Assembly (NCBI RefSeq): GCF_900489465.1
Contig: NZ_UEFQ01000026.1
Location: 1-64,000 of the forward strand
Direction: 5' to 3'
Origin: Aequorivita sp. CIP111184
GTDB taxonomy: Bacteria > Bacteroidota > Bacteroidia > Flavobacteriales > Flavobacteriaceae
DNA: 64,000 nucleotides
Below the pieces are notes generated by a model, which saw nothing but the letters and a program-made list of their open reading frames with translations, was not told where the DNA came from and ran no database searches. How positions within the stretch are numbered: the first letter of the stretch is position 1; every line of letters starts with the position of its first letter. This document shows, piece by piece, positions 1-64,000 of this stretch. A program made the position numbers and the translations under genes.

Positions 1-23
1 AATCTAAATATCATAACCTTAAA

Positions 24-65
24 TAATAAAAAAAACCCGCTGCTGAATTTTCAGCAACGGGTTTT
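24..65 (-). terminator. Rho-independent terminator of htpG
   Basis: Read on the minus strand, arms 50-65 and 32-47 form a 16-bp stem with one G-U pair and a short loop. A run of eight T residues follows. It lies just beyond the htpG stop codon. Confidence 0.85.
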
Positions 66-89
66 ACTAAATAGTATTTTTAATTTTTT

Positions 90-1982
90 CTACTTAATCA
101 TCTCATAACTACGCTTTATAAAAGCAGTTAGTTCTTCACCTTTCAATAAATTTTTACTCAACCTTGCCAAATCGAGTGCCTGATTTACCAAACGTTCTTT
201 TTTCTTTTCTGTTTTAGTATTTAAGATTTCAATTACCAATTCATTATTAGTATTTACAATCAAATTATACATATCGGGAAAACCTCCCATTCCGAACATT
301 CCACCCCCTCCAGTTTTCTGCATATCTTTCATTCTACGCATAAATTCTGGTTCGGTTATAATGAATGGATTGGCATTGCTATCTAAAGCCTCCAATTGAA
401 CACTGAACTTTTCTTTCGGAATCACACTGTCCAAAAATGTTTTTAAGCTTTCCTTTTCTTCATCGGAAAGTTTTGAAATTTGTTCCTCATCTTTTTTAAT
501 AAGATTTTCTACGTGGTCACTATCAACGCGTATAAAGGAAACTTTTTCTTCGCTACCTTCAACTTTCTGAAGCAAATGGGTTATGATTGGCGAATCTAAA
601 AGCAATACTTCATAACCTTTTTCTTTGGTTGCTTCAATGTAACTATGTTGCTCTTCTTTATTTGAAGCATAAAGAATTACAAGGTTTCCGTCTTTATCTG
701 TTTGGGAATCTTTTATCTTTTCTTTCAATTCTGAAAGGGTGTAATAATTATTGTCCACAGTTGGGTAAAGCGCGAAATCTTGAGCCTTTTCAAAGAATTT
801 ATCTTCGGTAAGCATTCCGTATTCAATCACAATTTTAATGTCATTCCATTTCTTTTCAAAACCTTCGCGGTCACTGTTGAAAAGACTTTTCAGCTTATCA
901 GCAACTTTTCGTGTAATATAACTCGAGATCTTTTTTACGGCACCATCTGCTTGCAAATAGCTTCGCGAAACATTAAGCGGAATATCTGGACTGTCAATAA
1001 CACCGCGGAGCATCGTTAAAAATTCCGGGACAATTCCCTCAACATTATCTGTAACAAATACTTGGTTTTGATAAAGCTGAATTTTGTCCTTTTGAATGCT
1101 CATATCGTTCGTCATCTTTGGGAAATAAAGAATTCCCGTTAGATTGAACGGATAGTCAACGTTTAGGTGAATGTGAAAAAGGGGCTCTTCAAACTGCATA
1201 GGGTACAATTCTCTGTAAAAAGAATTGTAATCTTTATCTTCCAGTTCAGTTGGTAGTTTAGTCCAAGCAGGATTGGGATTATTTATTACGTTGTCAACTT
1301 TCTTTGTTGGCGCTTTGTCTTCCTCTTTTGCATCTTCAGGCTTCGGAAGGGTTTCAGTTCGAGTTCCGAATTTTATTGGAATTGGCATAAACTTGTTGTA
1401 CTTCACCAACAATTCGTCAATGCGATTTTTTTCCAAAAACTCTGTAGAGTCTTCAGCTATATGAAGTATAATTTCTGTTCCTCGCTCTTTTTTATCAGCT
1501 TCTTCAAGTGTAAATTCTGGCGAACCATCGCATGACCAATGCACTGCGGGCTCGTCTTTATAGCTTTTGGTAATGATTTCAACTTTTTCTGCAACCATAA
1601 AAGCTGAATAGAAACCAAGGCCGAAATGCCCAATGATTCCAGCATCTTTTCCGTTTTTATCTTTGTATTTTTCTATAAATTCCTCGGCACCGGAAAAGGC
1701 TATTTCGTTAATATATTTTTCAACCTCGTCTTTTGTCATCCCAATTCCTTGGTCTGTAATGCGAAGTTCTTTTTTCTTTTTGTCCAACTTCACTTCAATC
1801 ATTGGTTCGCCATATTCTACACCATCAGCTTCGCCAATATTTGCCAAATGCTTCATTTTTAGAGTAGCATCCGTAGCGTTCGAAATCAATTCACGAAGAA
1901 AAATCTCGTGATCGCTGTATAAAAACTTTTTAATCAGCGGAAAAATGTTGTCCACTGATACATTGATAGTTCCTTTGCTCAT
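90..1982 (-). CDS. htpG: Molecular chaperone HtpG (bacterial Hsp90)
   Basis: ATP-dependent dimeric cytosolic chaperone that helps client proteins fold, especially under stress. The 630-residue length is usual for the family. The N-terminal GHKL ATPase is complete: ELISNATDA with E31 and N35, ITDQGIGM with D77, and the lid glycines GHFGLGFYSAF near 118-127. The middle domain carries the catalytic-arginine motif NVSRSYLQ. The C-terminal part has a glycine/methionine-rich loop, GGGGMFGMGG, before the dimerisation domain. It is monocistronic, with a terminator directly downstream and a divergent TetR-like gene upstream. The ATG opens the conserved N-terminus, so the start is secure. Confidence 0.97.
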   Translation of the reverse strand: MSKGTINVSVDNIFPLIKKFLYSDHEIFLRELISNATDATLKMKHLANIGEADGVEYGEPMIEVKLDKKKKELRITDQGIGMTKDEVEKYINEIAFSGAEEFIEKYKDKNGKDAGIIGHFGLGFYSAFMVAEKVEIITKSYKDEPAVHWSCDGSPEFTLEEADKKERGTEIILHIAEDSTEFLEKNRIDELLVKYNKFMPIPIKFGTRTETLPKPEDAKEEDKAPTKKVDNVINNPNPAWTKLPTELEDKDYNSFYRELYPMQFEEPLFHIHLNVDYPFNLTGILYFPKMTNDMSIQKDKIQLYQNQVFVTDNVEGIVPEFLTMLRGVIDSPDIPLNVSRSYLQADGAVKKISSYITRKVADKLKSLFNSDREGFEKKWNDIKIVIEYGMLTEDKFFEKAQDFALYPTVDNNYYTLSELKEKIKDSQTDKDGNLVILYASNKEEQHSYIEATKEKGYEVLLLDSPIITHLLQKVEGSEEKVSFIRVDSDHVENLIKKDEEQISKLSDEEKESLKTFLDSVIPKEKFSVQLEALDSNANPFIITEPEFMRRMKDMQKTGGGGMFGMGGFPDMYNLIVNTNNELVIEILNTKTEKKKERLVNQALDLARLSKNLLKGEELTAFIKRSYEMIK

Positions 1983-2157
1983 TTTATTATTGTTTATTGT
2001 TATTTTTTTAAATTCTATTTAAACAATTTATAATAGTCAAATAAAGTACCAAGCACTAATATGCTGACACGATGTCACGAAGCAATTTATAGAAAACCAA
2101 TAGAAACTTTAACAGAACATTTTGTTTAAGAAATGTTTAAAAACATTGAACAGTCAT

Positions 2158-2200
2158 TATCTTTGTGTATTGATAATAAGATTGATAAATTGATAATAAG
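2158..2200 (+). promoter_or_regulatory. Promoter and possible operator of the TetR-like/ABC1 operon
   Basis: A TATCTTTG box at 2158-2165 matches the Bacteroidota -7 consensus TAnnTTTG. Just after it, TTGATAATAAG occurs twice (2170-2180 and 2190-2200), with a related ATTGATAA between them. Repeats spaced 20 bp over the likely transcription start suggest an operator, perhaps for autoregulation by the TetR-like product. That role is inferred. Confidence 0.5.
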
Positions 2201-2235
2201 TCAATTTCAATTCATTTTTAAATACTTAATATAAA

Positions 2236-2925
2236 ATGGCAACTGTAGATAAAGATCACCCGACATCCAAAAAATCTGTTCCAAAGAGTAAGGTAACTAA
2301 GGATAAAATAATAACCGCATATATGGAGTGGGTTCTTTTAAAAGAAAAAGCACCTATCAGCGTATTTAAATTCTGTAAAGAAAATAATTATACGGAGGCT
2401 GAGTTTTACTCTTACTTTGGCTCTTTTGAAGGCCTTCAGATAGATATTTGGAATTCGTTTTATGAGAAAACAATTATTTTGGCTAATAAGGATGAATCGT
2501 ATTGCAACTATTCCAATCAAGAGAAGATGCTCACATTCTTCTATACCTTTTTTGAGTTGCTTACATTAAACCGTAGTTATGTTCTTTTTGCTTTAAGAGA
2601 GCATAAAAATATGATGAAAAATTTAAGTCAGTTGAAAGGGCTTCGCAGAAACATCAAACATTTTGCTACTGAATTGATTCAAGAAAATAATGAAGATAAA
2701 AAGCTTAAAATCTTGAAACAATCGGTCACTATTTTTTCTGAAGGAGCTTGGATCCAAACTCTCTTCCTTTTAAAATATTGGATGGATGATAATTCTGCAG
2801 GTTTTGAAAATACAGATATCGTTATTGAAAAATCAGTTCGCGCCATCTTTGATGTTTTTGATACCCAACCTTTGGAAAGCGTGCTGGATTTTGGAAAATT
2901 TTTGTGGAAAGAAAAAATGGTATAA
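2236..2925 (+). CDS. TetR-like protein paired with an ABC1 kinase
   Basis: A 229-residue all-helical protein. After a basic, lysine-rich N-terminal tail, residues about 20-70 resemble a TetR helix-turn-helix. This includes the typical end of the recognition helix, FYSYFGSFEGL, although the turn is divergent. The C-terminal two thirds would be the ligand and dimerisation domain. The stop codon overlaps the ATG of the next gene (TAATG), so the two are translationally coupled. It could be a repressor of its own operon. It could also be a non-DNA-binding TetR-fold protein comparable to eukaryotic COQ9, since the partner is a COQ8/UbiB-type kinase. The fold call is fairly firm; the role is not. 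Confidence 0.75.
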   Translation: MATVDKDHPTSKKSVPKSKVTKDKIITAYMEWVLLKEKAPISVFKFCKENNYTEAEFYSYFGSFEGLQIDIWNSFYEKTIILANKDESYCNYSNQEKMLTFFYTFFELLTLNRSYVLFALREHKNMMKNLSQLKGLRRNIKHFATELIQENNEDKKLKILKQSVTIFSEGAWIQTLFLLKYWMDDNSAGFENTDIVIEKSVRAIFDVFDTQPLESVLDFGKFLWKEKMV

Positions 2926-4232
2926 TGAAGACAATAGACAAAATTCCCACAAATAAAATTCAAAGAGCTTCAAAATTAATGTCTACTGGCGTAAAGGTTG
3001 GCGGAAATTATTTAAAATATTACGGAAAAAAGCTAGTCAATTCTGAAACTACACGAGACGAATTAAACGAAAGCAACGCCGAAGACATTTATGATGGTTT
3101 AAAAAATCTAAAAGGCAGCGCCTTGAAAGTTGCCCAGATGTTGAGTATGGAAAAAAACATAATGCCCAAGGCATATGTTGAAAAATTTTCATTGGCGCAG
3201 TTTCAAGTTCCGCCACTTTCTGCGCCATTAGTTCGAAAAACTTTTAAAAAATATTTTGGCGACACGCCAGAAAGTCTTTTTGATACTTTCGATGCAGAAT
3301 CTGTTGCAGCAGCAAGTATTGGGCAGGTTCACAAAGCAACCAAAGACGGTAAAAACCTCGCAGTAAAAATACAGTATCCGGGTGTTGCCGAAAGCATTAG
3401 TAGCGATTTGGCGATGGTGAAACCAGTGGCAATGAAAATGTTTAATATTAAAGGAAAAGATAGCGATAAATATTTCAGGGAAGTAGAAGATAAATTGCTT
3501 GAAGAAACTGATTATATGTTGGAAGTTGAACAGAGTAAGGAAATTACCGAAGCATGCAAAAGCATTCCAAATTTAAAATTTCCAAAATATTACGAAGAAC
3601 TATCGGGAGAACGAATTATTACGATGGATTGGATGACGGGGAAGCACCTATCTGAGTTCACCAAAATAAATACAGATAAAGCAAAGGCAGATAAAGTAGG
3701 GCAGACGCTCTGGGATTTTTATATGTTCCAAATGCACGAGTTGAAGCGGGTTCATGCAGATCCGCATCCTGGAAACTTTTTGGTAGATGAAGATGCTAAT
3801 CTTATAGCCATAGATTTTGGTTGTGTAAAAACTGTTCCTGAGGAATTTTATGTGCCTTATTTCGAGTTGGCAAAACCTGAAAACATAAACGATCCGGTTG
3901 TTTTCTTAGAAAAAATGTACGCTTTGGAAATTTTAAAGAAGGAAGATTCGCCAGAAGAAACCAAGTTCTTTTCTGAATTGTTTTTTGAAATGCTGAGCCT
4001 TTTTACAAAACCATTTCACAGTGAAACCTTTGATTTTTCCGACACAGAGTTCTTCGGAAAAATTGCGGAGCTCAGTAACAAATATTCCAAAGACACCGAA
4101 ATTAGAAAGATGAACGGTAATCGCGGATCTAAACATTTTCTTTATATAAATAGAACATTTTTCGGTCTTTATAATTTGATGAATGATTTAGGCGCTAAGG
4201 TTTCTATCAATAATTATAAAAATTACAGTTAA
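2925..4232 (+). CDS. ABC1/UbiB/COQ8-family atypical kinase
   Basis: A 435-residue ABC1 (ADCK) kinase-like protein. In other organisms this family supports isoprenoid-quinone biosynthesis or lipid handling. Seen here: the family-specific A-rich loop AAASIGQVH (about 128-136), the lysine motif AVKIQYPG (K148), the catalytic loop HADPHPGNF and the metal-binding AIDFGC. The N-terminal KxGQ signature reads KVAQ (68-71), with alanine in place of glycine. The ATG at 2925 overlaps the upstream stop and is preferred to the in-frame GTG 21 bases earlier. Flavobacteria use menaquinone, so a ubiquinone role is unlikely. The substrate is unknown. Confidence 0.9.
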   Translation: MKTIDKIPTNKIQRASKLMSTGVKVGGNYLKYYGKKLVNSETTRDELNESNAEDIYDGLKNLKGSALKVAQMLSMEKNIMPKAYVEKFSLAQFQVPPLSAPLVRKTFKKYFGDTPESLFDTFDAESVAAASIGQVHKATKDGKNLAVKIQYPGVAESISSDLAMVKPVAMKMFNIKGKDSDKYFREVEDKLLEETDYMLEVEQSKEITEACKSIPNLKFPKYYEELSGERIITMDWMTGKHLSEFTKINTDKAKADKVGQTLWDFYMFQMHELKRVHADPHPGNFLVDEDANLIAIDFGCVKTVPEEFYVPYFELAKPENINDPVVFLEKMYALEILKKEDSPEETKFFSELFFEMLSLFTKPFHSETFDFSDTEFFGKIAELSNKYSKDTEIRKMNGNRGSKHFLYINRTFFGLYNLMNDLGAKVSINNYKNYS

Positions 4233-4285
4233 ACTTTAACAAAACTTTGTTTAATGCTTTAACAACTTCAATAAACAATGTGTGT

Positions 4286-4396
4286 TATCTTTACGGTAAG
4301 TAATCGAATATTAAATTGCTATGAAAAAGTAAAAATATTCTATTATTTAATTGGTTAGGTTGTTTAAGAAGGGCGCAATTTTTGCGCCCTTTTTTA
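4286..4396 (+). ncRNA. Candidate small RNA with promoter, 3-codon minigene and terminator
   Basis: A promoter-like TATCTTTA box (4286-4293) lies about 80 bases before a strong terminator: arms 4371-4378 and 4382-4389, GGGCGCAA/TTGCGCCC, followed by six T. Between them the only frame is ATG-AAA-AAG-TAA at 4321-4332. The unit would give a transcript of about 95 nt. It could instead be only the terminator of the ABC1 operon with a chance promoter-like box. Confidence 0.35.
4371..4395 (+). terminator. Terminator before the KAS III gene
   Basis: A perfect 8-bp GC-rich stem with a 3-nt loop and a T run. It ends either the ABC1 operon or the candidate small RNA. Confidence 0.85.
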
Positions 4397-4511
4397 GTTT
4401 TATACATTAGCTATATGCTTTTTTGCTATGCGTGCATACTATATAAATTGCAATTTGTTTCTCTGAATTACAACAGATACTTATCTTTCCACTTGATTTA
4501 AAAAACATATA

Positions 4512-5519
4512 ATGTATACCTCAAAAATTACCGGTTTAGGTTATTATGTGCCCGAAAATGTGGTCACTAATGATGATCTTTCAAAATTAATGGATACCAA
4601 CGATGCTTGGATTCAGGAACGGACGGGCATTAAAGAACGAAGACACATTAAAAAAGGCGACGGAAACTCAACCTCAGTTATGGCTGTAAAAGCTTCCACG
4701 ATTGCTTTGGAGCGCGCCAAACTTGCGCCGAATGATATTGATATGATTGTCTTTGCTACACTAAGTCCTGATATGTATTTTCCAGGCGGCGGAGTAGAGG
4801 TGCAAGAAATGATGAATATGCGAACTGTTCCTGCACTAGATGTTCGTAATCAATGTAGCGGCTTTATTTATGCAATTTCAGTAGCAGACCAATTTATAAA
4901 AACAGGAATGTATAAAAACATCCTCGTTATTGGAAGTGAAAACCATAGTGGTGGTCTTGATTTTACCACCCGGGGTAGAAATGTATCTGTGATTTTTGGA
5001 GATGGCAGTGGCGCTGCGGTAGTATCCAGAAATGAAAGTGGAAAAGGCGGAATTCTTTCAACACATCTGCACAGCGAGGGGCAACACAAAAATGAACTTT
5101 CGTTAAAAGGACCAAGCACAGAACATTGGGTGCCACAAATTATTGCTGAAAATCCTACAGAAGACATTCCGTATTATCCGGTTATGAATGGGCAGTTTGT
5201 TTTTAAACACGCTATAGTCCGTTTTGCTGAGGTAATTAAAGAAGGTTTGGATGCAAATAATTTAAAAGTAGAAGATATTGATATATTGATTCCACATCAA
5301 GCGAACCTTCGCATTTCGCAATTTATTCAGCATAAATTAAAATTGAGGGATGACCAAGTTTTCAATAATATTCAAAAATATGGAAATACCACCGCCGCCT
5401 CTATTCCTATTGCGCTAACAGAAGCATGGGAAGAAGGAAGGATTAAAGAAGGTGATTTGGTTGTTTTGGCTGCTTTCGGAAGCGGTTTTACTTGGGGAAG
5501 CGTGATTATTAGATGGTAA
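4512..5519 (+). CDS. 3-oxoacyl-ACP synthase III family protein (KAS III/FabH-like)
   Basis: A thiolase-fold condensing enzyme that joins an acyl-CoA to malonyl-ACP or a related acceptor. At 335 residues it has the family length. The full Cys-His-Asn triad is visible: C115 in NQCSGFIY, H262 in IPHQANLR and N292 in YGNTTAAS. The C-terminus FGSGFTWGS is also typical. It is not next to plsX, fabD or acpP, so it may be a second KAS III used for branched or special acyl chains rather than the main FabH. The TMEM175 gene follows after 21 bp, probably in the same transcript. Confidence 0.9.
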   Translation: MYTSKITGLGYYVPENVVTNDDLSKLMDTNDAWIQERTGIKERRHIKKGDGNSTSVMAVKASTIALERAKLAPNDIDMIVFATLSPDMYFPGGGVEVQEMMNMRTVPALDVRNQCSGFIYAISVADQFIKTGMYKNILVIGSENHSGGLDFTTRGRNVSVIFGDGSGAAVVSRNESGKGGILSTHLHSEGQHKNELSLKGPSTEHWVPQIIAENPTEDIPYYPVMNGQFVFKHAIVRFAEVIKEGLDANNLKVEDIDILIPHQANLRISQFIQHKLKLRDDQVFNNIQKYGNTTAASIPIALTEAWEEGRIKEGDLVVLAAFGSGFTWGSVIIRW

Positions 5520-5540
5520 GTAATTGCACAGAGATAACTT

Positions 5541-6161
5541 ATGGATGATATTGCTTTTGATAAAAGTAGAATAATCGGTTTTAGCGATGCTATTTTTTCA
5601 ATAGCAATGACGCTGCTCATTTTAGAAATAGCCGTACCAAATGGCGAATCTGTAAATGAATACGGAACTTGGAAAATACTTGAAGCCAGAATTCCAAGTT
5701 TTATTGGTCTTGTTGTAAGTTTTCTTGTTACCGCAATTTATTGGGTGGCACACTTACGCTTGATGAAATACGTTACTGACGTTGACAGCAAACTTTTGTG
5801 GTTAAATATATTTTTATTGCTTTTTGTAGTATTACTCCCTTTTTCCACGGCTTTTTATGTAGGAAGTTTCTTTTTAACTGGACCGTATGTTTTTTACTGT
5901 TTTAATTTGGCGGTCATTGGATTATTCAATTATTTGATGATTCGATATGTAGTAAAAAAAGAAAAAGGTAAAACAGGTCTTACTGGAATTTTGGCAAAAT
6001 GGCATAAAGCACGAGCAATAAACGGAATATTTATCTGGGTGATTTCCGGAATACTGGCTCTTGTATTCCCTATATTTTCTCGGTTTGTTTTTGTTTTTCT
6101 GTTCTTGATTATTTTATTCATTAATAGATTTTATAAAAAGAGGATGGATCGCGATATCTAG
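5541..6161 (+). CDS. TMEM175-family (DUF1211) potassium channel
   Basis: A 206-residue integral membrane protein with about six hydrophobic helices. The first helix holds the family signature RIIGFSDAIFSIAMTLL, with the F14-S15-D16 motif and preceding R10. In this family that helix lines the pore of a tetrameric, mainly potassium-selective leak channel. Basic residues at the C-terminus (KKRMDRD) are expected on the cytoplasmic side. It lies 21 bp after the KAS III gene and is followed by a strong terminator, which suggests a two-gene operon. No functional link between the two is evident. Confidence 0.9.
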   Translation: MDDIAFDKSRIIGFSDAIFSIAMTLLILEIAVPNGESVNEYGTWKILEARIPSFIGLVVSFLVTAIYWVAHLRLMKYVTDVDSKLLWLNIFLLLFVVLLPFSTAFYVGSFFLTGPYVFYCFNLAVIGLFNYLMIRYVVKKEKGKTGLTGILAKWHKARAINGIFIWVISGILALVFPIFSRFVFVFLFLIILFINRFYKKRMDRDI

Positions 6162-6187
6162 TTCATTAAAATATATATAGAAGTAAG

Positions 6188-6220
6188 AAAGCCTTTCAAC
6201 AAAGTTGAAAGGCTTTTCTT
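6188..6220 (+). terminator. Terminator of the KAS III-TMEM175 operon
   Basis: Perfect 13-bp arms at 6188-6200 and 6204-6216 with an AAA loop, flanked by T-rich sequence. It could work in both directions. Confidence 0.9.
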
Positions 6221-6365
6221 TTACCTAAAAAAGGTATAATTCGTTAAAGGCTAATTCAAATAAATTATAAAATGAAGTTTTAGGTACTTTCTATATAGAC
6301 GAGGGGAAAGGCTAAATAGTTTCACTACAACCCATTATTTAACAGAACAATAACATGGAGTCCAT

Positions 6366-6456
6366 AAAAAAATAAACCCGAAGCAAGTGCTTCGGGTTTG
6401 AATCTTTACTGCAATTATTAACACTAACCATCAACGTAAAAATTGTCGCAGTAAAG
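6366..6456 (-). ncRNA. Candidate minus-strand small RNA ending in a terminator hairpin
   Basis: Read on the minus strand, a 9-bp stem (6448-6456 with 6404-6412), extended by an AATT/AATT pairing across a bulge, is followed by a 12-bp AAACCCGAAGCA hairpin (6374-6399). A T-rich tail, TTTATTTTTTT, comes next. No minus-strand gene lies upstream to be terminated, so a short structured RNA of about 90 nt is the simplest reading. No clear promoter was found. Confidence 0.3.
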
Positions 6457-6581
6457 AATAAATTCTAACTACTATATAGACGTTCAAAATTTAATAATGT
6501 TTCATTGCTCTTTTCTTTTTAACGAACATTTATGAAATCTTGAAAATGAGAATTGTATTTTCATAAAAAAAACGATTAGAA

Positions 6582-6941
6582 ATGAAGAAGACATTAGTAC
6601 TTGGCGCCAGCCTAAATCCAAGCCGTTATTCAAACCTTGCAATCAATCGATTGGTAAATCACGGACATATTGTTGAAGCTGTTGGTTTGAAAAAAGGAGT
6701 GGTTGCGGGCGTTGATATTTCAACGGAAAAGGAAGATTTTGAAAATATAGATACTGTAACCCTATATTTAAATCCGAAAAGACAATTGGAATATTATGAA
6801 TATATAATTTCCTTGAAGCCCAAACGCGTCATTTTCAATCCAGGAACTGAAAACCCCGAGTTTTATAAAATGCTTCGAGAAAACAATATTGAAACTGAAG
6901 TTGCTTGTACTTTAGTTCTTTTGGGTACGAATCAATATTAA
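6582..6941 (+). CDS. CoA-binding (Rossmann-fold) protein, YccU-like
   Basis: A 119-residue single-domain protein of the CoA_binding_2 family. The nucleotide-binding N-terminus reads TLVLGASLNPSRYSNLAINRL. The family features of a conserved strand-loop around DTVTLYLNP and the late IFNPGTENPEF are present. It is probably a cytosolic CoA-binding protein of unknown physiological role. Its last 30 bases overlap the 3' end of the convergent symporter gene, and there is no terminator between them. Confidence 0.85.
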   Translation: MKKTLVLGASLNPSRYSNLAINRLVNHGHIVEAVGLKKGVVAGVDISTEKEDFENIDTVTLYLNPKRQLEYYEYIISLKPKRVIFNPGTENPEFYKMLRENNIETEVACTLVLLGTNQY

Positions 6942-8357
6942 ACCCAAAAAAGTCAGCGCTCCATTCAGTATTAATATAAAAAACCCGAATTCAAAGTTGA
7001 GATATTCCAAAGAAAGATAGCTTATGGCATATCCCAAAAATGGAGTTAATATCGCAACTATTGGAACGAGCTTGTCCTTTACCTTCCATTTTGTAAAAAG
7101 ACCGTAAGCATACAATCCCAAAAGTGGACCATACGTATAGCCAGCGAATACAAAGAGTTTTGAAATCACCGAATCATCAGCAATTGCATATTTAAAAATT
7201 ATGATAACTGCTATCAATACAACAGAGACCAGAATGTGAATTAGCTTGCGGACGCGGACTTGTTTTTTTTCATCATATCTTTTTTCGATATCAAGAATGT
7301 CAATACTAAAAGATGTGGTTAATGACGTTAATGCACTATCCGCACTGCTATATGCTGCTGCAATTAATCCTAAAATGAAAAGTATGGCTACGCCAATTCC
7401 AAACTCATTCTGCATTGCTAGCATAGGGTACAATTGGTCTTTATGTGAATCTATTCCATTTTGTTGTGCATAAACAGTGAGTAAAAGCCCTAAAACTAAA
7501 AAGACGAAATTTACAATTGTCAAAACGATGGTAAACCAAAACATGTTTTTCTGGGCATCTTTTAGATTGCGGCACGTTAGGTTTTTCTGCATCATATCTT
7601 GATCAAGTCCTGTCATTACAATGGCTATAAAAGCTCCGCTTAAAAATTGTTTTACAAAAAAGTCGCTAGATTTCCAATCGTCAAAAAAGAAAATTTGACT
7701 CATATCGCTATCTGCAATAAATGTAAAAAGTTTACTTCCCGAAAGCCCTAAATCTGTAGAAACATAATAAACCGATACACCAACGGCTACAAGCATAAAG
7801 AACGTTTGCAGCGTGTCAGTCCAAACAATTGTTTTTATTCCACTCTTGAAGGTATAGAGCCAGATCAACAAAATAGTGATGGTAACGGTTACCCAAAAAG
7901 GTATGTTCATATCATCAAAAATCAAACTTTGCAATACAACTGCTACTAAGTATAGTCGAAAACTTGCGCCCACTACTCTTGAGAGAAGAAAGAAAGAAGC
8001 GCCAGTTTTATAGGAAGCCTTACCAAACCTACCTTCCAAATAAGTGTAAATGGAGGTTAAATTTAAACGGTAATATAGCGGAAGCAAGACAGTGCCAATA
8101 ACTGCATATCCTACAATATAACCAAGCACGACTTGAAAATAACTAAACTTTGAAGCTTCCACCCAGCCGGGTACTGAAATAAAAGTTACCCCGCTCAAAG
8201 AAGCGCCAATCATTCCAAAAGCAACCAAATACCAAGGAGACTGTTTTCCTGCCTTAAAGAAATCTGCATTACTTCCGCCTCTATTGGTTAAAAAGGAAAC
8301 TAAAATTAAAACCAAAAAATAACCTACGATTAATAACAGAATATGTAAGGGTTGCAT
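6912..8357 (-). CDS. Sodium:solute symporter (SSS family)
   Basis: A transporter of about 481 residues with some 13 hydrophobic helices. SSS features include GGSNADFFKAGKQSPWYLVAFGMIGASLSGV early and GLDQDMMQKNLTCRN in the middle. It is expected to import an organic solute with sodium across the inner membrane; the substrate is not evident. The open frame extends to 8414, but the ATG at 8357 (MQPLHILLL) opens directly into the first helix and is preferred. It converges on, and overlaps by 30 bp, the CoA-binding gene. Confidence 0.9.
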   Translation of the reverse strand: MQPLHILLLIVGYFLVLILVSFLTNRGGSNADFFKAGKQSPWYLVAFGMIGASLSGVTFISVPGWVEASKFSYFQVVLGYIVGYAVIGTVLLPLYYRLNLTSIYTYLEGRFGKASYKTGASFFLLSRVVGASFRLYLVAVVLQSLIFDDMNIPFWVTVTITILLIWLYTFKSGIKTIVWTDTLQTFFMLVAVGVSVYYVSTDLGLSGSKLFTFIADSDMSQIFFFDDWKSSDFFVKQFLSGAFIAIVMTGLDQDMMQKNLTCRNLKDAQKNMFWFTIVLTIVNFVFLVLGLLLTVYAQQNGIDSHKDQLYPMLAMQNEFGIGVAILFILGLIAAAYSSADSALTSLTTSFSIDILDIEKRYDEKKQVRVRKLIHILVSVVLIAVIIIFKYAIADDSVISKLFVFAGYTYGPLLGLYAYGLFTKWKVKDKLVPIVAILTPFLGYAISYLSLEYLNFEFGFFILILNGALTFLGLILIRTQKN

Positions 8358-8489
8358 AAGATTTAAGACTAATGTTTTAGGAATATTTTTTTGGTAAAAA
8401 TACAAAGTTTGCATACCACAACATTTTTATTTTTAATACTTTTGAAATTCTTGAATTAATAATTATATAACTCCCTAAAAATTAAAAAG

Positions 8490-10982
8490 ATGCGTTTAAA
8501 ATTACTACTCCTTTTTGCATTGCTTTTTGGTTCCTTTGCTAGTCAAGCTCAGGAATATCTTCAAATGATTGATGACGGCACCTATAAAGTGCAGGAAATT
8601 ATTGACAGTGCCGAAACCTATTTTGCTAATAAAGACAAAGGTCGCGGAACTGGTTACAAACAATTTAAAAGATGGGAGTATAATGCCCTCCGTATGGTAA
8701 AAGAGAATGGCTATCTTCCAACTACCGAGGAGCGTTTAAATGAACTGCAACTTTGGAATTCATATTTAAACAATACCGCAGCAAACAGAGCGGTTCTAGC
8801 AGATAACTGGCAAGAACTTGGCCCTACGGCTTGGAGTGCCACTTCAGGATGGAATCCAGGTGTTGGCAGAATTACAGGTCTTGCTATTGATGAAGGAGAT
8901 ATTAATCATATGATTGTTGGGGCAAATACAGGAGGTGTTTGGAGAACTACCGATGGTGCCCAAACTTGGACTCCCTTGAGTGACTATTTTTCAAACCTAT
9001 CAGTATATTCTGTAGCGATTGATCCATCAGATTCAGATACTTACTTTTTTGGTTCTACAAACGGTAAAATCTTTAAATCTACAGATGCTGGCGCAACTTG
9101 GAATCTACAAGGAAGCACAGCAAACAGTATTGTGAATAAAATTCTTATTAATCCATCAAATACGAACATTATGTTCGCAACTGCTGAAAACGTGGGAATT
9201 TATAGATCTATAGATGGCGGGGTTAATTGGGTGAAAGTTGTTACCGACGATGCAAGAGGATACGATGTGGAGTTTAAACCTGGGGATCTTTCTGTTGTTT
9301 ATGCTTCGGGAACCGGATTTCACAAGTCAACAGATGGAGGTGCTACTTTTACAACGATAGGTGGTTTTTCAAACGGCCCAAAAATGATTGGAGTATCTGC
9401 AGATGATGCAAGTGTTGTTTATGTATTGGAAGCTTCTGGCAGTAGATTTGGAGCTTTTTATTCTTCTAATGATAGCGGAGACGCTTTTACAAAATTAAAC
9501 CACGGCAGCCTTAACTTTTTTGGATACAGCATTACAGGTAATGATAACAGTGGCCAAGCTCCCCGCGATATGGGTATTGCTGTAAACCCAACAGATGTAA
9601 ATGAAGTGCATATTGCAGGACTCCTTACTTGGAGATCTACAAATGGGGGTGTAAACTTTACTTGCACTTCAGATTGGCAGCCAGGTTTGGCCCAGTCTGA
9701 AAATATTGGCTATTGCCATTCCGATGTTGATGACCTTCAATTTTACGGAACCACTCTTTTCGCAATTACGGATGGTGGTATTTATAAAGCGGAGAATACA
9801 GCTGTTGTAAATGCTGATTATTTTGAAGACCTGACCAGTGGATTAGGAATTAGACAGTTTTATAAAATAGGTATTTCACAAACTGCAGATGTAATTGTTT
9901 CCGGAGGTGCCCAAGACAATGGAACATCTTTCTACAAAGCTGCAACCGGTTGGAAAGATTGGTTAGGAGCAGATGGTATGGAATCTTTTATAGATAAGGA
10001 CAACAGCAATTTTTTTTACGGAACCAGTCAAAATGGTCAAATGTATAAAACGTTGAATGGTGGTAATTCATATACAGGTCTAAACGAACCAGGAAATGGT
10101 TCTGGAAACTGGGTAACACCCTTTGAGCAAGATCCAACCGATGCAAATACTATTTATGTTGGCTACAACCGAGTTTATAAATCAGTAAACTTTGGTGGAG
10201 CTTGGACAAGTATTTCACAAGATTTTGTAGGTAACGCAAATAATTTAAAAATTGCTTCTTCAAACAATCAAGTTATGTATGTTTCTAGAGGCCCATTTCT
10301 ATATAAAACAGAAGATGCTGGTGCAACAGATTGGATTCAAACAGCGATGCCGGGAGGTAGCGTGAATTCTATAGCTATTCACCCAACAAACCCAAATAAA
10401 ATTGCCGTTGCAACTACAGGAAATAGCCAGGTACTTGTTTCTAACGATGGTGGTGATACTTGGATAGATTACAAAAAGAACCTTCCAAACTTCAGTGCTC
10501 TTGCGTTAGTTTGGGATAACAATGGTAAAGATGGGCTTTATTTAGGAATGGATTACGGAATTTATTATATCGATAACACTTTTACAGATTGGCAACCCTA
10601 CAGTAATTTACTTCCAAATGTAATTATTAATGAATTGGAAATAAATGATGTAACCAACATGCTTTATGCTGGAACTTACGGAAGAGGCCTTTGGGTTTCA
10701 CCTGTGGTAGAAGGTACTGCTGGTGTTGAAGATATAATCTCTGGAAATAGCGTTAGCATTTATCCAAACCCGGCAACTTCAGAATTTACAATTGCTTTGC
10801 CAAAAACGATGAAAGCAGAAGTTCGAGTTTTTGATATTACCGGAAAACTTCTCATCTATGAAGTTAATGCATTAATTTCAAACAAGCACACCGTAGATGT
10901 TTCATCACTTTCTTCGGGAACATATTTTGTTCGTCTTAATACAGAAGAAGGTACCGCAACAAAAAAACTTCTTATAAACTAA
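8490..10982 (+). CDS. Secreted BNR/sortilin-like repeat protein with T9SS sorting domain
   Basis: An 830-residue exported protein. The signal peptide MRLKLLLLFALLFGSFASQAQ is followed by beta-propeller repeats with Asp-box motifs: TTDGAQTWTPL, STDAGATWNLQ, SIDGGVNWVKV, STDGGATFTTI and SNDGGDTWIDY. The last 80 residues form a type A T9SS sorting domain (SIYPNPATSEFTI, then SSGTYFVRL and KKLLIN). It should therefore cross the outer membrane and stay on the cell surface or be released. The propeller could bind or cleave glycans or peptides; no catalytic residues were assigned. A TACTTTTG promoter box lies about 50 bp upstream of the start. Confidence 0.9.
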   Translation: MRLKLLLLFALLFGSFASQAQEYLQMIDDGTYKVQEIIDSAETYFANKDKGRGTGYKQFKRWEYNALRMVKENGYLPTTEERLNELQLWNSYLNNTAANRAVLADNWQELGPTAWSATSGWNPGVGRITGLAIDEGDINHMIVGANTGGVWRTTDGAQTWTPLSDYFSNLSVYSVAIDPSDSDTYFFGSTNGKIFKSTDAGATWNLQGSTANSIVNKILINPSNTNIMFATAENVGIYRSIDGGVNWVKVVTDDARGYDVEFKPGDLSVVYASGTGFHKSTDGGATFTTIGGFSNGPKMIGVSADDASVVYVLEASGSRFGAFYSSNDSGDAFTKLNHGSLNFFGYSITGNDNSGQAPRDMGIAVNPTDVNEVHIAGLLTWRSTNGGVNFTCTSDWQPGLAQSENIGYCHSDVDDLQFYGTTLFAITDGGIYKAENTAVVNADYFEDLTSGLGIRQFYKIGISQTADVIVSGGAQDNGTSFYKAATGWKDWLGADGMESFIDKDNSNFFYGTSQNGQMYKTLNGGNSYTGLNEPGNGSGNWVTPFEQDPTDANTIYVGYNRVYKSVNFGGAWTSISQDFVGNANNLKIASSNNQVMYVSRGPFLYKTEDAGATDWIQTAMPGGSVNSIAIHPTNPNKIAVATTGNSQVLVSNDGGDTWIDYKKNLPNFSALALVWDNNGKDGLYLGMDYGIYYIDNTFTDWQPYSNLLPNVIINELEINDVTNMLYAGTYGRGLWVSPVVEGTAGVEDIISGNSVSIYPNPATSEFTIALPKTMKAEVRVFDITGKLLIYEVNALISNKHTVDVSSLSSGTYFVRLNTEEGTATKKLLIN

Positions 10983-11002
10983 GAGTTATTTCTAATATAG
11001 GA

Positions 11003-11040
11003 ATGCTTCAGGAAAACCTTTTTTCTGAAGCATTTTTTTT
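11003..11040 (+). terminator. Terminator of the BNR-repeat gene
   Basis: Arms ATGCTTCAG (11003-11011) and CTGAAGCAT (11025-11033), followed by a T run. Confidence 0.85.
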
Positions 11041-11063
11041 ATCTTGCCGGCAGGAATTATGCT

Positions 11064-11684
11064 ATGGAATTTTCTTCAAAACTTCTTGAAAGTGCAGTAA
11101 ACGAAATGTCGCAACTCCCCGGAATTGGTAAGCGGACCGCCCTGCGTTTAGTGCTTCATTTATTGAAACAACCCAAAGAACAATCACGAAAATTAGCTTC
11201 CAGTTTGGTGAAAATGCGCGACGAAATAAATTTTTGCGCTAACTGCCACAACATAAGCGATACTAAACTTTGCGAAATATGTGCCAATCCGCGGCGTGAT
11301 GAGCAACTGGTCTGCGTAGTTGAAGACATTCGGGATGTAATGGCTATTGAAAATACCAGCCAGTATCGCGGTCACTATCACGTTTTGGGTGGAAAAATTT
11401 CACCAATGGACGGTATTGGCCCGGGCGATTTGACCATTACTTCTTTAGTTGAAAAAATAAAAATTGGCAATGTCCGCGAAATTATTTTTGCACTAAGCTC
11501 CACCATGGAAGGCGACACCACAAATTTTTACATCTATAAACAAATTGAACCTTACAATATAACCACGACCACTATCGCTCGTGGAATTTCGGTAGGCGAT
11601 GAGCTAGAATATGCAGATGAGGTTACCTTAGGTAGAAGTATTTTACACCGAATCCCGTTTGAATCTTCACTAAAAAACACATAG
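11064..11684 (+). CDS. recR: Recombination mediator RecR
   Basis: The 206-residue RecR helps load RecA at single-strand gaps as part of the RecFOR pathway. Visible features are the N-terminal helix-hairpin-helix ([17 protein letters not shown]), a four-cysteine zinc finger ([16 protein letters not shown]) and a Toprim domain beginning [14 protein letters not shown]. The C-terminal [16 protein letters not shown] segment is also typical. Length and motif order match the family. It stands alone, between the BNR gene's terminator and the promoter module of the GT2 gene. Confidence 0.97.
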
Positions 11685-11686
11685 TT

Positions 11687-11760
11687 TGAAATGCCCATGT
11701 ATAAGTAGTAACCCAATTAAATATGTTTATAATGGCATTCCATCTTCCTATATCTTAAAT
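11687..11760 (+). promoter_or_regulatory. Promoter module of the GT2 gene, duplicated upstream of lysA
   Basis: TGAAATGCCCAT at 11687-11698 and GGCATTCCATCTTC at 11734-11747, followed by a TATATCT -7-like box. The latter ends exactly 24 bases before the ATG at 11772. The same parts in the same order stand before lysA (56861-56930). AATGCC and GGCATT form inverted arms, so a regulator or an RNA structure could act here. The module starts two bases after the recR stop. Confidence 0.65.
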
Positions 11761-11771
11761 TTTTAAAGCCG

Positions 11772-12893
11772 ATGAAGCTCTCCGTTATTATCCTTAATTA
11801 TAATGTGCGCTATTTTTTGGAGCAGTGTATATGCTCTGTTCAAAAGGCACTTGAAAATTGGGAAGCTGAAATTATTGTGATAGACAACGACTCGAAAGAC
11901 GATAGTTGCCAAATGGTAAAAACTCTTTTCCCAAATGTTATTTTAATTGAAAACAAAGAGAACGTAGGTTTTAGCAAAGCGAACAATCAAGCTGTAGCTG
12001 TTGCAAAAGGGGATTATGTATGTATTTTAAACCCAGACACCGCTGTTTCCGAAGATACTTTTAGGCAAGCTGTTGAATATTCACAAAGCATTAAAGATAT
12101 TGGAGCATTGGGTGTTTATTTAATGGACGGAACTGGAAATTTTCTTCCAGAAAGTAAACGGAACCTCCCAACTCCAAAGGTTTCATTGATGAAGCTTACA
12201 GGTTTTGCGAAAAAATATTATTCAAACCATATTTCAGAAACTTCCTATGGTGAAGTAGAGGTATTGGTAGGTGCCTTTATGCTTTTGAAAAGAAGTATTT
12301 ATAAAGAAGTTGGTGGTTTTGACGAAGATTATTTTATGTACGGTGAAGACATTGACCTCTCCTATAAAATAACTCAGGCAGGCTACAAAAACCATTATTT
12401 GGGAACTACTACTGTCCTGCATTATAAAGGCGAAAGCACCAAAAAGGACGATGCGTATTTTGAACGATTTTACGGCGCAATGCAGATTTTCTATCGAAAG
12501 CATTTCAATAAAAACTTTCTACTTGAAAGTTCCGTTTCGGCGGGAGTGGCTTTGGCAAAAAAAGCAAGGAGATTTTCTCCCAACAAAAAGATAAAACCAA
12601 TACCAAAACTTGAAAGAAATTATTTTTTCACCGAAGATATCGTACTGCTCGAAACACTTTCCGCAACTACCGCTACAGTATTTCAAATGGTTTCTAAAAA
12701 TATGCATTCATTAATTATACTAAAAAACAGTTTATTAGTTTTTGACGCTGAATATATTTCCTATAAAGAAATATTCACTTTAATGCAACAACTAAAAGGT
12801 AATGGCAATATTTTCCGCATACGCCCGCCTGGCTGTAATTTTATAATAGGAAGTGACCAAAGCGACGAAAAGGGTGGCGTGGTTGTTTTTTAA
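11772..12893 (+). CDS. Family 2 glycosyltransferase
   Basis: A 373-residue GT-A fold glycosyltransferase that moves a sugar from a nucleotide sugar to a polysaccharide or lipid acceptor in the cytosol. Seen: the N-terminal SVIILNYN strand, VIDNDSKDDS for the nucleotide, the metal-binding region LNPDTA, and the acceptor/catalytic region GGFDEDYFMYGEDIDLSYKI. About 110 residues follow the catalytic domain and have no clear family match. It resembles rhamnosyltransferase-like enzymes of cell-surface glycan synthesis, but the substrate cannot be told. It is not in a glycan gene cluster. Its promoter is shared in sequence with lysA. Confidence 0.9.
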   Translation: MKLSVIILNYNVRYFLEQCICSVQKALENWEAEIIVIDNDSKDDSCQMVKTLFPNVILIENKENVGFSKANNQAVAVAKGDYVCILNPDTAVSEDTFRQAVEYSQSIKDIGALGVYLMDGTGNFLPESKRNLPTPKVSLMKLTGFAKKYYSNHISETSYGEVEVLVGAFMLLKRSIYKEVGGFDEDYFMYGEDIDLSYKITQAGYKNHYLGTTTVLHYKGESTKKDDAYFERFYGAMQIFYRKHFNKNFLLESSVSAGVALAKKARRFSPNKKIKPIPKLERNYFFTEDIVLLETLSATTATVFQMVSKNMHSLIILKNSLLVFDAEYISYKEIFTLMQQLKGNGNIFRIRPPGCNFIIGSDQSDEKGGVVVF

Positions 12894-12926
12894 GAAAATT
12901 GAAACCCGAAACGAACAAATTTTAAC

Positions 12927-12934
12927 TAATTTTG
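12927..12934 (+). promoter_or_regulatory. -7 promoter box of the E2 gene
   Basis: TAATTTTG fits the TAnnTTTG consensus and stands 58 bases before the start codon. Confidence 0.55.
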
Positions 12935-12992
12935 CAAAGTTTTAAAACAAGCACTTTTTGTGCTTACCAAAATTCGATATTGAAATTATATT

Positions 12993-14315
12993 ATGGCAAA
13001 ATTTGAATTGAAACTACCCAAAATGGGCGAAAGCGTTGCAGAGGCAACGCTAACTAACTGGCTAAAAGAAGTGGGTGATACCATTGAAGCCGATGAAGCG
13101 GTACTCGAAATAGCGACCGATAAGGTTGACAGCGAAGTGCCAAGTGAGGTAGATGGCGTTTTGATTGAAAAACTTTTTAATGTGGATGATGTGGTTCAAG
13201 TAGGCCAGACAATCGCAATAATTGAAACTGCTGGCGGTAGTAATGAAAGCGAAAAAGCTGTAACTGAAAGCGCTCCTTCACCAGAGGCTGTGAAGGAAGT
13301 TGAAAAACATGTTGATACTGCCAAACAGGCAACCCAAACACCAATTGAAAATACCGGTGATCGTTTTTATTCTCCTTTGGTAAAAAATATTGCTGCTGCA
13401 GAAAATATTTCTCAAACAGAACTTGATGGAATTTCTGGTACCGGAAAAGATGGTCGTGTAACCAAAAACGATATTTTGGATTATGTTGAAAATCGTTCTT
13501 CGGAAAAACCGCAGCCTCAAACTGTTGTAGAGGCTAAAAATCCCGAAACGGCAAAAGCACAATCCTCAGAGCCTGCAAAACCGAAAGCTGCAGTATCTGT
13601 AAGCGGGGAAGATGAAATTATAGAAATGACTAGAATGGGCAAACTGATTGCTCACCACATGGTTGAAAGCACACAAACTTCCGCACACGTTCAATCGTTT
13701 GTGGAATGTGATGTAACCAATGTTTGGAACTGGAGAAATAAAGTAAAAGGCTCATTCGCAAAACGCGAAGGTGAGAACTTAACTTTCACGCCCATATTTA
13801 TGGAAGCTGTTGCAAAAGCGCTGAAAGACTTCCCATTGATGAATATTGCGGTTGATGGCAATAACATCATTAAGCGTAAAAATATAAACCTCGGAATGGC
13901 TGCATCTCTGCCTGACGGAAACTTGATAGTTCCGGTTATAAAGAATGCCGATCGTTTAAACCTCCTTGGAATGAGCAAGGCGGTGAACGATCTTGCCAAC
14001 CGCGCAAGAGAAAACAAACTGAAGCCAGACGAAATACAAGGTGGAACGTATACCGTTACTAATGTTGGAACTTTTGGCAGCATTATGGGTACGCCTATAA
14101 TCAACCAGCCACAAGTGGGTATTTTGGCCTTAGGCGCCATTAGGAAAGTGCCCGCAGTTATTGAAACCCCGGAAGGTGACTTTATTGGAATTCGTTTCAA
14201 AATGTTTCTTTCCCACAGTTATGACCATAGGGTTGTGAACGGTTCTTTGGGTGGGCAATTTGTAAAACGCGTTGCCGATTATTTGGAAGCGTGGGATGTT
14301 AATAGAGAAATATAA
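12993..14315 (+). CDS. Dihydrolipoamide acyltransferase (E2) of a 2-oxoacid dehydrogenase complex
   Basis: A 440-residue E2 enzyme that transfers acyl groups from lipoate to CoA. Domains in order: one lipoyl domain with K44 in ATDKVDSEVP; a linker rich in alanine, glutamate and proline; a peripheral-subunit-binding domain (YSPLVKNIAAAENIS...GRVTKNDIL); and the C-terminal catalytic domain ending SHSYDHRVVNGSLGG. The usual HxxxDG active-site motif reads HRVVNG, with asparagine in place of aspartate. No E1 or E3 gene is adjacent, so the complex is assembled from genes elsewhere. A branched-chain or pyruvate complex is as likely as 2-oxoglutarate. A perfect palindromic terminator follows. Confidence 0.92.
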   Translation: MAKFELKLPKMGESVAEATLTNWLKEVGDTIEADEAVLEIATDKVDSEVPSEVDGVLIEKLFNVDDVVQVGQTIAIIETAGGSNESEKAVTESAPSPEAVKEVEKHVDTAKQATQTPIENTGDRFYSPLVKNIAAAENISQTELDGISGTGKDGRVTKNDILDYVENRSSEKPQPQTVVEAKNPETAKAQSSEPAKPKAAVSVSGEDEIIEMTRMGKLIAHHMVESTQTSAHVQSFVECDVTNVWNWRNKVKGSFAKREGENLTFTPIFMEAVAKALKDFPLMNIAVDGNNIIKRKNINLGMAASLPDGNLIVPVIKNADRLNLLGMSKAVNDLANRARENKLKPDEIQGGTYTVTNVGTFGSIMGTPIINQPQVGILALGAIRKVPAVIETPEGDFIGIRFKMFLSHSYDHRVVNGSLGGQFVKRVADYLEAWDVNREI

Positions 14316-14335
14316 TTTAGATATATTATAATTTA

Positions 14336-14372
14336 AAGAGGGGATTTTGATATCAAAATCCCCTTTTCTTTT
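14336..14372 (+). terminator. Terminator of the E2 gene
   Basis: A perfect 24-bp palindrome at 14340-14363 (GGGGATTTTGAT and its complement) followed by TTTTCTTTTTT. Confidence 0.88.
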
Positions 14373-14404
14373 TTATATCTTCTTTTAAAAACTTCAATAA
14401 AAAG

Positions 14405-14412
14405 TATCTTTG
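14405..14412 (+). promoter_or_regulatory. -7 box of the exonuclease-FAH-Hpt-cinA operon
   Basis: TATCTTTG matches the consensus and lies 17 bases before the first start codon of a tightly packed four-gene operon. The 5' leader would be about 12 nt. Confidence 0.65.
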
Positions 14413-14429
14413 CACTACAAAATAAAACA

Positions 14430-15203
14430 ATGGAGCTCAACTTAAAAAAACCAATCTGTTTCTTCGATCTTGAAACCACTGGAATTAACGTGTCGAAAGA
14501 CAGAATCGTGGAAATAGCAATATTAAAAGTCTTTCCAAATGGAAATAAGGAGAGTCATACGTGGCGTGTAAATCCTGAAATGGCAATTCCAGCAGAGTCT
14601 TCAGCTATACATGGAATTACTGACGAGATGGTTGCAAATGAGCCCACTTTTAAAGAGTTGGCTGCAAAAGTTTACGCATTAATAAAGGATAGTGATCTTG
14701 GCGGTTTTAACTCCAATCGTTTTGATATCCCGCTGCTTGCGGAAGAACTGCTCCGTTCCGAAGTGGATTTTGATATGAAAAAAGCAATGTCTGTTGATGT
14801 GCAGACCATTTTTCATAAAATGGAAAAGCGCACTTTGGAAGCAGCCTATAAATTTTATTGCGATAAAGACTTAAAAGATGCGCACAGTGCTGCTGCAGAT
14901 ACAAACGCTACGTATGAGGTTTTAAAATCGCAGCTTGATAGATACGCCGATTTGGAAAACGATATAAGCTTTTTGGCAGATTTTAGTTCTCATCGCGACC
15001 ATGCTGATTTTGCGGGCTTCATAAGTTATAATGAAGATGGTGTTGAGGTTTTTTCTTTTGGAAAATATAAAGGAAGCTTAGTTACCGAAATTATGGAGAA
15101 AGATTCAGGATATTTTGGGTGGTTGCTAAATGCAGATTTTCCGCTATATACCAAAAAAGTATTGACGCGAATCCGTCTTCAAAAGTTGAACACAAAACTT
15201 TAA
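14430..15203 (+). CDS. DEDDh 3'-5' exonuclease with ExoX-like C-terminal domain
   Basis: A 257-residue DnaQ-superfamily exonuclease. The catalytic residues are in place: D13 and E15 in FFDLETTGIN, an ExoII aspartate in GFNSNRFDIPLL, and the ExoIII histidine/aspartate pair in HSAAADTNATYEV. After about residue 200 an ExoX-like C-terminal domain appears (FGKYKGSLVTEI, then GYFGWLLNADFP), a small module often found attached to such nucleases. It probably acts in DNA repair or end trimming rather than as the replicative proofreading subunit. It is first of four closely spaced genes; the next starts 7 bases after its stop. Confidence 0.9.
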   Translation: MELNLKKPICFFDLETTGINVSKDRIVEIAILKVFPNGNKESHTWRVNPEMAIPAESSAIHGITDEMVANEPTFKELAAKVYALIKDSDLGGFNSNRFDIPLLAEELLRSEVDFDMKKAMSVDVQTIFHKMEKRTLEAAYKFYCDKDLKDAHSAAADTNATYEVLKSQLDRYADLENDISFLADFSSHRDHADFAGFISYNEDGVEVFSFGKYKGSLVTEIMEKDSGYFGWLLNADFPLYTKKVLTRIRLQKLNTKL

Positions 15204-15210
15204 TAATACA

Positions 15211-15822
15211 ATGAAAATAATTTGTATAGGTCGAAATTATGCCGATCATATTAGTGAGCTTAAAAGTGCTATACCTACGGAACCAGTTATCTTTTTAAAA
15301 CCTGATACCGCAATCTTATTAAAGAAGCAGCCGTTTTTTATTCCAGAATTTTCAAATGACGTACATCACGAGGTGGAATTGTTGGTTCGCATCAATAAAA
15401 TAGGAAAGCATATCGATAAAAAATTTGCTCATAAATATTATGATGAAATTGGTTTGGGAATCGACTTCACTGCCAGGGATTTACAAGCAGAATTGAAAGA
15501 AAAAGGGTTGCCTTGGGAAAAGGCAAAAGCATTTGACGGTGCTGCTGTTGTAGGAAATTTCATTAAAAAAGAAAATTTTAAAGATATAAATAATATAGAA
15601 TTTAGCTTAAAAAGTAATGGAAAAACTGTTCAAAAGGGCAATTCTATGCTGATGATATGGAAAATTGATGCTTTAATCGAATATATTTCAAAATATTTTA
15701 CACTGAAAATTGGGGATGTTATCTTTACCGGAACTCCCGCAGGGGTTGGCAGGGTTGAAGCCAATGATATATTGACGGGATTTATTGGTGAAACAGAAAT
15801 GTTTTCCATAAAAGTTAAGTGA
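15211..15822 (+). CDS. Fumarylacetoacetate hydrolase-family protein
   Basis: A 203-residue single-domain FAH-fold enzyme, the size of human FAHD1-like acylpyruvate hydrolases and oxaloacetate decarboxylases. Seen: the N-terminal CIGRNYADHISEL, metal ligands in HHEVELLVRI and GIDFTARDLQ, and the terminal TGTPAGVGRV motif. It likely cleaves or decarboxylates a 2-oxo acid with Mg2+ or Mn2+. It sits 7 bases after the exonuclease and one base before the Hpt gene, so it is co-transcribed. No pathway link with its neighbours is clear. Confidence 0.9.
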   Translation: MKIICIGRNYADHISELKSAIPTEPVIFLKPDTAILLKKQPFFIPEFSNDVHHEVELLVRINKIGKHIDKKFAHKYYDEIGLGIDFTARDLQAELKEKGLPWEKAKAFDGAAVVGNFIKKENFKDINNIEFSLKSNGKTVQKGNSMLMIWKIDALIEYISKYFTLKIGDVIFTGTPAGVGRVEANDILTGFIGETEMFSIKVK

Positions 15823-15823
15823 G

Positions 15824-16165
15824 ATGACGAAATATTATGCAAAGGAAAATTTAAGTGAAATCGCTGATGGGGATCAAGATTTTTTAAAAATATTGGCACA
15901 GACATTTTTAGAAGAGATTCCACCAGATTTATATTCCATGAAAGAAGCTATTGAGAATGAAAATAGGGAATTGGCATATCAATTTGCACATAAAATGAAA
16001 CCCAATATAGAGATGTTTGGCATAGACGCTCTAAAAGATATTACCAGCATAGAAGCCTGGTCAAAAACATCAAAAAATAAAGCTACGGTTCTTCCACATT
16101 TGGAAAACGCGCTTACTACCTTGAACCATGTGTTTGATGAACTGAGACAAGACTTCCAATTATAA
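15824..16165 (+). CDS. Stand-alone histidine phosphotransfer (Hpt) domain protein
   Basis: A 113-residue helical protein of the Hpt class, which relays phosphoryl groups between response-regulator domains. The phospho-acceptor motif is AHKMKPN, close to the classic AHxLKG, in YQFAHKMKPNIEMFG. No histidine kinase or response regulator lies nearby, so its partners must be elsewhere, probably a hybrid kinase. It starts one base after the FAH-gene stop and ends just before cinA, so it is part of the housekeeping operon. The Hpt assignment is fair; the signal pathway is unknown. Confidence 0.75.
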   Translation: MTKYYAKENLSEIADGDQDFLKILAQTFLEEIPPDLYSMKEAIENENRELAYQFAHKMKPNIEMFGIDALKDITSIEAWSKTSKNKATVLPHLENALTTLNHVFDELRQDFQL

Positions 16166-16166
16166 A

Positions 16167-17414
16167 ATGCTTGCAGAAATTATAACCATAGGCGATGAAA
16201 TTCTCATCGGTCAAATTATTGATACCAATTCAGCTTATATTTCAAAAGAGCTGAATAAGATAGGCGTAAAAGTTTATCAAATTACTTCCATACAAGATGA
16301 CCGGGACCATATTTTACAAGCATTCAATGATGCCAAAAAACATGCCGATCTTGTTATAGTAACCGGCGGTTTGGGCCCCACTAAAGACGATATCACAAAG
16401 CAGACATTCTGTGATTTCTTTGATGATACTTTGGTTGAAGACCAGAATGTAATTGAAAACGTTAAGCAACTTTTCAAAAAATATCAGCTCAACAAACCGT
16501 TACCGGCCAATTTTCAACAGGCGATGGTGCCTTCCAAAGCAACTATTCTTGCCAATCTTCACGGAACCGCCCCTGGAATGTGGATGGAGAAAGACGAGGT
16601 TGTTTTTGTCTCTTTACCGGGTGTGCCCTATGAAATGAAACATCTATTGCAGGAAGAAGTTCTGCCAAGAGTTGTAAAACGTTTTAACAGACCTTTTATA
16701 TATCACAAAACGCTTTTAACTTATGGTTTGGGTGAAAGTGCTATTTCCGAAAGAATTGCCGATTGGGAAAACAATTTGCCGGAAAATATTAAACTTGCCT
16801 ATTTGCCTTCTTTAGGAAGAGTGCGTTTGCGTTTGTCTTCTATTGGTAAAAATGAAAAATTGCTGCAAGAAGGCATCGACTCACAAATGGATTCTTTAAG
16901 TGAATTACTTTCTGATATTGCGGTTGGCTATGAGGATGAAACGAGTATTGTTGGCAGAATTGCACATATCTTAAATGAAAAAAATCAAACTTTAAGTTTG
17001 GCAGAAAGCTGCACGGGCGGATCTATAGTAGAACAGATTACCGCAGAGGCCGGTGCTTCATCTTTTTTCTTGGGAAGTATTATTCCTTATAAAACTGAGC
17101 TAAAAACGAGAATACTTGGCGTTCCTTCTTCACTAATAGAAAAGCATTCTGTGGTAAGTATTGAAGTTGCTGAAAGTATGGCGATAAATTGTTGTAAGCT
17201 TTTCAGCACAGATTTTTCTATAGCAACTACGGGTATTGCTGGTCCAACTAAGGGAGACGGAGAAGATGAAGTAGGTACCGTATGTATTGCTATTGGTACG
17301 CCTAACGGTGTTTTTTCAGAAAAATTCAGTTTTGGGAATGACCGTTTCCGCGTAATTGAAAAGGCCACAAACAAAGCCTTCGAGATGCTTCTAAAAGAAA
17401 TTTCAAAAAACTGA
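16167..17414 (+). CDS. cinA: CinA-like protein (nicotinamide-nucleotide amidase)
   Basis: A 415-residue two-domain protein. The N-terminal MoCF/COG1058 domain shows EIITIGDEILIGQIIDTNSA and VTGGLGPTKDD. The C-terminal PncC-type deamidase domain shows LAESCTGGSIVEQIT, TTGIAGPTKGDGEDEVGTV and the closing FGNDR. Together they recycle NMN and handle damaged pyridine nucleotides. The length is usual for the full two-domain form. It is the last gene of the four-gene operon. Confidence 0.93.
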   Translation: MLAEIITIGDEILIGQIIDTNSAYISKELNKIGVKVYQITSIQDDRDHILQAFNDAKKHADLVIVTGGLGPTKDDITKQTFCDFFDDTLVEDQNVIENVKQLFKKYQLNKPLPANFQQAMVPSKATILANLHGTAPGMWMEKDEVVFVSLPGVPYEMKHLLQEEVLPRVVKRFNRPFIYHKTLLTYGLGESAISERIADWENNLPENIKLAYLPSLGRVRLRLSSIGKNEKLLQEGIDSQMDSLSELLSDIAVGYEDETSIVGRIAHILNEKNQTLSLAESCTGGSIVEQITAEAGASSFFLGSIIPYKTELKTRILGVPSSLIEKHSVVSIEVAESMAINCCKLFSTDFSIATTGIAGPTKGDGEDEVGTVCIAIGTPNGVFSEKFSFGNDRFRVIEKATNKAFEMLLKEISKN

Positions 17415-17447
17415 TTTTCTTTTGTTGTACATCACAAAAGAATTACT

Positions 17448-17455
17448 TAAATTTG
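17448..17455 (+). promoter_or_regulatory. -7 box of the rpmB-rpmG-DUF4295 operon
   Basis: TAAATTTG matches TAnnTTTG and stands 36 bases before the rpmB start codon. Confidence 0.6.
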
Positions 17456-17491
17456 CACCCTGTTTTAAAATAACTTAAAAAAGTTAAAGAA

Positions 17492-17731
17492 ATGTCAAGA
17501 GTTTGTGAACTTACCGGAAAGAAAGCGATGGTTGGAAATAACGTATCGCACGCGATGAATAAAACCAAACGTAAGTTTGATGTAAATTTGCTTAAAAAGC
17601 GTTTTTACATTCCTGAAGAGGATAAGTGGGTAACCCTTCGCGTTTCGGCTTCAGCTATAAAAAACATCAATAAAAAAGGTATTTCTGCGGTTATCAAAGA
17701 AGCTCGCGAAAAAGGCTTTTTAAATAAATAA
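17492..17731 (+). CDS. rpmB: 50S ribosomal protein L28
   Basis: A basic 79-residue protein of the large ribosomal subunit. The N-terminus MSRVCELTGKKAMVGNNVSHAMNKTKR is the L28 signature. It opens a small ribosomal operon with rpmG 27 bases downstream, the usual arrangement in Bacteroidota. Confidence 0.97.
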   Translation: MSRVCELTGKKAMVGNNVSHAMNKTKRKFDVNLLKKRFYIPEEDKWVTLRVSASAIKNINKKGISAVIKEAREKGFLNK

Positions 17732-17758
17732 TTGCAATAATCAATAAAGTCTGTTACA

Positions 17759-17941
17759 ATGGCTAAAAAAGGAAATAGAGTACAAGTAATTTTGGAGTGC
17801 ACAGAGCACAAGGAGTCTGGACAACCAGGAACTTCTCGTTATATCACTACCAAAAATAAAAAGAATACACCGGATAGAATGGAGTTGAAGAAATTCAACC
17901 CAATTCTTAAGAAAATGACGGTTCATAAAGAGATTAAATAA
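17759..17941 (+). CDS. rpmG: 50S ribosomal protein L33
   Basis: A 60-residue large-subunit protein, recognised by [39 protein letters not shown] and the basic end. Only one cysteine (C14) is present, so this is the zinc-independent (C-minus) type lacking the paired CxxC motifs. It lies between rpmB and the DUF4295 gene. Confidence 0.96.
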
Positions 17942-17949
17942 TATAAGTC

Positions 17950-18102
17950 ATGGCTAAGAAAACAGTAGGATCTATACAGACATCAACTAAGCGTTTAACC
18001 AAAGCAATAAAAATGGTTAAATCGCCAAAGACAGGAGCATATACATTTTCTGAGTCTATTATGACTCCAGAAATGGTAAACGACTGGTTAAACAAAAAAT
18101 AA
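17950..18102 (+). CDS. DUF4295 small basic protein
   Basis: A 50-residue lysine-rich protein starting MAKKTVGSIQTSTKRLTKAIK and ending DWLNKK. It follows rpmG by eight bases in the ribosomal operon. DUF4295 proteins are a Bacteroidota-specific family almost always found here, and a ribosome-associated role is likely but inferred. A terminator follows. Confidence 0.9.
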   Translation: MAKKTVGSIQTSTKRLTKAIKMVKSPKTGAYTFSESIMTPEMVNDWLNKK

Positions 18103-18122
18103 CCAGCTTAAAATATTGATAA

Positions 18123-18161
18123 AAAGCCACTTTTTTACGAAGGTGGCTTTTCGTATTTTTG
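18123..18161 (+). terminator. Terminator of the ribosomal operon, then the ftsY -7 box
   Basis: Arms AAAAGCCAC and GTGGCTTTT with a loop of about 12 bases end the rpmB operon. A consensus -7 box, TATTTTTG (18154-18161), follows at once and probably drives ftsY, giving a leader of about 60 nt. Confidence 0.75.
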
Positions 18162-18228
18162 TCTTTTCGAAAATTAATTTAGGCATTCTGTTTTATAAAA
18201 TCCGCAATCGATAACCTACAACCTAACG

Positions 18229-19182
18229 ATGAGTCTATTTAAAAAAATATTTTCCAAAGAGAAAAAAGAAACGCTTGACAAAGGACTTGAAAAATCCAAA
18301 GCATCCTTTTTTGATAAATTGAGCAAAGCTGTTGCCGGAAAAAGCAAGGTTGACGATGATGTTTTGGATAACCTTGAAGAAATTCTTGTTTCCAGCGATG
18401 TAGGTGTGAATACAACATTAAAAATAATTGACAGAATTGAAGAACGTGTTTCAAAGGATAAATACTTAGGAACAGATGAACTCAATAAAATTCTCCGTGA
18501 AGAGATAGCTGGACTTTTAAGTGAAATAGATTCCGGAAACGCCACCGAATTTGAAATTCCTCAAAACAAAAAACCATACGTTATAATGGTGGTTGGTGTA
18601 AACGGCGTTGGAAAAACTACTACTATCGGAAAACTTGCGTATCAGTTTAAAAAGGCAGGAAAAACAGTTGTTCTAGGAGCCGCTGATACCTTTCGTGCAG
18701 CTGCAATAGACCAACTCCAAATTTGGGCCGATAGAACTGGTGTAAGTTTAGTAAAGCAAAGTATGGGCAGCGATCCTGCCAGCGTAGCTTTCGATACGTT
18801 ACAGAGTGCTGTGAACCAAAATGCTGACGTTGTTATTATTGACACCGCAGGACGCCTTCATAATAAAGTGAACCTAATGAGTGAGCTTACCAAGGTAAAA
18901 CGTGTAATGCAAAAGGTTATACCGGACGCTCCCCACGAAGTGCTGTTAGTTTTGGATGGTTCCACAGGACAAAATGCTTTTGAACAGGCAAAACAGTTTA
19001 CTGCTGCTACTGAAGTTACTTCACTCGCCGTTACAAAATTGGATGGTACCGCAAAAGGCGGTGTTGTAATCGGGATCAGTGATCAGTTTCAAATTCCTGT
19101 GAAATATATTGGCGTTGGCGAAGGTATGGAAGATCTGCAGGTATTCAATAAATTTGAATTTGTGGATTCATTTTTTAAATAG
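18229..19182 (+). CDS. ftsY: Signal recognition particle receptor FtsY
   Basis: A 317-residue SRP-type GTPase that docks ribosome-nascent-chain-SRP complexes at the inner membrane. The NG domain is complete: GVNGVGKTTTIGKLA (P loop), DTFRAAAIDQLQ, DTAGRLHNK and TKLDGTAKGG. The N-terminal A domain is short, as is common outside the gammaproteobacteria, and begins with a basic MSLFKKIFSKEKKE segment. The next gene's ATG comes directly after the stop (TAG-ATG). Confidence 0.97.
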   Translation: MSLFKKIFSKEKKETLDKGLEKSKASFFDKLSKAVAGKSKVDDDVLDNLEEILVSSDVGVNTTLKIIDRIEERVSKDKYLGTDELNKILREEIAGLLSEIDSGNATEFEIPQNKKPYVIMVVGVNGVGKTTTIGKLAYQFKKAGKTVVLGAADTFRAAAIDQLQIWADRTGVSLVKQSMGSDPASVAFDTLQSAVNQNADVVIIDTAGRLHNKVNLMSELTKVKRVMQKVIPDAPHEVLLVLDGSTGQNAFEQAKQFTAATEVTSLAVTKLDGTAKGGVVIGISDQFQIPVKYIGVGEGMEDLQVFNKFEFVDSFFK

Positions 19183-19536
19183 ATGGAAGTAAAAAAAGCT
19201 CAAAAGAAAACTAGGCTCTTTCAGTATATTTTATGGGCTTTGGTTGGTTATATAGGAATTTTAACTGGTTACCACTCCTTTAAAATTATTGAGTATTTTG
19301 TAAAACCTATTGCAAATCCCTTGATGCCATTGGATTTTTATAAATATATAGCTTTTCCTTATTTATCTTTTATTCCTTTTCTCTTGGCTTTACTTTTTTT
19401 GGGAATCTATTTTATCCAAAAAAAGTATTTCAAAAAAGGACATGTTATTTTTTATATCATATTAATTCTACTATTTCACCTTTCACAAGACAGCCTGTTT
19501 GAATTCATCAGCAGTTTTAACCCTTATGGGGGATAA
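19183..19536 (+). CDS. Small membrane protein of unknown function
   Basis: A 117-residue protein with about three hydrophobic segments: around 14-32 (YILWALVGYIGILTGYHSF), about 63-80 (FIPFLLALLFLGIYFI), and about 86-100 (HVIFYIILILLFHL). It has a basic start (MEVKKAQKKTR). It begins immediately after the ftsY stop with no spacer, so it is translated from the same mRNA and may depend on reinitiation. No family was recognised. Confidence 0.7.
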   Translation: MEVKKAQKKTRLFQYILWALVGYIGILTGYHSFKIIEYFVKPIANPLMPLDFYKYIAFPYLSFIPFLLALLFLGIYFIQKKYFKKGHVIFYIILILLFHLSQDSLFEFISSFNPYGG

Positions 19537-19542
19537 AAAAAG

Positions 19543-19580
19543 CCCCAAAGTACTTTCGTCTTTTGGAGCTTTTTTACTTT
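19543..19580. terminator. Bidirectional terminator between the ftsY operon and the S9 peptidase
   Basis: An imperfect stem between AAAAGCCCCAAAG and CTTTTGGAGCTTTTTT, with T runs on both strands. It serves two convergent genes. Confidence 0.75.
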
Positions 19581-19589
19581 CTATTCTAT

Positions 19590-21488
19590 TTACAATGTCT
19601 CTTTCAGCCAGCTGAAAAATTCGCGTTGCCAAACCAATGCATTCTGTGGCTGAAGTACCCAATGGTTTTCTTCTGGAAGATATAGCAATTTACTTTTTAT
19701 TCCCTTGAGTTGTGCAGCTTGAAAAGCTCCCAGTCCTTGTTCAATAGGAACTCTGTAGTCTTTTCCGCCTTGTACAATCATTATAGGAGTGTCCCATTTA
19801 TCAACATATGTTATAGGGTTGAATTCATTAAAGGATTTTTGAGCCACAGCATTATCTTTTTCCCAATAAGCCCCGCCGAGGTCGTGGTTTACAAAAAACA
19901 ATTCTTCTGTTGTACTGTACATACTACGCGTATCAAAAACCCCATCGTGGGCAATAAAAGTCTTAAAACGACCGTCGTGATTTCCAGCTAACCAAAACAC
20001 GGAATAACCACCAAAACTTGCTCCAATCGCGCCCAAGCGATTTTTGTCAACATACGGTTCTTTTGCTACATCATCAATAGCATCAAGGTAATCCTGCATT
20101 GCTTTTCCACCCCAATCACCACTTATTTCAGCATTCCATTCCACACCATGGCCTGGCATTCCGCGACGGTTTGGCGCTACAATAATATAGCCTTCTGAAG
20201 CCATCAGCTGGAAATTCCAACGGGTGGAATAAAATTGCGATAAAGCAGATTGTGGTCCGCCCTGTGCGTAGAGTAAGGTTGGGTATTTTTTGTTCTTATC
20301 GAAATTTGGAGGAAGAATAACCCAAACCAACATTTGTTGGTTGTCTTTGGTTGTTACCATTCTTTTTTCAACTGTTGGTAAATCTAACTTTCCGTAAAAT
20401 TCTGTATTCACCTGCGTAAGCTGTTTGAAAGTTTTACTTTTCAAATTGAAAGAAAAAATTTCCGAAGCATGATTCATATCTGTTCTCGTAACAATCAACT
20501 GACCGTTATTTTCGGCAACAATTCCTGTAACGTCAAATTGTCCTCTTGAAAGTTGTTCCACGACGGCCATTTTTCTGGTTTTTCCAGGATAGTCAACTTT
20601 AAAAATTTGTTGCGTACCATCTACAGGTGCAGTAAAATAAATATCCTTATTGTTGCTTGCCCAGATAAATCCGTTTACCGTTCCGTCCCATTGTGTGGTA
20701 AGGTTTTGTTTCACACCATTTTCCAAAACTAGGATGTCATTCTTATCCGCTTCATAGCCTGCTGTTTTCATTTGTAAATAGGCCATAGCGCCCGTTTTAG
20801 AAAAGGCTGGCTGTGTATCGTAACCTTTATTGTCTTCGGTTAAATTTTCTGTTCTTTTATCGGCCAGATTATATTTGTAAATATCTGTATTGGTACTAAT
20901 TGCATAATCTGTTCCAGCAGATTTTTTACTTACGTAATAAATATTTTCCCCTTTTGGCCCCCAAACATAATCCTCATCGCCACCAAAAGGAGCTTGTGGA
21001 GTATAATAGGGTTGCCCAGGTGTAATGTCAGTCTCAGCACCTGTCTTAGTGTCTTTGTAAAAAACGTGGTTATAGCTGCCGTCGTTATATGTATCCCAAT
21101 GTCTATAATCTAAAGAGGTATAAACATAAGCATCGCTTTTTGGTAAATCTTTATAAATATCTTTTCCTGCAACATCTTTGACGTGGACAGCTTTATTTTC
21201 AAGAAGATATTGTCCGTTTGGAGAAATATTTTTATCGGTAACCTTTGCTTCATCTTTTGAAATTTCAGTAAAATTCCCACCATTAACAGGCATTTGGTAA
21301 TATTTGGAATCAAAACTGTTTTCTTCCATATTTGGTGTGGAAACTTTATAAAACAGCTCTTTTCCGTCATCGGAAATTCCAATCGGACTTACTTTTTTCA
21401 CCTGCCATAAAAGCTCCGGTGTCATTGTTTTTTGTGCGAATAAAAAGCCAGCGCATAGAAAGGCTAGCAAGAAAGTTATTTTTTTCAT
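19590..21488 (-). CDS. S9-family prolyl-oligopeptidase-type serine peptidase, exported
   Basis: A secreted peptidase of about 632 residues. The chosen ATG opens a clean signal peptide, MKKITFLLAFLCAGFLFAQ; the frame extends 14 codons upstream, but those residues would spoil it. The N-terminal half is a WD40-like propeller that gates access. The C-terminal alpha/beta hydrolase has the nucleophile in GASFGG, the aspartate in GGKDYRVP and the histidine in EENHWVLQ. It probably degrades oligopeptides in the periplasm, perhaps as a dipeptidyl or acylaminoacyl peptidase. It is convergent with the ftsY operon. Confidence 0.92.
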   Translation of the reverse strand: MKKITFLLAFLCAGFLFAQKTMTPELLWQVKKVSPIGISDDGKELFYKVSTPNMEENSFDSKYYQMPVNGGNFTEISKDEAKVTDKNISPNGQYLLENKAVHVKDVAGKDIYKDLPKSDAYVYTSLDYRHWDTYNDGSYNHVFYKDTKTGAETDITPGQPYYTPQAPFGGDEDYVWGPKGENIYYVSKKSAGTDYAISTNTDIYKYNLADKRTENLTEDNKGYDTQPAFSKTGAMAYLQMKTAGYEADKNDILVLENGVKQNLTTQWDGTVNGFIWASNNKDIYFTAPVDGTQQIFKVDYPGKTRKMAVVEQLSRGQFDVTGIVAENNGQLIVTRTDMNHASEIFSFNLKSKTFKQLTQVNTEFYGKLDLPTVEKRMVTTKDNQQMLVWVILPPNFDKNKKYPTLLYAQGGPQSALSQFYSTRWNFQLMASEGYIIVAPNRRGMPGHGVEWNAEISGDWGGKAMQDYLDAIDDVAKEPYVDKNRLGAIGASFGGYSVFWLAGNHDGRFKTFIAHDGVFDTRSMYSTTEELFFVNHDLGGAYWEKDNAVAQKSFNEFNPITYVDKWDTPIMIVQGGKDYRVPIEQGLGAFQAAQLKGIKSKLLYLPEENHWVLQPQNALVWQREFFSWLKETL

Positions 21489-21627
21489 CAGTGTAAATAT
21501 TGAATTTTTAAGAAGTGTAAAGTTACTCAAAAAAGTTGGCAGTATTCAGTTGCAGTTGGCAGAAAGCCAGTATTAGTCACCTCATATTCCGTAGCTTGTT
21601 TTGTGATTTGTTTCGGTTTTTTCGTGG

Positions 21628-21635
21628 TATCTTTG
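21628..21635 (+). promoter_or_regulatory. -7 box of rimO
   Basis: TATCTTTG fits the consensus and lies 22 bases before the rimO start codon. Confidence 0.6.
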
Positions 21636-21657
21636 CACCCCGATAATAAAAATTTAT

Positions 21658-22959
21658 ATGCGTACCAAAACCTTAAAAAAGAACAAGATAAACGTTGTAA
21701 CCCTTGGTTGCTCTAAAAATGTGTATGACAGTGAAGTGCTGATGGGCCAATTACGCGCCAGCAACAAAGAGGTTGTGCACGAAGAGGAAGGCAATATTGT
21801 GGTTATAAACACTTGCGGATTTATTGCGAATGCGAAGGAAGAAAGCATCAATACCATTCTTGAATACGTTCAAAAAAAGGAAGAAGGGACGGTAGATAAA
21901 GTTTTTGTTACAGGTTGTCTTTCCGAAAGGTATAAGCCCGATCTTCAAAAGGAAATTCCGAATGTGGATGAATATTTTGGAACTACTGAACTTCCGGGAC
22001 TACTAAAAGCTTTGGGAGCTGATTACAAACACGAATTGATTGGCGAACGAATCACAACAACTCCAAAGAACTACGCATATTTTAAAATTGCTGAGGGCTG
22101 TGACCGTCCTTGCTCGTTCTGTGCAATCCCAATTATGCGCGGAAAACACCGTAGTACGCCAATGGAAGATTTGGTTACAGAAGCCGAAAAGCTTGCTGCA
22201 AAAGGAGTGAAGGAGTTAATACTTATTGCACAGGATTTAACTTATTATGGACTAGATCTTTATAAAAAAAGAAACCTTGCAGAACTACTTCAAAAATTGG
22301 TGAAAGTTGAAGGTATTGAGTGGATTCGTTTGCATTATGCCTTTCCAACGGGTTTTCCGATGGATGTTTTGGAAGTAATGCGCAACGAGCCAAAAATCTG
22401 TAATTATATTGATATTCCGCTGCAACACATTGCAGATCCAATTTTGAAGTCAATGCGCCGTGGAACAACTAAAGCGAAAACGACAAAATTGTTGGAAGAA
22501 TTCAGAGCTGCAGTTCCTGAAATGGCTATTCGCACCACTTTGATTGTTGGTTATCCTGGGGAAACGGAAGAAGATTTCCAAACCCTGAAACAATGGGTAA
22601 AAGATATGCGTTTTGAGCGCTTGGGTTGTTTTACATACAGTCACGAAGAAAACACACATGCATATAATCTGGAAGACGATGTACCTGAAGATGTGAAAAT
22701 GGATCGTGCCAATGAAATTATGGAAATACAATCTCAGATTTCTTGGGAACTGAACCAACAAAAAATAGGAAAGGAATTCCGCGTTGTGATTGATAGAAAG
22801 GAAGGTAGTTACTTTGTTGGAAGAACAGAATTTGATAGTCCTGATGTAGACAATGAAGTATTGATAAATGCGGAAGAAGGATATATGCGAACGGGAGAAT
22901 TTTTTAATGTAAAAATTACTGCTGCCGAAGATTTTGATTTATATGCTGAAGTTGTTTAA
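21658..22959 (+). CDS. rimO: Ribosomal protein S12 methylthiotransferase RimO
   Basis: A 433-residue radical-SAM enzyme that adds a methylthio group to an aspartate of ribosomal protein S12. The N-terminal UPF0004 domain has cysteines in TLGCSKNVYDSE, INTCGFI and VTGCLSERY for the second iron-sulfur cluster. The radical-SAM cluster motif is CDRPCSFC (CxxxCxxC). A C-terminal TRAM domain follows (EFRVVIDRKEGSYFVGRTEFDSPDVDNEV). GCSKNVYDSE and the TRAM sequence favour RimO over MiaB. It is monocistronic. Confidence 0.95.
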   Translation: MRTKTLKKNKINVVTLGCSKNVYDSEVLMGQLRASNKEVVHEEEGNIVVINTCGFIANAKEESINTILEYVQKKEEGTVDKVFVTGCLSERYKPDLQKEIPNVDEYFGTTELPGLLKALGADYKHELIGERITTTPKNYAYFKIAEGCDRPCSFCAIPIMRGKHRSTPMEDLVTEAEKLAAKGVKELILIAQDLTYYGLDLYKKRNLAELLQKLVKVEGIEWIRLHYAFPTGFPMDVLEVMRNEPKICNYIDIPLQHIADPILKSMRRGTTKAKTTKLLEEFRAAVPEMAIRTTLIVGYPGETEEDFQTLKQWVKDMRFERLGCFTYSHEENTHAYNLEDDVPEDVKMDRANEIMEIQSQISWELNQQKIGKEFRVVIDRKEGSYFVGRTEFDSPDVDNEVLINAEEGYMRTGEFFNVKITAAEDFDLYAEVV

Positions 22960-23004
22960 ATAACCTAATTTCTTCAAGAGACTTTTAAGTCTAAAATAAA
23001 TTAT

Positions 23005-23035
23005 GAGTGATGGTTTTATAATAATACCATCACTC
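23005..23035. terminator. Hairpin after rimO
   Basis: Perfect 9-bp arms GAGTGATGG and CCATCACTC with a 13-base AT loop, but no good T run. It may stabilise or weakly end the rimO transcript, or that of the convergent DUF4870 unit. Confidence 0.5.
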
Positions 23036-23041
23036 AATTTA

Positions 23042-23194
23042 TTATATATTGCTTTTTTCTTGGGTTGTAAATTTTCTTTCAATAGTCACTTTTTTTCCAC
23101 ATTTAGAATATAGCTTCCCAGAAAATATTCCGTTTACGTGTTGGTCATCAGACTAAAAAGGCAAATTATTAGTTGTGTTATTTGTTTTGCCCAT
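23042..23194 (-). pseudogene. Small zinc-ribbon-like frame broken by one in-frame amber codon
   Basis: Read on the minus strand, an ATG follows the DUF4870 stop after four bases. It opens MGKTNNTTNNLPF, meets TAG at 23153-23155, then stays open in the same frame for 37 codons including GIFSGKLYSKCGKKVTIERKF. The second half looks like a real protein end with half a zinc-ribbon (CGKKV). The operon-like spacing and the single nonsense codon suggest a recently damaged 51-codon gene. The family is not identified. Confidence 0.4.
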
Positions 23195-23198
23195 TGCC

Positions 23199-23564
23199 TT
23201 AAATGTTTTTTAACAATTCCTGAAATTTTTCACCTAGCAAAGGAACTGGTTTTTCTTTTCCGTTTATAGCTCCCATAAGCCCTATAATCCAGAGGATAAT
23301 TAAGAAAATGCTTCCCAGAATTGATATTAACCACCCCAAGATTGGAATTACATTTATAATAGATAATGCAAGTCCCGTTATTCCTAAGCCTAGCGATTGA
23401 CGTATGTGATACGCGGCAAAAGAATTTTTTTTCTCGTTGTTCATCACAAAAGCAATTATTAGCCCAAAAATCGTGATATAGGCAATTAACGCAATTGTTT
23501 TTCCTTCTTCAATGACAATTGAAGAAGTGTTTGGCTGTGTTTGTGAGTTTGTATCGTTTTCCAT
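23199..23564 (-). CDS. DUF4870 (Tic20-like) membrane protein
   Basis: A 121-residue protein with three to four hydrophobic segments, the usual DUF4870 form. It has KTIALIAYITIFGLIIAFVM, then NEKKNSFAAYHIRQSLGL (the conserved F-A-x-H-x-R-Q-x-L signature), followed by two further helices. The N-terminus is hydrophilic and rich in Asn, Thr and Ser. The function of the family is unknown; it resembles Tic20 in topology. A broken 51-codon frame follows four bases after the stop. Confidence 0.85.
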   Translation of the reverse strand: MENDTNSQTQPNTSSIVIEEGKTIALIAYITIFGLIIAFVMNNEKKNSFAAYHIRQSLGLGITGLALSIINVIPILGWLISILGSIFLIILWIIGLMGAINGKEKPVPLLGEKFQELLKNI

Positions 23565-23642
23565 AATTTTTTTTGGTATTTATTAAAGTGAATTTTAAAC
23601 TTTTTGTTATTACAATAATTACTAGTATTTGCTAAAAACAGT

Positions 23643-24101
23643 CTAATTTGATTGAAACTGTATTTCTTTCATTTTACCAGTGTCATTATCCAAATATTTC
23701 AGAACTAAATTGCCTTTGGCATCAAAATGAGCCGCGCCATTTATAGTTGAAGATGTATAGCGGTATAAGCCTTCTTTTGGAGTAGGTACCAATTTTGCAT
23801 AAACCTTGGACGAACCGTTTTCATAAAGATCAAATCCATTATCATTCAGTTTTAATTGAAAAGCACTATTCTTCAACATCAATTTATGAGAAAGCCTTGC
23901 AATATTGCTTTTGTTTTTAGGGTTATGCCAATGATCTGGTGTGGACACTCCTTTTTCTTCTACTTTGGAATTAGTATTCTTCTGAATCTTTTCCATTTTA
24001 GTTTTACTTTCTTCCTGTTTTTTGGAGGTTTTTTGCGTATAAGACGGCATCGTCATTAGCAAGAAGAATAGTGTTCCAATAAATAAAATTGCTTTTTTCA
24101 T
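23643..24101 (-). CDS. Exported protein of unknown function
   Basis: A 152-residue protein with a signal peptide, MKKAILFIGTLFFLLMTMPSYTQ. A lysine/glutamate-rich charged stretch (about 24-50) follows, then a C-terminal region of probable beta strands (FQLKLNDNGFDLYENGSSKVYAKLVP, YRYTSSTINGAAHFDAKGNLVLKYLDND). It was not recognised as any family. It begins a row of minus-strand exported proteins that runs to 28.8 kb. Confidence 0.65.
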   Translation of the reverse strand: MKKAILFIGTLFFLLMTMPSYTQKTSKKQEESKTKMEKIQKNTNSKVEEKGVSTPDHWHNPKNKSNIARLSHKLMLKNSAFQLKLNDNGFDLYENGSSKVYAKLVPTPKEGLYRYTSSTINGAAHFDAKGNLVLKYLDNDTGKMKEIQFQSN

Positions 24102-24223
24102 GATTCATTGTTTTTATGATTAATAATATCTTTTCGGATATTTTACCCTATTTAGCGGTTATACTTAAAATTTTCTAGGTCCGGTGTCGTGTTGCTTCAC
24201 GGCTAATTAGCCTTACAACGAAC

Positions 24224-24703
24224 TCATTCAACTCTCGAAAAAATAAAAACCGTAAGCTCAGAACCAGATGGTTTTCCATGATATTTTTGACGCTTATACT
24301 CGTCAGGAATTTCCTCGAGCGTTAAAGTAGTAGGAGTTATCTGAATAATTCTATACTCAGTTATCGGTGGAAATGGACTATCCTGATACGGGCTGCTTTT
24401 TGCCAGATTAACTTTTAGCCTGCTACCTTCAACATAATATCTACCAATCAAATACTCCTGTATGGCACAATGTTCATCATACCAGCGCAGCGACACTTTG
24501 CTATCTGACGAAAAGCGTAATTGATCGCTATTTCTATCACACTCATTTCTGTAGTCGTATAGCTTTTGTTTTGAACCATTGATAATGGTGCCAGTTTGTA
24601 TAAACGCCCAATCGCCCCAAAGACTTCCTGGTAGCGGTTGCTGCATTGTTACACAACCCATTGTGATATTGCTTAAAATTAATATTAAAAGTGCATTCTT
24701 CAT
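24224..24703 (-). CDS. Predicted lipoprotein, lipocalin-like
   Basis: About 159 residues from the chosen ATG. The lipoprotein signal MKNALLILILSNITMGC puts the acylated cysteine at residue 17. The mature part starts with a G-x-W motif (LWGDWAFI) and has a pattern of beta strands with three further cysteines, which resembles lipocalin-like domains. Upstream in-frame ATGs exist at 24718 and 24739, but the latter overlaps the previous gene. It is likely anchored in the outer or inner membrane. The ligand is unknown. Confidence 0.6.
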   Translation of the reverse strand: MKNALLILILSNITMGCVTMQQPLPGSLWGDWAFIQTGTIINGSKQKLYDYRNECDRNSDQLRFSSDSKVSLRWYDEHCAIQEYLIGRYYVEGSRLKVNLAKSSPYQDSPFPPITEYRIIQITPTTLTLEEIPDEYKRQKYHGKPSGSELTVFIFSRVE

Positions 24704-24725
24704 TTTTAAATATTTCATAAGACGC

Positions 24726-25274
24726 TTATAGTATCCCAACTATCAGTTTGGCGACTTTGATGGTTTTAACCTTATTGGAAGCCGCATCGGCAGAAGTTTT
24801 GGTATGCACATGTATTAAGTAGCCTTTATATAAAAAGGTAATCTGGGTCTTTTTTTCGTCCCACCTTGCCATATCTCCCACATCTTTTATCACTTTGCCA
24901 TCTTTGTAATAGGACACGGCAGTTTCATAATTCTTTTTGTTCATACCAGTAACCAATACGATGCTCATTTCAGCAGTATAATCCGCCATATGTCCCTTCA
25001 TTACTTCATAAGGCCAAGTGATTGATTCCCATTTGTAAAAACAACTGGGATAGGTAATGTTTTTTTCCTTCACAGTGGTTTCTGTATCTGCAGGAATTGA
25101 CAATGCATCTTTTATTTCAGACTCGGACAGCAGCTCGCAAGGCGATTGCTCTGCTACTTTAGATGAAGCAGGAACAATGTTATCTATTAGTGATTCTTCT
25201 GAATTGGATTTTTCAGAATTTCCACAGGCAATCGTTAAAATAAAGAGGGGAAGTAATACTAAAATTCTTTTCAT
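24726..25274 (-). CDS. Predicted lipoprotein of unknown function
   Basis: A 182-residue protein. MKRILVLLPLFILTIAC is a clear lipoprotein signal with the acylation cysteine at residue 17. A low-complexity Ser/Glu/Asn linker follows, then CELLSESEIKDAL, a motif seen in DUF3558-like secreted domains, and a cysteine that could pair with the one in YPSCFYKW. It ends about 20 bp before the next lipoprotein starts, so the two are probably co-transcribed. Confidence 0.65.
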   Translation of the reverse strand: MKRILVLLPLFILTIACGNSEKSNSEESLIDNIVPASSKVAEQSPCELLSESEIKDALSIPADTETTVKEKNITYPSCFYKWESITWPYEVMKGHMADYTAEMSIVLVTGMNKKNYETAVSYYKDGKVIKDVGDMARWDEKKTQITFLYKGYLIHVHTKTSADAASNKVKTIKVAKLIVGIL

Positions 25275-25468
25275 AATTTTCAGGTTTAATGGTGTTTAAG
25301 AGGTATTCCCTTATAAAATTGGTGCATTCGTTTTTAGTAAGTTTTAAACTTTACTATTTGGATAAATTGATTTTAAATGTCTGAGTCGATAAGTGTCGGG
25401 GTGGTTTACATTTTGCAGGGAATCGATATTCTTTTAAAAGTTGATAAGAAATAAAGGCGCCTTTTTAA

Positions 25469-26002
25469 TTACTTCTTCTCTTCAATATTAAACTTTCCTT
25501 CAATAACTGCTTTTTTATGATTTTTTGAATACAAGGTTCCTGTGAAAGTACCTTCGGAATGAGTATCTCCAATGGAAGTGATGGTAATTGTAGTTTTGCC
25601 TTCCTTCCCGTCCGCACTTTTATATTGGGTGCGATACACCTCGGTGAGCGGACCGTCATTTTTTACATTTTGTAAAGTTATATTAGCGTATGGTTCATCA
25701 TAAGGTTTTTCTTCTACAGGATTTTCTAAAAAGTTCAATCTAAGCATAAGAAGTAAACTGTAATCGGTCAAACTAACGGTAGGAAGTTTTGGAGAAAATG
25801 CTTTTCCCGATATTGTTTTGGCATTTAGTTCAATGTCCCTCCCATCATCTAAATGAATAATGGCATAAGAACCGGCCTCTGTCTCTGTTTTGGGTAATGC
25901 CTTATCAGCAGTGCCATTTTTATTTTTTGTATTCTCCTTACATCCCGTCATAATGAGTGTGAAGATTCCTAAAAGTAGTACTAAGCGTTTTGTTTTAAAC
26001 AT
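25469..26002 (-). CDS. Predicted lipoprotein of unknown function
   Basis: A 177-residue protein with a lipoprotein signal, MFKTKRLVLLLGIFTLIMTGC (lipobox TGC), and a short charged linker. The compact, probably beta-rich domain has the motif GRDIELNAKTISGKAF and ends HKKAVIEGKFNIEEKK. No family was recognised. It is one of a run of same-strand lipoproteins, each separated by 100-200 bp of AT-rich DNA. Confidence 0.6.
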   Translation of the reverse strand: MFKTKRLVLLLGIFTLIMTGCKENTKNKNGTADKALPKTETEAGSYAIIHLDDGRDIELNAKTISGKAFSPKLPTVSLTDYSLLLMLRLNFLENPVEEKPYDEPYANITLQNVKNDGPLTEVYRTQYKSADGKEGKTTITITSIGDTHSEGTFTGTLYSKNHKKAVIEGKFNIEEKK

Positions 26003-26108
26003 AATATTGTGTTTTAAAAATTTTTTATTTAAATCCTATGAAATGATTCGAAATAGGTCTTTTTAAATTTTAAATATTTTTTTGAAATCATTGCGACCTT
26101 TATTTTCG

Positions 26109-27440
26109 CTAGGATTTATTGAGATCATCAATTTCTTTTCCACTGTAATCCGAGAGTAATTTGGAGGTTTTTTCCAACGTTAAATTGCTGTATTCAAAAT
26201 GAGACTTTGAGGCATCTTGAATGCTTAGCCCATACTCAAAACAATTGTTAAATACCACATCATGGATACTCAAAAATTTTGAACGTCCAAGAAATATTGC
26301 TCCATTTGGCTCTTCTGTGGTTCTACCAGCATTTTTAAAAATTGCATGGCCAATTTTATTTAACGGGCTGCTAGAATCGATGTTTAATTGTTGCCAAAAA
26401 CCAGCAACATCGTGTTCGCCCCGAATAATAATTGGATCTGCTGCAGTGCCCACCATTACCAAAGAAGCTTTATTGGAAATATGCATCCAGTTTTGGGCAG
26501 ACATTATAATTACCACTCCTGGTTCTACGGTTAGTACACCGTCATGATATCTAAAATTATCTTGGAGAAAATAAGGCACATCTAATTTTGCCCAAGTGGC
26601 ATCGCCTTTAAGATTCTCGCGATCTATATAGACATAATCGTTTTTGTTTCCAGAAAAACTGTTAGTACCGTTAAGCATGCCTATACGTGTAATATTGGTT
26701 TGCAACGGAATATTATTTTTGGTGAAGATGCAATTTTTCATATTAATATTACGCACATCCTTTGCCACATCATCTTTAACCAGGATTCCGATAAATTTGC
26801 TGTTTGAAACTGTGCAATTTTCCATAGTTAAATTGCTCGCTTCTCTATAAATTGCCAGCGCAGCTCTTGAAGTGCCGCCTCCCGCATAATCTATAGTTAC
26901 GTAAGTCATTATATTAGTAGAACTTGGACTTTCTGTGTGAATACCACGCCAAGAGCCTGCTCTTTTTTCTTTCCCGGTTAGCAGAATTGGTTTTGCGGCA
27001 GTACCTTTCATACTAAAGGCAGCTTTATCCTTAAATTCCATCCCTGCATTTTGTTCAAAAGCAATAACAACTCCGGGTTCGATGGTTAGCTTTCCATCAA
27101 TGCGAGTAAAACAGCTAATGATATAATCTACAGGAGCCTCGGGATTATCTTTTAAAACAGTATTAGGATTATCTCTAAAATAATTGCAGTCTAATGTTAA
27201 AGGCGCTTTATTTCCTTTTGGAGAATTTGGGCTTGTAGCACCTCCATCTTCTTCTGTTATGGTTGTACTGATGTCTTGCTGTGAATCTTTACTTGTAATT
27301 CCATCATTATTTGATGTGTTCTCTACTTGCTCTAAATTTGAGTCATCATTTGATGCTTCGCTATCTTTTCCATTGCGACAGCTGGTAAAGGCGATGCCTA
27401 CCAAAAGTAAAAGCAATAAAGTTTTGAATTTAATTTGCAT
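26109..27440 (-). CDS. Beta-helix lipoprotein (paralogue of 27617-28825)
   Basis: A 443-residue protein with signal MQIKFKTLLLLLLVGIAFTSC (lipobox TSC) and an acidic, low-complexity linker of about 55 residues. Two copies of a parallel beta-helix unit follow: LTIEPGVVIAFEQNAGMEFKDKAA...AAKPILLTG and LTVEPGVVIIMSAQNWMHISNKAS...ADPIIIRG. Its neighbour shares the same plan and signal sequence, so this is a tandem duplication. Such right-handed helices often bind or cut polysaccharide; no catalytic residues are assigned. Unlike its paralogue it has no LytTR-type operator upstream. Confidence 0.75.
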   Translation of the reverse strand: MQIKFKTLLLLLLVGIAFTSCRNGKDSEASNDDSNLEQVENTSNNDGITSKDSQQDISTTITEEDGGATSPNSPKGNKAPLTLDCNYFRDNPNTVLKDNPEAPVDYIISCFTRIDGKLTIEPGVVIAFEQNAGMEFKDKAAFSMKGTAAKPILLTGKEKRAGSWRGIHTESPSSTNIMTYVTIDYAGGGTSRAALAIYREASNLTMENCTVSNSKFIGILVKDDVAKDVRNINMKNCIFTKNNIPLQTNITRIGMLNGTNSFSGNKNDYVYIDRENLKGDATWAKLDVPYFLQDNFRYHDGVLTVEPGVVIIMSAQNWMHISNKASLVMVGTAADPIIIRGEHDVAGFWQQLNIDSSSPLNKIGHAIFKNAGRTTEEPNGAIFLGRSKFLSIHDVVFNNCFEYGLSIQDASKSHFEYSNLTLEKTSKLLSDYSGKEIDDLNKS

Positions 27441-27534
27441 AGTTTTTATATTTAAAATTTTTTCACGGGTTTTTAAACCTTAAATGATATTCGCAATGGA
27501 TTGAATATTTAATCATTCAGACCTATTTTAAAAT

Positions 27535-27590
27535 AAAAACCTCTGTGTAGATGAGTGATAGTTTTCACGGCATCACACGGAGGTTTTTTT
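27535..27590. terminator. Terminator between the two beta-helix lipoprotein genes
   Basis: Arms AACCTCTGTGT and ACACGGAGGTT with a loop of about 27 bases. On the minus strand it gives a hairpin followed by TTTTTATTTT after the 27617-28825 gene, so the two paralogues are transcribed separately. Confidence 0.7.
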
Positions 27591-27616
27591 GCTCTATAAC
27601 ATTTTAATATGTGTTA

Positions 27617-28825
27617 TTATTGGCTACACATATAATCGCCATTTACATTTATCAATGTATTATTGCCTTCAGTAAGATTTGGATTTGTTGGGGTATATTT
27701 GCTATACAATGCACATGCATCAATATCTTTAAAGGTGGTATTAGTAACCGTTAAATAAGGATCTACCCACATTTCAATAGCACCACCAGCTCCTGAACCT
27801 CCAGCATACTCTATTAGTACATTATCTATTTTGTTTTGTACCGATGTAGATCTGCGAATGGAAAGAGTTCCCCAAGAACCTGGAACTTTAGTAACTCCTG
27901 TAAAAATAATTGGATTTGAAGGAGTTCCTACCGCAATTAATGCACTACCTTCATCAAAGAGCTTATCCAAAACAAGACCCCTCGTTTCTTCAAATTCGAG
28001 AACGAGACCAGGCTCTAACGTTAATTTTGCACCATCTACAATAACTATATCACCAGAAGTACGATAGGGAACAGATAACTTCTTCCAAGTTTGAGAATTT
28101 CCTATTGCTCCTTGATCACCAGCAAATAATCTAATAACATCGGTTGTGTTTCCTGTAAAATCACCACCAGAAATATTTTTCACAATATTGGTATCTGCAA
28201 ATATTGGCATTTCGCAACCTGTTATGGTACAGTTATTAATTTCAACATCATAATTATACCAAATAGAGTTTATACCATAATTTAGTCCATTTTTAATGGT
28301 TACATTATTTAGCCTAAAATAAGTCTCTGCCCTAAAAATTAAGCTTCCTTCTTCACCATTACCACTTAAACCACCATCACCAGCATATTCAATGGTTACG
28401 TAATCAAAACGATTTTTTACACTTTGACTGCGAGAAATAATACCCTTCCAGGCACCTTTGGTTTTAGTAGAAGCAGTAAAGAGTATTGGCTCACTTTGAG
28501 AACCTACAGCATTTATAGAACCTGATTCTTTAATTTCCATACCTGCCGCATCGGTGAACTCAATTACCACTCCTGGTTGAATTTTCAGGTCAACTTCAAC
28601 AGGAATTACACAATTAATAATATAATCCACACCATCGCTTCTATTTTCTAGAACACTTATGGCGTTACTATTGTTACTTTGAAAAGAGTTGCAATCTAAT
28701 GCAATAGGTAGGTCGTTACCCTGTGGATCTGGTTCGTCTTCTTTAGTACAACTACTAAAGGCGCAGCTAAGTATAAGAAGAATAAATAATGTTTTGAATT
28801 TAATTTGAATTGTTTTCATTTTCAT
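27617..28825 (-). CDS. Beta-helix lipoprotein under LytTR-type promoter P1
   Basis: A 402-residue protein with a lipoprotein signal (IQIKFKTLFILLILSCAFSSC) and a short acidic linker. Two beta-helix units follow: LKIQPGVVIEFTDAAGMEIKESGS...SEPILFTA and LTLEPGLVLEFEETRGLVLDKLF...SNPIIFTG. Each is followed by a W-x-G/T-I segment and a Y-A-G motif. It is a paralogue of the neighbouring 26109-27440 gene. Its promoter carries the two half-sites and -7 box shared with the LytTR operon. It is expected to be an envelope lipoprotein, perhaps surface-exposed. Confidence 0.8.
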   Translation of the reverse strand: MKMKTIQIKFKTLFILLILSCAFSSCTKEDEPDPQGNDLPIALDCNSFQSNNSNAISVLENRSDGVDYIINCVIPVEVDLKIQPGVVIEFTDAAGMEIKESGSINAVGSQSEPILFTASTKTKGAWKGIISRSQSVKNRFDYVTIEYAGDGGLSGNGEEGSLIFRAETYFRLNNVTIKNGLNYGINSIWYNYDVEINNCTITGCEMPIFADTNIVKNISGGDFTGNTTDVIRLFAGDQGAIGNSQTWKKLSVPYRTSGDIVIVDGAKLTLEPGLVLEFEETRGLVLDKLFDEGSALIAVGTPSNPIIFTGVTKVPGSWGTLSIRRSTSVQNKIDNVLIEYAGGSGAGGAIEMWVDPYLTVTNTTFKDIDACALYSKYTPTNPNLTEGNNTLINVNGDYMCSQ

Positions 28826-28914
28826 TTTTTTTAGTTATAAAATTTTTAAAGTTTATATATAACTGAGGAGTTAAATATGAGTGTTGAAGTAGTATGCTAT
28901 TACTACTAATCTGC

Positions 28915-28984
28915 CAAAAGTAAATGTGCTTTGATGCTATGGCAATACACAATTAGTATTTAGTACAGTTGGTTTAGAATTTGG
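28915..28984 (-). promoter_or_regulatory. Promoter P1: LytTR-type operator and -7 box
   Basis: Read on the minus strand: half-site CCAAATTCTAA (28984-28974), half-site CTAAATACTAA (28963-28953) at a 21-bp period, 30 intervening bases, then TACTTTTG (28922-28915). The beta-helix gene starts 90 bases further on. The same geometry is seen at four other promoters in this window. Confidence 0.7.
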
Positions 28985-29090
28985 TGTTTTTTCTAAATTC
29001 GAATTAACATAGTCCCTATATATAGAATGCGCAATTAACTTTCTTTGAAGGTTCTCTTGCTTTACCAATTATATAGGAGTATTACGAAAC

Positions 29091-30365
29091 TTAGTTTTTA
29101 ACGATCTGTTTTGTCACGTTTTGGCCATCTCCTGTTGTGATTTTTAAGAAATAACTGCCTGTTGCAAATTGGGCCAGGTTAATTTCAGATTTTCCTTCCC
29201 AAGTTTTTAAGCGTTGGCCGGTGATGGAAAAAAGAGCTATTTCTTGTATGTTATTGGTTTTAGTTTCTAGGTGCAGAATTTCTTGCACTGGGTTGGGAGA
29301 GAGGACAATATTATTTTGCGGATTTGCATTATTTTCGATGCCCAGCTGGCCGTCATCCACAAATACGGAATACATCGCTGTATCATCTGTACAAGCAGGT
29401 GAAGGACTAGTAAATGCTACTTGTCCATTCTTCCACAATGCAGCGAAATTACATTGTTGATTACCATTATTTTCTTGTAAAGTCCCTGACACATAAATAT
29501 CATTTCCCGAAACATATACTGAATAGGCTTGGCCTCCATCTAAATTACCATTATAATTAAGGGTCTCCACCACTCCGTTTTTCCAAAGTTTGGGTTCGGT
29601 GCCATCGTATCCGGCCACATATACATCATTATTATAAACAAATACGGAATTGGCATAAGCATCTGAAGACCCATCGGTTAGGTTTTGTGTGTTTCCGTTT
29701 TTCCATAGCGTGGCGACAAAACTTGTTCCGTTGTACTGGTATCCAGCTACGTAAACATCGTTATTGAAAACAAATACGGATTCGGCTTCAGCAAAATCAG
29801 ACCCATCGTTTAGGTTTTGTGCATCTCCGTTTTTCCATATCTTGGCGAATACGTTTGATCCATCAGTTCCATATCCCGCTACATATACGTCGTCATCGAC
29901 AACAAATACGGATTTGGCAAAAGCGCCATTAGATTCATCAAGATATTGTACATTTCCATTTTTCCATAGCTCGGCAACAAGGGTTGTTCCATTACCCTGA
30001 TATCCAGCTACGTAAACATCATCATTATAAACAAAGACAGCTTCGGCATTAGCATCATAGTTTCCATTGGTAAGGTTTTGCGGAATCCCATTTTTCCACA
30101 GCATGGCCACATAGTAATTACCTTGATCTTCATTCCCTGCCACATATTCATTGCCATTATAAATAAATACATCATTGGCTTGAGCAGAACTGTTTCCGTT
30201 AGTAAGATCGTGTTTTGAGCCATCTCCATGCCAAATTTGGGCAATATTGGAGGAAGAACCATCATTGTCATATCCTGCCACATAAACATCTTGTGCATTA
30301 AAGCTAATGCTGAAGCATAAAGCCAATAGCAGGATTAATTGTTTTAAAATGATTGTCGTTTTCAT
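29091..30365 (-). CDS. Secreted repeat (propeller-like) protein with T9SS sorting domain
   Basis: A 424-residue protein with a signal peptide ending FNAQ, then about seven near-identical repeats of roughly 45 residues. Each contains DVYVAGYxxxG, an A-x-L-W-K-N-G strand and an Asn-rich turn, with YNNDVYVAGY opening the next, probably forming a beta-propeller. The C-terminus is a type A T9SS domain (SPNPVQEILHLETKTNN, LFSITGQRLKTW, GSYFLKI). That domain is nearly identical, in protein and DNA, to the one at 35125-36735. It is likely displayed on the cell surface. Its ligand is unknown. Confidence 0.85.
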   Translation of the reverse strand: MKTTIILKQLILLLALCFSISFNAQDVYVAGYDNDGSSSNIAQIWHGDGSKHDLTNGNSSAQANDVFIYNGNEYVAGNEDQGNYYVAMLWKNGIPQNLTNGNYDANAEAVFVYNDDVYVAGYQGNGTTLVAELWKNGNVQYLDESNGAFAKSVFVVDDDVYVAGYGTDGSNVFAKIWKNGDAQNLNDGSDFAEAESVFVFNNDVYVAGYQYNGTSFVATLWKNGNTQNLTDGSSDAYANSVFVYNNDVYVAGYDGTEPKLWKNGVVETLNYNGNLDGGQAYSVYVSGNDIYVSGTLQENNGNQQCNFAALWKNGQVAFTSPSPACTDDTAMYSVFVDDGQLGIENNANPQNNIVLSPNPVQEILHLETKTNNIQEIALFSITGQRLKTWEGKSEINLAQFATGSYFLKITTGDGQNVTKQIVKN

Positions 30366-30568
30366 TATTTGCTTTTAAATTGATATTAATTTTAATTGTT
30401 TACCCATTTATGTCTTTGAAAAGGAGAAGTAAACATTTTTAATAAAAAAAAATTAAAAAAATTATTTAGGACCCTGGATATCAATGCCGTTTGAGGCAAA
30501 ACAATCTAAGCAATAAGCACCAAGTCCCAATTGCTTCATTATCTCTTTATTTCAGTTTAAAAAAAGTT

Positions 30569-30576
30569 TAACTTTG
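30569..30576 (+). promoter_or_regulatory. -7 box of the sigma/TPR/CHAT cassette
   Basis: TAACTTTG matches TAnnTTTG, 33 bases before the sigma-factor start. No LytTR-type half-sites were found here, so the cassette is probably not part of that regulon. Confidence 0.5.
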
Positions 30577-30608
30577 TTTTTGTTTACTTTTCAACTCCTC
30601 ATGTATTA

Positions 30609-31154
30609 ATGATTGAAGACCAACAATTAATAGAAGATCTCAAACAAAAAAAATTAATAGTCTTAGATAGGATTTACCTTGCCTATAAAGAGGAGTTTTT
30701 CTTGTTTGCCAGAACGTTTTCCGTTTCAGAAGACGATATAGCAGATGTATATCAAGAGACGGTTATTAGTTTTTATGAAAATATTACAAAAGGAAAACTC
30801 AACCAATTAACAAGCTCAATAAAAACGTATTTGTTCGCTATTGGAAAGTTCAAGATCTATAGGCAGCTCAAAAATAATAAGTTGAGTTTCGTGGACGAAC
30901 TAATTATCCATTCCGACGAAGAGCTAAAAATCTTTGAAGTAGAAGTAAGCAAAAAAAGGCAGAAAGTATTAAAAGAAGCTCTTTACAATTTAGGAGCTAA
31001 ATGCAAAGAAGTGTTAGAACTTTTTTATTACGAAGGCCTGACTTTAGATGAAATACAAAACTTTTTAAATTATAGTTCTAAAGATGTATTGAAAAGTCAA
31101 AAATCAAGATGTTTAAAGCAGCTAAAAGAACTTGTGACAAAGAGATATGAATAA
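30609..31154 (+). CDS. ECF-like RNA polymerase sigma factor
   Basis: A 181-residue sigma-70 family protein. Region 2 is recognisable in FFLFARTFSVSEDDIADVYQETVISFYENI (-10 recognition and core binding). Region 4 is seen in YNLGAKCKEVLELFYYEGLTLDEIQNFLNYSSKDVLKSQKSRCLKQLKEL, a helix-turn-helix for the -35 element. The size fits an ECF (group 4) factor. The stop codon overlaps the next start by eight bases, so the sigma factor and the membrane TPR protein are translated together. That is how sigma/anti-sigma pairs are usually arranged. Targets are unknown. Confidence 0.88.
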   Translation: MIEDQQLIEDLKQKKLIVLDRIYLAYKEEFFLFARTFSVSEDDIADVYQETVISFYENITKGKLNQLTSSIKTYLFAIGKFKIYRQLKNNKLSFVDELIIHSDEELKIFEVEVSKKRQKVLKEALYNLGAKCKEVLELFYYEGLTLDEIQNFLNYSSKDVLKSQKSRCLKQLKELVTKRYE

Positions 31155-31857
31155 GGAAGAATTAATAGCGCAGTATTTTAGCGGACAGATTTCCCAAGAG
31201 TCTTTTTTAGCGTTAAAGACCTTATTGGAAAAAGACCGTGCGTTTAAAAAAGATTTTTACGCTCAATTGGAAGTTCAGCAAATTATTGCCCAAGAAAAAA
31301 ATATTCCTTTAAAAGAGCGACTTGACCAACTAGACCAAAAATCTGCTCCAAAAACCAAGTGGTATCTTTATGCAGCTGCCGCTACTATTCTTATCGCCAT
31401 TGGTTCTTTATTTTACAATTCACAACCAGATTATCAAGAGCTGTATGCCAAAAACTTTGAAGCTTACCCCAATGTAATTGCTCCCATAGTGCGCGGTAAT
31501 GAAGCTCCCAATGAAAACAAAATGTCCTTGGCATTTCGTTATTACGATAACAAGGGCTATGCTAAAGCTGCTGATATTTTTAAGTTATTGTATAATGAAA
31601 CCGATGAGGATTACGCCTTTTTTTACTACTCGGTAAGTTTAATGGGTGCAGGAGAAACCACAAAAGCTATCTCTACCTTAGAACAGCATAGTTGGAATGA
31701 ACCACAAAACTACCAAACCATTACACATTGGTATTTAGGCTTAGGGTATTTAAAGCTTGGCAATAAAGAAAAAGCCATATTTTACTTAAAAAAAGTAGCC
31801 GTTTCGGGCAAGCCTTTGACAAAACAAGCAAAAGAAATTTTACGAAAATTACAATAA
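31147..31857 (+). CDS. Single-pass membrane TPR protein, candidate anti-sigma factor
   Basis: A 236-residue protein in three parts. Residues 1-70 are a hydrophilic, helical N-terminus (MNKEELIAQYFSGQISQESF, LLEKDRAFKKDFYAQLEVQ) similar to cytoplasmic anti-sigma domains. About 72-90 is one transmembrane helix preceded by Lys-Thr-Lys. About 105-236 has two or three TPR-like repeats (LAFRYYDNKGYAKAADIFKLLYN, WYLGLGYLKLGNKEKAIFYLKKV). The positive residues before the helix put the N-terminus inside and the TPRs in the periplasm. The overlap with the sigma gene supports an anti-sigma role. This is inference, since no anti-sigma family was matched. Confidence 0.75.
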   Translation: MNKEELIAQYFSGQISQESFLALKTLLEKDRAFKKDFYAQLEVQQIIAQEKNIPLKERLDQLDQKSAPKTKWYLYAAAATILIAIGSLFYNSQPDYQELYAKNFEAYPNVIAPIVRGNEAPNENKMSLAFRYYDNKGYAKAADIFKLLYNETDEDYAFFYYSVSLMGAGETTKAISTLEQHSWNEPQNYQTITHWYLGLGYLKLGNKEKAIFYLKKVAVSGKPLTKQAKEILRKLQ

Positions 31858-31903
31858 TGAGGTCTTTTTTTTATCTTTAGACACTATAAGTCTAGCCCTC
31901 CTT

Positions 31904-34900
31904 ATGAAAAAAAAATATTTTCTCCTCCTACTTTTCCTTTCTTTTGGTGCCTTATTCGCACAAAATTCCAAAAATGAAAAAGCTGAACTTCTTTTTTCGA
32001 ATGAAGCTTATACCGAAGCAATAGCTGTTCGGAAAGAAATCTTAAAATCCATTGACGATAAAAATTCAGATGCTTATAAAAGACAACTTTATAAGATAAA
32101 AATAGCGGAATCGTACCTCATCTCTGATTATGCTGAAATGCTGAGCTTGGTAGAAGAAGCTATAACAATTTTCAACGGGATAGAAAAAAAGACCCCACAT
32201 GAAAAGATCCAAATAAATATCGAATATTTTAATGTGTTGATACCTAATGAGGATTTGGAAAAGGCGTTGCAAGTCGCATCACAGGCCCATAATCTTGTCT
32301 TAGCTCAAAAAAATTCTGAAAAATTTGGAGCACAGACCGCCAAAATCCTCCAAGGCCTCGGAAACATCAAATGGTTTATGCAAGAATGGGAAACCGCAAT
32401 TCCATATTTTAAAAAGGCTATTGAAAAAACTACTGAGATTTACGGCTATTATTCACTAGAAACCGCAAACAACTGTACCTTACTTTCTGATTTGTATAGT
32501 TTCACCCCCGATTTTAATACCGGCTTAGATTACGGGTTGAAGGCACAGGAAATTTACGAGAAAATCCAACCCGAAAACAAATTCTTACTGTTTCAGCAAT
32601 ATGCAAACAATTTATCTAACTTTAAAAAGTATGGTGATTTAGAAAAAACCGGTGAGTTGATGGAAAAATTAACGGAATATTTCAATAAAAATAAAACCTA
32701 CCTCCTTAATTACGAACATCAGGATTTTCCCAACTTGAACGCCGCCAAGTCCATTTACTTATATCGAAAATTGCAAAATGCCACCGCAAGGCAAGATTTT
32801 ACTGAGACCGAAAAAGTCTATGCCCGTTTTCAAAAGGAAATCATGCTTCAAGGCTCTCGGTCCTATTCGCCAAGAGAACGTAACACCCTCTCAAAATTCA
32901 GTTTAGAAACCGGCTTTCTTTTCCATCACTCAGGAAATTATGAAAAAGCAATAAAATATTATTCCAATGCGCTAAAGTTTTCCCAAAGCATCAACTATAA
33001 TTTCGGTGTTTTACAAGCCTATTGGATTATGAGCACCGCTGCAGCGGATAATCAAAAATGGGATGATGTTATTCATTATGTAGATCTGGCTTTTGAGAAT
33101 CCCGATATTAAAAAATTCAACCAGTCCATGACTATGCAGAATAACCTCGGGCACGCTTATTATGGGAAAGGAAATTACGAAAAAGCTTTTGTTGTTTTTA
33201 ACAAAGTGCTGAAACACTATTTTTCTGCAGATGAAGATGTGAATAATTTTTTTGCTATTCAAAACTTAAATGAGATTGCAGGAGTGTATTTAAAAATGCA
33301 CCAAAAACAATCTGATAGCAAATATTTGGAAGAAGCCTACAAAGCCTATCATCTTTCTTCCATTATATTTTCAAGGCTCTACCGTGGCGGGAAATTCAAT
33401 GACCAGTTGGCTACTTATCAGGGTCAAATTAACGAAGGTATGCTTTTATGTGCCACTATGTTGGATGAACATTTTCAGGAAGCTGCCGAACGGGTGGAAA
33501 TTAATAATTCCGATTTGCTTTGGTCGCGATTTTTGGACAATCAAAAAGATTCATCAATAGCAGGATCAATGCTTCAAGCTAAAATAGATTCGCTGAATAA
33601 CGAAAAGGACAAAACTGAGTTAGTAGCAAAAAACAATTCGAAAACAACAAAGGATTCTCTAAAAACAAAATTGGAAAAACTTACCGAAGCAATTACAGAA
33701 TTACAGACCAGAATCGTAAAAAATTATCCTTCATTTTACGAATTTTCACAGAAGGATTTTGATTTAAAAAGGCTGCAAAGTAAAGTTGGTGATAATGAAT
33801 TAGTTCTCCGCTATGTTTTAACAGATTCAATAGTTTTTGCCTTTGGCATCACAAAAAACAAACTATTGTTAAAAAAGCTGCCTATCAACAAGTTGAAACT
33901 AAGGGAATCCATCGATGATTATCTTTCCGATCTTAAGAACTTCAAAACCTCTTATCGCGAAAAATCAGAAAAGTTATATGGAGTTTTGATAAAGCCTATG
34001 GCTGTCGAAAAATATAAAAAACTAACTATTATCAATGATGGTTTTTTGGGCTATCTTCCATTTGAAACCTTAATCAATGAAAACAATAGCTTTTTGTTGG
34101 AAGACTACCAAATATCCTATTCCACTTCGCTGAAACTTTGGAGTATTCAAAACGAAAGCAATGCGAATCCCTCAACTAAATTTGCGGCTTTTTCGCCAAA
34201 TTACAAATTGTCATTCGCCGCAAATACAGAAGATAAAACTGTTAAGGATTTGGTTCGTGAGGGAAATTACCAGCTGTTAGGTGCAGAAAGGGAAGCAAAA
34301 ACAATAAATGCGCTTTTCGATGGAATGCTTTTTTCTTCGGAAAAAGCTACAAAAAATAATTTTGTGTCAAATGTTTCAAACTATGATGTACTTCATTTGG
34401 CGATGCACGCCGTTTTGGACGAGGACAATCCTGCCAAGTCCAGTCTCATTTTTGAGAACAATGAAAAACTATACCTTCCCGAATTCTATCAATTGCAGAT
34501 TCCCGCAAAACTCGCCGTTTTGAGCGCATGTAATACTGGCGCCGGCGAAATAAAACGAGGTGAAGGTGTACAGAGTCTTTCCCGGGCTTTTACCTATGCT
34601 GGGGTGAAAAGTACGGTCATGAGCTTATGGCCTGCGCCCGATCGGGAAACTCCAGAAATTATGTTGTCATTTTATAAAAACTTAAAGAAAGGACAAAACA
34701 AGGCTCAAGCACTTCAACAAGCTAAATTGGAATACTTGAAAAACGCGAAGACGGAAAAGTTACAACATCCTTTCTACTGGGCAGGTTTTGTAATTTCAGG
34801 AGACAATTCTCCCATCCATTTTTCAGAACCATTTTGGCAAAAACCAATAGTTATAATAGCACTGCTGATTGTATTGGCGTCATTATTAGTCATAGTTTAT

Positions 34901-34936
34901 TCCAGAAAAAGAAAAAATAATTCCACTTCTTTATAA
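31904..34936 (+). CDS. Exported TPR-CHAT protein (caspase/separase-like peptidase)
   Basis: A 1010-residue protein. In order: signal peptide (MKKKYFLLLLFLSFGALFAQ); TPR repeats to about residue 520; a coiled-coil-like segment about 555-605 (NEKDKTELVAKNN, KLEKLTEAITELQTR); and a CHAT domain about 640-970 with its His-Cys dyad, H835 in LHLAMHA and C876 in LSACNTGAGE. The C-terminal transmembrane helix near 980-1000 is followed by a basic RKRKNN tail. The topology places the peptidase in the periplasm, held to the inner membrane. CHAT is a clan CD cysteine protease family, often fused to TPRs. The gene starts 46 bases after the membrane TPR gene. Likely substrate or partner: that TPR protein. 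Confidence 0.9.
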   Translation: MKKKYFLLLLFLSFGALFAQNSKNEKAELLFSNEAYTEAIAVRKEILKSIDDKNSDAYKRQLYKIKIAESYLISDYAEMLSLVEEAITIFNGIEKKTPHEKIQINIEYFNVLIPNEDLEKALQVASQAHNLVLAQKNSEKFGAQTAKILQGLGNIKWFMQEWETAIPYFKKAIEKTTEIYGYYSLETANNCTLLSDLYSFTPDFNTGLDYGLKAQEIYEKIQPENKFLLFQQYANNLSNFKKYGDLEKTGELMEKLTEYFNKNKTYLLNYEHQDFPNLNAAKSIYLYRKLQNATARQDFTETEKVYARFQKEIMLQGSRSYSPRERNTLSKFSLETGFLFHHSGNYEKAIKYYSNALKFSQSINYNFGVLQAYWIMSTAAADNQKWDDVIHYVDLAFENPDIKKFNQSMTMQNNLGHAYYGKGNYEKAFVVFNKVLKHYFSADEDVNNFFAIQNLNEIAGVYLKMHQKQSDSKYLEEAYKAYHLSSIIFSRLYRGGKFNDQLATYQGQINEGMLLCATMLDEHFQEAAERVEINNSDLLWSRFLDNQKDSSIAGSMLQAKIDSLNNEKDKTELVAKNNSKTTKDSLKTKLEKLTEAITELQTRIVKNYPSFYEFSQKDFDLKRLQSKVGDNELVLRYVLTDSIVFAFGITKNKLLLKKLPINKLKLRESIDDYLSDLKNFKTSYREKSEKLYGVLIKPMAVEKYKKLTIINDGFLGYLPFETLINENNSFLLEDYQISYSTSLKLWSIQNESNANPSTKFAAFSPNYKLSFAANTEDKTVKDLVREGNYQLLGAEREAKTINALFDGMLFSSEKATKNNFVSNVSNYDVLHLAMHAVLDEDNPAKSSLIFENNEKLYLPEFYQLQIPAKLAVLSACNTGAGEIKRGEGVQSLSRAFTYAGVKSTVMSLWPAPDRETPEIMLSFYKNLKKGQNKAQALQQAKLEYLKNAKTEKLQHPFYWAGFVISGDNSPIHFSEPFWQKPIVIIALLIVLASLLVIVYSRKRKNNSTSL

Positions 34937-35124
34937 ATATAAAACTTATTGTTTTTAACTCTTATTTTTTTTGCTTTCTGTAAAACTAATTGCTGAGGTA
35001 TTCTGAAAAAGTTTATTGTTTTAAATTACTTTCTTCAGTTGCGAGTACCCCAACAAAAGATATGCAATTAATTTTTCCGTGAGGATTTTCTTGCTTTAAC
35101 AAGTATATAGAATCATTAAGCTAA

Positions 35125-36735
35125 TTAGTTTTTAACTATATGTTTTACCATTTCTTGGCCATCTTCTGTTATAATCTTTACGAAATAACTCCCCGACGCA
35201 AATTGTGACAGCTCAATTTCAGATTTTCCTTGCCAGCTTTTTAAACGTTGGCCAGTGATGGAAAAAAGATCTATTTCTTGTATGTTATTGGTTTTAGTTT
35301 CTAGATGCAAGATGTCCTGTACCGGATTTGGATACGCAATGAATTTATTCTTTGTGTAATCTTCAACGCTCAAAGGTGTGGTCAGTCTCCATAATTCATA
35401 ACCGCGACTGTCATAGTTGGCAGAAAAATAAAGTGATCCGTCAAAATCAATAAAACCGTAAAACTCTTCCAAAGAAGAAGAGGTAGGGTTAGATTCTGGC
35501 GAAATCATTGATGTCCCTAATTGCGTTCCGTCAGATTCCCAAAGTTGCACACCATTGGTACCATTATCTGCTCTAAAATATAACTTATCATTATACTCGA
35601 AGAATCCTAATCCATAAGAACTAGAATCATCTGTGCCTGGATTGATATCCTTCACCAACTGAGTTCCTGAGGGGCTCCCATCGGTTACCCAGAATTCTAG
35701 ACCATGAGTGCCGTCATCTGCAGAGAAATATAATTTGTTATTATAAACCTGGAAATTGTAAATATCGCTATCACCAGCTGTGTTGATTAATTTGACCATG
35801 GAAGTTCCAGACGTTGTGCCATCTGTGACCCAGAGTTGAAAACCATTGGTGCCATCGTCTGCAGTAAAATATAATTGTCCGTTATAGACCCCAAATACAT
35901 ATTGGTCTGGATCAATATCCTTTAGCATTTGTGTACCACTCTCCGTTCCATCTGACACCCACAATTCACCGTCATTTGCCCTGAAATATAATTTCCCATT
36001 ATATTCTGTAAATGGACCGTTGACTCCATCAAGACTACCCAGGTTAATATCTTTGATCATTTGGGTGCCAACAGTAGTGCCATCGGTTACCCAAAACTCT
36101 CGTCCATGGGTATTGTCATCTGCAGTAAAATATACTTTATCATTAAAGTTGATGAAAGAATATGGACTACCATTGTTGGTGCCGGAGTTAATGTCTTTTA
36201 ACAATTGGGTACCTCCAACGGTTCCATCTGTTTCCCATAGTTCATCACCATTAGTGTTATGAACAGCTTCAAAAATCAATTTTCCGTTATATTCTATATA
36301 GTTTTGAGGGCCAAATGGTCCATCTGGATTGCTAGGATTCACAATTTGAGTGCCTGAAGCTGTTCCATCGCTCGTCCAGAGTCTGCTATAATTTGTGCCA
36401 TCATTTGATGTGAAATAGAACTTTCCGTTTAAGGGTACAAAATACTCTGTATCACTATCATTATTCCCAGGATTAATATCTTTTAATATGTGTGTTCCAG
36501 CGGTAGTGCCATCGCTCACCCATGGCTCCCTACCATGAATTCCGTCGTCTGCATAAAGATAGAATTCACCATTAGAGACCTCTGATATAATATAAAAGCC
36601 ACTATCTCCGGTAGGGTTAATGTCTTTGACTAATTCAAAATCTTGGGCTACAAGATTGGTTGCGAAAAATGTTGTTATCAAGAGGAAGGTAAAAGTAGTT
36701 CTCAAATGTAAAAAATTTATACTATGCGTTTTCAT
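35125..36735 (-). CDS. Secreted ELWxTDGT-repeat protein with T9SS sorting domain
   Basis: A 536-residue protein with a signal peptide ending NLVAQ. About nine repeats of roughly 47 residues follow, each with a REFWVTDGTTVGTQ-like core followed by a lysine-aspartate-isoleucine-asparagine turn and a YNGKLYF strand. These ELWxxDGT repeats are common on Bacteroidota surface proteins and probably fold as a propeller. The T9SS domain (AYPNPVQDILHLETKTNN, ITGQRLKSW, GSYFVKI) is almost the same as that of 29091-30365, as is the sequence just downstream of the stop. The CTD and 3' flank were therefore duplicated on both sides of the sigma/TPR/CHAT cassette. Confidence 0.85.
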   Translation of the reverse strand: MKTHSINFLHLRTTFTFLLITTFFATNLVAQDFELVKDINPTGDSGFYIISEVSNGEFYLYADDGIHGREPWVSDGTTAGTHILKDINPGNNDSDTEYFVPLNGKFYFTSNDGTNYSRLWTSDGTASGTQIVNPSNPDGPFGPQNYIEYNGKLIFEAVHNTNGDELWETDGTVGGTQLLKDINSGTNNGSPYSFINFNDKVYFTADDNTHGREFWVTDGTTVGTQMIKDINLGSLDGVNGPFTEYNGKLYFRANDGELWVSDGTESGTQMLKDIDPDQYVFGVYNGQLYFTADDGTNGFQLWVTDGTTSGTSMVKLINTAGDSDIYNFQVYNNKLYFSADDGTHGLEFWVTDGSPSGTQLVKDINPGTDDSSSYGLGFFEYNDKLYFRADNGTNGVQLWESDGTQLGTSMISPESNPTSSSLEEFYGFIDFDGSLYFSANYDSRGYELWRLTTPLSVEDYTKNKFIAYPNPVQDILHLETKTNNIQEIDLFSITGQRLKSWQGKSEIELSQFASGSYFVKIITEDGQEMVKHIVKN

Positions 36736-36874
36736 TAATTTTTATATTTTAAGTTTTCTTTCCAATTTTTGAGCAGTGGTATTTGGTAGAATAATTAGTT
36801 GTTAATTCCTGTTTGCCTTCAGGTTGCTCGTGGTCTTTACAAATAATTTTAAGAGCACAAGTTTTAGTGAATAC

Positions 36875-37738
36875 TTAAAGCTTCCCCAAAATATCGTTTA
36901 CTTCGTAATCGCTTAAATCGAAATATTTAGGGTCTGATGATTTTTTGAAATTGGTAATGTCCATTTGCATACTAGGCGTATCGTTGTTCTTTTCAAAATA
37001 TATACTGCGAACCATCATTCCTCTTGGAAAGTTTTTATCCATTTTGGAAGGAGTATTGGAAGATACTTTAGTAGAAAAATCCCTGATCTGCCCACCAAAA
37101 AGATGGTTGCCACTCAAATCGATACTGATGTCTTGCGTAACCCAAGCGTCCATTTTAGTTTTTTCCTTTGTATTTAGATATATGTATTTCTGGCAGTTAT
37201 AGCCGTTTATTTCTTTACGTTCATTGGTACGCGTCCATTGGCCCGCATCGTCGTCCAAGTCTGCACCTTGGCTCGCCATTTTTTCGGCCATTTTCTGAAA
37301 ATTAATCATTGGCATTTTCATGGCGGTTTTTTCCTTTTCATTTACCATATAAGTGGCGGCGCCTTTATAATCAAAAAGCATTCGGGTTTCGTTTTTATTG
37401 CCTTCGTTCATTACCATACATTCTCCTGTTTTTCCAAAAACCATTTTTGCGGTCATGGTGTTATCTAGCTTTCCATTCTTTTTAAAGTTCTGCGTTTCCA
37501 TCACCAAGGTTGCTTGTACTGGATTTTCAGGAATTGGATAGCGACTATCGTTTTCATAGGTAATATCCTCAAGTGCTTTTTTTCCCTTTTCTCTTTCAGG
37601 TTCTGCATATTTTTCCTCCATATCGTTTCTCACTTTCTTTTTTATTTTACTCTTAATAAAGCCACGTTGTGCTTGTGCGGGAGCGATAAATAGGAATACA
37701 AGTAAGGATACCAAAAAGAAGATATATGATTTTTTCAT
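36875..37738 (-). CDS. DUF4412 exported protein under LytTR-type promoter P2
   Basis: A 287-residue protein with a signal peptide ending APAQAQ, a lysine/glutamate-rich basic segment (KSKIKKKVRNDMEEKYAEPEREKGKKA), then a DUF4412 domain. That domain shows alternating strands such as VFGKTGECMVMNEG and MLFDYKGAATYMVNEKEKTAMKMPM, and the conserved NGYNCQKYIYL near residue 184. DUF4412 proteins are periplasmic or outer-membrane-associated beta-rich proteins of unknown function. The promoter holds two half-sites and a -7 box identical in layout to those of the LytTR operon. It is divergent from the beta-barrel gene. Confidence 0.82.
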   Translation of the reverse strand: MKKSYIFFLVSLLVFLFIAPAQAQRGFIKSKIKKKVRNDMEEKYAEPEREKGKKALEDITYENDSRYPIPENPVQATLVMETQNFKKNGKLDNTMTAKMVFGKTGECMVMNEGNKNETRMLFDYKGAATYMVNEKEKTAMKMPMINFQKMAEKMASQGADLDDDAGQWTRTNERKEINGYNCQKYIYLNTKEKTKMDAWVTQDISIDLSGNHLFGGQIRDFSTKVSSNTPSKMDKNFPRGMMVRSIYFEKNNDTPSMQMDITNFKKSSDPKYFDLSDYEVNDILGKL

Positions 37739-37773
37739 CGTGATTTAATTTTAAATTTTATAAATATAAAAAG

Positions 37774-37843
37774 CAAACTTATTCAAGAGCGAAATGCCTT
37801 ACAACCCCCAATTAGAATTTGGTGGTTATGGCTTAGAATTAGG
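37774..37843 (-). promoter_or_regulatory. Promoter P2: LytTR-type operator and -7 box
   Basis: On the minus strand: CCTAATTCTAA (37843-37833), CCAAATTCTAA (37822-37812) at a 21-bp period, 30 bases, then TAAGTTTG (37781-37774). The DUF4412 gene starts 36 bases later. It shares the intergenic region 37739-38076 with the divergent promoter P3. Confidence 0.75.
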
Positions 37844-37907
37844 TATTTAAAGTGTGGGAAATATCAAATTTATTGTGAAGATTTCTTGAAGCCATTTTAT
37901 AAAAAAA

Positions 37908-37977
37908 CCGAATTCTAAGCCATAGTTACTGTATGCTAAGTAACGGTTGTGTTCTGCCAAAGGGTTAAATAGATTTG
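37908..37977 (+). promoter_or_regulatory. Promoter P3: LytTR-type operator and -7 box
   Basis: CCGAATTCTAA (37908-37918), weaker half-site CTGTATGCTAA (37929-37939, 8 of 11 matches) at a 21-bp period, 30 bases, then TAGATTTG (37970-37977). The beta-barrel gene begins 99 bases further on. P2 and P3 half-sites face each other, giving a 14-bp inverted repeat (37827-37840 with 37911-37924). Confidence 0.7.
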
Positions 37978-38076
37978 CCCGTTATTAAACAAAACTGAAT
38001 CATATAAAAAGGAAAGTAGCTTAATTGTCAGAAATTCTTTTTATTGGTATTAATCAACATCAAATTTAGATTTATT

Positions 38077-38661
38077 ATGAAAAAATTAGTATTATTTTTT
38101 GCAGTTGCGGTATTATCTTTTAATGCAGCACAATCACAAGAGTTTCGTTTAGGGGCGAAATTGGGTTTAAATGTTGCATCCTTAGGTGGCGATAGTTACG
38201 GCATTGGAAGCTTGGGAGCAAGAACAAGTTTCCATATTGGTGGTCTTGCAGAAATTCCTTTAATGGGTAAACTTGCATTACAACCAGAATTATTGTACTC
38301 CTCAGAAGGATCAGATTGGAGCTTCGGAAGTGGTGGCAACAATATAAAGTTAGATTACGTTCGTGTTCCCGTATTGGCAAAATATTATATTATTGAAGGT
38401 CTTAGCGCAGAGGCAGGACCGGTATTTGGCGTATTGGTATCTGCAAAGACAGACGATTTTGACATTAAAGATGAATACAAAACCTTTGATGCCGCATTTG
38501 GAATAGGCGCTTCATACCGTTTAGATATGGGCGTGTTTTTTAGCCTTCGCTATAATAAAGGGTTGCTGAACGTAAATGAGGATTATACGGAAGAAGGCGT
38601 AACATATAGCTATAAAAACCAGAGCAATGTTTTTCAGGTTTCTGCTGGATATACTTTCTAG
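38077..38661 (+). CDS. Outer-membrane beta-barrel protein (OMP_b-brl_2 type)
   Basis: A 194-residue protein. The ATG at 38077 starts the signal peptide MKKLVLFFAVAVLSFNAAQSQ; the in-frame extension upstream would bury it and is rejected. The mature protein has about eight amphipathic strands of a small barrel: FRLGAKLGLNVASL, ALQPELLYSSEG, DYVRVPVLAKYYI, LSAEAGPVFGVLV, AAFGIGASYRLD, FFSLRYNKGLLNV. It ends in the aromatic VFQVSAGYTF expected by the BAM machinery. This type is common in flavobacteria and usually of unknown role. It is driven by P3 and so likely controlled by the nearby LytTR regulator. Confidence 0.88.
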   Translation: MKKLVLFFAVAVLSFNAAQSQEFRLGAKLGLNVASLGGDSYGIGSLGARTSFHIGGLAEIPLMGKLALQPELLYSSEGSDWSFGSGGNNIKLDYVRVPVLAKYYIIEGLSAEAGPVFGVLVSAKTDDFDIKDEYKTFDAAFGIGASYRLDMGVFFSLRYNKGLLNVNEDYTEEGVTYSYKNQSNVFQVSAGYTF

Positions 38662-38685
38662 ATTATTTTAAAGAATTTCAGATAG

Positions 38686-38715
38686 AAAAGCACGGATATA
38701 CGCTGTGCTTTTTTT
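38686..38715 (+). terminator. Terminator of the beta-barrel gene
   Basis: AAAAGCAC and GTGCTTTT arms around an 11-base loop, with a continuing T run. It lies between the barrel gene and the convergent LytTR gene. Confidence 0.8.
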
Positions 38716-38769
38716 GTATAAAAACAAATCTGCTTTTTCAGATTATAAACAAATAGTGAAGCTAAACCG

Positions 38770-39528
38770 TTACTTAAACCGAATCATCATTTTTAAAATT
38801 TCGTTTATCTGTTTTGACTTTTGTCTGGATACAGGTATTTCTATATCATCGTTCATAATTAAACTGCCACCGTCTTGTTTTAATATTCCATTTACAAATT
38901 GTGGGTTTATTAAATGTGATTGGTGCACTCTAAAAAATCCGTGATCTGTAAGTAGTTCTTCAATTTCCTTTAAGGTTCTGCTGATTAGGATTTTGTTTCC
39001 GTCTTTACAGAAAATGTTGGTGTAATTACTATCTGATTGGCACCGGACAATATTTTTTATTTCTACAATTTTGTAACCTACACCCGTTGGCAATGCAATT
39101 TGTGAACATTCCTTTTTGGGATTGTGCAATTGGTTATGAAATAGTTGCCATTGCTTTTCGCTTGTTTTATTTCTTCGCTTCTCCCAATTTGAGAATGCTT
39201 TTACAATATTTTTTTCTGTGATCGGTTTCAGTAAATAATTGATTGCGCTGTAGCGAAATGCTTTTATAGCATATTGATCATAAGCGGTGGTGAATATAAT
39301 ATCAAAATCTATTGGAAGTAGATTGTCTAACAAAGTGAAACCATTTAAATTGGGCATTTCAATATCTAAAAATAATAAATCAGGCGGATTTTTCTTGATA
39401 AACTCCAATCCTTGAAGCGGGTTGTTAAAAATGCCCGTTATGGTATAATCAGAATGTGTTTTTTCTATTAAATTCTGCAGCACGTTCGTGCAGTGCTTTT
39501 CATCGTCTATTATAATTATTTTCGTCAT
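38770..39528 (-). CDS. LytTR-family response regulator
   Basis: A 252-residue two-domain regulator. The receiver domain (about 1-120) has the acidic pocket IIIIDDEKH and phospho-acceptor D55 in LLFLDIEMPN, plus the conserved threonine and lysine in FTTAYDQYA and LLKPI. The C-terminal LytTR DNA-binding domain (about 145-245) shows YKIVEIKNIVRCQSDSNYTNIF, ISRTLKEIEELL and FFRVHQSHLINPQFV. LytTR proteins bind direct repeats about 21 bp apart. Five promoters within 13 kb carry such repeats, including that of its own operon. It starts three bases after the histidine-kinase stop. Confidence 0.95.
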   Translation of the reverse strand: MTKIIIIDDEKHCTNVLQNLIEKTHSDYTITGIFNNPLQGLEFIKKNPPDLLFLDIEMPNLNGFTLLDNLLPIDFDIIFTTAYDQYAIKAFRYSAINYLLKPITEKNIVKAFSNWEKRRNKTSEKQWQLFHNQLHNPKKECSQIALPTGVGYKIVEIKNIVRCQSDSNYTNIFCKDGNKILISRTLKEIEELLTDHGFFRVHQSHLINPQFVNGILKQDGGSLIMNDDIEIPVSRQKSKQINEILKMMIRFK

Positions 39529-39531
39529 CAG

Positions 39532-41559
39532 TTAATCTTCATAAGTTAATATTATTTTAGTTCCCAACGCCCTTCCTTCGTTTTCTAGATCTATAATTTT
39601 AAAGTGAATTGCTTGATCATTTAAGTGGTTGTAAAGTGTTAACCGATCTTGAACAATGGTTGTGCCCATAGATTCGTGTAGTTTTTTCTTCTTTCCACTT
39701 TCTTTTCTGCCTATGCCGTTGTCTTCAATTATTATCTGTAGATTTTCTGTGGTGTCGAAGATTACGTTGAGTTTCTTCTTAATTTTTAAGCTGGGATGCA
39801 ATCCGTGCCAAATGGCATTTTCCACCAAAGGTTGTAATAATAATGGGGGAATTTGAAATTGGGAAAGCGCTTCTTTGGAAACATATTGAATGCTGTAACT
39901 AAATTCTGTTCCCATACGGTTTTCTTCAAGGGATAAATAAAGTTCTAAAATTTCTAGTTCCTCTTCAACAGTTATTTTTTTTAGATTACTGTTTTTTAGT
40001 ATGCCACGAAGCAGGCTGGAAAAATCATCAAGATATTTTACGGCATCATCGTTCCTGGAAGTCATTATTAAGTGTTTAATCGCGCTTAGACTGTTAAAAA
40101 TGAAATGTGGATTCATTTGGGAGCGCAATGCAACCATTTCGGTTTCTTTTATTTTTTGGGTAAAATCGTCCTTTATTTTTTGCTCTTTTTCCTTTTCAAT
40201 TTTAGAATAAAGCTTGATTAATTCTGCCGTTTTCTCACTTATCTGCTTGTCCAGTTCCAGATTCATATTTTCCTGTAAAAGCTTGTTTTCCTGTAATTGT
40301 GTTATCAAGGCATCATTGGCAATTTCTTTTTCTTTCTGAAGTAGAATTACATTTTCCCCCAAAGCCAGCGAAAAGCAATAAACCTCTATCAATAGCCCAA
40401 TTTGAAAAATAATATTTGGCGATTCATTAAAACCAAAGATGCTGTCTGATGAATATTGCAATCCGGCAGAACCAATATAGGAAGCCGATAAGGCAGCAAT
40501 AAAAAAGAACGATTGTCCAACAATGAAATAGATTAATAAGGGATGTTTCACCTTGAATATTATCCAAAAAATCAAAACGAAGTTTAATGGAAGAATAATT
40601 ATTCTCACTATCGTAAAAACAAGAACCATTAAATACGCATCATAAAAAAATTGCGCGATGAGAAAACGGGATATGGCATATATAAAACAAGCGTAACCTA
40701 AATATTTCAGGGCTCGCGCCAATGCTTTGTCATATTTTTCTACAGTTAGCAAGTTTATAATGAAAAAAATATAAAACCCAATAAAGGCGAATTGTACGGG
40801 CTCATTTAGATTATAGGAAAGCTTTGGGAAATATTCAAAAAAATTCCCAACCGGCGCCAAGGTGCTTCTTAGCACTATAAATCCATAAATGAGTTGAAAA
40901 AAAAGATAGCCTAAATAATACAGGTAAAGGTTTGCAGATAGCCGTAGCCAAAATACCACCATAAAAATGATAATGGTAATCAACGAAATGATATAAAAAT
41001 AAATAAATGCTATCTCGTTTGATTGGTATTCATAATTGTTTTGAAAATAGTTAAAATGGCCTTTGTCACTATAAATAATAGGGTAATTGAGTATTCCCGT
41101 AAAATGGTTGGCATTTAGCTTAACATAAAACTGTGACTTTTTAAAAGGCTCCAAAGTTAATTCTGTAAAAAAGTCTATCGATTTATTTGCACGTTCCGGT
41201 AACGGTACGAACGTGCCGTTTTTAAAGGTTTTAAAATTTTCTCCTTTTTGCTGATAAATGGTAGTAAAATGGTCTAAGCTGTATAAATAGCTGTGAAGTG
41301 TATCTTCCGTTCGGTTTTCAAGCTGAAATTTTAACCAAAGCGCTGTGTTTGGTTTTGCCTTGTATGAAGCATCATAAGGCTTCCAATTGTTTTTTTTCCT
41401 GATGGCTTCAAAAGGAGTTTCTAAAGCTGTTTCTAAAGCTTGGACAAATTCATTATTAACCAGCGGAAGTTTATTTGCCATAGAATCGACCCTAATTTGA
41501 CCATAAAGTTGTGTCAAATTGGCTAAAAGACAAAGCGCTAATAAAAGTCGAATTTTCAT
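39532..41559 (-). CDS. 7TM sensor histidine kinase of the LytS/YehU (HisKA_7TM/HIK) class
   Basis: A 675-residue sensor kinase. After a signal peptide (MKIRLLLALCLLANLTQLYG) comes an extracytoplasmic 7TMR-DISM sensor domain of about 165 residues (ALWLKFQLENRTEDTLHSYLYS), then seven or so membrane helices (about 185-400) and a coiled coil (about 405-465). The His_kinase domain with H in RSQMNPHFIFNSLSAIKHLI and an ATPase domain with LLQPLVENAIWHGLHP and IIEDNGIGR follow. It phosphorylates the LytTR partner in the same operon. The ligand may be a carbohydrate or peptide in the periplasm. The operon has promoter P4. Confidence 0.94.
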   Translation of the reverse strand: MKIRLLLALCLLANLTQLYGQIRVDSMANKLPLVNNEFVQALETALETPFEAIRKKNNWKPYDASYKAKPNTALWLKFQLENRTEDTLHSYLYSLDHFTTIYQQKGENFKTFKNGTFVPLPERANKSIDFFTELTLEPFKKSQFYVKLNANHFTGILNYPIIYSDKGHFNYFQNNYEYQSNEIAFIYFYIISLITIIIFMVVFWLRLSANLYLYYLGYLFFQLIYGFIVLRSTLAPVGNFFEYFPKLSYNLNEPVQFAFIGFYIFFIINLLTVEKYDKALARALKYLGYACFIYAISRFLIAQFFYDAYLMVLVFTIVRIIILPLNFVLIFWIIFKVKHPLLIYFIVGQSFFFIAALSASYIGSAGLQYSSDSIFGFNESPNIIFQIGLLIEVYCFSLALGENVILLQKEKEIANDALITQLQENKLLQENMNLELDKQISEKTAELIKLYSKIEKEKEQKIKDDFTQKIKETEMVALRSQMNPHFIFNSLSAIKHLIMTSRNDDAVKYLDDFSSLLRGILKNSNLKKITVEEELEILELYLSLEENRMGTEFSYSIQYVSKEALSQFQIPPLLLQPLVENAIWHGLHPSLKIKKKLNVIFDTTENLQIIIEDNGIGRKESGKKKKLHESMGTTIVQDRLTLYNHLNDQAIHFKIIDLENEGRALGTKIILTYED

Positions 41560-41566
41560 CAGTTTA

Positions 41567-41635
41567 CTAAAATACTATTCTATCTGCTACATTCCTGAGT
41601 TTTTTAGAATTCGGTAGCTTTTATTTAGTATTCGG
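41567..41635 (-). promoter_or_regulatory. Promoter P4 of the LytTR operon (autoregulatory operator)
   Basis: On the minus strand: CCGAATACTAA (41635-41625), CCGAATTCTAA (41614-41604) at a 21-bp period, 29 bases, then TATTTTAG (41574-41567), one mismatch from TAnnTTTG. The kinase gene starts 8 bases later, so the leader is very short. The intergenic region 41560-41969 also holds P5 and a 35-codon frame. Confidence 0.65.
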
Positions 41636-41654
41636 TGTGCTTTTCTACTTTTTC

Positions 41655-41724
41655 CCGAATTCTAATTGATCCTTGCCAAATGCTAGCTGTGGGTTTTATT
41701 GAGAGATCTATATGGGTAAGTTTG
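41655..41724 (+). promoter_or_regulatory. Promoter P5: LytTR-type operator and -7 box
   Basis: CCGAATTCTAA (41655-41665), half-site CCAAATGCTAG (41676-41686) at a 21-bp period, 30 bases, then TAAGTTTG (41717-41724). It faces away from P4 and would transcribe the 35-codon frame at 41767 and the T9SS gene at 41970. Confidence 0.7.
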
Positions 41725-41766
41725 TATCTTAATTCTTACAAATATAAAATCCAAATCATTGCAATT

Positions 41767-41874
41767 ATGAAAAAAACTTCTACAAAACGAAGGCTCTTCT
41801 TAAAGTTTTTGAAGAATCTTAAGATTTTTTTGGATAACAATTTTCGGTGCAAAAATATTTTCGCCGCAAACTAG
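41767..41874 (+). CDS. Candidate small cationic peptide
   Basis: A 35-codon frame 42 bases after the P5 -7 box. The predicted peptide begins MKKTSTKRRLFLKFL, has two clusters of basic residues alternating with Leu/Ile/Phe, and ends with a less charged segment containing one cysteine. It has no signal peptide and no recognised family. The first part would form an amphipathic, positively charged helix. It lies 95 bases before the T9SS gene, so it could be a real peptide or a chance frame in a long leader. Confidence 0.35.
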   Translation: MKKTSTKRRLFLKFLKNLKIFLDNNFRCKNIFAAN

Positions 41875-41969
41875 ACTACAGATTTTTATCAAGTTTACGA
41901 TCACGTAGAAAAAAACTCCTCAATTATTAAAGTGAAATAAACTAAAATTAATTTTAAAAAACAGAAATC

Positions 41970-43688
41970 ATGAAAAATGTAATTACTTTTTTAATGTGCA
42001 CCCTCTGTGTCTTCACAGGTATTGCTCAAACAGATCTTAGTGGAAGCCAAATGGTAATTCCCGAAAGAACACCAGAGCTCGAGGCCTTGTACTTACAGAC
42101 TAACCAGCTTGAAAATAATGGAACGGCGGCAGAAATCAATGCCAACCGACTTGCCATTAAAAATGCGTGGCAGGAAGTAGATCCTGCAGTAGCCGCACTT
42201 TATAAGCCTACTGAAACCGGAAATGTGAGCCTGCCAACAATGTCTGAAGGAAGTTATGACGAATCAAGGTCTCCTCAAGATTGGGATAGCGATGGTCTCC
42301 TACGCGAGGGTTTTATTGATGGCTTAGATATGGATGTCTCGAGTAATAATGGTGATATCTATGTTACCGCCTTCGAAAACTATGTAGGAACCGATGCAAA
42401 CCTCTATGTCTATCGCTCTACAGATTACGGTACTTCTTTTGAGCTATGGAAAAGTATCGTATTCAATAACACAGTTTTTGAGAAAATTGAGACCATCTCC
42501 ATAGATGGTAGCGGTGATAATTATCTGCTTGCTTATATGTTGGACGAAAATTCATTGTTCTTTGCCGTAAGAATTAATATGGCTACAAAAGATGTTGATA
42601 ACGATATTGTTAGTACGGATGTGACCGATTTTGGAGTGGACAGGAACTATCCGGGAAGCACTTCTGGACAGCGAGTTTATGCTACCTATTTAAAGACAGA
42701 TGGAGGCTGTAGTGATGGAGATTTGTTGGTTTCAGCAAGAAGTACGGCTGGCAGTTATGGATTTGATTGGGTAGATGAAACCAATCTGGGCACATGTGCA
42801 AGACAACTGGATTTTGCATACGGAAGGGATGGCGGAAGCTATACCACTTTTATTGGAGGTGTTAGCGGTAGTTTATATGCTAAATTTAATTCCAGCAGTA
42901 ACGATCCGGGTTCCTGGGAAAATAATGACAATATTGTTAACGGCTCGACATTGGAGTCTCTTAATCCCACTATTCGCGCTGCTAGATATGCTCCTGCTTC
43001 AGATAAGGTAATTATCTTTACTTCATCTAGGAATGCGGGAACTACAGATAATTATGACGCAAAAGGATATATCCGTGAAAATGGTGGAAGCTTTGCTGAG
43101 TTCAATAATTATCCCGCAGGTGGTGGAGGCGATTGGAGTATTGTGCAACCAGACAGCTGGGTGCGTAAAACTAATGATACTGAAATAATCCGCACCGCCT
43201 ATGTTCGTAATAGAATAGACGAGTCCGAAAATAACACCAATAGATCATTGACCTTTAACGGTACCAGTTTTGACTCTTTTGAACCAGTAGCCGATGCCAA
43301 TAAAGATGTTTTTGAAGGCTTTCCATCGGTAATTGCAGAGACCGAAGACGAATTGCCTTGTGTGGCCTTTGCAGGAACAGATGTTAGTACAGGAATTCGA
43401 TACGGCTATAATCTCTACTTTGATCGTAAGTCTACTTTGGGTGTGGAACAAAACAGTTTAAAAGATTTCACTTTCTATCCAAACCCAACGCAAGATATTG
43501 TAAATCTTTCCGCAAAAAATACCATTGAAAATGTTTCAATATATTCTTTGTTGGGGCAGGAAGTACTGCAATCTTCTCCAAAACAGAAAAGTCCATCCCT
43601 CAACATTTCTTCACTTGCTTCTGGCATCTATGTGATGAAAGTTGAGGTAGATGGCCAAACAGGTACCTATAAAATTATAAAAGAGTAA
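41970..43688 (+). CDS. Secreted protein with T9SS sorting domain, probably LytTR-controlled
   Basis: A 572-residue protein. The signal peptide MKNVITFLMCTLCVFTGIAQ is followed by a helical segment with many Asn and Glu (to about 70). A central beta-rich, probably propeller, region (about 85-480) contains one BNR/Asp-box-like motif, STDYGTSFELW. The C-terminal type A T9SS domain is FTFYPNPTQDIVNLSAK, VSIYSLLGQEVL and SSLASGIYVMKVEVDGQTGTYKIIKE. It should be displayed at or released from the surface. P5 lies upstream, separated by about 240 bp that hold the small cationic frame. The binding target is unknown. Confidence 0.82.
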   Translation: MKNVITFLMCTLCVFTGIAQTDLSGSQMVIPERTPELEALYLQTNQLENNGTAAEINANRLAIKNAWQEVDPAVAALYKPTETGNVSLPTMSEGSYDESRSPQDWDSDGLLREGFIDGLDMDVSSNNGDIYVTAFENYVGTDANLYVYRSTDYGTSFELWKSIVFNNTVFEKIETISIDGSGDNYLLAYMLDENSLFFAVRINMATKDVDNDIVSTDVTDFGVDRNYPGSTSGQRVYATYLKTDGGCSDGDLLVSARSTAGSYGFDWVDETNLGTCARQLDFAYGRDGGSYTTFIGGVSGSLYAKFNSSSNDPGSWENNDNIVNGSTLESLNPTIRAARYAPASDKVIIFTSSRNAGTTDNYDAKGYIRENGGSFAEFNNYPAGGGGDWSIVQPDSWVRKTNDTEIIRTAYVRNRIDESENNTNRSLTFNGTSFDSFEPVADANKDVFEGFPSVIAETEDELPCVAFAGTDVSTGIRYGYNLYFDRKSTLGVEQNSLKDFTFYPNPTQDIVNLSAKNTIENVSIYSLLGQEVLQSSPKQKSPSLNISSLASGIYVMKVEVDGQTGTYKIIKE

Positions 43689-44038
43689 GAATGATTATTT
43701 AATTAGCCTTTAATAGTTACCTCTCCTCTTGTTTTAAGGGGAGGTAATTTAGGGAGTACAAGTAACTAAAAATAATTTGAAGGTGAACTAAGCACTTTCA
43801 ATAATTGACCAAATTTAAAAAGCCTTTCTGGAATAACTTTCAGGAAGGTTTTTTAAATTATTTTGCATTCAATTTAACTAAAGAAACCCCAGTTAAGGAT
43901 TTCAATTTCTATCATAGAAAACACAACTGTGGTTAAACGCTGTCATTCTTTATGTAATTTTGTAAATCTATAGAGAATATAAAAGTTTACTGAAAAATCT
44001 GTAAAGAAACCAGAAACTCCAAACTTGAAATCCAAAAA
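43689..44038. other. 350-bp intergenic region with terminators and a promoter box
   Basis: No gene seen. Hairpin CCTCTCC/GGGGAGG (43720-43744) is followed by a stronger terminator (43817-43856). A consensus -7 box, TAATTTTG (43955-43962), lies 76 bases before the glycosyltransferase. Confidence 0.6.
43817..43856 (+). terminator. Terminator after the T9SS gene
   Basis: Arms AAAAGCCTTTCTG and CAGGAAGGTTTT with a 10-base loop, followed by T residues. Confidence 0.8.
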
Positions 44039-45283
44039 TTGAAACAACTTTTAATAATAGGCCACACCTTTCCAGAACCTAGCACCACCGCTGCGGGAAA
44101 CAGAATGATGCAATTGGTTGCATTGTTTGCTGAAAAGCATTACCAAATCACTTTTGCCAGTACCGCCGCTATTTCTGAAAGAACTGCTAATCTCCAAAAG
44201 CGAAATATTTCAGTAAAAAATATTCTGTTAAATGATGTTTCTTTTGATGAATTTATAAAAGAATTAAATCCCGAAACCGTCATTTTTGATCGCTACATTA
44301 CCGAAGAACAATTCGGTTGGCGGGTTTCTGAAAATTGTCCTAAAACTTTAAAAATACTCGACACCGAAGATTTACATTTTCTGCGGAAGGCTAGGGAAGA
44401 AGCAATAAAAAGAGGCAATGCTGTTTCCGAAGCAAATCTTTTTTCTGAAAATGCCAAACGTGAATTGGCAAGTATTTTACGTTGTGATCTGTCTTTAATC
44501 ATCTCGGAATATGAGATGGAATTGCTTCAAAATACGTTTAATATTTCTTCAGAAATACTTTACTACCTGCCTTTTTTGGTCGAAACCTTTTCAGAAGAAA
44601 AATCAATTCCTTCTTTTGAAGACCGACAGAATTTTCTAGCTATCGGTAATCTCTTGCACGCACCAAATGTTGATTCGGTCGTGCAGCTAAAGCAAATCTG
44701 GCCAGAGATAAAAAAACAACTTCCAAAGGCAGAACTTCATATATATGGAGCCTATGCGCCTCAACAAATTCTTCAGCTTAACAATAAAAAAGATGGATTT
44801 ATAATTAAAGGTTGGGCAGCAGATGTGGAAACGGTTATGAAAAATTATCGCTTACAACTTTCACCTTTGCGATTTGGCGCAGGACTAAAAGGCAAACTTT
44901 TGGATGCTATGCACTTTGGATTGCCCTCTGTAACCACAAAAGTAGGAGTTGAAGGTATGTGCGGGGAATTTCAATTCGGCGGAAGCATTACCACTTCAAA
45001 TGAAGACTTTATAAATGCTTCGATAAAATTATATACTGATGAAAAACTTTGGAAGGAAGCCCGACAAAATGGTTTCGAAATCATTCAAAAGCGCTTTCTA
45101 AAAGATCTTTTTTCCGAAGATTTTAAAAAACACGTTCGCACTCTTTCTAAAAATCTTGAAAAACATCGCCAAGAAAACTTCATAGGACAAATCCTGCAGC
45201 ACCACAGTTTGCAAAGCACAAAGTATTTGAGCAAATGGATTGAAGCGAAAACCTTATTGAATAAGAACAGCGCCACACCTTAA
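44039..45283 (+). CDS. Group 1 (GT4-like) glycosyltransferase
   Basis: A 414-residue GT-B fold glycosyltransferase. The N-terminal half starts with QLLIIGHTFPEPSTTAAGNRMMQL. The C-terminal half has FLAIGNLLHAPNVDSVVQLKQIWPEIKKQLPKAELHIYG, and GAGLKGKLLDAMHFGLPSVTT near residue 290, the nucleotide-sugar site. No ATG fits the N-terminus, so a TTG start at 44039 is proposed. Surface glycan synthesis is likely but the sugar is unknown. It is a single gene with its own promoter. Confidence 0.85.
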   Translation: MKQLLIIGHTFPEPSTTAAGNRMMQLVALFAEKHYQITFASTAAISERTANLQKRNISVKNILLNDVSFDEFIKELNPETVIFDRYITEEQFGWRVSENCPKTLKILDTEDLHFLRKAREEAIKRGNAVSEANLFSENAKRELASILRCDLSLIISEYEMELLQNTFNISSEILYYLPFLVETFSEEKSIPSFEDRQNFLAIGNLLHAPNVDSVVQLKQIWPEIKKQLPKAELHIYGAYAPQQILQLNNKKDGFIIKGWAADVETVMKNYRLQLSPLRFGAGLKGKLLDAMHFGLPSVTTKVGVEGMCGEFQFGGSITTSNEDFINASIKLYTDEKLWKEARQNGFEIIQKRFLKDLFSEDFKKHVRTLSKNLEKHRQENFIGQILQHHSLQSTKYLSKWIEAKTLLNKNSATP

Positions 45284-45354
45284 CACAATCTTCACGACTT
45301 TTAAAATCAAGCTATTTATCTTTATTAATTACTAATTATAAAAAATATTAAGCA

Positions 45355-45648
45355 ATGAAAAAGTTAGGATTATTGGCTACGCTAAAGGCTAAAACAGGTA
45401 AAGAAGCAGAAGTAGAATCATTTATAAAAGGCGCTATAGATCTTGCCCGTCAAGAGAACAAAACGCTTACGTGGTACAGTTTTAAAATAGATAGCAACAC
45501 CTTCGGAATATTTGATACTTTTGAAAATGAAGAAGGCCGCGAGGCACACCTTAACGGCGATATAGCAAAAGCCTTGATGGCCAATGCCAGCACACTGCTC
45601 TCAGAGGATCCGAAAATACAAAAGATTGAAATCCTTTCTTCTAAATAG
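45355..45648 (+). CDS. Antibiotic biosynthesis monooxygenase (ABM) fold protein
   Basis: A 97-residue dimeric alpha+beta barrel of the ABM family: LGLLATLKAKTGKEAEVESFIKGAIDLARQE, then TLTWYSFKID, FGIFDTFENEEGREAHL and LLSEDPKIQKIEIL. Family members are small heme-degrading or quinone-oxidising enzymes, or have no known activity. Nothing here fixes the substrate. It is a single gene with a terminator downstream. Confidence 0.85.
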   Translation: MKKLGLLATLKAKTGKEAEVESFIKGAIDLARQENKTLTWYSFKIDSNTFGIFDTFENEEGREAHLNGDIAKALMANASTLLSEDPKIQKIEILSSK

Positions 45649-45694
45649 GTTGTCAAAAAATTTAAAATTCTTTTGATTTAAAATATATTAACTC

Positions 45695-45727
45695 AAAAAG
45701 ACCCCAGTTTGGAGTCTTTTTTGGGTT
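45695..45727 (+). terminator. Terminator of the ABM gene
   Basis: AAAAAGAC and GTCTTTTT arms with an internal CCCAGTTTGG segment and a T-rich tail. Confidence 0.7.
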
Positions 45728-45800
45728 TTTTTATAATCCACTTTGAGCTTTCAAGTGCTAATACCAAAAATGTATTTATCTTTAAATTTTGCCTTTTAAA

Positions 45801-46529
45801 ATGAGACAATCCCTAATAGTATTTATAAAGAATTTCAGAAACTTTCTGTGGCGTACCTTTCATAAGGATAATCCTAAACTGCCTTATATTCTTATCGTTA
45901 TTGTTGCATTTATTGTAGTTGTTGGCGGATTAAACCTTTTCATTGAACTAACTGAAACATTAAAGGAAAACATGCTAGTCAAATATGACCGGCAGATTAC
46001 TGACTTTTTCATTGCCCACCGAAGCCCTCCGCTCACTCAATATTTTATTTTTATGACTAATGTTGGGGATTTTTACGGTTATCTAGTTGTACTCATTCTT
46101 GCATTAATAGTTTCATGGGTGTTTTTTAAAAACTGGCGCTACATTGCTCAAACCGTATTAGTGTTGCTTTTGGCTTCCATTTCAAACACTATGCTAAAAA
46201 GGTTTATAGATCGTGCAAGACCTGGAATTGAGCATTTAGTTTCCGTAGAAACATTAAGTTACCCAAGCGGCCACGCTATGAGCGCCATGGCATTTTATGG
46301 CTTTTTAATTTATCTTTTTTACAGATTCAAAATGAAAAGTTGGCTCAAATATAGTATCATTCTTTTATTATGCCTTGTTATCCTGAGCATTGGTATTAGC
46401 CGTATTTACCTAGGCGTACATTTTCCTTCTGACATTGCTGGCGGATATATTGCAGGATTAATTTGGGTGTTTTTCTGTATCTTGATATTTAATTTGGTCG
46501 AGGTTTTTAGAAGAGATCCAGAAGCGTAA
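45801..46529 (+). CDS. PAP2-superfamily membrane phosphatase
   Basis: A 242-residue lipid phosphatase from the ATG at 45801; a TTG-initiated extension of four codons is possible. Five to six membrane helices surround the three PAP2 motifs: KRFIDRARP, YPSGHAMSA and SRIYLGVHFPSDIAGG, with the catalytic histidine in the last. It may dephosphorylate phosphatidic acid, phosphatidylglycerol phosphate or undecaprenyl diphosphate. It has no operon partner. It is followed by the longest gene-free stretch in the window. Confidence 0.92.
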   Translation: MRQSLIVFIKNFRNFLWRTFHKDNPKLPYILIVIVAFIVVVGGLNLFIELTETLKENMLVKYDRQITDFFIAHRSPPLTQYFIFMTNVGDFYGYLVVLILALIVSWVFFKNWRYIAQTVLVLLLASISNTMLKRFIDRARPGIEHLVSVETLSYPSGHAMSAMAFYGFLIYLFYRFKMKSWLKYSIILLLCLVILSIGISRIYLGVHFPSDIAGGYIAGLIWVFFCILIFNLVEVFRRDPEA

Positions 46530-46818
46530 TCCGTGCAGTATTTTTTTGATGTAATATTAGAGTGCTTGCAAAAAAAAATCCTTTCTGAATAATTTTTCTT
46601 TGGTGGTTAAGCTATGTCCCCCAAGCTGCCGTTAAATGTTTATTGCTACGATGTCGAAGGAAAAGAAGTTGAAAAATAAGGTGGAAACCTTGGTGGCTGT
46701 GGTGGGGAAGTAGTTGGGTTTTGTGCTATATTTGAAATTAAACTTTAATGACAGTTGTTGGAATTGGACTTATAGGATATGTATGGTGTAATAAAAAAAC
46801 TACCTACAACAATACTTA

Positions 46819-46876
46819 ACCGAAATTACGGCGGATTGGACTGCATCCAAATCCACGCGTAATTCCTAACGTCGGT
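46819..46876. repeat. 58-bp imperfect palindromic repeat
   Basis: ACCGAAATTACG...GGATTGGA pairs, with gaps, to TCCAAATCC...CGTAATTCCTAACGTCGGT around a CTGCA loop. It is a nested hairpin typical of intergenic repeat or MITE-like elements. No transposase lies nearby, and only one copy was seen in the window. Confidence 0.5.
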
Positions 46877-46968
46877 GCCTATCCGAAAAACATTAAATTC
46901 AATCCTGTAATGGTAGACTGACATATTAATATATATAATCTCTAAAAATGAAATTTTCCCCCACTAGC

Positions 46969-46982
46969 GCAAGCGTTCCGCT
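46969..46982. repeat. Left copy of a GCRWGCGTTCCGCT flanking repeat
   Basis: GCAAGCGTTCCGCT here and GCATGCGTTCCGCT at 47702-47715 differ at one of 14 positions. They lie on either side of the SHOCT-like membrane-protein gene, as direct repeats. Confidence 0.45.
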
Positions 46983-47085
46983 TTTGCCTCGCAGATTTTC
47001 GAGTCAGTTTTTATTTGCTAAATTAGACGCTTAAATAATCCAACTAATCTAATGCCAACACTTAGTGTTTAATTAAAGAAAGAAT

Positions 47086-47688
47086 ATGACTCTATTACAA
47101 AGGAAACTCTTTCTACGAAGAGAGTTTACAATGAATAAAGGAGAATTAAACATTAAATCATCGGACTTAACCAGCTCTGAGGAATTGAATATTTCTTATG
47201 AAGAAATTGACATCTCTAAGCTTATCTTTCAAAAAAAGACAGACAATTTAATGTTAATAATCTCTTTCCTGTTTGGTGGGTTTTTTATCATTTATTTATT
47301 GAACCCAGACAATTATAAAGATGAGGGATGGTTTGGTATTGCGCTTTTCATTTTCATACTTACATTTTTTAGCGCGATAATTACTTATGTTAAATCTAAA
47401 AACTTGGTATTGATCCCGACTATAAATCATGGGTATATTGAATTGTTAAAAGCGAAACCAAATCAAAAAGAGTTTGATGAATTTTTAAGGGAGCTATCAA
47501 ATAGAATAACCTCATACCTTAAACTAAAATATGGAACAATTGATCTAGACATGCCTCTTGAACCTCAATTAATGAATATATCTTGGTTAAAGGACCGAGA
47601 AATTATCACGCTAGATGAATTTGAAAGTTTAAAAAAAGAACTAATAAATAATGGGAAGGGTAATAGCCCTATTGGATTTAATAAATAA
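47086..47688 (+). CDS. Membrane protein with SHOCT-like C-terminus
   Basis: A 200-residue protein with a hydrophilic N-terminus and two transmembrane segments close together (about 57-72, LMLIISFLFGGFFIIYLL; and about 83-103, GIALFIFILTFFSAIITYV). A cytosolic region includes a basic stretch. The C-terminal helix-turn-helix-like motif WLKDREIITLDEFESLKKELI matches the SHOCT pattern (IT-x-x-E-F-x-x-x-K). An ATG at residue 16 (MNKGELNI) is also possible. It stands between direct repeats and away from clear neighbours, so it may have been acquired. Function unknown. Confidence 0.65.
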   Translation: MTLLQRKLFLRREFTMNKGELNIKSSDLTSSEELNISYEEIDISKLIFQKKTDNLMLIISFLFGGFFIIYLLNPDNYKDEGWFGIALFIFILTFFSAIITYVKSKNLVLIPTINHGYIELLKAKPNQKEFDEFLRELSNRITSYLKLKYGTIDLDMPLEPQLMNISWLKDREIITLDEFESLKKELINNGKGNSPIGFNK

Positions 47689-47701
47689 CTACCCTACAAG
47701 T

Positions 47702-47715
47702 GCATGCGTTCCGCT
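47702..47715. repeat. Right copy of the GCRWGCGTTCCGCT repeat
   Basis: GCATGCGTTCCGCT, 13 of 14 positions identical to the copy at 46969-46982, just after the SHOCT-like gene. Confidence 0.45.
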
Positions 47716-47802
47716 CATGTAATCAGAGTCTCAATCAAAATCCCAAAACTCTCTTTACTCAATACTAACTACTCACGACTATCTATTCACTTCTATTTTC
47801 AC

Positions 47803-47835
47803 TACTTTTGTAGCGCAATGAAAAAGAATACATGA
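47803..47835 (+). promoter_or_regulatory. uvrB promoter box and 5-codon leader frame
   Basis: TACTTTTG (47803-47810) is a consensus -7 box. Seven bases later an ATG opens a five-codon frame (MKKNT, stop TGA at 47833-47835) whose stop overlaps the uvrB ATG (ATGA). The mRNA leader before that ATG would be only a few bases. Confidence 0.4.
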
Positions 47836-49829
47836 ACTTTAAAATATCCTCAGAATTTGAGCCTGCTGGAGACCAACCCCAAGCCATAAAAGCTTTGGTG
47901 GAAGGCCTAGAAGCTGGCGAAAAATACCAAACCCTATTGGGTGTTACTGGCTCCGGGAAAACCTTTACCGTGGGCAATGTGGTGCAGCAGGTTCAAAAGC
48001 CAACTTTAGTGCTGGCACACAACAAAACGTTGGCAGCACAATTATACACGGAGTTTAAAAACCTCTTCCCAGAAAACGCAGTAGAGTATTTTGTTTCCTA
48101 TTACGATTATTACCAGCCAGAGGCATTTATTCCCAGTAGTGGTACCTATATTGAAAAAGATCTTTCCATAAACGAAGAGATTGAAAAAATGCGTCTCAGT
48201 ACCACCTCGTCCTTGCTTTCGGGTAGGAGGGATGTGTTGGTAGTTTCCTCGGTTTCCTGTCTGTACGGTATCGGAAACCCTGTGGAGTTTCAAAAAAACG
48301 TGATCAGTTTGGAAAAAGGGCAGACCATCTCCCGAACTAAATTGTTACACCGTTTGGTGCAAAGCCTCTATTCCCGAACGGAAGCAGAATTCAACCACGG
48401 CCGTTTCCGCATTAAAGGAGATACGGTAGATGTGTTCCCCGGCTATGCCGATGATGCGTACCGAATTCACTTTTTTGGTGATGAAATTGAAGAAATTGAA
48501 GTTTTTGATCCACTAAACAATACTATAAAAGCGAAGTACGACCGCTTGAACATTTATCCCGCAAATATGTTCGTAACCTCGCCCGATGTCTTGCAGGGCG
48601 CTATCCGTTCAATACAGGATGATTTGGTTTTACAAATTGAATATTTCAAAGAAATCGGTAAACATTTGGAGGCAAAACGTTTGGAGGAACGCACCAATTT
48701 TGACCTTGAAATGATTCGCGAACTTGGCTATTGTAGCGGCATTGAAAACTATTCGCGCTATTTGGACCAACGATTGCCGGGCACGCGTCCGTTCTGCTTG
48801 TTGGATTACTTTCCGAAGGATTATTTAATGATTGTAGATGAAAGCCACGTTTCCATCCCACAAGTAGGTGCGATGTATGGAGGTGACCGTTCCCGCAAGG
48901 AAAATTTGGTGGATTATGGATTCCGCTTGCCCGCTGCCATGGACAACCGTCCGTTGAAATTTGAGGAATTTGAAGCACTGCAAAACCAAGTAATCTACGT
49001 TAGCGCAACCCCGGCCGATTATGAATTGGAAAAAAGTGGAGGTGTTTATGTGGAACAAATTATCCGTCCCACAGGTTTACTTGATCCTCCTATTGAAGTG
49101 CGTCCCAGTTTAAACCAAATTGACGATTTGCTCGAAGAAATACATCTTAGGATAGAAAAGGATGAACGTATTTTGGTAACAACACTAACCAAAAGAATGG
49201 CGGAGGAACTAACCAAATATTTGATCCGCGTTCAAGTTAGAACACGTTATATTCACAGTGATGTGGACACCTTGGAGCGTGTGGAAATTATGCAGGATTT
49301 GCGTCTTGGACTTTTTGATGTGTTGGTGGGAGTGAATTTATTGCGTGAAGGTCTTGATTTACCAGAAGTTTCATTGGTAGCAATTTTAGACGCCGACAAG
49401 GAAGGTTTTTTACGAAGCAACCGTTCGCTTACGCAAACCGTAGGCCGCGCCGCCAGAAATCTAAATGGAAAAGCAATTATGTATGCTGATAAAATAACAA
49501 AGAGTATGCAGCAAACCATTGACAATACACTTTATAAAAGAGAAAAGCAGATTGCCTACAACGAAGAGCACGGCATTACCCCAACAGCTATTAAAAAATC
49601 TTTTGAAAATTCATTGACAAAATCCAAGCAGACCGCATATACTTTTGAATCTGCAGAATCACTTGCTGCAGAAGCCGAAACCGAATATTTAACTAAGGCC
49701 CAAATTGAAAAGAAAATCCGAGATACTCGCAAAGCTATGGAAAAAGCTGCAAAAGATTTAGACTTTATGATGGCTGCCAAGCTTCGTGATAAAATAAATA
49801 CATTTCAGAAACAATTACAAGAAATTTAA
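47832..49829 (+). CDS. uvrB: Excinuclease ABC subunit UvrB
   Basis: The 665-residue damage-verifying helicase-like subunit of nucleotide excision repair. Seen: Walker A GVTGSGKTFT, the beta-hairpin region YYDYYQPEAFIP, DESHVSIPQVGAMY, the helicase motifs SATPADYEL, TLTKRMAEELT, VGVNLLREGLDLPEV and QTVGRAARN, and the C-terminal UVR motif KAAKDLDFMMAAKLRDKI. Length and order are standard. It has a SOS-independent-looking flavobacterial promoter. Confidence 0.98.
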   Translation: MNFKISSEFEPAGDQPQAIKALVEGLEAGEKYQTLLGVTGSGKTFTVGNVVQQVQKPTLVLAHNKTLAAQLYTEFKNLFPENAVEYFVSYYDYYQPEAFIPSSGTYIEKDLSINEEIEKMRLSTTSSLLSGRRDVLVVSSVSCLYGIGNPVEFQKNVISLEKGQTISRTKLLHRLVQSLYSRTEAEFNHGRFRIKGDTVDVFPGYADDAYRIHFFGDEIEEIEVFDPLNNTIKAKYDRLNIYPANMFVTSPDVLQGAIRSIQDDLVLQIEYFKEIGKHLEAKRLEERTNFDLEMIRELGYCSGIENYSRYLDQRLPGTRPFCLLDYFPKDYLMIVDESHVSIPQVGAMYGGDRSRKENLVDYGFRLPAAMDNRPLKFEEFEALQNQVIYVSATPADYELEKSGGVYVEQIIRPTGLLDPPIEVRPSLNQIDDLLEEIHLRIEKDERILVTTLTKRMAEELTKYLIRVQVRTRYIHSDVDTLERVEIMQDLRLGLFDVLVGVNLLREGLDLPEVSLVAILDADKEGFLRSNRSLTQTVGRAARNLNGKAIMYADKITKSMQQTIDNTLYKREKQIAYNEEHGITPTAIKKSFENSLTKSKQTAYTFESAESLAAEAETEYLTKAQIEKKIRDTRKAMEKAAKDLDFMMAAKLRDKINTFQKQLQEI

Positions 49830-49884
49830 TCTTAGAGCCTAGAAATAAACGATAACCGATAACGTAAAACCGATATATTTTATA

Positions 49885-50535
49885 ATGCTTTTAACGTCAC
49901 TCATAAAACCTATTTTGTACTTTACCCTCTCTATGACCCAAACACAAAGCATCAATTTAGACAATAAAATAATTCCTGAAAGTATCAAAAAAGAAGTAAT
50001 TGAGGCTCTTTCTTTTTACCCAGAATTATACGATACAGCAATTGAATTCAAATTCAAAGATGATATTAAAAAATCTACCATGCAGGCCCAACCGCGGTTT
50101 GCGAGTTTTTTTAAAGCAAAGCAGAATCGCGAATACTTAATTCTGATAAGTAAAAGAATTCAAATTGAAGGTGAGAAGTTTACAATGGACGATATTCCTT
50201 CGGAAGTAAAAGTGGGTTGGATTGGTCACGAATTGGGTCATGTTATGGATTATCGCGAACGCACAAATCTGGGGATGTTAATATTTGGAATAAAGTATCT
50301 TTTCTCTTCAGCTCATATTAAAGAGGTGGAGCGCACAGCAGATACTTACGCGATTGCCCACGGCATGGGAGATTACATTTTAAAAACGAAAAACTTCATT
50401 CTCGATAATGCCAATCTTTCAGAAAAGTACAAAGACCGAATCCGTAGATTATATATTTCTCCGGAAGAGGTAATGGAACTTATCAATGAGAATAAAGTAG
50501 AGAAAGAACCCGAAATTGTTGAAATGGAGGATTAA
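49885..50535 (+). CDS. Zinc metallopeptidase-like protein (HExxH)
   Basis: A 216-residue protein with a possible N-terminal hydrophobic segment (MLLTSLIKPILYFTLS). The catalytic motif GWIGHELGHVMDY has two zinc ligands. The third ligand is probably in KEVERTADTYAIAHG, the glutamate/aspartate motif typical of the gluzincin-like M48/DUF45-type peptidases. An internal ATG (residue 17) is an alternative start. It is convergent with the GH3 gene; the two stop codons are adjacent. Substrate unknown. Confidence 0.75.
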   Translation: MLLTSLIKPILYFTLSMTQTQSINLDNKIIPESIKKEVIEALSFYPELYDTAIEFKFKDDIKKSTMQAQPRFASFFKAKQNREYLILISKRIQIEGEKFTMDDIPSEVKVGWIGHELGHVMDYRERTNLGMLIFGIKYLFSSAHIKEVERTADTYAIAHGMGDYILKTKNFILDNANLSEKYKDRIRRLYISPEEVMELINENKVEKEPEIVEMED

Positions 50536-52068
50536 TTATTCTGAGGGTTTCTGTGATTTCGCAAATTTTTCCCAAGCTTTAAATTTTTCTTCAGCCATCA
50601 CTTTTTCCATCTTTACTTGGCCGCCCTTCTTTTTATTCTTGGCGTTCCATTCGTGAAAAACTTCTGGATTTATAGTGTTTACTATTACGCCCTTCAATGC
50701 TTTTGATCGTGCGACTGCATAATTTTTATTAGCTTCTTTTAAAGCTTCGTCCAAAGCACTGGCTATTTCTTCAGAATTGATTTCAGTTTCAGTTCCCAGA
50801 TACCAATGATGGTAAAACTCGCCATCAATCTTTACCGCAGCAAGTGTAAATTCAGGAATTTTAATATCGAATTTCTCCTCCATTTCGCGTAAAGCCACTT
50901 CCATTTTGTTAACCGACAATTGTGAACCAACTACATTCAAAAAGAATTTAGTCCGACCTGTGATTTTTATTTCGGCTCTTTCAACATCTGTAAATGCAAT
51001 AGTGTCTCCAATTAAATAACGCCATGCACCAGAAACGGTAGTGATAATTAAAACATAATCTACATTGGGTTCTACTTCAGCAAGGGTTAAAGCTGGGGCG
51101 TCTTTTGAAAGCGACCCATCTTCATTAATGTATTCCGGTTTAAAGGGGACAAATTCAAAATAAATTCCATTGTCAGTCACCAATTTCATTGAAGTTGTTT
51201 CAGGACGATTTTGAAAAGCCAAGAAACCTTCTGAGGCTAAATATGTGTCAATAATTGTAATAGGATGTGAGAGAAGTTGATTAAAACTTTTTTCATAAGG
51301 TTGAAAAGCCACACCGCCAGATGTATATACCTTTAAATTAGGCCAAACATCGTGAATTGTTTTTGCGTCGTGATGTTCAATTACTTTTTTAAGCATTAAT
51401 TCCATCCAAGAGGGAATACCGCTTAAAGCACCTATGTCCCATTCAAGAGCGCGCTTGGCAATGGTTTCCACCTTTTTGTCCCAATCTTCCATCTGTGCTA
51501 TTTTTTCGCCTGGTTTGTAAAACCCGCGAAACCAAAATGGAATATTGCTTGCGCTTATACCGCTAATCTCACCTTCTAGGAATTGATCCTGTTTTTCAAG
51601 ATTCGTGCTGCTGCCCAACATCATTATTTCCTTTTCGTAAAAATCTGAAGGAATGTCAAAATTTGTTAGTGCGCCAACCTGTTTTATCCCCGTAGTTCTG
51701 ATTGCTTCAATCATATCATCAGTTACAGGAATTCTCTTTGAAGACTTACCGGTAGTACCACTGCTTCTGGCAAAGTAGCTAGGTTTTCCAGGCCAACTAA
51801 TATCTTCTAAACCTTCTTGCGTCTTGCTCCACCATTCAGTTTCCATTTCGTGATAATCAAAATAGGGAATATTTTCAGAAAATGATTTTTGAATATCGTC
51901 GGCTTCCAAGATTTTTGAGAAGCCATAGTATTTCCCAAAAGCAGTATTGCGCGCTTTTTCAAGCAGATTTCTTAAAACTTCACGCTGAGATTCAACCGGT
52001 GATTTTTCTGAAACGATTGCTCCGCGTAAATCTATAGCGGTTTTAATTATAGAGCCGAGAATTGCCAT
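50536..52068 (-). CDS. GH3 auxin-responsive-promoter-family (acyl-adenylating) protein
   Basis: A 510-residue member of the ANL superfamily's GH3 branch, which joins carboxylates to amino acids or other nucleophiles via acyl-AMP. Seen: the ATP-binding P-loop-like YFARSSGTTGKSSKRIPVT, LGSSTNL, and the C-terminal region with GRTKFFLNVVGSQLSV. Bacteroidota GH3 proteins are common and poorly characterised. It is a single gene, convergent with the metallopeptidase. Confidence 0.9.
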   Translation of the reverse strand: MAILGSIIKTAIDLRGAIVSEKSPVESQREVLRNLLEKARNTAFGKYYGFSKILEADDIQKSFSENIPYFDYHEMETEWWSKTQEGLEDISWPGKPSYFARSSGTTGKSSKRIPVTDDMIEAIRTTGIKQVGALTNFDIPSDFYEKEIMMLGSSTNLEKQDQFLEGEISGISASNIPFWFRGFYKPGEKIAQMEDWDKKVETIAKRALEWDIGALSGIPSWMELMLKKVIEHHDAKTIHDVWPNLKVYTSGGVAFQPYEKSFNQLLSHPITIIDTYLASEGFLAFQNRPETTSMKLVTDNGIYFEFVPFKPEYINEDGSLSKDAPALTLAEVEPNVDYVLIITTVSGAWRYLIGDTIAFTDVERAEIKITGRTKFFLNVVGSQLSVNKMEVALREMEEKFDIKIPEFTLAAVKIDGEFYHHWYLGTETEINSEEIASALDEALKEANKNYAVARSKALKGVIVNTINPEVFHEWNAKNKKKGGQVKMEKVMAEEKFKAWEKFAKSQKPSE

Positions 52069-52181
52069 TTTTAAAATTTTTGTTGAAACTACAATTTTTC
52101 ATAAAGTTTGAAGTAGCAATTAAATCAATTTTAACCTTTTCCTTTTGCGCTTCATAAATAGTATCTTTACAAAAAAAAGAG

Positions 52182-53036
52182 ATGCATCATCCAGATTCCG
52201 TAAGATTGAACAAAGCAATAAGCGACAGCGGTTACTGTTCCCGCCGCGAAGCCGATACTTTAATTGAAAAGGGACTAGTAACTGTAAACAATGAAAAAAG
52301 TGGGCTCGGAGACAGAGTAATGCCAGAAGATGAGGTGCGTGTAGATGGAAAACTTATCAAGGAAAACAATACAGAAGTATTTATAATGTTGAATAAACCA
52401 GTGGGAATCACTTGCACAACAGATACTCGGTTTGATGATAATGTTGTAGATTTTGTAAAACATCCCGAGCGGATTTTCCCTGTGGGGAGATTGGACAAGC
52501 CCAGTGAAGGGCTACTTCTATTGACTAATGAAGGTGATATTGTAAACAAAATACTCCGTGCTGGAAATAAACATGAAAAAGAGTACATCGTTAAAGTTGA
52601 TAGACATGTTACGGATGAATTTGTAAAACGCATGGGCTCAGGAATTCCTATTTTAGAAACGGTAACGAAACGTTGTAAAGTTGAAAGAGTAAGTAGGTTT
52701 GAATTTCGAATTATTTTGGTGCAAGGCTTAAATCGCCAAATAAGAAGAATGTGTGAATATTTGGGTTATGAAGTTGTGGCTTTGCAACGCATTCGAATAA
52801 TGGATCTGGAATTGGGCGATTTGCCAGTTGGTGAGTGGCGCGATCTTACCCCAGAAGAATTGAAAACATTAAGAGAGGCTGTAAAAGATAGCGATGGTTT
52901 ACCTAAAGTATATGATAGAAGTAATAGACCAAAAATAGAAGAAACGATAAAGCCCGAAGTAAAAAGGCGAGAGGAAAGAAATTTAAAAAGGGAACAAAAA
53001 ACTACAGGTGGAAAAAGGAGAAGAGGGCCTAGGTAA
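52182..53036 (+). CDS. rluF: 23S rRNA pseudouridine synthase, RluF type
   Basis: A 284-residue RsuA/RluB/E/F-class enzyme. An S4 RNA-binding domain at the N-terminus ([23 protein letters not shown]) is followed by the catalytic domain with the essential aspartate in [15 protein letters not shown] and the substrate region [18 protein letters not shown]. The sequence [17 protein letters not shown] and [16 protein letters not shown] favour RluF (U2604 of 23S rRNA in E. coli) over RluB. A basic Lys/Arg-rich tail of about 45 residues is added at the C-terminus, likely for RNA binding. Confidence 0.88.
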
Positions 53037-53047
53037 CCCCATGAAAA

Positions 53048-53080
53048 AACCGCGCACCGATTGAGTAGCACGCGGTCATT
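53048..53080. terminator. Terminator-like hairpin between rluF and hsp20
   Basis: ACCGCG (53049-53054) and CGCGGT (53073-53078) arms with a long loop, between two convergent genes. Confidence 0.55.
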
Positions 53081-53109
53081 TTCAACTAACTAACCAAATT
53101 AAATTTCAA

Positions 53110-53544
53110 TTATGAAATCTCAACCATTTTCTTCAATGCTTTCTTTTCTTCCATCTTTGGAAGCGTAATCTTTAAAATACCATTTTCGTAATGGGCCTGA
53201 ATGTCTTCAGTTTTAATATTTTCGGGGAGCTTGAAAGAACGCTCAAAACCCTTATAATTAAATTCCTGTTTTAAAGAACGGGAATCACTGTTTTCGTCTT
53301 TGTTTTTTTCTACCTTTTTGGAAGCTATTTTTAAGGTATCTTCCTCAATTTCAATGGTAAAATCTTCTTTTTGTAATCCTGGCGTAGCCAATTCGACTAC
53401 AAAATTCGGGAAATTTTCAGTAATATTTACTGCTGGAATGCTAAATGTTTCATAATTCTTATTAAAGGCATCTAACTTATTCTCAAGTAGAAAATTATCC
53501 AAAAGTCCTGGTAACCAAATGTTATTTTTACTAACTGTTTTCAT
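53110..53544 (-). CDS. Small heat-shock protein, Hsp20/alpha-crystallin
   Basis: A 144-residue sHSP. The alpha-crystallin domain (about 40-135) shows VELATPGLQKEDFTIEIEEDTLKI, the G-F-x-R-S-F-x-L-P motif in FERSFKLPENI, and YENGILKITLPK near the end. It holds unfolded proteins in large oligomers for refolding by ATP-dependent chaperones. It is a single gene, divergent from the DUF2254 gene. Confidence 0.94.
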   Translation of the reverse strand: MKTVSKNNIWLPGLLDNFLLENKLDAFNKNYETFSIPAVNITENFPNFVVELATPGLQKEDFTIEIEEDTLKIASKKVEKNKDENSDSRSLKQEFNYKGFERSFKLPENIKTEDIQAHYENGILKITLPKMEEKKALKKMVEIS

Positions 53545-53714
53545 ATTTGAATATTTTTATTTATCACTGTTTGCAGATCAATGTTCAATAATAATTCCAA
53601 TATTTAAATTAGGACATTTTGACTTATTTTCGATAATTTTGTATGACTTTTTGACATTTTCAATAATGGCTTTCAGAATATTTAATTCCTTTTTAAGAAT
53701 TTTATATGGGTTTC

Positions 53715-53740
53715 AGTACTTTTAAAAAGTACTAACTTTG
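53715..53740 (+). promoter_or_regulatory. 19-bp palindrome overlapping the DUF2254 promoter
   Basis: AGTACTTTT-A-AAAAGTACT (53715-53733) is a perfect palindrome around one A. Its last base is the T of TAACTTTG (53733-53740), a consensus -7 box. The start ATG lies only four bases after the box. An operator over the promoter is likely; the regulator is unknown. Confidence 0.55.
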
Positions 53741-53744
53741 AATT

Positions 53745-55019
53745 ATGAAAAAACTCTTCATTCGTATTTTTGATTTCTTCAACACCATTGAGAGTAAAAT
53801 AGCATTTTATCCAACTTTATTGGCATTCTCTGGTTTTCTCGTAGCTCTTTTAATGATTTACTTGGAGCAACATGGCATTTCAAGAAAAATAATGGATGTG
53901 TTTCCATTATTGATGGTAGAAGATGGTGACACGGCATTAACCGTACTTAGTGCTTGTCTTGGTGGATTAATTTCCTTGATGGTTTTCAGTTTCTCTATGG
54001 TTATGTTATTGCTTAGTCAAGCCTCTAACAACTATTCTCCGCGTTTACTTCCTGGGTTGATTAGCGATAAGCGTCATCAACTTATTCTGGGTGTTTATAT
54101 GGCAACAATTCTATATAATATTTTTACGCTTTTTTCCATAGAGCCTAGCGAAAAGAAATATACACTTCCTGGGTTTTCGGTTCTTTTGGGTATTGGTTTT
54201 ACAATTCTATGCTTAGCGGCTTTTATCTATTTTATTCATAATATTTCGCAAAGCATACAGATAAACAATATTCTGGATAATATTTTTCAGAGTGCTGAAA
54301 AAAGGCTTCAAAAATTAATAGAATCTGAGGATAGCGCAAATAATGACTTTCCAAATACAGACAATTGGTATGAATACAAAGCGGGGCGCAGCGGCTATTT
54401 TCAGAATATTTCAATAATGAATATTTTGAATATTTGTGAAGAAGAAAAAACCAAGATCTATTTAACAGTTCCAAAAGGATTTTTTGTTTTGAAGAATAGC
54501 GTTTTTATAAAGTCTGAAAAGAAACTTGATGAAAAGATAGTAGATTCTATTATTTCCAATATAAGCTTTGCGAGAGGTGAGTTGATTGAAGATAACTATA
54601 TATTGGCTTTCAAACAAATTACGGAAATTGCCGTAAAGGCAATGTCGCCAGGGATAAATGACCCGGGAACAGCAATAAATGCCATTGATTATCTTACAGA
54701 TCTCTTTGCATTAAGAATGCAAAAAAAGGATAACGGGGTTATTGTGCAAGATGAAAAGGCTACCCTTAAAATTGCAGTCGTTAGCTTTGAGGAGCTTATT
54801 TATAATGTGATGGCCTCACTGCGAACCTATTGCAAGCATGATCCAATTATGGTTGAAAAATTATTGTGGATGTTGAAATATCTTCAAGTACAGCCTGCTG
54901 CCTCGGAGGAATACCGCAATGCAGTGAAGAATGAAATGAAAACATTGTTGAAACAAGCAAAGAAAGCATTTGATTCAAAAAAGGATGAAATTGCCATTGA
55001 GAATATGGCTTCAGACTAA
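53745..55019 (+). CDS. DUF2254 membrane protein
   Basis: A 424-residue protein with four N-terminal membrane helices (YPTLLAFSGFLVALLMIYL; TVLSACLGGLISLMVFSFSMVMLLLSQ; LILGVYMATILYNIFTLF; LLGIGFTILCLAAFIYFI). Family motifs include MLLLSQASNNYSPRLLPGLISD and MSPGINDPGTAINAIDYLTDL. The soluble C-terminal part is mostly helical. Function unknown. The ATG is so close to the -7 box that the mRNA may be leaderless. Its end overlaps the convergent TerB-like gene by four bases. Confidence 0.88.
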   Translation: MKKLFIRIFDFFNTIESKIAFYPTLLAFSGFLVALLMIYLEQHGISRKIMDVFPLLMVEDGDTALTVLSACLGGLISLMVFSFSMVMLLLSQASNNYSPRLLPGLISDKRHQLILGVYMATILYNIFTLFSIEPSEKKYTLPGFSVLLGIGFTILCLAAFIYFIHNISQSIQINNILDNIFQSAEKRLQKLIESEDSANNDFPNTDNWYEYKAGRSGYFQNISIMNILNICEEEKTKIYLTVPKGFFVLKNSVFIKSEKKLDEKIVDSIISNISFARGELIEDNYILAFKQITEIAVKAMSPGINDPGTAINAIDYLTDLFALRMQKKDNGVIVQDEKATLKIAVVSFEELIYNVMASLRTYCKHDPIMVEKLLWMLKYLQVQPAASEEYRNAVKNEMKTLLKQAKKAFDSKKDEIAIENMASD

Positions 55020-55411
55020 TTGTAATATATTTTGAAAATTTTCAGTAGTTCTTCCGCAGGAACCAACTTATTATCATATTGATCCATTTTTCTAAGGATT
55101 TGATCAGCTACAACTGAGCGGATACCCATTTTTAATCCAAAATTTTTCAAGGCGATCACTTCCTTTTCGTGGGTTTCGTTATCCACATTCATTACCAACA
55201 TTAACTTATAGAAGTGGGTTATGCGTTCAACCTCACTAAATAAAATCTGTGATGGTTGGGGGTTTTCAAAAAGATCGATAACCTCTTGATTGGAAATTTC
55301 CATTCGCCGCGCTATTTTTTGAATAAACTCCAATTCGGAAACGTTTATTTTTCCGTCGGCCATTACCATATTAATTAAATCGCTAAGAAGGGCTTTTGAA
55401 TTTTTTTCCAT
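55016..55411 (-). CDS. TerB-like (tellurite-resistance-type) protein
   Basis: About 131 residues from the ATG at 55411 (MEKNSKALLSDLINMVMADGKINVSELEFIQKIARRMEIS). The all-helical TerB fold includes the metal-type motif A-D-G-K-I-x-x-x-E near residue 19 and a second matching repeat later (MNVDNETHEKEVIALKNFGLKMGI). It is a small cytosolic protein of unknown role, related to TerB but not proof of tellurite resistance. It overlaps the DUF2254 end. A terminator separates it from sucC. Confidence 0.8.
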   Translation of the reverse strand: MEKNSKALLSDLINMVMADGKINVSELEFIQKIARRMEISNQEVIDLFENPQPSQILFSEVERITHFYKLMLVMNVDNETHEKEVIALKNFGLKMGIRSVVADQILRKMDQYDNKLVPAEELLKIFKIYYN

Positions 55412-55426
55412 ATTAAAAAAGGTCAA

Positions 55427-55462
55427 AAAAAAAGCCCTTGCATAATGCGAAGGGCTTTTCTG
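55427..55462. terminator. Terminator of sucC
   Basis: On the minus strand, arms AAAGCCCTTCGCAT and ATGCAAGGGCTTT, one mismatch, with a long T run. It is placed between sucC and the TerB-like gene. Confidence 0.88.
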
Positions 55463-55474
55463 TAAAATAAAGTC

Positions 55475-56665
55475 TTAAGAAAGCACTGCTTTAACTTTAT
55501 CTGCAGCTTCTTGAAATTCAATAGCACTCTGAACATCCAAACCGCTACTATCAATTAATTCTTTTGCAATATCTGCATTGGTACCTTGCAAACGCACAAT
55601 GATTGGTACATTGATGGTTCCCATGTTTTTATATGCATCAACTATTCCTTGTGCCACACGGTCACAACGAACAATTCCACCGAAAATATTTACTAAGATT
55701 GCTTTAACGCTAGGGTCTTTCAAAATCAATTTGAAAGCTGCCTCAACACGTTCTGCATCTGCCGTTCCACCTACGTCAAGAAAGTTTGCAGGCTCACCAC
55801 CAGCTTGTTTAATAAGATCCATTGTTGCCATTGCTAGCCCAGCACCATTCACCATACAGCCAACGTTTCCGTCAAGATCAACATAATTTAAACCTTTTTC
55901 CTTTGCCTCAACTTCAACCGGATTTTCTTCGCGAATATCACGCATTTCCAAATAATCTTTATGACGGAAAAGTGCATTGTCATCAATGCTCACTTTTGCA
56001 TCAACCGCGATAATTCTATCATCACTGGTTTTTAAAACCGGGTTTATTTCAAATAGGGAAGAATCAGACTCGTTATAAGCTGTGTAAAGCGCAGTAACAA
56101 ATTTTGTCATTTCCTTAAATGCCTTTCCGCTCAATCCAAGGTTGAAAGCAACTCTTCTCGCTTGAAATCCTAAAATGCCAACGGCTGGGTCAATTTCTTC
56201 AGTAAAAATTAAATGAGGTGTTTCCTCGGCAACTGTTTCAATATCCATTCCACCTTCGGTAGAGTACATAATCATATTTCTTCCTGTGGAACGGTTCAAA
56301 AGAACACTCATGTAATATTCTTCTGGCTCACTATCGCCTGGGTAATAAACATCTTCAGCTATCAAAACTTGATGTACTTTTTTTCCTTCGGCAGAGGTTT
56401 GCGGAGTAACCAGGTTCATCCCGATTATATTTCCAGCAATATCTTCAACTTCCTGTAAATTCTTTGCAAGTTTTACACCGCCGCCTTTACCACGACCACC
56501 AGCGTGAACCTGCGCCTTGATAACGTGCCAGCCTGTTCCGGTTGTTTCGGTAAGTTTTTTTGCTGCCTCAACTGCCTCTTTTGGGGTAGTAGCAACGATA
56601 CCGCGCTGTATCTCAACGCCAAAACTGTTTAAAATTTCTTTTCCCTGATATTCGTGTAAATTCAT
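55475..56665 (-). CDS. sucC: Succinate-CoA ligase (ADP-forming) subunit beta
   Basis: About 396 residues from the ATG at 56665; the open frame runs 14 codons further but the typical start is MNLHEYQGKEILNSFGVEI. The ATP-grasp domain shows VKAQVHAGGRGKGGGVKLAKN and FEINPVLKT. The CoA-ligase domain shows LDVGGTADAERV and VNIFGGIVRCDRVAQGIV. It makes succinate and ATP from succinyl-CoA in the TCA cycle with SucD, which is not in the window. Confidence 0.97.
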   Translation of the reverse strand: MNLHEYQGKEILNSFGVEIQRGIVATTPKEAVEAAKKLTETTGTGWHVIKAQVHAGGRGKGGGVKLAKNLQEVEDIAGNIIGMNLVTPQTSAEGKKVHQVLIAEDVYYPGDSEPEEYYMSVLLNRSTGRNMIMYSTEGGMDIETVAEETPHLIFTEEIDPAVGILGFQARRVAFNLGLSGKAFKEMTKFVTALYTAYNESDSSLFEINPVLKTSDDRIIAVDAKVSIDDNALFRHKDYLEMRDIREENPVEVEAKEKGLNYVDLDGNVGCMVNGAGLAMATMDLIKQAGGEPANFLDVGGTADAERVEAAFKLILKDPSVKAILVNIFGGIVRCDRVAQGIVDAYKNMGTINVPIIVRLQGTNADIAKELIDSSGLDVQSAIEFQEAADKVKAVLS

Positions 56666-56860
56666 AGTAGCGGTTTTGTACTTGTTTATGGATTGCAAAA
56701 ATAACAAATGTAACAGGAATGCACTAATGTTTTTTAAAGCATTGTACTTCTAGAAGATTAAAGATTTGCTAAAATGAAAAATTAAGTATTTATTAATGAA
56801 GTATTTCTGAAGACATCCCTATTTTTACGCCTTAATTTTTAAAATTTATTCTTAAAACCA

Positions 56861-56930
56861 TGAAATGCCCATTAAAAATTATTAGACTAATCGAGGATGT
56901 TTTGGGCATTCCATCTTCTTATATCTCAAA
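56861..56930 (+). promoter_or_regulatory. Promoter module of lysA, copy of the one before the GT2 gene
   Basis: TGAAATGCCCAT (56861-56872), GGCATTCCATCTTC (56905-56918), then TATATCT, with the last motif ending exactly 24 bases before the ATG. GAAATGCCC and GGGCATTCC are inverted arms matching at eight of nine positions. It is nearly the same as 11687-11760. Confidence 0.65.
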
Positions 56931-56942
56931 TATTTTGTCCAG

Positions 56943-58148
56943 ATGAAAAATCAAGACCTTTTGGCAATTGCCAAAGAATTCGGAAGCCCTGTTTATGTTT
57001 ATGATGCCGCTAAAATTGAAAAGCAGTATAAACGTCTAACCAGCGCTTTTGATAAGGTAGAAAGTTTGAGAATAAATTATGCGGTAAAAGCACTTTCAAA
57101 TATTTCGATATTAAAATTACTCATTAATATGGGAAGTGGTTTAGACACGGTTTCAATCCAAGAAGTGATGCTTGGCTTAGAAGCTGGCGCTAAACCCGAA
57201 GACATTATCTACACGCCCAATGGGATTTCTTTAGAAGAGATAGAAAAGGCTGCAAAACTTGGTGTGCAGATTAATATTGACAATCTTTCAATTTTGGAAC
57301 AATTTGGAACCAAGCATCCAAAAACGCCTGTTTGTATTCGAATAAACCCCCACGTTATGGCGGGTGGAAATGCAAATATTTCCGTGGGACATATTGATAG
57401 TAAGTTTGGGATTTCAATCCACCAAATGCCATTGTTGAAAAGGATTGTTGAAAATACCGGCATGAATATAAACGGAATCCATATGCATACGGGTAGTGAT
57501 ATTCTTGATATTGATGTGTTCCTCTACGCTTCGGAAATACTTTTCAATGCAGCGGAAAATTTTGAAAACCTTGAATTTATTGACTTCGGAAGCGGTTTCA
57601 AAGTACCTTATAAAGAAGGAGACATTGAAACAAATGTGGAGGAACTTGGAAAAAAACTGACCAAACGTTTCAATGAATTCAGTAAAAAATACGGTAAAAA
57701 ACTAACGCTGGCTTTTGAACCTGGTAAGTTTTTGGTAAGTGAAGCTGGCCAGTTTTTAGTAAAAGTGAATGTTATTAAACAAACAACTTCTACAGTTTTC
57801 GCACAAGTTGATAGCGGTTTCAACCATTTGATCCGCCCAATGTTTTACGGTTCTCAGCATGAAATTTCAAACGTTTCCCGCCCACATGGGAGGGATCGTT
57901 TTTACACGGTCACGGGATATATTTGTGAAACCGATACATTCGCAAACAACCGCCGTATTCCAGAACTTCATGAAGGTGATATTCTTTCGTTTCACAATGC
58001 TGGTGCGTATTGCTTCACAATGGCAAGCAACTATAATTCTCGTTATCGTCCTGCCGAAGTGCTTTGGTATAAAGAAAAAGCGCATTTAATTAGAAAGAGG
58101 GAAACCTTTGAGGATATTCTTAAAAATCAAGTGGTGGTTGAATTATAA
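56943..58148 (+). CDS. lysA: Diaminopimelate decarboxylase
   Basis: A 401-residue PLP enzyme that makes lysine from meso-diaminopimelate in the last step of the pathway. The PLP-binding lysine is in INYAVKALSNISILK. Further motifs: GIHMHTGSDI, EFIDFGSGFKVPY, FEPGKFLVSEAG, and CETDTFANNRRIPELHEGD with the active-site cysteine. The N-terminus starts at the ATG that follows the conserved promoter module. It stands alone, without dapF or other lysine genes. Confidence 0.95.
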   Translation: MKNQDLLAIAKEFGSPVYVYDAAKIEKQYKRLTSAFDKVESLRINYAVKALSNISILKLLINMGSGLDTVSIQEVMLGLEAGAKPEDIIYTPNGISLEEIEKAAKLGVQINIDNLSILEQFGTKHPKTPVCIRINPHVMAGGNANISVGHIDSKFGISIHQMPLLKRIVENTGMNINGIHMHTGSDILDIDVFLYASEILFNAAENFENLEFIDFGSGFKVPYKEGDIETNVEELGKKLTKRFNEFSKKYGKKLTLAFEPGKFLVSEAGQFLVKVNVIKQTTSTVFAQVDSGFNHLIRPMFYGSQHEISNVSRPHGRDRFYTVTGYICETDTFANNRRIPELHEGDILSFHNAGAYCFTMASNYNSRYRPAEVLWYKEKAHLIRKRETFEDILKNQVVVEL

Positions 58149-58235
58149 TATTTCTGACTAGGTTTGAGCCCCTTTTGAATTAAAATCATAGATTTGTTTA
58201 AATTCAGTTAGAAAAATTTAAACAGAGTTATAAGG

Positions 58236-59918
58236 TTGGAAAGTACTTTTTCTAGTTCCTCAGAACAACAATTTGACACTATTATTATTGGAAGTGGCGT
58301 TGGCGGGCTTTCCGCTGCTATATGTCTATCTCGCGCTGGCCAAAAGGTTTTGGTTTTGGAGCAGCATGACGTCCCTGGTGGTTGGTGCCACAGCTTTTAT
58401 TTAAATGGTCATCGCTTTACGCCCGGAGTTCATTACGTCGGTCTTTTGGAAAAAGGACAGTCCACTGCCCAGCTTTATGAAGGATTGGGTATTGCGGGCG
58501 ATCTTACTTTTTTCAGAATGAATCCTTCTGCTTACGAGCACGCTTATATTGGAGATGAACGTTTCGACTTTCCAGGAAATTTTGATGATTTATTAGCTTC
58601 GCTTGTTGAAAGGTTTCCAAAGGAAGAAAAAAACATAATAAAATATTTAAATCTAGTCAAAAATGTAAGTTCGGAATTGCAACTACTTCCCAATGTTGAA
58701 GGGTTTTGGCAACATTTAACGATTCCTTTTCGTACCAAGAATATGGGTAAATATGCACTTTTCAGCCTCAAAAGGGTTATTGATTGGCATATTAAAGATC
58801 CGTTACTTAAAAAAATCCTCAATATTCAGTTTGGTGATCATGGGCTTGCACCAGCGAGAGCCAGTTTTCCGTTACATTGTGCGGTTATGGACCATTATTT
58901 TAATGGAGGTTTTTATCCGTGTGGAGGCGGCGCAGCCATTGTAAAGGCAATGACAACTGTTATTAAAAAAAATAAAGGTTTAGTAAAAACACAGCAGACG
59001 GTTAAAAGAATCCTTTTAGAAGGGACAAAGATAAAAACAGCTATTGGTGTTGAATTGGAAAGCGGGGAGAAGTTGTTTGCAAAGCGTATTATTTCAAATG
59101 CAGATCCAAATATTACTTATCAAAAATTTATTGGAGAAGAACATTTAAGCAAAAGATTGCGGAAAAAACTTAATAAAACAAAGTACTCCTGTACATCTCT
59201 TATGCTTTTTCTTACGGTAGATATGGATTTAAGAGCTTCGGGAATCGATTCTGGAAATATTTGGTTGATGCCCAACGAAGATATGGATACGGTGTATGAG
59301 CGAATGATGATGCCAGATATAACAAATGATGATGCACTTGAGGGAATGTTCATTAGCTGCACGACCTTAAAAGATCCTTCTAGTTTTGATGGGAAGCACC
59401 ACAGTATTGAAGCCATAACTTATTTGGATTATAAAATTTTTGAAAAATTCAAAAATGAAAAAGAATCTCGATCCCAAGAATATCTTCAATTTAAAGAATT
59501 GCTTACTGAGAAAATGATAAAAACATTGGAGAAAGTGTTGCCCAACGTTAGAGAAAATATTGTTCATAAAGAATTAGGAACACCAATTACCAATGACTAC
59601 TATATAAATACAACAAGAGGAAGTGTTTACGGAACCGAAAAAAAACTTACCCAAATAGGCCCATTTGCTTATAAAGCGAAAAGTGAAATAAAAAACCTAT
59701 ACTTATGTGGCGCCAGTATAGTGAGCCACGGTGTTGCCGGTGCCGGTTATTCGGGATTACAAACGGCGGGGGAAATTTTAAACATGAAACAGAAGGAGCT
59801 TTTAAAAACAGATATCCAGAAAACGGTAACTATACTAGAAGCCGAAGATAGTGCTGATTATCCAAAATGGTTAAATGATAAAATTGAAAGCAAAAAAAGA
59901 AAAAATTTAAGTAGTTAA
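58236..59918 (+). CDS. FAD-dependent oxidoreductase, retinol saturase/carotenoid isomerase-like
   Basis: A 560-residue CrtI/RetSat-family enzyme. The FAD-binding Rossmann motif is IIIGSGVGGLSAAICLSRAG, followed by LEQHDVPGGWCHSF and the RetSat-like FTPGVHYVGLLEKG. The C-terminus has the second FAD motif LYLCGASIVSHGVAGAGYSGLQTA. It likely saturates or isomerises conjugated polyene substrates such as retinoids or carotenoids. The start is a TTG at 58236; no ATG fits better. No carotenoid gene is adjacent. Confidence 0.87.
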   Translation: MESTFSSSSEQQFDTIIIGSGVGGLSAAICLSRAGQKVLVLEQHDVPGGWCHSFYLNGHRFTPGVHYVGLLEKGQSTAQLYEGLGIAGDLTFFRMNPSAYEHAYIGDERFDFPGNFDDLLASLVERFPKEEKNIIKYLNLVKNVSSELQLLPNVEGFWQHLTIPFRTKNMGKYALFSLKRVIDWHIKDPLLKKILNIQFGDHGLAPARASFPLHCAVMDHYFNGGFYPCGGGAAIVKAMTTVIKKNKGLVKTQQTVKRILLEGTKIKTAIGVELESGEKLFAKRIISNADPNITYQKFIGEEHLSKRLRKKLNKTKYSCTSLMLFLTVDMDLRASGIDSGNIWLMPNEDMDTVYERMMMPDITNDDALEGMFISCTTLKDPSSFDGKHHSIEAITYLDYKIFEKFKNEKESRSQEYLQFKELLTEKMIKTLEKVLPNVRENIVHKELGTPITNDYYINTTRGSVYGTEKKLTQIGPFAYKAKSEIKNLYLCGASIVSHGVAGAGYSGLQTAGEILNMKQKELLKTDIQKTVTILEAEDSADYPKWLNDKIESKKRKNLSS

Positions 59919-60040
59919 ATGAAGAATTTACCTGAAAATTATAGTATTAATAATTGTATTGTTAAAAACAGCGAAATGCTTCAAATTTTTTAGTTTTTAA
60001 AATAAATAATCTTAAAAAGCTTATTTATCAATAATAATAC

Positions 60041-60048
60041 TATCTTTG
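60041..60048 (+). promoter_or_regulatory. -7 box of the cold-shock gene
   Basis: TATCTTTG, 31 bases before the start codon, which leaves a leader of roughly 25 bases. No long cold-responsive leader of the cspA type is present. Confidence 0.65.
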
Positions 60049-60078
60049 CCGCTTATATTAATTATTTATTTAAATACA

Positions 60079-60270
60079 ATGAACAAAGGAACAGTAAAAT
60101 TTTTCAACGACACTAAAGGATTTGGTTTTATCACTGAAGAAGGAACAAACAAAGAACATTTTGTACACATTTCAGGCCTAATCGACGAAGTTCGTGAAGG
60201 TGACGAAGTAGAATTTGATCTTCAAGAAGGAAAAAAAGGATTGAATGCGGTTAACGTAAAAGTACTTTAA
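60079..60270 (+). CDS. Cold-shock-domain protein
   Basis: A 63-residue single cold-shock domain that binds single-stranded RNA or DNA. The RNP motifs are KGFGFITEEG and EHFVHISGL. The length is at the lower end of the bacterial CspA family. The ATG at 60079 opens MNKGTVKFFNDTKGFGF, so the upstream frame is not part of it. A strong terminator follows. Confidence 0.95.
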   Translation: MNKGTVKFFNDTKGFGFITEEGTNKEHFVHISGLIDEVREGDEVEFDLQEGKKGLNAVNVKVL

Positions 60271-60293
60271 TACACACAATTTTTTTAAGACAA

Positions 60294-60322
60294 AGCCTCC
60301 CAAACGGGAGGTTTTTTTTTGT
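60294..60322 (+). terminator. Terminator of the cold-shock gene
   Basis: GCCTCCC and GGGAGG arms around an AAAC loop, with nine T residues. Confidence 0.9.
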
Positions 60323-60429
60323 GCCTATTTTTTTTGGAAAAAATTCATTTTTGAAATTTATGATGACAAATGTCTGATTATTACGATTTTATTATAAATT
60401 TATATAACTAACTAAAATCAAATTTCCAA

Positions 60430-61455
60430 ATGAAAAAATCAACACTATTATTGATTGATGGTGTTGTGCCTGCTGACTATTCAACTATCTGCGTAGCATA
60501 AAAACCCAGAAAAGAAAAGGAGTCTGCTCGATTGGCCACGCAGCCATCAACCATTTCGCTGGAAAAACTCATTGCTCAAAAGAGCGATTCGTATGTAATT
60601 ACGAATAAAAACACAAGTAAAAAAAGTGATATCCGACACGTATATTTACGCCAAGCTATTAATGGCCTAGAGGTATACGGTACTGAATCTAGCATTAATT
60701 TTGATAAAACGGGTAAGGTTTTAACCCAACACAATAACTTTTTAGCTGATGCTCAGGCTACTCTTAAGGATAATTCTCAGGCTCTAAATGCCCGAGCTGC
60801 TATTGCTTCGGTAGCAAACCAAATTAGATATTCCAACTAAATTAATGTACTACTATAAAAAAGATGAAGGGACTCAATTGGTTTGGAGCTTTCCATAGCT
60901 GAAACAACTTCCTCAGACTGGTGGAACTTCTGGGTGAATGCTTCAACTGGAAAAATTATAGACAAAGATAATTGGACTGTTTCCTGCAGCATTATGGATG
61001 CTCATAATGAGCATTACCATGGTGAAGAAGCTATTACAATACCAACTGTTGTTGGTCCACTCAATGCAAATGAAGTTGAAAAGGGATATGGCAAAACTTC
61101 TACGAATATTATTAATGAGTTAACAGCAACGAATGATTACGGCAATACAACTACTTGTGAGCTTGAGCTTACTGTGGAAACTATACTGGGTGTTGGCGAT
61201 AACAGTGCTAATATTGGAAGCTTGCAAATGTATCTAAACCCAGCCATGAATACAGTGACAATTGGAAACCCAGAGAGTATTTTATTTGAAAAACTAAGTA
61301 TTTTCGATATAAGAGGAAGAATGATAAAATCAATCGACTTAAGAAATATGGGAATACAACAAACAATTGATGTTTCTGAAATGATTGCCGCTACTTAGCT
61401 TGTAATTATTCAAGGGGAAAACGGTCAGACAACGAAACGACTTGTTAAGGAATAA
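60430..61455 (+). pseudogene. Decayed M36 (fungalysin-type) T9SS metalloprotease
   Basis: Broken remains of a secreted metalloprotease. A start-like MKKSTLLL is followed by a stop. A fungalysin/thermolysin propeptide segment (60532-60840: IRHVYLRQAINGLEVYG, VLTQHNNFLADAQ) is then broken by frameshifts near 60830 and 60885. It continues as SSDWWNFWVNASTGKIIDK, then jumps to a segment before a T9SS domain (MYLNPAMNTVTI, FDIRGRMIKSI). An in-frame TAG at 61396-61398 precedes LVIIQGENGQTTKRLVKE. The whole catalytic domain, with its HExxH, is missing. At least four lesions show it is inactive. Confidence 0.85.
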
Positions 61456-61476
61456 GCGTTAGGATTTTTTAAAAAG

Positions 61477-61511
61477 AAAACCCTTCCGATTAACTTCGAA
61501 AGGGTTTTTTA
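61477..61511. terminator. Terminator after the pseudogene
   Basis: AAAACCCTT and AAGGGTTTT arms, with a CCGATTAACTTCGA loop region and a T run. It is shared with the convergent nitronate-monooxygenase-like gene. Confidence 0.8.
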
Positions 61512-61536
61512 TTTTCAGAATATTTTAAAAAAAATC

Positions 61537-62478
61537 TTAAAGTTTGGATACCTCTTTTTTGGCAATTTCAAATTCGTCAATCATATTTTTCAGAATCTGT
61601 GCAGCAGGTTTTATATCATGGATAAGACCCGCTATTTGACCAATTTCCAATTCTCCTTCTTCCAAATCGCCTTCAAACATACCGTGTTTAGCACGAGCAC
61701 GCCCTAAGTGTTTTATAAGATCTTCTTTGGTAGGATTGGTACTATAAAGCTGTATCACACTTTCAAAAAACTTATTTTTTAGCATCCGTACAGGAGCTAG
61801 TTCTTTTAAAGTAAGTTGAGTGTCGCCTTCTTTGGCATCCACCACCATTTGTTTAAAAGCTTGATGCGAGGACGCTTCATCCGAAGCAACAAAACGGCTA
61901 CCCACTTGCACACCATCTGCACCTAAAACCATTGCGGCCAACATGCCACGGCCACTTGCAATTCCGCCAGCGGCAATTAAAGGAATGTCCAATTGCTCTT
62001 TTACCATGGGAATTAGCGTAAACGTAGTAGTTTCCTCGCGGCCATTATGCCCGCCAGCTTCAAAACCTTCAGCAACAACGGCATCAACTCCTGCTTCCTG
62101 AGCTTTCAATGCAAATTTTACACTGCTAACCACGTGAACAACAGTAATTCCGTGTTCTTTTAATTTTGAAGTATATGTTTTGGGATTTCCCGCTGAGGTG
62201 ATTACTATTTTTACACCTTCTTCAATAATGATATCGATAATTTTATCAATATCAGGATAGAGCATCGGCACATTTACGCCGAAAGGTTTATTTGTAGCAA
62301 GCTTGCATTTAAGAATATGCTCGCGAAGTATTTCTGGGTACATCGAGCCTGCACCCAAAAGCCCCAAGCCGCCAGCATTTGAAACAGCACTGGCGAGTCG
62401 CCAACCGCTGTTCCAAATCATTCCGGCTTGAATAATAGGATATTGAATATTAAAAAGTTCGGTAACCCGGTTTTGCAC
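61537..62478 (-). CDS. Nitronate monooxygenase/FabK-like FMN protein
   Basis: A 313-residue FMN-dependent TIM-barrel protein of the 2-nitropropane dioxygenase family. Seen: PIIQAGMIWNSGWRLASAVSNAGGLGLLGAG at the N-terminus, GFEAGGHNGREE, and IAAGGIASGRGMLAAMVLGADGVQVGSRF for phosphate binding. It may detoxify nitronates, or act as an enoyl-ACP reductase (FabK), which shares the fold. The GTG start overlaps the upstream TAG stop by one base (TAGTG), so it is translationally coupled to the subtilase gene. Confidence 0.85.
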   Translation of the reverse strand: MQNRVTELFNIQYPIIQAGMIWNSGWRLASAVSNAGGLGLLGAGSMYPEILREHILKCKLATNKPFGVNVPMLYPDIDKIIDIIIEEGVKIVITSAGNPKTYTSKLKEHGITVVHVVSSVKFALKAQEAGVDAVVAEGFEAGGHNGREETTTFTLIPMVKEQLDIPLIAAGGIASGRGMLAAMVLGADGVQVGSRFVASDEASSHQAFKQMVVDAKEGDTQLTLKELAPVRMLKNKFFESVIQLYSTNPTKEDLIKHLGRARAKHGMFEGDLEEGELEIGQIAGLIHDIKPAAQILKNMIDEFEIAKKEVSKL

Positions 62479-64000
62479 TACTCTTTAATAATTTTATAAC
62501 TCGTTGTTTTGTTGTTTGAAGTAATTGATGCAATGTACATTCCAGAGGAAAGACCTGAAACATCAATACTATTCTTCAATGAAGTAATTCTTGTTTGAAG
62601 TATTCTTTCACCTAAAACATTGTAAAGTGCAAACTCCGCATCTTCAGCAGATTTAGGGAAAGAAATATTTATTTGCGTAGTTACAGGATTAGGGTATAAT
62701 GCGAAATTGTTTTCTTGAAGAAATTGTTCATTTCCTAAAAGTAATAATGCATTTAAAGCATCTCCAAAATTTGGAACGCCATAACCATATTCATCTGTTG
62801 GATTGTTATATCTATCAGCAGACTCACGAATGGCTTGCATCACTACATCGTTTTTCAAATTTGGAACAGCTGACCATAAAGAAGCTACTGCTCCTGCGGT
62901 AATTGGGGAACTAAAAGAAGTTCCGCTTGAGGTAGTTACATTTCCATTTGGGCTAACTATAGCTGCATCACGACCTTTGGCCATTACGTCTGGCTTAATA
63001 ACACCTGCTGCATTGGGACCGCGTGAACTGAAAGATACGTAATTCTCACCAGCATCAACCGCACCTATTGTAAATGAACCAGTTGCATCTGCAGGAGTTG
63101 CAACTTTTCCAAAACCATTTCCATCATTTCCGGCTGAGGTTACATTTATCATGCCCTTATCAAAACCTACATTTGATCCTCTAGCTGCAATAGTAGTTAG
63201 TCCATCCAAGTCTGAATAATCGTGGTCAAAACTTGAATTGTCAAATGCTTGATAACCTAATGAGGTATTGGTAACATAAACGCCCAAACTATCGGCGCGT
63301 TCCAAAGCTTCAACCCAGTATGCTTCCTCAGCAGGAGATTCGCTATTGTCATCTTCTGTAACGTAAAGGTAATATGATGCACCAGGAGCAGTACCTACAA
63401 ACTGACCATTTAAAAATCCTGCAGCGTCACTAAAAGTTCCAGCACCGTGACTTCCGGTACCATCTGGACTTTCTTCACGGGCAACAAAATCATACCAACC
63501 CAATAGTCTTCCATCATTTCGAAGATCTGCAAAAGCAGGATTACTTAACACGTTTGGATAGCCATTATCCATAAAAGCTACGATTATATCTTGTCCTGTA
63601 AAATCATTTTCGTGAAGATAATCTACGTTGATCATCTCGGTTTGGTTGGTTGCGCTCCCGTAGTTATATACAGGTCTTGATGGAAATTGGTTTTCCACTT
63701 CAAATTTGTCTTTTGTGAATTGTTTTCCTGCAGTAGGCCTGTTTAAAGTCTTATCAGCAAACTCCAAATCGACAACAAAAGGAAGGTTTAAAAGGTTGTT
63801 TATATTGGTTTCAGTTCCACGAACATAAACAGCGTTTAACCATTTTGATTTTGCCAGTACGGTAATTCCTGAAGTGGCTTCAATTTGAGCTTTGTATGCT
63901 TCATTTAAAGGCACATCACGGTCATCAATTGCAATACCCTGAGCATTTTTTCTATCTAGTGCTGCTTGGGTTAAAATACTAATCGGATTGCTCAATGCAG
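62478..64000 (-). CDS. S8 subtilisin-like peptidase with T9SS sorting domain (5' end outside the window)
   Basis: The 3' part of a secreted serine peptidase; 507 residues are visible and the frame runs on past the window edge, so signal peptide and start are missing. The catalytic triad is recognisable: D in IIVAFMDNGYP, H in GSHGAGTFSDAAG, S in SSGTSFSSPITAGAVASLW. The C-terminal type A T9SS domain reads FALYPNPVTTQINISFPKS, ALYNVLGERIL and SSGMYIASI. It is likely a surface or secreted protease for feeding on proteins. It is coupled to the FMN enzyme downstream. Confidence 0.92.
   Translation of the reverse strand, partial: ALSNPISILTQAALDRKNAQGIAIDDRDVPLNEAYKAQIEATSGITVLAKSKWLNAVYVRGTETNINNLLNLPFVVDLEFADKTLNRPTAGKQFTKDKFEVENQFPSRPVYNYGSATNQTEMINVDYLHENDFTGQDIIVAFMDNGYPNVLSNPAFADLRNDGRLLGWYDFVAREESPDGTGSHGAGTFSDAAGFLNGQFVGTAPGASYYLYVTEDDNSESPAEEAYWVEALERADSLGVYVTNTSLGYQAFDNSSFDHDYSDLDGLTTIAARGSNVGFDKGMINVTSAGNDGNGFGKVATPADATGSFTIGAVDAGENYVSFSSRGPNAAGVIKPDVMAKGRDAAIVSPNGNVTTSSGTSFSSPITAGAVASLWSAVPNLKNDVVMQAIRESADRYNNPTDEYGYGVPNFGDALNALLLLGNEQFLQENNFALYPNPVTTQINISFPKSAEDAEFALYNVLGERILQTRITSLKNSIDVSGLSSGMYIASITSNNKTTSYKIIKE

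Follow-up and report, generated by a model that had tools for sequence, protein, structure and literature searches.

A putative LytTR operator and a predicted small surface-protein regulon in Aequorivita sp. CIP111184

We have analysed a stretch of 64,000 nt from the marine flavobacterium Aequorivita sp. CIP111184 (the window), in which five promoters, P1 to P5, carry a pair of 11-bp direct half-sites followed by a -7 box. Very probably they are operators for a LytTR response regulator whose gene is at 38770–39528 and which would activate them; we infer the binding, its dependence on phosphorylation and the activation from sequence comparisons. The pair of half-sites is taken as the docking site of this regulator, with high probability, because it tracks the kinase-regulator pair and mostly precedes genes of surface proteins. 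The five promoters are given below with their predicted genes and with their E value in R1, a model of 77 positions:

P1, 28915–28984, minus strand: half-sites 28984–28974 and 28963–28953, -7 box TACTTTTG at 28922–28915; serves the predicted beta-helix lipoprotein 27617–28825 (R1 E 2.0e-10).
P2, 37774–37843, minus strand: half-sites 37843–37833 and 37822–37812, 0 mismatches, -7 box TAAGTTTG at 37781–37774; serves 36875–37738 (R1 E 5.4e-14).
P3, 37908–37977, plus strand: half-sites 37908–37918 and 37929–37939, -7 box TAGATTTG at 37970–37977; serves the outer-membrane barrel 38074–38661 (R1 E 4.8e-12).
P4, 41567–41635, minus strand: half-sites 41635–41625 and 41614–41604, -7 box TATTTTAG at 41574–41567; serves the kinase-regulator operon (R1 E 9.2e-13).
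P5, 41655–41724, plus strand: half-sites 41655–41665 and 41676–41686, -7 box TAAGTTTG at 41717–41724; serves the T9SS cargo protein 41970–43688 (R1 E 2.3e-11).

The operon and the target genes are the following:

27617–28825, minus strand: lipoprotein, predicted right-handed beta-helix, 402 aa (alignment and structure model).
36875–37738, minus strand: exported protein, GLPGLI/LolA-like, 287 aa (NCBIfam below cut-off and model).
38074–38661, plus strand: outer-membrane beta-barrel, TDE1717 family (Pfam OMP_b-brl_2 E 6.8e-22; NCBIfam NF049866 above cut-off).
38770–39528, minus strand: LytTR response regulator, receiver and LytTR domain (Pfam Response_reg E 3.3e-20, LytTR E 7.9e-19).
39532–41559, minus strand: LytS-type histidine kinase with a 7TMR-DISM sensor region (Pfam His_kinase, 7TMR-DISM_7TM, 7TMR-DISMED2).
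41970–43688, plus strand: T9SS cargo protein, 572 aa (Por_Secre_tail in Pfam and NCBIfam).

The initial annotation had described the five double half-sites. All of them are found at these coordinates, on both strands and always in gene orientation, and the 21-bp pitch and the distance of 30 bp to the -7 box (29 bp in P4) are borne out. The sequence TAnnTTTG, which had been assigned to all five, is present in P1, P2, P3 and P5; P4 has no TTG at -33 and its -7 box TATTTTAG is one letter off. These promoters are the five top matches of the whole stretch, with 0–3 mismatches; the next-best match has 5. When up to three mismatches are allowed, 0.02 double half-sites are expected from dinucleotide shuffles, and the count of five was reached by none of 100 shuffles.

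The same architecture is apparent in a set of 63 sites, in which the 21-bp pitch is fixed by the search pattern and the model: 11-bp direct half-sites lie about two helical turns apart, as do the repeats of 9–11 bp in LytTR operators. The half-site consensus is CCRAATWCTMA, with 10 bp between the repeats. The distance to the -7 box is 30 bp in 52 sites and 29 bp in the other 11. The box has the complete TAnnTTTG, the Bacteroidota -7 consensus given in PMC9723704 (in part), in 42 cases, and one mismatch in the remaining 21. Half-site 2 ends about 7 bp before the -33 position, just upstream of the -33 element, where TTG is present in 28/63 sites and either TTG or TTT in 45/63. Promoters of the P4 type have no TTG at -33 and an incomplete -7 box. 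Genes downstream belong to unrelated families and the spacers between half-sites differ from site to site; at 5/63 sites the first long frame is more than 500 bp downstream, which makes the assignment of a target gene uncertain for these five.

The regulator is carried by 17 of 28 Aequorivita genomes: the orthologs of 38770–39528 in the 16 others stand at 73–87%. A search with the half-site pair alone, at one mismatch or less, gives 56 matches, which are present in all 17 genomes with the regulator and in none of the 11 without it. This search is the independent test, because R1 was trained on 32 of the sites, so that the spacing found with it is in part a product of the training. Fifty of the 56 matches, among them 30/30 of the perfect ones, are also in the R1 set, which includes the -7 box; the other six are noise of the pair search. 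As a control, the pattern read backwards gives 23 matches at the same threshold in 9/28 genomes. With R1, 62 sites score E 2.3e-8 or better, and every one of them is in a genome with the regulator. In the own genome the pattern at up to three mismatches has 46 matches, many of them heptamer arrays (7 in the backward control), and R1 at E 0.05 gives the five sites and one heptamer array only. On an rpoB tree of 27 genomes the presence of the regulator changes six times, five of them forced by well supported branches; the tree contains five independent genome pairs, too few for significance (sign test, p 0.0625).

Individual promoters are conserved to a different extent. The operon's own promoter has a site in 17/17 genomes which carry the operon, and in the two genomes outside Aequorivita which have its orthologs; P2 is kept in 8/8 genomes with gene 36875–37738. 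A matrix scan of the own and related genomes had been suggested at the outset, and the comparison of genomes gives strong support to the proposal: matches track the regulator. Among 30 upstream regions of barrel homologs, the site was found in six: 6/19 in regulator-bearing genomes and 0/11 in regulator-free ones. Such a low fraction in the presence of the regulator indicates that the target set changes fast. Some targets are distant from the operon, about 538 kb away in genome G001. P4 and P5 stand back to back, with half-site starts 18–22 bp apart across the divergence in 18/19 loci (30 in G009).

Orthologs of the kinase, about 50% identical, are found in two other genera, with perfect sites on both sides. 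Strong sites (E below 1e-9) were found in 4 of 299 Flavobacteriaceae genomes, the same 4 that have kinase orthologs (E 1e-80). Weak matches to the site family (E 5e-6 to 9e-5) are found in five of the 299 genomes: the one in locus L239 precedes a kinase-LytTR pair and that in L242 is close to a kinase; the 3-kb loci L240, L241, L243, L245 and L247 gave no match to a kinase or to LytTR. A search of 78 loci of distant kinases (L159–L236) gave eight motif matches at pitch 21, 0 in reversed sequences and 0–3 at other pitches from 15 to 29. Seven of the eight lie directly before a kinase gene or just behind a LytTR gene, and the one in L209 is inside a kinase frame. The support from these loci is modest.

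The genome has 8 LytTR genes. In 7/7 genomes looked at, the 21 + 30 bp layout recurs at a paralogous LytTR operon and at the gene next to it. These give 14 sites, and in every one the -7-like box is exactly 30 bp away. Half-site 1 begins with C in 62/63 sites of the window-regulator system and with T or G in 14/14 of the paralogous one. Between the LytTR domains of both regulators there are 14 fixed differences, and the change from RQ to QR at residues 235–236 could be the protein counterpart of the letter change. The LytTR domain gave one weak match in the PDB (E 0.03). The other seven LytTR genes of the own genome have no comparable pair nearby: within their 3.3-kb loci every pair has at least 3 mismatches in the two 8-letter cores. 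In Flavobacterium, too, LytTR operons show this layout and carry a variant of the half-site. We suggest tentatively that flavobacterial LytTR systems may share one grammar, NCRAATWCTMA twice at 21 bp with a -7 box at 30 bp, and that the initial base of half-site 1 may be the main feature that keeps paralogs apart.

The predicted targets are exported proteins. Lipoprotein 27617–28825 has an invariant Ser-Cys near its N terminus in the alignment. Its annotation as a beta-helix is favoured by the AlphaFold2 model (pLDDT 87.4), a beta-helix-like chain of short strands, and by weak matches to Pfam Beta_helix, below cut-off, in 4/4 scanned homologs, although Pfam gives nothing for the protein itself at E 0.001. 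A fold search gave nothing at E 0.001, with beta-helix lyases in the top rows. The DUF4412 label of 36875–37738 was not confirmed: Pfam is empty at E 0.001 and NCBIfam gives only a sub-threshold GLPGLI match, while the predicted structure (pLDDT 64, moderate confidence) is similar to LolA and to ependymin-related folds. The barrel behind P3 and the T9SS protein behind P5 have the family matches listed above, and the small peptide frame is an open frame at 41767–41874 (35 aa).

The regulator 38770–39528 is favoured as the cognate protein, as it had been proposed, because the sites occur in exactly the genomes which have it, with at least five changes on the tree; because the promoter of its own operon carries a site throughout, also in the other genera; because the layout recurs at the paralogous operon, where the first letter differs; and because the geometry is close to known LytTR operators. 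Two regulator molecules would sit on one face of the DNA, one on each half-site, and from there the bound protein may aid the housekeeping RNA polymerase at TAnnTTTG. Phosphorylation of the regulator would come from the kinase, which carries the 7TMR-DISM sensor. The operon would activate itself through P4, together with a small exported set: the beta-helix lipoprotein, the LolA/GLPGLI-like protein, the outer-membrane barrel and the T9SS cargo protein.

The same protein might instead repress its targets, or act differently promoter by promoter, since the sign of regulation does not follow from position alone; the back-to-back array of P4 and P5 could serve or block both sides when bound. We consider this unlikely: half-site 2 ends at a distance from -33 that is also seen for the activating repeats of HdrR in S. 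mutans (PMC6193735, in part), and P4 has poor -33 and -7 elements, which is common among activator-dependent promoters. Another DNA-binding protein which always travels with the operon would give the same co-occurrence, as linked genes are inseparable in this way. However, some targets are far from the operon, and the layout recurs with a variant half-site at the paralogous operon and at the LytTR operons of Flavobacterium, so that such a protein appears improbable.

Recently copied promoter DNA, or remnants of coding sequence, would also produce similar sites. The opposite strand of P2 reads NLFKSEMPYNPQLEFGGYGLELGI and that of P3 reads alike, as the end of a protein would, and the frame is open in 20/63 sites (12.6 expected from shuffles) and in 5/8 P2 orthologs. 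A coding remnant was rejected by the stops found in this frame at 43/63 sites, including 3/8 P2 orthologs; the unrelated downstream families, the differing half-site spacers and the persistence of the pattern across genera make either origin very improbable. Heptamer arrays (CTCAATA)n do fit the loose pattern, since 3 × 7 = 21, but chance in AT-rich DNA has a negligible probability and was rejected, given the 0.02 sites expected in the stretch and the distribution of 17/17 against 0/11 genomes.

LytTR systems are numerous in flavobacteria, and a motif at a fixed distance from the -7 box would make their targets readable from the sequence alone. Here it would tie a 7TMR-DISM kinase to named surface proteins, and the paralog pair offers a test case for the choice of DNA by LytTR proteins.

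The operators of YpdB (PyrR) and HdrR/BrsR resemble P1–P5 by their paired repeats upstream of a promoter element, and AgrA, VirR and BtsR are further LytTR operator systems of a like kind. P1–P5 differ from them by the sequence CCRAATWCTMA, by 10 bp between 11-bp repeats and by a fixed distance to a Bacteroidota -7 box. Known LytTR operators have two repeats of 9–11 bp with 11–13 bp between them and share no common consensus (PMC4847170, in part); in S. mutans the repeats are 4–11 bp upstream of -35 (PMC6193735, in part). No operator sequence of a flavobacterial LytTR protein was found in the literature searched, which included parts of PMC4227749 and PMC4679880. Two papers on P. gingivalis (PMC3764172, PMC8757827) do not contain the terms LytR, LytT or direct repeat; those on Flavobacterium (PMC5395568, PMC10197871) name LytTR, with no operator in the parts available.

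The initial annotation knew of no Bacteroidota version, which does not hold: LytTR repeats of Bacteroides, with a different half-site, are already described in PMC6193735 (in part). In its Table 3, 'LRS-like' LytTR operons of B. thetaiotaomicron and B. ovatus have 11-bp direct repeats, TCCGGTATTCA / ACCGGAAATCA with 11 bp between them, before promoters of the form TGTA/TGTG-19 bp-TATCTTTG. Their regulator is membrane-bound and has a membrane partner, and no promoter other than that of the operon itself is tabulated. In Aequorivita the two-component regulator is soluble, the half-site is a different one and there is a set of predicted targets. In BtsS/BtsR and YpdA/YpdB of E. coli we find a LytS-type kinase with a receiver-LytTR regulator, as in the window operon. 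Against the BtsR model the window regulator aligns over its length but scores 133 bits, far below the cut-off of 246. The sensor of those kinases is 5TMR-LYT (PMC10653868, in part), whereas the window kinase has 7TMR-DISM and no 5TMR-LYT match in Pfam at E 0.001. Their targets are pyruvate transporters; those predicted here are surface proteins. The kind of system is thus already known: what is new is a predicted LytTR operator with a small surface-protein regulon.

The five promoters P1–P5 of the window have the layout claimed in the initial annotation: direct reading gives two 11-bp half-sites with a pitch of 21 bp, and a −7 box 30 bp from the second half-site (29 bp in P4, the promoter of the kinase-regulator operon). 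The spacing stands, but the −7 box of P4 has to be corrected to TATTTTAG. In a pattern scan of the whole window P1–P5 are exactly the top five matches, with 0–3 mismatches; the next one has 5. Dinucleotide shuffles give an expectation of 0.02 matches in the window at three mismatches or fewer, and five such matches were reached in 0 of 100 shuffles. The double half-site is real. Four half-sites form the divergent array at 41567–41724, made up of the kinase promoter and its partner P5. The genes of the region include:

38770–39528, minus strand: receiver-LytTR regulator (Pfam)
39532–41559, minus strand: LytS-type kinase with 7TMR-DISM sensor parts (Pfam)
38074–38661: outer-membrane barrel of the TDE1717 family, beside the regulator, with a site
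41767–41874, plus strand: lysine-rich frame of 35 aa, located after P5 and before the T9SS gene
35125–36735, minus strand: protein with ELWxxDGT repeats (nine matches) and a T9SS tail; same cluster, behind 36875–37738, with no site of its own in the window pattern scan

The products of the served genes look exported. The lipoprotein is modelled as a chain of short strands, beta-helix-like (pLDDT 87.4), another protein has a GLPGLI/LolA-like fold (moderate model confidence) and one carries a T9SS sorting tail.

The regulator is present in 17 of 28 Aequorivita genomes at 73% identity or more; the next-best match (42%, in G012) is a paralog. From an alignment of 32 promoters of 11 genomes, the window included, we built a sequence-only model, R1, and scored with it at most 150 candidates in each of the 28 genomes. 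Among these candidates, 62 sites have E ≤2.3e-8, all of them in the 17 regulator-bearing genomes; an extra site in G019 (E 4.5e-4) is the divergent partner of the kinase promoter. The 11 regulator-free genomes, with the same limit of 150, gave 15 matches at E ≤0.05 (best 4.4e-4), 10 of which adjoin a paralogous LytTR operon. R1 had such sites in its training set, so we also ran an independent check with the half-site pair alone, omitting the −7 box and allowing at most one mismatch. It gave 56 matches, found in 17/17 genomes with the regulator and 0/11 without it. All 30 perfect matches and 20 of the 26 with one mismatch belong to the R1 set; at least three of the other six read as short tandem repeats. 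The backward pattern, used as a control, has 23 matches in nine genomes, 10 of them in G012; we guess that these are repeats. The scan proposed in the initial annotation for this 3.5 Mb genome and its relatives confines the strong R1 sites and the half-site pairs to the regulator-bearing genomes among these 28, and the annotation's assignment of the regulator agrees with the 17/17 against 0/11 distribution. The protein at 38770–39528 is very probably the regulator of the putative operators in P1–P5. The LytTR proteins AgrA and VirR are activators. For the P1–P5 genes, activation is the likely, predicted effect.

The heptamer ACTCAAT forms tandem arrays (period 7) that mimic the double half-site, because 3 × 7 = 21. 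They are found at several places in this genome, among others at C38:229867–229933, C11:26185–26223, C43:109266–109332 and C16:61727–61793, and likewise in loci L050 and L045. Two arrays were read: one is directly before an ATG, the other behind a terminator-like stretch. PMC4679880 describes heptamer arrays (TAACTGA) in some Bacteroidetes.

In the 63 sites half-site 1 is CCRAATWCTMA and half-site 2 is CYRAATWCTAA, with G replacing W in 10 sites. Position 15 is A in 98% of them; positions 40–42 are TTG in 28 and either TTG or TTT in 45. The distance to the −7 box is 30 bp in 52 sites and 29 bp in the other 11; 42 of the boxes are complete, and the remaining 21 deviate by one letter. Kinase promoters of the P4 type mostly have TATTTTAG as −7 box and no TTG at −33. 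The distance between their half-site starts and those of the divergent partner, measured across the gap, is 18–22 bp in 18 of 19 loci; the exception, G009, has 30 bp, longer by roughly one helical turn.

First genes at the 63 sites
Kinase: 17 sites, 17 genomes
Beta-helix lipoproteins: 15 sites, 13 genomes
LolA/GLPGLI-like protein: 8 sites
Barrel: 6 sites
T9SS protein: 4 sites, 3 genomes
Others: two more groups with two members each, and nine singletons (a contig end truncates one of these)

Five sites have their first long frame more than 500 bp away. The LolA/GLPGLI-like gene is found in eight of the 28 genomes, all regulator-bearing, and is always preceded by a site (8/8). The barrel allows loss to be tested: among the 30 of 58 homologs whose locus was retrieved, a site is present in 6/19 from regulator-bearing genomes and 0/11 from regulator-free ones. 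The window barrel has an 85% identical copy at C11:23477–24064 with no site; the two copies are a within-genome example of promoter gain or loss after duplication. The barrel and its site are ~538 kb away from the operon in G001 and on a different contig in G004, G015, G039 and G041; the regulator would therefore act in trans there. Three loci (L151 1426, L152 4379, L153 1095) of G008, G015 and G041 have a related double half-site of the CAGAATWCTMA type, together with a TACTTT box, at the gene for a protein of 554–555 aa whose start resembles a signal peptide.

Mapped on an rpoB tree of 27 genomes (G007, with no rpoB match, was left out), regulator presence requires six changes; well supported branches force five of them. 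Regulator and sites share one distribution, which gives five independent genome pairs differing in both; the lowest possible p of a sign test on five pairs is 0.0625. In the family, kinase orthologs (E 1e-80) are found in 4 of 299 genomes, and the same four have strong R1 matches. The two of them outside the genus have a kinase only ~50% identical, yet perfect CCAAATTCTAA-N10-CCAAATTCTAA sites on both sides of the divergent region.

Seven genomes have a second, paralogous operon (L143–L149): a kinase of about 653–659 aa, a LytTR protein (36–38% identical) and a surface-protein gene. The kinase is preceded by one site and the LytTR gene followed by another, which makes 14 in all; every one has a −7-like box with one mismatch at a distance of exactly 30 bp, and half-site 1 begins with T or G, never C. 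The LytTR domains of the two systems have 14 fixed differences, including RQ to QR at 235–236, which we guess sets this first letter. Such a one-letter specificity code is attractive, as an unproved prediction. In Flavobacterium, similar sites precede the kinase in three loci (L198, L216, L225) and also follow the LytTR gene in two of these. None of the seven other LytTR loci of the window's own genome has a comparable half-site pair.

In the literature searched, with subscription papers mostly outside it, we found no paper that deals with the operator of a two-component LytTR regulator from a flavobacterium. According to PMC4847170, LytTR sites are two repeats of 9–11 nt with 11–13 nt between them and no common consensus. 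In Streptococcus mutans such repeats are 4–11 bp upstream of −35 (PMC6193735). The initial annotation knew of no Bacteroidota version; one had already been tabulated from sequence, since PMC6193735 lists, upstream of TATCTTTG promoters, the repeats TCCGGTATTCA/ACCGGAAATCA and a similar variant for Bacteroides thetaiotaomicron and B. ovatus. Their half-site differs from that of P1–P5, which are well-supported predicted additions to the known LytTR operators.
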